Virus record (IMG/VR): IMGVR_UViG_3300042889_001344
Location: 1 to 21,106 of that record
Direction: 5' to 3' (one strand)
DNA: 21,106 nt
Source of the DNA: a virus
The notes under the pieces are model-generated. The model made no database searches. It had not been told where the DNA came from and worked only from the letters and a program-made list of their open reading frames with translations. The position numbers and the translations under genes were made by a program. Of the stretch, positions 1 through 21,106 are shown in pieces. Numbering within the stretch: the stretch's first letter is position 1; each line of letters opens with the position of its first letter.

Positions 1-201
1 GTCATTGACTCGGCCTAGAGCATCGTAGTACTCAACGTATTGGCCATCATTGTACCACCAGAAATGGTCCCACGGTGCCCAGAAACGAGCAACGCGTTGA
101 TACTCGACAAGCCACTGCCTGCCAACTCTGAATATTCTAAGTTTTCTAATCGAGATCTGTTCGTACTCGATCCCAAACTCATTATCTACTAATTCGGTCA
201 T
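1..201 (-). CDS. Hypothetical phage protein, 3' end outside window
   Basis: An open frame runs from an ATG at 201 to the left edge with no stop, giving the first 67 residues. AGGA lies 7 nt before the ATG, which supports this start. The visible protein is rich in aromatic residues (WAPWDHFWWYNDG near residues 42-54), beginning MTELVDNEFG. I do not recognise a family. It starts 22 nt downstream of the 46-aa mini-gene and is probably on the same transcript as the primase. The C-terminus lies outside the window, so length and function cannot be judged. Confidence 0.65.
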   Translation of the reverse strand, partial: MTELVDNEFGIEYEQISIRKLRIFRVGRQWLVEYQRVARFWAPWDHFWWYNDGQYVEYYDALGRVND

Positions 202-223
202 ATCCGTTTCCTGTTAAATTGAA

Positions 224-364
224 TCAGAACACATGTCGTTGTTGCTTCTTACATACTGTACATATACGAAACTGTTGAGCCTTAGCTCCGCCAGCCGTTA
301 CCTTAGGAGAATCCCACTCTGACCACGTATGCCATCCAAATCGACATAAAAAACGATGCCACAT
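224..364 (-). CDS. 46-aa phage mini-protein with GWHxWSEW and CxxC
   Basis: This small gene starts at an ATG overlapping the primase stop codon (TAATG) and ends at TGA 224-226. The product begins MWHRFLCRFGWHTWSEWD and carries a single C-T-V-C pair near its C-terminus, preceding KKQQRHVF. Tiny proteins combining a G-W/H-H-x-W-S-x-W segment with a C-terminal CxxC are common in tailed phages. They look like small zinc-binding modules, probably using the His residues and the CxxC, though no function is established that I know of. The TAATG coupling to the primase, absence of internal stops and the recognisable motif pair support it as real despite its size. Confidence 0.6.
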   Translation of the reverse strand: MWHRFLCRFGWHTWSEWDSPKVTAGGAKAQQFRICTVCKKQQRHVF

Positions 365-1395
365 TATATTTTCTTCCACGACGCCATTTCGAGCTTTGCC
401 TCTAATCCCTTATATGTATGTTCGTTAATAATGTCAACTATTTTCTGCTGTGTCATCCCACTAAGGACCATATCATTTACATCCTTTTGCATCATAGTAT
501 TAGGCCACAAGCATACCTTGTATCCATTATCAACTGCCTTCTCAATATTCCTAACAATATCCTTATTACGAGGTTCGTTATCATAAACAATAGTAATGTT
601 ATCTTTATCAGCTACCTTAGGAAGGTCTGTAATCATATCACCACCCGCAGAAGCTAAGGCGTTAGGTAAAAACATCGAATCGATTGGACCTTCTACGACA
701 AAAATAGGCTTAGTTGTATCTAGAGTATCCAGTCCGAATAACTTAGGCTTTTCCTTGTCAGTAATAATAGTTATATATCGAATCGGAGACTTCTTCAACA
801 GCGCTCTGCCCTGAAAGCCGAACAAATTCTTATTCTCATCCAAGAACGGGATGATCAATCTGGGTTCATCATTATCCTCTGATTCAAACTTACCAGGCAT
901 AAATGTGTTGACCCATTTCTTAAAATGCTTTACAACATATAGCTTATAATGGTAATTAGAGGGTATCATACGCTTCTGGACATACAGCTTAACAGCATGT
1001 TCAGGAGGCAGAGATGATATCTTTTTCAAGCCCTTTAACGGACCCTCCTTAACAAACTTAGGAGGTAACATCTTCTCTACGAATTCAGTAATCTCATTCT
1101 TAGGTTTATCTATAGGATCGACACTAACTTTCTCCCTGATAAACTCATCGTATAACACAGCGTCCACATACTTGAGAAACTTAGGCGTTCCCATAGTAAC
1201 ATTGCAGTTGTGGCAGTGATATACTAGCTTACCCTTACTAGGATAAACATACCCCCGCGCTTTATGTTTATTGGTTCTTGAGTCGCCACAGACAGGACAA
1301 GAGAAGTTCCATTGATCGGGACCCTTGCGCTTAAAGTTTCTAAGTCTATTGGAGAGTAATGATATGTATTTTGATTCGAGCCACTGGTGAGACAT
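364..1395 (-). CDS. 61: DNA primase, T4 gp61 type
   Basis: This is the primase subunit of a T4-type primosome, which makes short RNA primers for lagging-strand synthesis together with the gp41-type helicase. Near residue 27 is an N-terminal zinc-binding segment (FSCPVCGDSRTNKHKARGY, then YHCHNCN). A TOPRIM core follows, with VVEGPIDSMF containing the catalytic Glu and YDNEPRNKD the Asp. The C-terminal KDVNDM segment is also conserved. Residue pattern and length (343 aa against about 342 in T4) match gp61 throughout. The frame is open to 1539, but I chose the ATG at 1395 (MSHQWLESKY) because it aligns with the T4 N-terminus. A longer start would run into the upstream gene ending at 1458. An AGGA lies about 12 nt upstream. 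No promoter is evident between 1396 and 1457, so it is probably cotranscribed with the lysis genes. Confidence 0.95.
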   Translation of the reverse strand: MSHQWLESKYISLLSNRLRNFKRKGPDQWNFSCPVCGDSRTNKHKARGYVYPSKGKLVYHCHNCNVTMGTPKFLKYVDAVLYDEFIREKVSVDPIDKPKNEITEFVEKMLPPKFVKEGPLKGLKKISSLPPEHAVKLYVQKRMIPSNYHYKLYVVKHFKKWVNTFMPGKFESEDNDEPRLIIPFLDENKNLFGFQGRALLKKSPIRYITIITDKEKPKLFGLDTLDTTKPIFVVEGPIDSMFLPNALASAGGDMITDLPKVADKDNITIVYDNEPRNKDIVRNIEKAVDNGYKVCLWPNTMMQKDVNDMVLSGMTQQKIVDIINEHTYKGLEAKLEMASWKKI

Positions 1396-1457
1396 TACTA
1401 TAACTATTCCTATATCATATGGGGACATTCCCCATGATACTAGAATATGAACTAAAG

Positions 1458-1943
1458 TCAACCGATAAATGTGGCCCACGGTACACGAGATACAACAAAA
1501 CCGATAACGGCTCCACCACCGACGACTGTCCACATCCATTTTTCAAGGCGAGAGAGGCGCTTTTCCATATCCTTGTGTTGCTCTTGACCTTCAACACGCA
1601 GCTGTTCTATTTTAGAAAGAACTTTATCATTATTATTGTCCATGTCGACCTGTAGTTCTCTTTCTACCGTATCAATTTTTCCGTACAAGTCCTTAACATA
1701 CTTTTCGGTTTCTTCTCTACGCTTTTCGACTACTTCTTCCAACTTCACTTGTACCTTTTCTTGAAATTCTAGGCGGCTACCCTGAACTGCTAGAATTTGA
1801 GATACAGTTGAAGATACTTCGGTTAGCTTCTCAATAGTAACATCTAACCGGTCGACGAGTGTACCAACCTGAGCCATATCTTGCTGAAGATGGCTGACGT
1901 TATCGGCTAAACTAGCTAGCTCAGGTTGGACACGCACGGACAT
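1458..1943 (-). CDS. Coiled-coil protein with C-terminal membrane anchor
   Basis: The 161-aa product is almost entirely heptad-like and charged over residues 10-134 (long coiled coil). It ends in one hydrophobic segment at about 136-153 (WMWTVVGGGAVIGFVV) and a short tail. It is therefore predicted to be a tail-anchored inner-membrane protein with a long cytoplasmic or periplasmic rod. The start codon overlaps the stop of the holin-like gene (TAATG), so translation is coupled and a role in lysis or lysis timing is plausible. I cannot name a family. It could be a holin partner, an antiholin, or a superinfection-exclusion protein. Confidence 0.8.
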   Translation of the reverse strand: MSVRVQPELASLADNVSHLQQDMAQVGTLVDRLDVTIEKLTEVSSTVSQILAVQGSRLEFQEKVQVKLEEVVEKRREETEKYVKDLYGKIDTVERELQVDMDNNNDKVLSKIEQLRVEGQEQHKDMEKRLSRLEKWMWTVVGGGAVIGFVVSRVPWATFIG

Positions 1944-2188
1944 TAGGAGATATTATCTACAGGAGCTTTAGGTGCGAACTTTTCAGCACCAGTGATACCA
2001 AGACCAGCAATAACGATGTACATCATTGATTCGAACATGAATTGCTCCACAGTGTAGTCCCAAAACAGATTAGCAATGTAACCTGCAGCCACAAGAACAG
2101 TAGCTAACATGGTAACAAGTCTTTTGGAAGAGTATGAGCCACTTCCGTCCTGCATAACCTGCGAGAGATATTTTTTAATTGAACCCAT
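1943..2188 (-). CDS. Holin-like small membrane protein
   Basis: The 81-aa product has a short polar N-terminus (MGSIKKYLSQVMQDGSGSYS). Two hydrophobic segments follow at about 25-43 and 51-68, joined by WDYTVEQF, then a short charged C-terminal tail. Size and topology fit phage holins, which open the inner membrane at the end of infection. T4 itself uses a different one-segment holin (gene t), so this is not a direct T4 homologue. AAAGGA sits 8 nt before the ATG. A late-promoter-like AATAAATA lies 46 nt upstream. It sits close to a spanin pair, which strengthens the lysis assignment. No endolysin gene is in the window. Confidence 0.7.
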   Translation of the reverse strand: MGSIKKYLSQVMQDGSGSYSSKRLVTMLATVLVAAGYIANLFWDYTVEQFMFESMMYIVIAGLGITGAEKFAPKAPVDNIS

Positions 2189-2233
2189 CTTATGTTTCCT
2201 TTGTAGTTACATAATTAAGGAATTCACTCAAAC

Positions 2234-2241
2234 TATTTATT
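2234..2241 (-). promoter_or_regulatory. T4-type late promoter octamer AATAAATA
   Basis: On the minus strand the octamer reads AATAAATA, one base from the T4 late consensus TATAAATA. It lies 46 nt before the ATG of the holin-like gene, at the end of the 95-aa gene upstream. The location in a gap and agreement with six other NATAAATA sites in this window support it. The first base differs from the consensus. Confidence 0.6.
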
Positions 2242-2527
2242 ATTTTTTCTTGCCGGTCCGGATGAATGCCATCTGTGCAAGCCTTTTAGCTGTAGCTAAG
2301 GTCTGCGGCGTATCATCTGCATTGAGAGTTGAAAGGGCTGCTATAAGCATCAGCAGCCCTTTATTGTCTCCGGAATCGGGGCTATTAATGAATTTATAAA
2401 AGTTAGATGTAATAGTTGCAATTACAGCTCGCTTTGCCTCGTCTGACGTAGCATCAGCTTTCGCTGTGGCATCGTCAATAGCTTCTACAGTTCTTGCTTC
2501 TAAGAAGTACGAGGAGAATTTCTTCAT
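2240..2527 (-). CDS. Small protein with capsid-targeting-like N-terminus
   Basis: The 95-aa product begins MKKFSSYFLE followed by A. This has the form of the T4 internal-protein targeting peptide (MKTYQEFIAE followed by A in IPIII, from memory). The (I/L)xE before A/S/G rule of the gp21 prohead protease is only partly met, because the third residue before the cut is Phe. The rest is alanine-rich and helical with a basic end (RTGKKK). Cleavage after Glu10 would leave about 85 residues. It overlaps the upstream gene by TAATG and is followed by a late-promoter-like site. No family is recognised. The lysis neighbourhood would also allow a non-packaged role. Confidence 0.75.
   Translation of the reverse strand: MKKFSSYFLEARTVEAIDDATAKADATSDEAKRAVIATITSNFYKFINSPDSGDNKGLLMLIAALSTLNADDTPQTLATAKRLAQMAFIRTGKKK
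2332..2362 (-). repeat. Perfect 11-bp inverted repeat inside the 95-aa gene
   Basis: Arms AAAGGGCTGCT (2332-2342) and AGCAGCCCTTT (2352-2362) are exact reverse complements around a 9-nt loop. On the minus-strand RNA the stem ends in UUU and then CAACUC, so it is a weak terminator candidate rather than a strong one. It lies inside codons for K-G-L-L-M-L-I-A-A-L-S. It may be a transcript-processing or attenuation hairpin between the spanin and holin genes, or may be chance. Confidence 0.5.
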
Positions 2528-2838
2528 TATTTCTTTTTCTTTCTTCCCGTACGGGCTTTGCCTTGAGCAGCTTTAGCCACGCCCTTAGCTTGCTTAGCCA
2601 CAGCCTTAACAGCAACGGCTACATCGGCTACTTCTTCTTGAATTCGCTCTACGCGCTCTTTTGCTTCTTCGACAACATCTTCTACTTTATCTTCTACTTT
2701 GTCGACAATGACACCAGCATCTTTTAGCGTAACGGCACCATCACCATCTGCATCTAAGCGAAGACGGTTAGCGTAAATAATTGCTGCACCTAAAGCGACA
2801 ACAACTACAGCTGCAATTATATAAACAGTATCAATCAT
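2527..2838 (-). CDS. Membrane-anchored protein with EF-hand loop and basic tail
   Basis: The 103-aa product has a hydrophobic segment at about 4-23. A canonical 12-residue EF-hand-type loop, DADGDGAVTLKD, follows at 29-40, with Asp at loop positions 1, 3, 5 and 12. Then comes a charged helix (EDKVEDVVEEAKERVERIQ) and a C-terminal tail of Lys/Ala ending RTGRKKKK. A calcium-binding, single-pass membrane protein is the direct reading. It overlaps the outer-membrane spanin gene by 8 nt and is followed by the 95-aa gene through TAATG, so it travels with the lysis genes. A single EF loop can also be structural, and no phage family is recognised. Confidence 0.75.
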   Translation of the reverse strand: MIDTVYIIAAVVVVALGAAIIYANRLRLDADGDGAVTLKDAGVIVDKVEDKVEDVVEEAKERVERIQEEVADVAVAVKAVAKQAKGVAKAAQGKARTGRKKKK

Positions 2839-3031
2839 TTTCTTTCACTCCTTCTGGTGAGTCGGATTTTGCCGACTCTTTTAATATAGTATTTAGCTCT
2901 TTTGGAGACTCCATAAGAATTGCAGGGGGATCGGGCATGTAGGCTTGAGGCACCAATCTGGTTTTCTTTCCTCCAAACATACTACACCCAGCAAGGGCCA
3001 ATGCTGCCACGATAATAATTACATATTTCAT
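2831..3031 (-). CDS. Outer-membrane spanin lipoprotein (Rz1-like)
   Basis: The 66-aa product starts with a short lipoprotein signal (MKYVIIIVAALALAGC). The lipobox is LAGC and Cys16 is the lipidation site. The mature part is short, with prolines (PQAYMPDPPAIL), ending in a charged tail. Outer-membrane spanins have this composition: a small lipoprotein that pairs with the inner-membrane spanin to fuse the two membranes in the last step of lysis of Gram-negative hosts. It follows the Rz-like gene after one spacer base. AGGAG lies inside the end of that gene, 6 nt before the ATG. A Gram-negative host is implied. Confidence 0.8.
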   Translation of the reverse strand: MKYVIIIVAALALAGCSMFGGKKTRLVPQAYMPDPPAILMESPKELNTILKESAKSDSPEGVKEND

Positions 3032-3032
3032 A

Positions 3033-3548
3033 TCACTTCTCCTTAGGAGCCTGTAGGTTAGCCTTATCGATCGCCATTTTATTATCCGTAATCCATCTTT
3101 GTAGACTGATTAGCTGTTGCTTATTAGCATGACATGTACTATAATTAGAGAGTACGACTGTTAATGCAGCATTGTCCATCACGCCTGATGGGGACATATC
3201 AGATGCTAACACGGCATCTGGATCCGCGAGTCTTGCTGATGCGTCGTGTAACTCTACCCAACCATTAGAGAGGTTGTTCGTACCTTCACCTAGACCGACC
3301 AGTCTGTCTTTATAAATTGTTTCTTTATCAGTAATGGTTCTAACCACATCGACATATTCTGTAACAACGTTATCAGATATTTTCGTGTTCTCAGTTTTTA
3401 ATTCTGAGATTTGCTTCTCAGCCTTTGCTTGGAAGTTAGCTAGTTCGATCTCGGCATGAGCCGATCCCTTCATGTATCCCCAACCTGCAGCACCAAGCAC
3501 GATAAAGATAATAGCCATAATCTTAACAGGAAACGGAATCATACCCAT
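3033..3548 (-). CDS. Inner-membrane spanin (Rz-like)
   Basis: The 171-aa product has an N-terminal membrane segment at about 8-27. A periplasmic region follows, with a coiled-coil stretch (FQAKAEKQISELKTENTKIS) and a second helix ending near residue 150. The C-terminal part contains the cysteine-bearing segment NYSTCHANKQQLISLQRWI, similar to the end of Rz-type spanins. The partner lipoprotein gene begins directly downstream. This arrangement (Rz then Rz1, separate genes) supports the assignment more than sequence alone does. AAAGG lies 7-8 nt before the ATG, within the end of the preceding gene. Confidence 0.8.
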   Translation of the reverse strand: MGMIPFPVKIMAIIFIVLGAAGWGYMKGSAHAEIELANFQAKAEKQISELKTENTKISDNVVTEYVDVVRTITDKETIYKDRLVGLGEGTNNLSNGWVELHDASARLADPDAVLASDMSPSGVMDNAALTVVLSNYSTCHANKQQLISLQRWITDNKMAIDKANLQAPKEK

Positions 3549-3549
3549 A

Positions 3550-4071
3550 TCACTTACCTTTCAAAAACAATCCAAAAGTTTTTCTGCCTGCCTTAGGAGC
3601 TTCGGCTTGGTTCTTCTTTTTATAACGATTCATAGCAGCTGGCTTGACACCAGGTTCGCCTTGAGGACCAACACCCATACCAGCGATCTTACCAGATCCA
3701 GCTGACATAGTAGGGGCTTCTTCTTTAATACGACCTACTTTTTTATTCACAGCGGCCATAAGTTTCTTGTCATCCATACCAGCAATACGAGCCGCATTGA
3801 CAACATGACCTTTGTTGAGATTCCCTTTGTTGCGCTTTATTAATGCATCTGCATAAGAGTCGACATCTTCGTTCATCTCTGTTCTTGTATAATCAGCAGC
3901 AGTTTGGAGATAGTCATAAGCAAGTGTGACCTTTGACTGGACCCACTCAGGAAGATCAGTATCTGGTTCTAACAGATCATGCATTTGTTGCGCATGCTGC
4001 ATGATACCCTTGAGCTGAGACATTACCATCTCACCCTCAAAACCATACTCTCTAGGATCTTTTTTAGCCAT
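3550..4071 (-). CDS. Conserved phage protein with helical module
   Basis: The 173-aa product has a helical N-terminal domain (about 9-66, including QLKGIMQHAQQMHDLLE and PEWVQSKVTLAYDYLQTA). A middle domain with basic helices follows, then a glycine-rich linker near 122-140 containing GVGPQGEPGV, and a basic C-terminus. I recall the PEWVQSK-type module and the GPQGEPG linker recurring in proteins of T4-like phages from water, often near internal or precursor proteins, but I know of no assigned function. The stop of the upstream gene overlaps its ATG. A virion or head-internal location is an inference. Confidence 0.75.
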   Translation of the reverse strand: MAKKDPREYGFEGEMVMSQLKGIMQHAQQMHDLLEPDTDLPEWVQSKVTLAYDYLQTAADYTRTEMNEDVDSYADALIKRNKGNLNKGHVVNAARIAGMDDKKLMAAVNKKVGRIKEEAPTMSAGSGKIAGMGVGPQGEPGVKPAAMNRYKKKNQAEAPKAGRKTFGLFLKGK

Positions 4072-4460
4072 TAAATCTTCCTTAATACTTCTACAATATA
4101 TTCGTCCATGGGAATGTTACAACTATATATTATACTGTTATCGGGTCCTACATTAGTTACTTTGTCGGGCATATAGTTAAGTAGAACTAGAAACGGCTTT
4201 AAGTAATTATAATAGCCATCTAGCTTATAGAATAGCATTCTAGTAGCAGCTTCCCCGAACACATTATATAATATGGTTAAGTGGTTGAGTATTAGACGCT
4301 CTTTAAGCTCTCCCGACTCTTGATACTTACCAAACAATCTTTTCAAATACTTGAATCTTTTGAGGTCATCATAAAATTCTAGCGTATCGTAACACTGTGG
4401 ATTATCATAGTGCTTCGCAGCAAACAATACAAAATTATTTTCATCAAGTACTTCATGCAT
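4071..4460 (-). CDS. Conserved T4-like phage protein of unknown function
   Basis: The 129-aa product contains the stretches HYDNPQCYDTLEFYDDLKRF and KERLILNHLTILYNVFGEA, then RMLFYKL. I associate this pattern with a protein family found across T4-like cyanophages and relatives, without known function. The length is typical of that family. The ATG at 4460 (MHEVLDENNF) is the first in frame. A clear ribosome site is not visible before it, so the start is moderately certain. The product is soluble, mixed in charge and mainly helical. Confidence 0.8.
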   Translation of the reverse strand: MHEVLDENNFVLFAAKHYDNPQCYDTLEFYDDLKRFKYLKRLFGKYQESGELKERLILNHLTILYNVFGEAATRMLFYKLDGYYNYLKPFLVLLNYMPDKVTNVGPDNSIIYSCNIPMDEYIVEVLRKI

Positions 4461-4502
4461 ATTATAATCTACAAACTCTAAAACGGTTGATATCAGTACG
4501 TA

Positions 4503-4510
4503 TATTTACC
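4503..4510 (-). promoter_or_regulatory. Weak late-promoter-like site GGTAAATA
   Basis: On the minus strand GGTAAATA (then TA) lies 43 nt before the ATG at 4460, in the 89-nt gap downstream of the tail-fibre gene. It keeps TAAATA but lacks the first A of NATAAATA, so it is a weaker match than the other sites. Confidence 0.3.
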
Positions 4511-4549
4511 ACTTGGTATTTCACCTCTACTCTTGCTAAGTACCGTATC

Positions 4550-6490
4550 TTAAATCCACGTCCCCGGACTTGCTTGCCAAGCTCCATCTGTAAAGATTAA
4601 AGTACACATATCTGTGTTGATAACTTCGAGAGGGCTAGCACCTACTATAGTTCTGAACGGATTTAATATCCCATTAGTATCCACATCCCCTGTGTATCTC
4701 CAGTTGGCCACCGTAACAAGTACAGCGGATGGAGAGACGCCGTTTTGGGCTACCAAATACATGATCTGTCCTTCAACACCGTCTGCTAGTGTATAGCTGC
4801 CATCTGTTAGTTTGTTGACAGATTTGGTTAGATCTAATGCTGTAGGAGTTTCTTGAACTACCCCATTAACTGTGACAGTGATAGTAGTACCTGCTGTGCC
4901 ACCAATGTCGCCACTGTCAATTGTTCCCAACACATCGTTGATTGATACGTTTGCTGTGCTACTCACGCTAACAAAATTATTAATAACACCGCCGGTAACA
5001 GCCACACTAAAAGTCACAGTACCCAGCGTAAACGGACCGTATTGAGCGTCGGTTAATCCAGTTAGCGCAGAGTTGGAAGTTAATGACTCAGCAATACCAG
5101 TAGTTGTTGGCAAGACTGTACCAGTCTTGGCCACTGTGCTTTTAACTACTGCACCTGGTAATGTTAGTTTACCATCTGTGCCAAATGTCCAAAGTTTGGT
5201 CCCATCGTCTGTAAAAACTTTTATACCTTTATTTTCACCAGCGGCAAAGACCACATGATCTAAATTGTCTCCACCTATTGCTCCATTGAATGCTCCATAC
5301 TCGTCATAGAACCTAATAACTCTTTGGTTAGGGGCGTTTAGGAATCCATTGGAGTCAAAAGTCCACTTGCCGTTACCACCACCGCTTGGATATAGGAATG
5401 TGTTTATTTCAATACCGCCATCAGTGGTAGTACGCACATTGTGATCATCAGTACCCAAGAAGATACTGGTTTCAGTCAAGTTGCCTGTGGTCAAGTGCAA
5501 GTGATGATCGGCATCAAAAGTAGGGGCCGCCGAGTTGAACAATTGTGTCTCAACACCTATATTCGCAGGATCGTAGTTATTGTCTTCTGGTGATACGCGG
5601 ACTGTGAATTCGTAGTCATCACTGTCTACTGTAAAACTAAAATTACCGGCAGCGTCTGTTAGCGTTACCGTACCAGATTCTGGACTTGCTATACCAGCAT
5701 TCTCCGGGGTGATCCACCAGTAGAGTGTTCCATTGGCATTGGCCGGTGAATTAACAGCTATCTCAACAGTGTCATTGACTAGGGGATTAATTATGTACCA
5801 GTTCAGTGCTATGCCATTGTCATTAGCGGTATAGTTACCACCACCTTTAATCACCAACTTCTGGCTAGCAACATCTGGACTTGCTGGAGTAAGTTGAATT
5901 GTAGGATTGCTGGTAACATACCCCTCTTTAATAGTACCACCGGCTGGTAGTCGTAAATCCCCGTCGTTGCGGAATCGCCATTCTTTAACGTTAGTTTCTT
6001 CAGTGGTCCAATTTGTTCCTATGTGGATGCCATTATTGCCGGTGTTTACCTGTATATATTGAAGCCCGTCGGGGCTGGTAATACCACCGTCATCATCAGG
6101 TATAAACCAAGTTGAGTTGGCTGCGGCTTGACCAGGATATATGTTGGATAGTTTACTACCTGTCGGTAATATTAATGTACCATCGGTGTCAAGCACAACT
6201 TCATTGAGACCGTTGACTAATTTATTTGTAGGCTCACCGGTTCCAGCTTCACCCTTATCACCTTTAGTGCCTGCATCGCCCTTTGTACCAGCAGTTCCAA
6301 CTTCACCCTTATCACCTTTAGTACCAGACACTGCTCCTACTTGAGTTGCAATGTAAGTAGCCAAGGTGTTAGCAGTAACTTTTTTAGTTGAGGAGGTGTT
6401 AGCACCGACCTGCTCTATTAGAAACAGGTCGGTGTTTGATACGGAGGTAGCCGATGTAAATTCAGGTATTTTCTTCGAGCGATTCGACAT
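4550..6490 (-). CDS. Tail fibre with collagen-like repeat
   Basis: The 646-aa product begins with a fibre-type N-terminus (SVSNTDLFLIEQ at about 16-27). A run of nine Gly-X-Y triplets follows from Gly56 to Gly83 (GTK, GDK, GEV and so on), a collagen-like trimeric rod. Further on the pattern W-x-F-x-x-D/N-G-x-L-x-L/A-P recurs, at about 171-182, 376-386 and 434-445. A related copy, VLDTDGTLILPTG, lies near 99. This pattern is usual in fibre proteins of T4-like phages. Beta-rich domains with Ser/Thr/Gly/Asn-rich sequence follow to the C-terminus. The role is probably receptor binding or a fibre segment. GGAG lies 7-8 nt before the ATG. No dedicated chaperone gene is recognisable beside it. Confidence 0.8.
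   Translation of the reverse strand: MSNRSKKIPEFTSATSVSNTDLFLIEQVGANTSSTKKVTANTLATYIATQVGAVSGTKGDKGEVGTAGTKGDAGTKGDKGEAGTGEPTNKLVNGLNEVVLDTDGTLILPTGSKLSNIYPGQAAANSTWFIPDDDGGITSPDGLQYIQVNTGNNGIHIGTNWTTEETNVKEWRFRNDGDLRLPAGGTIKEGYVTSNPTIQLTPASPDVASQKLVIKGGGNYTANDNGIALNWYIINPLVNDTVEIAVNSPANANGTLYWWITPENAGIASPESGTVTLTDAAGNFSFTVDSDDYEFTVRVSPEDNNYDPANIGVETQLFNSAAPTFDADHHLHLTTGNLTETSIFLGTDDHNVRTTTDGGIEINTFLYPSGGGNGKWTFDSNGFLNAPNQRVIRFYDEYGAFNGAIGGDNLDHVVFAAGENKGIKVFTDDGTKLWTFGTDGKLTLPGAVVKSTVAKTGTVLPTTTGIAESLTSNSALTGLTDAQYGPFTLGTVTFSVAVTGGVINNFVSVSSTANVSINDVLGTIDSGDIGGTAGTTITVTVNGVVQETPTALDLTKSVNKLTDGSYTLADGVEGQIMYLVAQNGVSPSAVLVTVANWRYTGDVDTNGILNPFRTIVGASPLEVINTDMCTLIFTDGAWQASPGTWI
6247..6322 (-). 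repeat. 54-nt period repeat encoding collagen-like triplets
   Basis: The 22-nt string starting CTTCACCCTTATC occurs at 6247 and again at 6301, a period of 54 nt equal to six Gly-X-Y triplets. It lies in the collagen-like part of the tail fibre, where unequal recombination could change rod length. Confidence 0.7.
6403..6434 (-). repeat. Perfect 10-bp inverted repeat at start of tail-fibre gene
   Basis: CACCGACCTG (6403-6412) and CAGGTCGGTG (6425-6434) are exact complements around a 12-nt loop. The hairpin would form in the mRNA about 56 nt after the start codon, over codons for residues 19-30. It has no U-tract, so it is not a terminator. It may be a translation-level structure or chance. Confidence 0.45.
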
Positions 6491-6544
6491 CGGCTACTCC
6501 AGTTTTAGGCAGGTATTGTAATTAAGCGTCTTTATGCGCGGTTA

Positions 6545-7177
6545 TTAAGTTGTAATAGTTAATGTAGCGTTAGACGATGTGACTGTGTCAGCACCAGCTG
6601 CCGAGACTGCAACCTTGAATCCAGCATTAGCTGTTTGGACGGCTGAGTTCACGGTAAGTGTTGCAGCAGTAGTTACACCAACGTTAGCATTTGTTGCAAT
6701 CGCTGCACCATTAGCATATGTCCATGCATATGTCAGCGAAGCGCCTGCTGGAGTCGAAGCTCCAACAACAGTGAAGGTTGCATTCTCAGCAGCAGATGTA
6801 TTTGCTGTGGTGTTCGATGGTTGTGTTCTAATGCGAAGTTTGTAATCTTGATAGACAGCGTCTTCACTATCTGTTCCGATTGTCGACATAGCAACAAGCA
6901 CTTCAGTCTGAGTACGTCCAGCACGGCCGCCCGAACCAACTGTACGGAGAACCCAACCAGCGTGAGCAGCGCGATCACCCGAACCTTCTTCGCGTGCGGC
7001 CGTAACTTCGTTAGCATCGACGCCAAATTGACCGGCTGTAACACCAGTGATGAATGCGTCGGCTGTTGTATTGCCAAACAGTGCTGTTTGGTTAACTGTA
7101 TTTGCAGGCAGATTCACTTGTGTGGTGGCCCATAGGACCGAATTTGCCGCGTCGTCTGTATTGCCCCATTGAGCCAT
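6545..7177 (-). CDS. Virion protein with C-terminal Ig-like domain
   Basis: The 210-aa product starts MAQWGNTDDAANSVLWA. I associate this opening with structural proteins of T4-like phages from water. Residues 1-112 contain a Gly-rich conserved core (HAGWVLRTVGSGGRAGRTQ). Residues about 115-209 form an Ig-like beta domain (LRIRTQPSN, SLTYAWTYANG, then AAENATF and NATLTI strands). Surface-exposed Ig domains on phage heads and tails often bind sugars on the host surface. A head-decoration or tail-surface role is likely. AGGAG lies 7 nt before the ATG. A GATAAATA late promoter is 29 nt upstream, so it is probably strongly expressed late. Confidence 0.75.
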   Translation of the reverse strand: MAQWGNTDDAANSVLWATTQVNLPANTVNQTALFGNTTADAFITGVTAGQFGVDANEVTAAREEGSGDRAAHAGWVLRTVGSGGRAGRTQTEVLVAMSTIGTDSEDAVYQDYKLRIRTQPSNTTANTSAAENATFTVVGASTPAGASLTYAWTYANGAAIATNANVGVTTAATLTVNSAVQTANAGFKVAVSAAGADTVTSSNATLTITT

Positions 7178-7204
7178 TTTACTTCTCCTAAGTGTTTACT
7201 TTAG

Positions 7205-7486
7205 TTATTTATCATCTTCATCAAACGAAGGTAAGTTGACTGTGTCATACATATCAGCCAAATATTTTGAAACTCGTTTTTTGTTTGTATTGACAGGTTC
7301 AACCTTAGATGGTGTAGGTTCTCTGGCTACTCGGGGTGCCCGAATTGAAGGTTGTTGTGTATCCCCGCGCAATTCTTGTAAGTTACTTACCACAATCTTA
7401 TCTGTTGTCACAGAGGCAGGTAATGTAGGGGCACTAGACACCCCCACATTGCCTACAATAATATTACCAGCTTTAATTACGCCCAT
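7205..7486 (-). CDS. Hypothetical small protein, possible virion component
   Basis: The 93-aa product begins MGVIKAGNIIVGNVGVSS and continues with a Pro/Thr-rich, basic middle (RAPRVAREPTPSK) and an acidic end (FDEDDK). Its start is one base after the stop of the 911-aa precursor gene, so it is likely coupled to it. The ribosome site is weak. I do not recognise it. Position between the precursor and an Ig-domain virion protein suggests a structural or assembly role, without direct evidence. Confidence 0.6.
   Translation of the reverse strand: MGVIKAGNIIVGNVGVSSAPTLPASVTTDKIVVSNLQELRGDTQQPSIRAPRVAREPTPSKVEPVNTNKKRVSKYLADMYDTVNLPSFDEDDK
7206..7213 (-). promoter_or_regulatory. T4-type late promoter octamer GATAAATA
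   Basis: GATAAATA on the minus strand lies 29 nt before the ATG of the Ig-domain virion protein and overlaps the stop of the 93-aa gene. It matches seven of eight bases of TATAAATA. Confidence 0.75.
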
Positions 7487-7487
7487 A

Positions 7488-10223
7488 TCAATGTCTATAC
7501 CTTACGATTTCACCAGTGTCCCTTGAAGCCTTTGGAAATGGCTCTGAAACAGCCTTTACAAATTCAGCATGGGACTTATGAGCTCTAGTTTGGAAAGCCG
7601 CTTTCTCTTGAGAAGATTTACGCGCTCCCATGTGATCGTTAAATCTTTCCACGTGGTTAGTGCTTACTTCTTTACGTTCGCCGTTCATGAAATGGACTGG
7701 CTTGTTGATAGAAGTAGCTTTACGAAGTTGATAGCCTAGAGCTGCTGGTTCTTCATCTTGACCTACTGGAGCATTCTTAGCTGGACGTCCACGCTTAGCT
7801 TCGTCGAGTTTAGTTTCTTCTGTAGCAGGAACACGAACGTACTTGTTGTTGGATGCTGTATACTTACGAACAGCTACATCAGTACCACGCATGCGTTTAT
7901 CCGACTTACTGTAGTCACCTTTTTCTTGAGCAGCTTTATCTGATTTCTTATTTGCTGAGAGATACTTGAGCATCAGATTCTTCGAAACCTCAACAACCTG
8001 CTCAGCTTCTTCCGAGGCATATACTTTAGCTTTGCCAAAGCCGGCCTTGTTATAGGCCATGTCCATACCTTTTTTACGTTTTGCCACAGTCTTTTTGTCA
8101 GAATCTTTATCAAACATAGACTGGTATGCTTTGCTGTGATACTTATCCAGACCTACAACAGAAAGCTCATCAACCTGTTCGACTTCTTCCTTCATCTTCT
8201 CTTTTGCCATCATAGCACGAACCTTATCAGCAGTCTTCTTATCTGATGCAGTTGGTTCGTCAGAAGTAGGAACGTAGCCTTCCTTCATCTTCTTCTCACG
8301 ATACTTCCTAGCGCGCTCTCTGCGCTCAGCATCTGTAGTGATAGGACCGATTGTACCCATATGTCTGGGGTTGTCCTTATAAGAACCTTCGTCGAGCTCG
8401 ACTTCTTCCTTCATCTTCTTCTTCGAGTGCATGTGTGACTCAGCCTGGAGAACTTCCATGTCTTCTGTCATTACACGCTCGATGCCATGATCGAACATAA
8501 CATCATACCACTCGATAAGACCTTCCGCATCTGGATCAGCGTGCATAGTCTTGATAGGTGTGCCCTCATTCCATTCCTTATGGAAGACCTTTGTAGCACA
8601 CATGTGGGCATCACCTTCCATTGAACCAGGAGCAACGCCAGCCAACTTAGCTTCGATCATTTCGATCTCTTCCTTGGTCAGCTTATCAACAGCGGTTTTG
8701 ATTCCTGTTTCACGATTCTTACGAAGACGTTCTGCCTTATCGTAAGTTGCTTGGTTGAATCTTTTGCCGAAGTGTCCTGTTTCACTGTCGCCTTGATATG
8801 CAGCGATTGTTGTAATAGGAACACTCTTTGGATTCATTGGATTCTTTGGACGTTCAGCGCCCGATGCTTTCTTAACATAGGATCCAAGAGTCTTCTTCGA
8901 AAGCTCATCGATCTGTTCGGCTTCTTCCTTAGTCAGTTTGTCAACGGCCTTATCGATACCGAAGTAACGCTTGCTTGCGCGTTTGTTATGTTTGCGCTCG
9001 AGATTGCCTACTCTCGCACCAGCATCCGATCGACGTCCGAGTTCAATGCCAGCGATTTGATCCGAACGGCTCATTTGATCCTTAGCCTTCTTAACATAGG
9101 ATCCAAGAGTCTTCTTTGAAAGCTCATCGATCTGCTCTGCATCTTCCTTGGTCAACTTCTTAACTGCAGTTTCGATACCCTTGTGGCGCTTGGTCAGCTT
9201 CTTTTCAAGTGGATTATTTGATTTATACGGAGTCGATGAAGAAATTGCTGTCCCGTCCTTTATACCACTTCTGTATGAAGTCAAGTCAATAGAGTCTTTT
9301 GCTTTATTGATGTAGCGACCCATGGTTGCTTTCGAGATCTCGTCGACCTGCTCGACTTCTTCTTTACTAAATTTAGATTTTAAATTTACCTTATCTCCCA
9401 ATCTGCGTACGGAGGCTTTTGAAAAATCTAGACCTTTATGTGTGTCTGCGCGGCGTGCCGCAACCTCAGCTGGAGGATTATCGTAACTTTTTTGTGCTAA
9501 TTCCCGTGCATGCATAGCGTTATCGGCATTGTGATACTTTGTTGCTTTATTTGGGATAGATACACGAAAATATCCTGGCTTCGAAGCTTCGTCGAGCTCT
9601 ACTTCTTCTTTCATGCCATTAGCGCGTTCGCGGGTTTTCTTAGCGTCGGACATTGACTTCTTTGTTACACGCGTAGCCTTCAGTTCAGCTTCAAGATCAG
9701 CATCGATCTCTTCTTTGAGTCTAATAACACCGAGCTTCTTACGAACTGCGTGAGCAAGACCTGTGTATCCCACACCAAAATCATTAGCGGCGGACATAAC
9801 ATGGCTCTTACGGATGTTGTCTCCATAGCGCTTTTGAAGATGAGCAACAATCTTTGCCGTTGCCTCATCAAGAACTTCTACTTCTTCCTTAGCCAGCTTG
9901 CTGGATGCTTTCCGTACTCCTGCATAGCGATTGTCAACCTTCTTAGTAGAAAGGTTACGGTGGCCACGAGCATCAGATGCTTTATCCATATAGCTACGCA
10001 TCGTGTCTGTTGAAAGCTCGTCGACCTGCTCGACTTCTTCTCTAGTAACTCCGCGACCCTTTAGGACATCAGCATGAGTGATCTTGTCCTTAGGTTCTGC
10101 AAGAGCTGCTAATTTCTTTTCTTTATCAGTCGCTGGGACTGTATGGGTTTTAGCTTCCATGATTTTGCGAACATCGTCGATGAGGCTCTTAGACAAGCTC
10201 TTCAGAAAGTTATTGTTATCCAT
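7488..10223 (-). CDS. Modular precursor with about 12 prohead-protease-like sites
   Basis: The 911-aa, highly charged protein is built from repeated modules of about 46-103 residues, each ending in an acidic stretch such as EEVEQVDE or EEVELDE. Site Glu residues are near 23, 69, 120, 212, 295, 367, 440, 524, 612, 686, 745 and 808. Several (Glu23, 120, 212, 612, 808) fit the T4 gp21 rule (L/I)xE before A/G exactly. Others read (V/I)DE before L or I, followed by S. Between sites the modules are basic and helical, for example SKKTLGSYVKKA at 369-380 and again at 442-453. The N-terminus (LIDDVRKIME then A) could act as a targeting peptide. I infer a head-internal polyprotein cut into small basic peptides, comparable to T4 core-derived peptides. 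GGAG and a CATAAATA promoter precede the ATG. A scaffold role is an alternative. Confidence 0.8.
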   Translation of the reverse strand: MDNNNFLKSLSKSLIDDVRKIMEAKTHTVPATDKEKKLAALAEPKDKITHADVLKGRGVTREEVEQVDELSTDTMRSYMDKASDARGHRNLSTKKVDNRYAGVRKASSKLAKEEVEVLDEATAKIVAHLQKRYGDNIRKSHVMSAANDFGVGYTGLAHAVRKKLGVIRLKEEIDADLEAELKATRVTKKSMSDAKKTRERANGMKEEVELDEASKPGYFRVSIPNKATKYHNADNAMHARELAQKSYDNPPAEVAARRADTHKGLDFSKASVRRLGDKVNLKSKFSKEEVEQVDEISKATMGRYINKAKDSIDLTSYRSGIKDGTAISSSTPYKSNNPLEKKLTKRHKGIETAVKKLTKEDAEQIDELSKKTLGSYVKKAKDQMSRSDQIAGIELGRRSDAGARVGNLERKHNKRASKRYFGIDKAVDKLTKEEAEQIDELSKKTLGSYVKKASGAERPKNPMNPKSVPITTIAAYQGDSETGHFGKRFNQATYDKAERLRKNRETGIKTAVDKLTKEEIEMIEAKLAGVAPGSMEGDAHMCATKVFHKEWNEGTPIKTMHADPDAEGLIEWYDVMFDHGIERVMTEDMEVLQAESHMHSKKKMKEEVELDEGSYKDNPRHMGTIGPITTDAERRERARKYREKKMKEGYVPTSDEPTASDKKTADKVRAMMAKEKMKEEVEQVDELSVVGLDKYHSKAYQSMFDKDSDKKTVAKRKKGMDMAYNKAGFGKAKVYASEEAEQVVEVSKNLMLKYLSANKKSDKAAQEKGDYSKSDKRMRGTDVAVRKYTASNNKYVRVPATEETKLDEAKRGRPAKNAPVGQDEEPAALGYQLRKATSINKPVHFMNGERKEVSTNHVERFNDHMGARKSSQEKAAFQTRAHKSHAEFVKAVSEPFPKASRDTGEIVRYRH
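8871..9155 (-). repeat. Direct repeats inside the 911-aa precursor gene
   Basis: Stretches starting at 8871 and 9090 are nearly identical for about 45 bases (CTTAACATAGGATCCAAGAG and onward, one difference), then diverge gradually. The 219-nt spacing equals 73 codons, one module. They encode LSKKTLGSYVKKA preceded by the acidic site. DNA-level identity suggests recent module duplication or recombination. Confidence 0.85.
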
Positions 10224-10251
10224 TGGTATACTTCTCCGGTAGATTTCTAGT

Positions 10252-10259
10252 TATTTATG
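10252..10259 (-). promoter_or_regulatory. T4-type late promoter octamer CATAAATA
   Basis: CATAAATA on the minus strand lies 29 nt before the ATG of the 911-aa precursor, in the 38-nt gap after the 200-aa gene. It matches seven of eight consensus bases. Confidence 0.75.
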
Positions 10260-10261
10260 AT

Positions 10262-10864
10262 TTAGTCATTATCAATAATTTTGAGCTTGCGCTGAGCCTT
10301 CAGTGACCTACGAATCAAATAGTTTTTGCTATTATCAACGTCTCGGTCAGAAGTTCTATCTGTACTATATTTTTTGCTGTCTGTTTTAAAACGTAGATCG
10401 TCAGAAGGGTGTACATGATCTTCGGGATCTATGATTCTTTTTGGCGCGTTGGCCGCATAGTCATTGAGGTGGCGCATGATATCCGTAAGGATTTCGTTGT
10501 GCTCTTTCTCAAGACCCATTTCCTTAGCCATTGCTCTCACCTTCTTTTCGCTGGTGATAGCTGTTCCTAAATCGCTCACATTTATAGAGTTTCTAACTCT
10601 AGCATCTCTAAACAGATCAAAAATTTTATCTAATTCAATAGCTCCAGCTTCAGCTGCTGTTGAAGGAGTTGTTGAAGGTAGATTGGAGTATAACTTCTGA
10701 GCCTTATCAGACATCTCAAAGGATTTCGTAACGTATGACCCCACAGCAATCTGGTCATTCATGTCCTTTTCAGGACCCCCATCAGGTGCAGTGACGCCAT
10801 GAGCTCCCGGAGCAGCTCTTTCAAGCATTAATCTTGCAACACGTCCTAGGGAAGTAAATGCCAT
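10262..10864 (-). CDS. Hypothetical 200-aa phage protein
   Basis: The product begins MAFTSLGRVARLMLERAAPG. It has a Ser/Thr/Ala-rich linker near 63-75, a helical middle (LDKIFDLFRDARVRN, KVRAMAKEMGLEKEHNEILT) and a charged C-terminus with DPEDHVHPSDD and a basic end. The MLE-R-A stretch at about 13-17 loosely resembles a targeting/cleavage peptide, but the residue after Glu is Arg, so I do not count it. Its ATG overlaps the Dps stop codon (TAATG), which couples the two genes. No family is recognised. The adjacent genes suggest a head-internal or DNA-associated role. Confidence 0.7.
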   Translation of the reverse strand: MAFTSLGRVARLMLERAAPGAHGVTAPDGGPEKDMNDQIAVGSYVTKSFEMSDKAQKLYSNLPSTTPSTAAEAGAIELDKIFDLFRDARVRNSINVSDLGTAITSEKKVRAMAKEMGLEKEHNEILTDIMRHLNDYAANAPKRIIDPEDHVHPSDDLRFKTDSKKYSTDRTSDRDVDNSKNYLIRRSLKAQRKLKIIDND

Positions 10865-11316
10865 TAGACTCTCTTTGTCACAGAACGGAGCATCCAGGAG
10901 TGAACTCTATGGGCTTCAATTCTATCTTGTATAAAGTTAGCAGTGCCGTATCTATCAACAGCTTCGGCTTTCTTCATCACATTAATGAGCATAGGTGTTA
11001 GTTTGTCGTTGTCTGCTAGAAGTCTTGCAGCCATTTCGAGACCAGATACAATAGTATCATCGCCTTCAACAGCCGATAGTTCTCCTAGACGTTTGAATGA
11101 ACCTGGAGCGTAAGCATCTAATGCTCGGATATGCTCTGCCATCTTATCAATCGATCCACCAACCTCTTGATATACGTCGCCGAAGAAGTCGTGGTATTGT
11201 GGAAAGTTAGGACCTTCTACATTCCAGTGATAATACTGAGCCTTGATGTAAAAGGCATATGTGCTGGCGAAAGCTACTTTCAGCTCTTCGATCAACTCTT
11301 GTACTTGTTCGTCCAT
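10864..11316 (-). CDS. dps: Dps / ferritin-like protein
   Basis: The 150-aa product matches the Dps family, which forms 12-subunit shells that oxidise and store iron and often bind DNA. The family pattern is clear: YYHWNVEGPNFPQYHDFF then SIDKMAEHIRALD. Ferroxidase ligands His30, His42, Asp57 and Glu61 are present with the usual spacing of 12, 15 and 4. There is no basic N-terminal tail of the E. coli type. Length is near the lower end for the family. It is preceded by an AATAAATA site 25 nt upstream and coupled to the 200-aa gene by TAATG. It has no targeting-like N-terminus. It may protect phage or host DNA from iron and peroxide, or remove iron during infection. Confidence 0.9.
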   Translation of the reverse strand: MDEQVQELIEELKVAFASTYAFYIKAQYYHWNVEGPNFPQYHDFFGDVYQEVGGSIDKMAEHIRALDAYAPGSFKRLGELSAVEGDDTIVSGLEMAARLLADNDKLTPMLINVMKKAEAVDRYGTANFIQDRIEAHRVHSWMLRSVTKRV

Positions 11317-11340
11317 ACTATATCTTCCCTAGTAAATAAC

Positions 11341-11348
11341 TATTTATT
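11341..11348 (-). promoter_or_regulatory. T4-type late promoter octamer AATAAATA
   Basis: AATAAATA on the minus strand lies 25 nt before the ATG of the Dps gene and overlaps the last codon of the upstream gene. First base differs from the T4 consensus. Confidence 0.6.
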
Positions 11349-11613
11349 ACCATGCTTTGCAAGACCAGTAACGCGCTTTATCCTTTGGACCAGGATTATC
11401 ACAATTGTGACGCGCTCTAAATGACTTGCGACGAGCTGGTATATTCTTTTTGATGGTCATGTTCTTATCGCCAAAGTTCACCTTCTTGGCTACACCATCC
11501 CCATCTAGATCTACAAACACTTTAGACTTTTTTACGTCTCCAGGCAAGCGTTTATTCAGCGTTACCTTCTTACCTTGATAAGTTGCTTCTACAAATTCTT
11601 TAAAGCGTATCAT
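11347..11613 (-). CDS. Small basic protein with targeting-like N-terminus
   Basis: The 88-aa product begins MIRFKEFVE followed by A, then YQGKKVTLNKRLPGD, a DLDGDG segment, and the block RRKSFRARHNC ending in ARYWSCKAW. I recall the RKSFRARHNC to WSCK block, with its conserved cysteines, from many phage and viral proteins of unknown function. The strong positive charge suggests DNA contact in the head. An in-frame ATG exists 12 nt upstream at 11625 (four more residues). I chose 11613 because GGA lies about 9 nt before it and because the N-terminus then aligns with the other targeting-like peptides. It overlaps the end of the 727-aa gene by 14 nt. Confidence 0.8.
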   Translation of the reverse strand: MIRFKEFVEATYQGKKVTLNKRLPGDVKKSKVFVDLDGDGVAKKVNFGDKNMTIKKNIPARRKSFRARHNCDNPGPKDKARYWSCKAW

Positions 11614-13783
11614 CTGGTTTTCCATCTGTTAAGTTGCCAGTGCCAATAATCTTACGATCCACCTTTTGTTTACGTATTACTGTTTTACCTGAAGCAGTAT
11701 GCACGACCACGCCCTTTACATCTGCAGATCTTACTTCTTCATCAACTTCTTGTTCCGTCTTTCTTTTTTTCATTTCTTCCACGACTGAAGGATGTAGGGC
11801 AAAACCACCTTGGGCTTGCATACCTAAATCTTTTGCTGTCATAGTTACGCCAATTCCAGCTGCAAAAGCAATGTTGAAATTTTCATCTAGGGATTCACCT
11901 GGAGTATCTTTTTTATATGCCTTCACCAATGAATCGGTGGCGACGAGGCGTTTCTTAGGATCTGGCTGAGAGTTGCCTTGCTCGTCAATGATCTTCTTTT
12001 GAATCTCTTGCTGCTTACTATGTTCGGTGTATGGAGGCTTACGATCTACAACTTCGATCTTCTTACGAGCCTTTGAGTTCCTCGACTCTTTATCGACAAG
12101 GGTAGTACCATTGCCCGTATCTTCTTCAGTGATAGGACCGTTGACTAACCACTTATTGCAGGTTCTATCCCCTGCACATTTAAACTCGAATAGCTCACAA
12201 AAGCCAAGATTCGAAAGCTCTTGAATCTTTTTGCCTGCAGGTCCAAGACCCTCTGCCATCTTTTTCATAACTGCAGGAGCTTGGTTGAATGCGGCACAAT
12301 TACCACAGCGAGCTTCCATTGCAGCTTCTACAGTAGTATTCCACATCTTAGCTTTCTTGTCCCAGAAAGGTTTTGACCCCTTCTCGTCACCAGGATTAAG
12401 AGGACCATAACCATCATTCTGAGTGGTCATGTCACGGTTCTTAGTATTAAGATCGAGATCTGTCAGAGCTTTGTAATGCTTAGAGTTTACATCATAACCC
12501 TCTTCGATGGATTCTGATGCATCTCTAAAGTTCTGCTTAGTAGGAGCTCCTTCGGATCCAGGCTTACGCATACGCTCACCTGAGCCAGCCTTAATGCGCT
12601 TACGCTTGGCATGGATATTATCCCACAGTCCAGCTTCACCAAGATCAGTCTCTTCATTGTGATGCATGTTGAGCATCCAATGAGCTAATTGCTTTTTGCG
12701 AGGGGAAGCAGTCTCAGAAGAGCGAATTGCCTTAAGCTCAGATGCTGATTTGCCCTTCAGACCGTGGCGAGCTGAATCGCCTGGCTTACCTGGGCCTTTA
12801 CCATCCATGAAGTTCTCGTTTGTTTCTTCATTCTTTTTCTTTAATGCTGGGCATGTACCACCTTGTGATGGGGGCACGTGAGTTGTACCACAACGACCAC
12901 ATGGTGTAGCTTTAGCTTCCTGAAGACCAGCATGCTTAAGAGCGGACTTCTTGGCATGTGGCTGCCAGTACTTTACCTTACCCCACTTATCAGATGACTT
13001 CCAGCCTTTTTGATTGCCTTGCTCATCGTTGAATGGAGCAACATATGCTCTACCAGGAGCACGAGCTTCATGGAGGTCAGCATCTTCGTTAAAGTATGTC
13101 TTGCCCTGATTGATGTATGAGTTTACACGGGCGAATGCATACTGTTGTTGTGATACGCCAGTACTTTCGTTCCAGGATTCGATTCCTCGATCATAGACGA
13201 TTCCTAGGATATCTTCCTTGACATTAGCCTTTTCAGCCTTTTTAGAAATGGCTTTATAGACTGAAGTCTTATTTTGCTTTTCGTCCTCGAACTTACCAAA
13301 GAATATAATGTTGTCGTTTTTCGAACTTTGTTGCTCTGCTTGTTTTCTTTGATTTGCTATGCTATCAAAATTTTCTGAAAATAAAGTGTTTAGTTCTTCA
13401 GATACAGGAGTATGTCCTGTGTTACCTAAAGCCTGTCCTTTAACAAAGGCTTGTAATCTCTTTGCCTCATCCTGCTTGATACGAGGAATCAATCGGAGAG
13501 CTAGAGTTTTAATTAGAGCAGTTTTCTTTTCAATTGCTCTGTCAATGGACATCTTTTCTGTTGGACCTAGCTTTTGGTAATCAGCTCCTTTGTTACCAGC
13601 GACCATCTTACGGACCATCTGGCGGGCCTGAACATAGGCTCTCTTTTTAATATTTTTTTCGGGAGCTAATCGCTTTTGGGATAGTTCTCTTGCGCGCTCA
13701 ATCTTACTGTGATAACGTCGCAGAATTTGCGCGCGCTTCTGGCGCTGCGTAATATCAAGAACCTTCTCGTCTAATTCGTCCAT
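11600..13783 (-). CDS. Basic modular precursor with Cys clusters
   Basis: The 727-aa product starts with a strongly basic helical domain (about 1-115; QRQKRAQILRRYHSKIERAR). From about 237 it becomes a chain of short modules separated by (L/I)xE before A/G sites: LHE-A (Glu239), LQE-A (289), LGE-A (383) and IEE-G (428), with AME-A (490) a looser match. Modules include CGRCGTTHVPPSQGGTC (295-311), a block near 336-372, the basic WDNIHAKRKRIKAGSGERM (387-405), and a Cys-rich module at 493-544 (CGNC, then FCELFEFKCAGDRTCNKW). I recall several of these modules recurring in phages of this type. I infer a head-internal polyprotein. AGAGGA lies 4-5 nt before the ATG. The gene follows a terminator-like hairpin at 13798-13831. 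Confidence 0.8.
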   Translation of the reverse strand: MDELDEKVLDITQRQKRAQILRRYHSKIERARELSQKRLAPEKNIKKRAYVQARQMVRKMVAGNKGADYQKLGPTEKMSIDRAIEKKTALIKTLALRLIPRIKQDEAKRLQAFVKGQALGNTGHTPVSEELNTLFSENFDSIANQRKQAEQQSSKNDNIIFFGKFEDEKQNKTSVYKAISKKAEKANVKEDILGIVYDRGIESWNESTGVSQQQYAFARVNSYINQGKTYFNEDADLHEARAPGRAYVAPFNDEQGNQKGWKSSDKWGKVKYWQPHAKKSALKHAGLQEAKATPCGRCGTTHVPPSQGGTCPALKKKNEETNENFMDGKGPGKPGDSARHGLKGKSASELKAIRSSETASPRKKQLAHWMLNMHHNEETDLGEAGLWDNIHAKRKRIKAGSGERMRKPGSEGAPTKQNFRDASESIEEGYDVNSKHYKALTDLDLNTKNRDMTTQNDGYGPLNPGDEKGSKPFWDKKAKMWNTTVEAAMEARCGNCAAFNQAPAVMKKMAEGLGPAGKKIQELSNLGFCELFEFKCAGDRTCNKWLVNGPITEEDTGNGTTLVDKESRNSKARKKIEVVDRKPPYTEHSKQQEIQKKIIDEQGNSQPDPKKRLVATDSLVKAYKKDTPGESLDENFNIAFAAGIGVTMTAKDLGMQAQGGFALHPSVVEEMKKRKTEQEVDEEVRSADVKGVVVHTASGKTVIRKQKVDRKIIGTGNLTDGKPDDTL

Positions 13784-13797
13784 ATAGTCCTCTAAAC

Positions 13798-13831
13798 AAA
13801 AAAAGACTCCTTGAATCTATATCAAGAAGCC
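13798..13831 (-). terminator. Rho-independent terminator-like hairpin
   Basis: On the minus strand GGCTTCTTGA (13831-13822) pairs with TCAAGGAGTC (13814-13805) as a 10-bp stem with two G-U pairs and a 7-nt loop, followed directly by seven T (13804-13798). It overlaps the stop codon of the 38-aa ORF and lies 15 nt before the start of the 727-aa precursor. No late promoter follows it, so read-through must occur if that gene is expressed from 14002. Confidence 0.65.
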
Positions 13832-13938
13832 TGTGTAAACCGTTCGATCAAAACCAAGGCACCCATTTCTCCGACAACGGCATCTAGCTTGGGAGAAGTA
13901 ACACTTATGTCGCGGGCTGGTACTGTATTTTCTTCCAT
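13822..13938 (-). CDS. Possible 38-aa peptide gene
   Basis: A short frame starts at ATG 13938 (MEENTVPARDISVTSPK) and ends at TGA 13822-13824. AAGGG lies about 8 nt before the ATG and a TATAAATA promoter is 64 nt upstream. A terminator-like hairpin overlaps the stop, so a short transcript could carry only this gene. The encoded sequence has no recognisable motif. It fills the only gap over 200 nt in the window. It could instead be an untranslated leader. Confidence 0.4.
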   Translation of the reverse strand: MEENTVPARDISVTSPKLDAVVGEMGALVLIERFTQAS

Positions 13939-14001
13939 CAGAGTTTCCCTTAGGCTTATCTGAAACAACTAAAACGGGTTTGCCTTGGCCTGACCGTGAT
14001 C

Positions 14002-14009
14002 TATTTATA
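14002..14009 (-). promoter_or_regulatory. T4-type late promoter octamer TATAAATA
   Basis: An exact TATAAATA on the minus strand lies in the gap after the 447-aa virion gene, 64 nt before the 38-aa ORF and about 220 nt before the 727-aa precursor. Full consensus match. Confidence 0.85.
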
Positions 14010-14027
14010 AGAGTAACACATTAGAGG

Positions 14028-15371
14028 TCAGCGAGAAACTTCTTCCCAGTCTACTGATGCAAGAATATCAGAGCCGTTATTACCGGTTGATGCTACCAGC
14101 GAAAGCTCAAAAGGGGCACCTGTTAAGCCGTTTCTTTCTAATTGAAACTTAAAGAGAGCTTCCTTCAGAATATCAACCGAACCAGCTCCCTGGTTAGACC
14201 CATATGTGTAGCCTGATGCTAGAACTCTACCACCTGTATAATCTCCGCCGCCAATCTTATACTCGACAGCACTATCAGCACCAGCATCAACCCACGTTCC
14301 ACCATTTGACGTACCACTTGCTCTTACTTGCCAATTATAAGCAGCATTGTTTGTCACGCCTAGAATAGAAAGAGCTGTAAGAATAACAATAGCGTCAAGA
14401 CGATTCGGTGTTGTCTTCAGTCTGATCGATAAAACTGTATAGTAAGTCCCAGCTACTGGTAAGTCTATTGGTGTTGTAATAGGAACAGTAGCAGCCTGCT
14501 GCAACCCACGCAGTTCATATCCACCTTCGGATACTACGGATGAACAAACTTGGCCCATTGTAGATGGACTGGCTGTTGTGCCTGTATTCTTCATCTCGTA
14601 GCGAAGTGGAAGAGAAGCAGTCGTGATGTATGTCGAAGCAATTAAATTGGCATGGTGGAACGAATGACAGTGGATCAGCTTGCCATCGATGACAAACCCA
14701 CAACGAACTGTGCCTAGACCAAGCCATTCGATATCCATCCAGAAGATCTGAGCCTTAGATAAATCAAGCTCTACGCCAGAAGGACAAGGCCCTACACCTT
14801 GGCCAGGTATGTTTACATCCGATCCTTGCAGTGTGTCTATATTCCAATCGGATTGGGCAACCCGTGTTTCTACTAATGCCCCTGTTGTGTATGATCTTTC
14901 TACAAAATATGCAGTAGTACCATCTATCTCAAAGTAGATTCCATTTTCTGCACCAAAGTATCCAACACGTTGGCGGAGGTTAGCTTTCGGTGTTGCAGGA
15001 ACAACCGTGTTTAAAATAAACAGAGATTTGCCTGGTTGGTATGAACAGACCTTGGTGGTCTCTCTAATAATCTCAGCATCTGCGGTTGTAGGTAGTGTGA
15101 GATTGATGAGTCCTTGGTTTGTGCTATGGGCTACCGTTGTACCAGCAGTGTTAGAAGTATTCCAAAGACCATTATCCCTGTATCTATGAGATGAATCAAA
15201 CAAGGTCATTGGCATCGACATACGAGAGCGACCAAACGCATCGACCGCAACGCCAGAAGGATTAGCTGGACCTACCAGGTTACCGTATGGATCTGCCAAC
15301 ATAACAGCTTCAAAGAGCGTTACGTTATGAGGTTGCTTCCATTCGTGTGAGTCGATACGCCATTGAGCCAT
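14028..15371 (-). CDS. Conserved virion structural protein, beta-rich
   Basis: The 447-aa product starts MAQWRIDSHEWK. It contains stretches I associate with a widespread phage structural-protein domain: DAFGRSRMSMPMTLFDSSHRY, IIRETTKVCSYQPGKSLFILNT, LRQRVGYFGAENGIYFE, IFWMDIEWLGLGTVRCGFVIDG and CHSFHHANLI. These form a lectin-like beta sandwich in the first 300 residues, followed by a second beta domain with Gly/Ser-rich ends. The usual role is in the tail fibre or capsid surface; the exact site is not determinable here. It is translated directly after the bifunctional enzyme gene (TAATG). It has no targeting-like N-terminus, so it is probably an outer virion component. Confidence 0.8.
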   Translation of the reverse strand: MAQWRIDSHEWKQPHNVTLFEAVMLADPYGNLVGPANPSGVAVDAFGRSRMSMPMTLFDSSHRYRDNGLWNTSNTAGTTVAHSTNQGLINLTLPTTADAEIIRETTKVCSYQPGKSLFILNTVVPATPKANLRQRVGYFGAENGIYFEIDGTTAYFVERSYTTGALVETRVAQSDWNIDTLQGSDVNIPGQGVGPCPSGVELDLSKAQIFWMDIEWLGLGTVRCGFVIDGKLIHCHSFHHANLIASTYITTASLPLRYEMKNTGTTASPSTMGQVCSSVVSEGGYELRGLQQAATVPITTPIDLPVAGTYYTVLSIRLKTTPNRLDAIVILTALSILGVTNNAAYNWQVRASGTSNGGTWVDAGADSAVEYKIGGGDYTGGRVLASGYTYGSNQGAGSVDILKEALFKFQLERNGLTGAPFELSLVASTGNNGSDILASVDWEEVSR

Positions 15372-16834
15372 TATCTTTTAACCTTAATTTTGCCAGCCAT
15401 CAAGCCTACACGAGTTCTATCCATAATCGACTTAGCTTCTTTATCAGAAAAGTTGGATCCAAGATGCTTTTTGTAGGTTGGAAGATCGCTTTCTGTAGCT
15501 GCTGTTCTCATCTTTGTACCAGACATGCCATGCGAGCGATTCTCATCCTTAGGATAGTGAATATGAACTGCATCTGGCTTATGACCTTGAAGTTCTGGGA
15601 TCTTACCAGCTTCAATAGATGATTTCAGCCGCTCTGCCATCTCTTTACGGTCGTGACCAAAGTGTAGGTGGAGAACTTTCTTGCCTGGACCCTTCATCGA
15701 GTGAAATGCACGTCCGACAGTCATACCTGCAGATTTTTCTACCTTGAATTCAGCCTTACCATCTGATTGCTTGTTAGCAATATCTTCTCTTTCTTTATCA
15801 GAAAAAACATCTGACTTACCCGAGAGTCCTACAAACTTCTTACCATGACCCATACCACCAACAACATCAGTGTGGTGACCCATGTGAGTATGTGGTGAAG
15901 CTCCCATGAACGCTGCATGGGCGTGCTGCTCGGCTGCTTCAGTCAGAGATTCGCTGACAGTATCCTTAACACCTAAGTGCTTACGGAGGTGTGATAGAGC
16001 AGGCTCATGATCAGTGCCCTTTTGGGACTGTACACTGCTCTTAAACTTATCGTAGATAGCCTGATGCTGTTCCTTTGGAACGTGCTTTTTAATCAGACTT
16101 GTCACGCCTTGGAATGAATGAATCTGTGTATGATCGGCTTTATGACCGAACATATGATGTGCAACTTCTGTTGGATGAGTCTTACCCGGATCTGAATCGT
16201 CTGTACGGGATCTTAATCCATGCGTGATAGAGAACTTATGTTTATCACCACCGACTGCATTGATTAGAATCTTATGGTGAGCACCCTTGATTCCAGCCTT
16301 AGTATCGTGCCATGAGGACGAGTGAAGGAATCGTTCTGATTCTGAGCCAGGATGTTTTACGCCTTGGAAGTCAAACTGGTGGTGTTCACCATTGTCGTGC
16401 TTCATAACAGCAGAGATCTCGTTACCATGCTTCTTTGTACCAGCAACAGTATACTTACCGAATCGATGACCAGCCTTCAATGTGGACTCGAGTTTATTCT
16501 TGTGATCCTGTGTCACCTGAACATCGACGTCCCCAACGCTCGGCTTATGCTTAGCGAATTCTTCGTGTGAAATATTTTTGTCCATGAGGTCATGGGTCGA
16601 GCCAGAGTAGATATGTCCGGCATGCAGATGCTCTTGACCATGTCCGAATAGATGCTCACCATGCTCTTTATGAAAAGCATCGTGAATTGAACCTAAGGCA
16701 TGATGAATATCATTTCTTTTCTGTCCACGATTTTTGGCTGTGACTGAAAAGGGAGCAGCTGATGTTTCAGATCCTTTAGGACCTACTTTGACGTTGCCAC
16801 CCTCGACAATGAAACTCTTGAAACGTATGGTCAC
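15371..16834 (-). CDS. Fused NTase + HxGH adenylyltransferase, packaged
   Basis: The 487-aa product (GTG start, GGAG 7 nt upstream) begins MTIRFKSFIVE followed by G, a targeting and gp21-cleavage-like peptide. Residues about 40-210 resemble a pol-beta-type nucleotidyltransferase: SGST (77-80), GDVDV with Asp102 and Asp104, and a likely third Asp155. Residues about 303-480 resemble an HxGH-type adenylyl/cytidylyltransferase such as NMN adenylyltransferase: FMGASPHTHMGH (309-320) and SGTKMR (438-443). At 297-300 lies LTE then A, an exact gp21-type site exactly between the domains, so protease action could split it into two enzymes. It is His-rich (53 of 487 residues). GTGA overlap couples it to the ligase-like gene. 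Substrates are not visible from sequence. Confidence 0.75.
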   Translation of the reverse strand: MTIRFKSFIVEGGNVKVGPKGSETSAAPFSVTAKNRGQKRNDIHHALGSIHDAFHKEHGEHLFGHGQEHLHAGHIYSGSTHDLMDKNISHEEFAKHKPSVGDVDVQVTQDHKNKLESTLKAGHRFGKYTVAGTKKHGNEISAVMKHDNGEHHQFDFQGVKHPGSESERFLHSSSWHDTKAGIKGAHHKILINAVGGDKHKFSITHGLRSRTDDSDPGKTHPTEVAHHMFGHKADHTQIHSFQGVTSLIKKHVPKEQHQAIYDKFKSSVQSQKGTDHEPALSHLRKHLGVKDTVSESLTEAAEQHAHAAFMGASPHTHMGHHTDVVGGMGHGKKFVGLSGKSDVFSDKEREDIANKQSDGKAEFKVEKSAGMTVGRAFHSMKGPGKKVLHLHFGHDRKEMAERLKSSIEAGKIPELQGHKPDAVHIHYPKDENRSHGMSGTKMRTAATESDLPTYKKHLGSNFSDKEAKSIMDRTRVGLMAGKIKVKR

Positions 16835-17790
16835 TTATTTGCTCCGAATCTGCTTGCACCAGTCTTAGACTTTTTGAATGCATCGCTGGTTATTTTGAAT
16901 CTTGCTGCCTCAGAATTGTGAGCAGAAGGGTGTACAATTAGACCTTCTGTCCCCGAACCCCATTTAGGCTTAATGCCTTGCTTCTGAATGTGATCTTGTA
17001 CTTTACCCGATACACGCTTTTTGATGTTGTTAAACTTCTCTACTTCAGCTAGCTTAGCAGCTTTGTTTTTAGGAGTAGTACGAGAATTAATCAGACCATG
17101 ATCCAGCTTGTGGTAGTCTGATACTTCCGACTTCACATCTACGTGGCCTGGTTTGTGCTTGATTTTATCATCATCGAATGTTACGTTGTGATCGGATAAT
17201 TTCTTGAAGTGCTCTGTATCATGTCCACTGTTGTCTGGTAGCTTTGAGTGGATAATAAACGAGCCATGCTTACCCATATTCTTGGTCGAATATGACGTAT
17301 GAACGAACTTAGATTCGCCCTTCTTTGCTCCGGGCGTGGCTAGATTACGATTAAAAGCTTCTCCTCTTACAATCACATCTTTGCCTGTCTTCTTATGTTC
17401 TGAGGCTAGATGATCTTGGAGGGCTTTGTTTTTGTGAAGTGCGTTATGAAACTTAGAGAAGGCTTCTGGAGCTTCAGGACGATATTCCTTACCTGTTTCC
17501 TGTGCTCTTTTCTTTGCACGATCAATATGCCCTTGGCCAGTACGAATTCGTTCGTCGCCAGAGCCAGAATGCTGTGTAAAGAAACCATGCTTATCGTGAC
17601 CCATTACAAGAGTTTGACCATCGGTCTTCTCTGTAACATCACGTACGTGCAGCTTACCACCTTTTGTAGACTTTTCGAACTGATCCGTGGATAGCGATGG
17701 TGTCTGATTACCAGCTGCTGTTGTGGTAGAATGGATGTGTGGTAGGCCTACGCGAACCGATTCTTTGATGAAGGACTTAAATGATTTCAT
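16831..17790 (-). CDS. Ligase-type nucleotidyltransferase, packaged
   Basis: The 319-aa product starts MKSFKSFIKE followed by S, an exact match to the targeting/cleavage pattern. The body fits the covalent nucleotidyltransferase (DNA/RNA ligase) superfamily. Motif I is EKTDG at 54-58 with Lys55 as the probable adenylated residue. A strand with Glu lies in VIVRGEAF (139-146), motif IV-like EGLIVHP at 282-288, and motif V-like ARFKI with Lys299. Length is like short RNA-ligase-type enzymes without an added OB domain. It is His-rich (24 of 319). TATAAATA lies 28 nt upstream. The downstream gene overlaps by GTGA. Ligase activity itself is an inference; a capping-type or inactive member is possible. 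Confidence 0.7.
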   Translation of the reverse strand: MKSFKSFIKESVRVGLPHIHSTTTAAGNQTPSLSTDQFEKSTKGGKLHVRDVTEKTDGQTLVMGHDKHGFFTQHSGSGDERIRTGQGHIDRAKKRAQETGKEYRPEAPEAFSKFHNALHKNKALQDHLASEHKKTGKDVIVRGEAFNRNLATPGAKKGESKFVHTSYSTKNMGKHGSFIIHSKLPDNSGHDTEHFKKLSDHNVTFDDDKIKHKPGHVDVKSEVSDYHKLDHGLINSRTTPKNKAAKLAEVEKFNNIKKRVSGKVQDHIQKQGIKPKWGSGTEGLIVHPSAHNSEAARFKITSDAFKKSKTGASRFGANK

Positions 17791-17817
17791 GATTCGCTCG
17801 ACGGTTGAGTTATTATC

Positions 17818-17825
17818 TATTTATA
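17818..17825 (-). promoter_or_regulatory. T4-type late promoter octamer TATAAATA
   Basis: Exact TATAAATA on the minus strand, 28 nt before the ATG of the ligase-like gene, in the 41-nt gap after the 329-aa gene. Confidence 0.85.
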
Positions 17826-17831
17826 ATCCTA

Positions 17832-18821
17832 TCAACTCTTCCTGCGTGAGGGGAATTGGTTAAACATCTTTTGATACTTCGAGAAGTTTAGAATCATCTG
17901 TGTGTGCCAGACTTGCTTTTCGTTATCATCGGTTGTAACAGTCAGCACAGCGTTTGTCCAGATGTTACCTGTCATCTTAGCATCGACAACAGGCTTACCA
18001 ATCTTCTGAATCATCTTCTCCATGAAATTACGGTATGCATCTTCTGCACCCTGCTTATTCATTTCGATATAACGGTCGATCATAACCTTATTAGGTTCGC
18101 GGATATCTGGCTCGCCTCTGCTAAGCGAGCTCTTTGTGGACTTAGTAATAGAACGATACAGATCACGTTTAGCCTGAGCAGTCTTATATTCCGATGCACT
18201 CATTGTACGGGAACTGGGATAAGGAGCAACTTTATCTAGATCCATGCCATGCTTCTTAAGTACTTCCAGCCTATCATTGACGAAGTCTTTCGCCCGCTTT
18301 TCAGCCATCGCGATGTATTCGTTCATATGGCTTTCGAAGATCTTGATAAGAGGTGCTGACGAAGCTTTCTTGCCTGACATCACTTTCTCTGCAGCAGCCT
18401 TGACTTCAGCTCGCTTCTGAGAGGTCTTGACCACCTTACCCTTGAGGGTTTTAAGGTCAGCAGCAATAGGAGTCCATGTCTTAACTACCTGGTTGCCAGC
18501 TGTAATAACATCCTTTAACTTAGGATCCTTGACTTTGGCGAGTATTTTTGCAGCTTTGTTGAGCGATGCAAACGAATCATGTGGCCACCCATAATAGAGA
18601 TCAACCAACTCCTGCGGTCTATACTCAGCATGCATATGCTTGAGCATCACACTACGAGCATGGTTTGTATCGCTACCGAAAATACGACGAGCTTGATTAC
18701 CAAGATCCTGATATACAGGATTGAGGATTTCTCCAGCCTTCTTATGACTAGCAATAGCGGCTGTAATCTCACCTACGGTGGTCATACGTGCTTCTGTAAC
18801 GAATGAGCTAAAGTTTTTCAT
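17832..18821 (-). CDS. Unidentified helical protein, targeting-like N-terminus
   Basis: The 329-aa product begins MKNFSSFVTE followed by A, matching the other targeting-like peptides except Val in place of Ile/Leu. The remainder is helix-rich and basic: an Ala/Lys-rich region near 85-150, the segment ESHMNEYIAMAEKRAKDFVN (about 163-182), and a C-terminal beta part (NAVLTVTTDDNEKQVW). No catalytic motif is recognised. Its ATG overlaps the stop of the HAD gene (TAATG), so the two are translated together. A head-internal protein injected into the host is the inference. Confidence 0.75.
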   Translation of the reverse strand: MKNFSSFVTEARMTTVGEITAAIASHKKAGEILNPVYQDLGNQARRIFGSDTNHARSVMLKHMHAEYRPQELVDLYYGWPHDSFASLNKAAKILAKVKDPKLKDVITAGNQVVKTWTPIAADLKTLKGKVVKTSQKRAEVKAAAEKVMSGKKASSAPLIKIFESHMNEYIAMAEKRAKDFVNDRLEVLKKHGMDLDKVAPYPSSRTMSASEYKTAQAKRDLYRSITKSTKSSLSRGEPDIREPNKVMIDRYIEMNKQGAEDAYRNFMEKMIQKIGKPVVDAKMTGNIWTNAVLTVTTDDNEKQVWHTQMILNFSKYQKMFNQFPSRRKS

Positions 18822-19423
18822 TATTTGATCCTCTTGACTGATCCGTCAGCTTTCACAAACTGAGCTTCGAATTCTACGTTTGGATACTCACTTTGGAGCT
18901 CCAGAAACGCTTTTATATTTGACATTGCATCATCATAGAGGCGAGTCTTCGTGTAGTTCTTAGTATCTAGATACTTCCGGAAGACCACTTTCTTGGCTTC
19001 TGCAGGAGAATCGATACCGAGGCTACCTGAGCGCTCTACGTGCATCTGATCAATAGGAAGACCGTGATCACGGAACGTCTGAAGAAACATTTTCTTATCA
19101 TCGAAGTCTGCACGAGCAGTAACGATGATAGCCCGACTATGAGGATTATTCATAGCTTTGACGATTGCCTTAGCTTTGTTAATCATGTTTACAATAGGAG
19201 TGGAAGTCCTACGGAAAACTTCTGCAGACCTGAACTCTTTGAAGTCAAACTCTTCACCAGCTTTGCGCTTGTAGGTATTGAACTCCTGATTGTCTAACAT
19301 GCGGACAACCTTACCGTCCTTGACGACAGCAACCTTAGCTTTGGTATGGAACAGCGTCTCATCGATATCGAATATCGTGAGCGTTCCGGAACCTACAAAC
19401 TCTTTAAAACGTTTCTTTACCAT
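18821..19423 (-). CDS. HAD-superfamily phosphatase
   Basis: The 200-aa product has all HAD motifs. FDIDETLF (18-25) gives nucleophile Asp19 and Asp21. IIVTARAD (99-106) gives Thr102. A Lys follows at about 144-145, and LYDDA (162-166) gives Asp164/Asp165. HAD enzymes of this size in phages include nucleotidases and polynucleotide 3'-phosphatases; T4 PseT has such a domain. The N-terminus, MVKKRFKEFVGSG, resembles the targeting peptides of neighbouring genes but lacks the Glu, so cleavage is unlikely. It is in one transcription group with the ligase-like and NTase genes. Substrate cannot be told from sequence. Confidence 0.85.
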   Translation of the reverse strand: MVKKRFKEFVGSGTLTIFDIDETLFHTKAKVAVVKDGKVVRMLDNQEFNTYKRKAGEEFDFKEFRSAEVFRRTSTPIVNMINKAKAIVKAMNNPHSRAIIVTARADFDDKKMFLQTFRDHGLPIDQMHVERSGSLGIDSPAEAKKVVFRKYLDTKNYTKTRLYDDAMSNIKAFLELQSEYPNVEFEAQFVKADGSVKRIK

Positions 19424-19460
19424 ATCTTCTTTTAGCTTCTTTTGAAAATAAAGTCAACAG

Positions 19461-20465
19461 TTATTTTAATTTGATTTTTAACCCGACGCGAGTGGATCCG
19501 CTGCTAGCCCCACCATATGTGGCTAAGGCAAAAGACGAAAACCCTGGCAGCGCTGGATATTTTAGGGGGTTGTTGGTGGACGAGATTGCATATATATCAA
19601 ACTTATCCGTTGTTCTATTATGCACAACGAAATAATCGTCCCCACCTTCTATAAAATGCTCGATAATGATATCTCGTAGCTTACGCATTTTTGTAGTATC
19701 AGTCGTCGTAAACTCTGGTGGTAGCTTGCCGCTACGTGGCGCTCCTGGATCCCCGGCTAGCCCTATCGTACTATCTTTTAGATTGTAATAGTCCATAGCA
19801 GCGAGAAACGAGCTTTGATTTGGCTGGACAACTACACCCTCGGGTTTAAATATGTCAGCAATCCTATTGATGATGTCTGGTACGTTTCTTCTACTAACAG
19901 ACTTGTCAAAGAACGTAATAGGAGCTGTGGGCGAATTGGTGCCCTTGATCTCAAATTGGATATTCTTATTATCGTATTTGACTACAAGATCGGGGGCTGT
20001 AGATCCAGGTCTTGCTGTAGATTCGAACTTATAGCTCTTTTGGTTTAAAGCTGCTAACCGCTCGATTTCGTCAGCCACAGCATATTGCGTTTTAGCACCA
20101 GCGCCAATTCTAGCCTGACCGGCACCAGCAGGCTTAGTAATATGTCCTATAGCTACATATCCATCCGTCTTACCTTTGGCTGATTTGAGGGAAACACCAG
20201 CAAAGGTGCCCCTTTCTTTCCCTAAGCCACTATACAGTTTAGCAGGAAAAGTAAAGTATACTTTCTTGCCCGTCTGTAACTTTTCCATCACAAAACCATT
20301 GATCGATAGAAGGTTCGTAGGCTTCGCTGCTTTAAAACCATCAGCATATTTGTACTTTGTGATATCAGCAGACACAGGAGCGTATATAGTTCTTTCGCCT
20401 ATTCCACTAAACGTTGCATTCCCAGTTACATCCGCCGGGAAGTTCTTTGGAGTGAAAGTTGCCAT
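19461..20465 (-). CDS. PD-(D/E)XK nuclease-like protein
   Basis: The 334-aa product contains a probable PD-(D/E)XK core in its middle. A helix with Glu (YAVADEIERLAAL, about 128-140) is followed by APDLVVKYDN with Pro158-Asp159, then IQFEIKG with Glu172 and Lys174. The spacing and flanking strands fit restriction-endonuclease-like folds. The N-terminal 110 residues are beta-rich and unassigned; the C-terminus is Ser/Gly-rich. It has no targeting-like peptide. AGGA lies 7 nt before the ATG and GATAAATA is 24 nt upstream. It may process DNA or RNA or may act on the host genome. Activity is not proven. Confidence 0.65.
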   Translation of the reverse strand: MATFTPKNFPADVTGNATFSGIGERTIYAPVSADITKYKYADGFKAAKPTNLLSINGFVMEKLQTGKKVYFTFPAKLYSGLGKERGTFAGVSLKSAKGKTDGYVAIGHITKPAGAGQARIGAGAKTQYAVADEIERLAALNQKSYKFESTARPGSTAPDLVVKYDNKNIQFEIKGTNSPTAPITFFDKSVSRRNVPDIINRIADIFKPEGVVVQPNQSSFLAAMDYYNLKDSTIGLAGDPGAPRSGKLPPEFTTTDTTKMRKLRDIIIEHFIEGGDDYFVVHNRTTDKFDIYAISSTNNPLKYPALPGFSSFALATYGGASSGSTRVGLKIKLK

Positions 20466-20488
20466 AACATTTTCCTGTATTAATCCAC

Positions 20489-20496
20489 TATTTATC
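20489..20496 (-). promoter_or_regulatory. T4-type late promoter octamer GATAAATA
   Basis: GATAAATA on the minus strand, 24 nt before the ATG of the nuclease-like gene and just after a terminator hairpin. It matches seven of eight consensus bases. The terminator-then-promoter order marks a transcription-unit border. Confidence 0.8.
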
Positions 20497-20504
20497 AGAC
20501 AAAG

Positions 20505-20528
20505 GAAAACCGGCCGAAGCCGGTTTTC
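20505..20528 (-). terminator. Terminator hairpin with UUCG loop
   Basis: GAAAACCGGC and GCCGGTTTTC form a perfect 10-bp stem. On the minus-strand RNA the loop is UUCG closed by C-G, the unusually stable tetraloop type. The U-run lies in the descending arm, followed by CCUUUGUCUG. It lies 20 nt after the stop of the 126-aa gene and should end its transcript. Confidence 0.8.
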
Positions 20529-20548
20529 TATATTAATTTTAAAAGCTA

Positions 20549-20929
20549 TTAATTGTCAGCTGTCTCATCTTTAATATCTTTATGAATAACTTTTCTAACG
20601 CTATCGTTAGGAATGTCGTGCTTGCTTACACTATGCCATTCCTGTTTAGAGTTCATCTGTTTAGATGTAACAGGATCACCAGCATGCTCGATAGAGTGGT
20701 GCGTTACCTTACCATCTGGATGCTTTACAGCATAGTGTAGAGATTCACCTCTATCTGTATCTTCGTGGGCGTAGATGTGGTGCCCTTCTGGTGTGGTATG
20801 GAAGTGATGAAAGCCATCATCTTCCATATCAGCATGTGGGTCCTTAGCCTCAGCAGCTTCTGCAACGTAACCACCGTCTTTGCGTACTTGCTCGGCGATA
20901 AACTTTGTGTATTTGTCCATGTTAGACAT
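20549..20929 (-). CDS. Small His-rich protein, targeting-like N-terminus
   Basis: The 126-aa product starts MSNMDKYTKFIAE followed by Q. From Met4 it reads MDKYTKFIAE, strikingly like the T4 IPIII targeting peptide as I recall it (MKTYQEFIAE), though the residue after Glu is not canonical. A second site, VAE before A, ends at Glu24. The body is His-rich (15 of 126), with beta-like repeats (HHFHTTPEGHHIYAHED, LHYAVKHPDGKVTHH). AAAGG 8 nt before the first ATG supports the longer start. It resembles the partial gene directly upstream, suggesting duplication. Function is unknown. Confidence 0.75.
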   Translation of the reverse strand: MSNMDKYTKFIAEQVRKDGGYVAEAAEAKDPHADMEDDGFHHFHTTPEGHHIYAHEDTDRGESLHYAVKHPDGKVTHHSIEHAGDPVTSKQMNSKQEWHSVSKHDIPNDSVRKVIHKDIKDETADN

Positions 20930-20951
20930 TTTCTTAACCTTTCAAGTGGTA

Positions 20952-21106
20952 TTAGTCTGTGACGTCTTCAAGATGCTTCGTGAGCTTCTTGATGTGAGGA
21001 TCGTTGGCTGCCTTGCCGTTCTTGTGAACAGTGAACGCGTGATGCATATCGTCGCCCATAGCGTAGTGATATGTTACATCAGGATTCTTGTGTTCTTTGT
21101 GCTCAG
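20952..21106 (-). CDS. Small His-rich protein, 5' end outside window
   Basis: An open frame enters from the right edge and ends at TAA 20952-20954, giving the last 50 residues. The visible part contains KNPDVTYHYAMGDDMHHAF and FTVHKNGKAANDP, with 8 His in 50. It resembles the 126-aa protein downstream (LHYAVKHPDGKVTHH), so the pair are probably paralogues. Stop and next start are separated by 22 nt. The N-terminus is outside the window, so a targeting peptide cannot be checked. Confidence 0.75.
   Translation of the reverse strand, partial: EHKEHKNPDVTYHYAMGDDMHHAFTVHKNGKAANDPHIKKLTKHLEDVTD

Follow-up and report, generated by a model that had tools for sequence, protein, structure and literature searches.

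What kind of protein is encoded by a single long open reading frame in which much the same acidic site returns a dozen times, and would the protein be cut at these sites? This question is raised by the ORF on the minus strand at 7488-10223 of the window, by which we mean the whole stretch of 21,106 nucleotides analysed (positions 1 to 21,106 of IMG/VR record IMGVR_UViG_3300042889_001344, the record consisting of that fragment only). The ORF starts with ATG, has GGAG upstream and encodes 911 aa with a pI of 9.4. The protein is matched by phrog_5709 (E=2.6e-14), while the Pfam search returned no domain above cut-off, compared with the two or more conflict domains by which polyvalent proteins are recognized, and a literature search on the repeat peptide found no paper. 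DUF6926, considered as a family name, was dropped because its match at residues 428-458 (E 0.00025, 21.7 bits) is below the cut-off of 27 and the relatives gave zero matches. In our view, the protein is probably an internal-head or prohead-core polyprotein of a T4-like myovirus, processed at its linkers by the gp21-type protease of the phage.

The first-pass annotation had proposed twelve Glu-ending sites in this protein, and all 12 were found at the residues claimed, spaced by 46-103 residues: 23 IME↓A, 69 VDE↓L, 120 LDE↓A, 212 LDE↓A, 295 VDE↓I, 367 IDE↓L, 440 IDE↓L, 524 MIE↓A, 612 LDE↓G, 686 VDE↓L, 745 VVE↓V and 808 LDE↓A (the arrow marks the candidate cut). It was also right in counting five that fit the gp21 rule exactly, that is, (L/I)xE followed by Ala or Gly (5/12). 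The other seven deviate from this strict form, P1' being Leu, Ile or Val at six of the sites, and P3 is Leu or Ile at 7/12, Val at 4/12 and Met at 1/12, so that the (L/I)xE signature of a gp21 (S77) substrate is present in the chain. Ten copies of the acidic motif E[EDA][VAIT]E were counted, where 2000 shuffles gave 0.54 +/- 0.74 (maximum 5), whereas plain (V/L/I)xE shows no enrichment (15 against 12.4 expected from shuffles). Therefore, what stands out in this protein is an extended acidic linker, E-E-(V/A)-E-(Q)-(I/V/L)-D-E, and not LxE alone. A conserved helix has its N-cap at the (V/I)DE↓(L/I) sites, whose conservation could therefore be partly structural; this class is the shakiest part of the proposed cutting, and the Ala/Gly class is its most secure prediction.

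At least five kinds of sequence lie between the linkers, namely LSKKTL hairpins, an HTH-like KRYGDNIRKSHV module, a CATKV...WYDVMF barrel, basic segments and a C-terminal AT-hook-like module (all coordinates that follow are on the minus strand). The chain opens with a targeting- or propeptide-like helix (residues 1-23, 10155..10223) that ends IME↓A, followed by a linker module (24-69, 10017..10154) ending EEVEQVDE↓L and by an LSKKTL-type hairpin module (70-120, 9864..10016) ending EEVEVLDE↓A. The HTH-like KRYGDNIRKSHV module (121-212, 9588..9863; end EEVELDE↓A), which resembles part of the gene at 3550-4071, and a module without assigned type (213-295, 9339..9587; end EEVEQVDE↓I) precede three LSKKTL-type hairpin modules (296-367, 9123..9338, end EDAEQIDE↓L; 368-440, 8904..9122, end EEAEQIDE↓L; and 441-524, 8652..8903, end EEIEMIE↓A). 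After these come an acidic CATKVFHKEW...WYDVMFDHGIE module predicted to form an SH3/Tudor-like barrel (525-612, 8388..8651; end EEVELDE↓G), a basic module (613-686, 8166..8387; end EEVEQVDE↓L), two LSKKTL-like modules (687-745, 7989..8165, end EEAEQVVE↓V; and 746-808, 7800..7988, end EETKLDE↓A) and the C-terminal module (809-911, 7491..7799), which opens with the AT-hook-like KRGRPAK. The earlier description of the modules as basic and helical thus holds for part of the chain: the majority of the fragments are net positive, but the 525-612 module has a net charge of -11 and is predicted to be a small beta barrel; the first two fragments carry 0 and -1. AlphaFold models the LSKKTL modules as helical hairpins at low confidence (mean pLDDT 63), and the parts of the fragment model with the lowest confidence, residues 8-18 and 84-91 of the fragment, hold two of the linkers. 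For the 525-612 module, Foldseek gave nothing significant (best E 0.17) and VIA-align gave SH3/Tudor folds with Z of at most 4.7, which may reflect merely a common arrangement.

Scans of viral contigs yielded 182 non-redundant modular relatives with 530 linkers between them, the longest being 1417 aa; the 911-aa protein is the richest of them in linkers, having 10 by the same pattern. In these relatives, small modules are combined as mosaics through an E-E-(V/A)-E-x-(L/I/V)-D-E linker, in which Asp occupies P2 in 68%, and P1' is taken by Ala in 28%, Leu in 27% and Ile in 9%, with P1 being Glu by construction of the pattern and part of the loci having been found through the linker itself. Downstream of 510 linkers, 243 sequence clusters were counted on 45-residue windows, 189 of them singletons (single-linkage on whole inter-site segments had merged unlike modules). 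In a test made independent of the acidic motif, LxE was more frequent directly upstream of modules than elsewhere in the same ORFs, for the AT-hook (70% vs 11%), IHAKRKR (94% vs 29%), CWxGY (94% vs 28%), EF-hand (82% vs 21%) and CATKV (90% vs 51%) modules, and it stood upstream of 41/42 hairpin modules in loci that were not chosen by the hairpin seed. In 30% of cases, breakpoints of pairwise homology lay no more than 10 residues from a linker, vs 15% for random positions, a figure to be read with the breakpoints not being independent and a conserved linker being able to draw alignment ends. Modules exist both as stand-alone genes and within polyproteins, a related one being a small protein in podovirus WH11-B, and folded domains also lie between linkers in the relatives, i.e., HicA toxin, cytidylyltransferase, EF-hand and DUF5824. 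The HicA module (PF07927, E 2.3e-12) directly follows VEQLDE in a linker-bearing phage protein (contig L148, 3650-5377). Cultured phages that have a protein of this type include Caulobacter phage Cr30 (AGS80949; host C. crescentus CB15), BUCT-ZZ01 (UTS52006; host S. elongatus PCC 7942) and P-TIM68 (AIR93496). A single-protein scan of bacterial genomes retrieved a single contig belonging to a metagenome-assembled bacterial bin, and its adjoining modular ORF of the cytidylyltransferase type suggests that it is of phage origin.

The idea of a head polyprotein is strengthened by the position of the same modules elsewhere, since the repeat and linker of the family are found within bona fide prohead-core proteins, beside portal, S77 protease and scaffold genes. 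The main repeat, the LSKKTLGSYVKKA hairpin with its linker, is embedded in core genes between portal and protease, and within the gp22 scaffold. On contig L112, the portal (1090-2568) is followed by a core protein with multiple LSKKTL modules (2581-3444), the S77 protease (4174-4815) and the gp22 scaffold (4858-6024), which matches Pfam T4_CASP at 3e-66 and itself has a DFEQLDE↓LSKKTLGSYMKKA module. On two others (L122 and L139), a phrog_1064 'prohead' domain is followed by the same modules in a core protein that has the portal on one side and the protease on the other, and in the isolate Synechococcus phage BUCT-ZZ01 such a modular core gene likewise sits between portal and protease. In T4, gp21 cleaves after (L/I)xE, both gp22 and gp67 end up as several fragments, and mature heads keep fragments of each (PMC9026906, PMC9958956). 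The gp23 and gp22 of the relatives carry LFE↓T, LTE↓S, LSE↓A, LTE↓A and LDE↓S where T4 predicts cuts, and the candidate maturation site of gp23 in Cr30 is IFE↓A, the gp23 sites being placed by resemblance to T4. All relative records tested that reach 100 kb or more have the S77 prohead protease; it was not found on the 21-kb fragment.

The claim is further strengthened by the linkers preceding many unrelated modules and by the N-terminus, whose end is of the LxE type as in head-targeted proteins. An N-terminal LxE was found in 100/171 relatives vs 276/1133 other ORFs. The 23 residues ending IME↓A do not have the canonical MKxFxxFxxE form of the T4 IPs and Alt, the T4 criterion being 10-19 residues with an (L/I)xE end. 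The anatomy of the chain, the modular mosaicism, the fusion of modules to prohead-core proteins and the protease in relatives are established here, and from them we infer how the chain would be cut, and how completely, which pieces would be retained and injected, and what these might do. Given its N-terminal LxE-type end, resembling that of capsid-targeted propeptides, and its LSKKTL hairpins of the scaffold/core kind, the chain would enter the prohead core during assembly. The activated S77 (gp21-type) protease would then cut the acidic linkers behind their Glu, with most confidence at (L/I)xE↓(A/G) and probably at (V/I)DE↓(L/I), and would set free as many as 13 pieces, each about 3-12 kDa in size, including basic hairpins, an AT-hook, an HTH-like piece and an SH3/Tudor-like barrel. 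The AT-hook module is likely to bind DNA, and, by analogy with the T4 IPs, some pieces may be retained alongside the packaged DNA and would probably be delivered into the host.

The neighbourhood of the gene in the window is of interest in this respect. A second modular protein of 727 aa (11600..13783, minus strand) has the LxE-type sites LHE↓A, LQE↓A, LGE↓A, IEE↓G and LDE↓N, which separate DUF5824, IHAKRKR (phrog_16028) and an iron-sulfur-type module; at its residues 439-553 it matches phage proteins that carry the annotation high-potential iron-sulfur protein. A stand-alone protein of 173 aa (3550..4071, minus strand) consists of YGFEG...LPEWVQSK and HTH-like modules that are found within modular proteins of the relatives. 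A virion structural protein (phrog_1645, E=4.9e-141) is encoded in the same strand cluster (14028..15371, minus strand), and several neighbours have T4-CTS-like N-termini (MKxFxxFxxE), such as a 319-aa protein (16831..17790, minus strand; MKSFKSFIKE↓S) and a 329-aa one (17832..18821, minus strand; MKNFSSFVTE↓A). Searches of solved structures for two window neighbours gave no match. The Synechococcus phage S-CREM2 is partly syntenic with this region, and in its purified virions the cytidylyltransferase (MKNFSSFLTE↓A), gp155, gp156 and the modular gp160, which is without the LSKKTL module, were detected at 11-16% coverage, the authors mentioning a possible carry-over of non-structural proteins in virion preparations (PMC10665884). 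S-SM1 virions, too, contained a cytidylyltransferase, one belonging to the T4-GC190 cluster (PMC3037559).

Three other explanations were weighed against this evidence. The protein could be a sacrificial filler of the prohead core, cut by the protease into small peptides, most of which exit as space is cleared for DNA, with modules that have no later function. The same hairpin modules do occur within gp22 and a gp67/68-like core protein, and in T4 the homologues of these are broken down to small peptides, which presumably escape (PMC9958956); however, a filler needs no such diversity of domains as the HicA, cytidylyltransferase, EF-hand, DUF5824 and AT-hooks between the linkers of relatives and the SH3/Tudor-like barrel here, and even T4 gp22 and gp67 still leave fragments in the head (PMC9026906). 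We therefore regard this explanation as unlikely. Less probable still is a modular internal protein that loses just its N-terminal propeptide, as T4 IPs do, and keeps the linkers as flexible spacers or helix caps for folding. The resemblance of E-L-S-x-x-T-L to a helix N-cap, a conservation of the P1 Glu that is about that of the leading residues of the next helix, the single processing site of the T4 IPs and the plain LxE count in the 911-aa protein are all consistent with an uncut chain, but the linker precedes many unrelated types of module, often with Ala at P1', and it is also present in gp22 and in core proteins that have cleaved counterparts in T4.

That the protein has no place in the head at all, being a cytoplasmic multi-domain product of early or middle expression whose linkers just record the shuffling of domains between phages, seems very improbable to us. 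Its gene does lie outside the portal-capsid block: in the 21-kb window neither a portal nor a major capsid gene was identified adjoining the 911-aa ORF, which is not in a portal-protease interval, and the small protein of podovirus WH11-B would also agree with such a role. Against it, modules of this family are fused to scaffold and core proteins, the gene is among CTS-bearing proteins, the phrog_1645 virion structural protein and spanin genes on one strand, and syntenic proteins of S-CREM2 were detected in virions.

As to the function of the pieces, the first-pass annotation had suggested peptides for DNA compaction, which fits just part of the likely cargo, since the relatives also hold folded domains such as the HicA toxin and the cytidylyltransferase. 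A broader reading, possible although we advance it tentatively, is that T4-like phages of aquatic bacteria use a modular effector polyprotein in which interchangeable mini-proteins on protease-cleavable linkers are loaded into the head via core-type hairpins, freed as the head matures, injected together with the genome, and exchanged at the linkers, by which new effectors would be acquired; its cargo might include DNA-binding hairpins, AT-hooks, barrels, HicA-type toxins and nucleotidyltransferases. If so, the head-maturation protease, known for scaffold clearing and capsid trimming, would also mature polyproteins, and one gene would deliver many small proteins. The acidic linker with LxE would then serve as a rule by which unannotated mini-proteins of aquatic phages, hundreds in number and often otherwise hypothetical, could be found and delimited, and head cargo would become predictable and testable.

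The closest known systems are the T4 core proteins gp22, gp67 and gp68 and their relatives (T4_CASP, phrog_237, phrog_1064), into which relatives of these modules and linkers are built. Cutting into several fragments by gp21, some of them kept in the head, is known for gp22 and gp67 and is predicted here. In contrast to the core proteins, the 911-aa protein has 12 shuffled modules behind its N-terminus, and domain and phrog searches found in it neither the T4_CASP nor the phrog_1064 domain that relatives with the same modules have. Like T4 IPI-III and Alt, it has a candidate N-terminal propeptide with an LxE-type end and is probably head cargo, but the T4 IPs are each processed at a single site to give a single product, compared with about 12 candidate sites and many predicted products here. 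The polyvalent proteins of phages and conjugative elements, in the part of the account by Iyer et al. 2017 (PMC5512222) considered here, also have many domains per chain, some of them likely packaged or injected, and processing has been proposed for them; these domains are mostly enzymatic, however, and processing is ascribed to built-in MPTase domains, whereas the 911-aa chain has small modules and linkers that fit the prohead-protease rule, and a protease domain was not found in it. Among the ejection or inner-body proteins of giant phages (phiKZ, SPN3US), a gp21-like protease cleaves head proteins after Glu; in the portion of the SPN3US literature covered, cleavages besides those of the protease itself yield N-terminal propeptides, and a many-module chain is not reported.

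Some further features of the window and of its relatives deserve mention. The minus-strand segment 15371-19423 holds enzyme-like neighbours, the majority with CTS-like N-termini: 16831-17790 has EKTDGQ (KxDG-like), the C-terminus of 15371-16834 is cytidylyltransferase-like, and 18821-19423 is HAD/polynucleotide kinase-like; these could be nucleic-acid repair enzymes delivered by the head. A Dps/ferritin-like protein (10864-11316, minus strand) adjoins both modular proteins, with a similar gene in the L020 neighbourhood (7074-7529), and an Rz-like spanin pair is encoded at 2831-3548 (minus strand). PHM2_169 was rejected as a modular virion protein, its sequence having no linkers. Near their N-termini, the internal-type proteins S-CREM2 gp160 (L350, 23343-24236) and P-HM2_171 (L023, 15269-15973) carry a copy of the N-arm that directly follows the maturation site in their own major capsid protein, a possible mimic for docking to the capsid; the copies have alignment scores of 95 and 107, respectively, against shuffle maxima of 51 and 50, and gp160 also matches phrog_696 'major head protein'.
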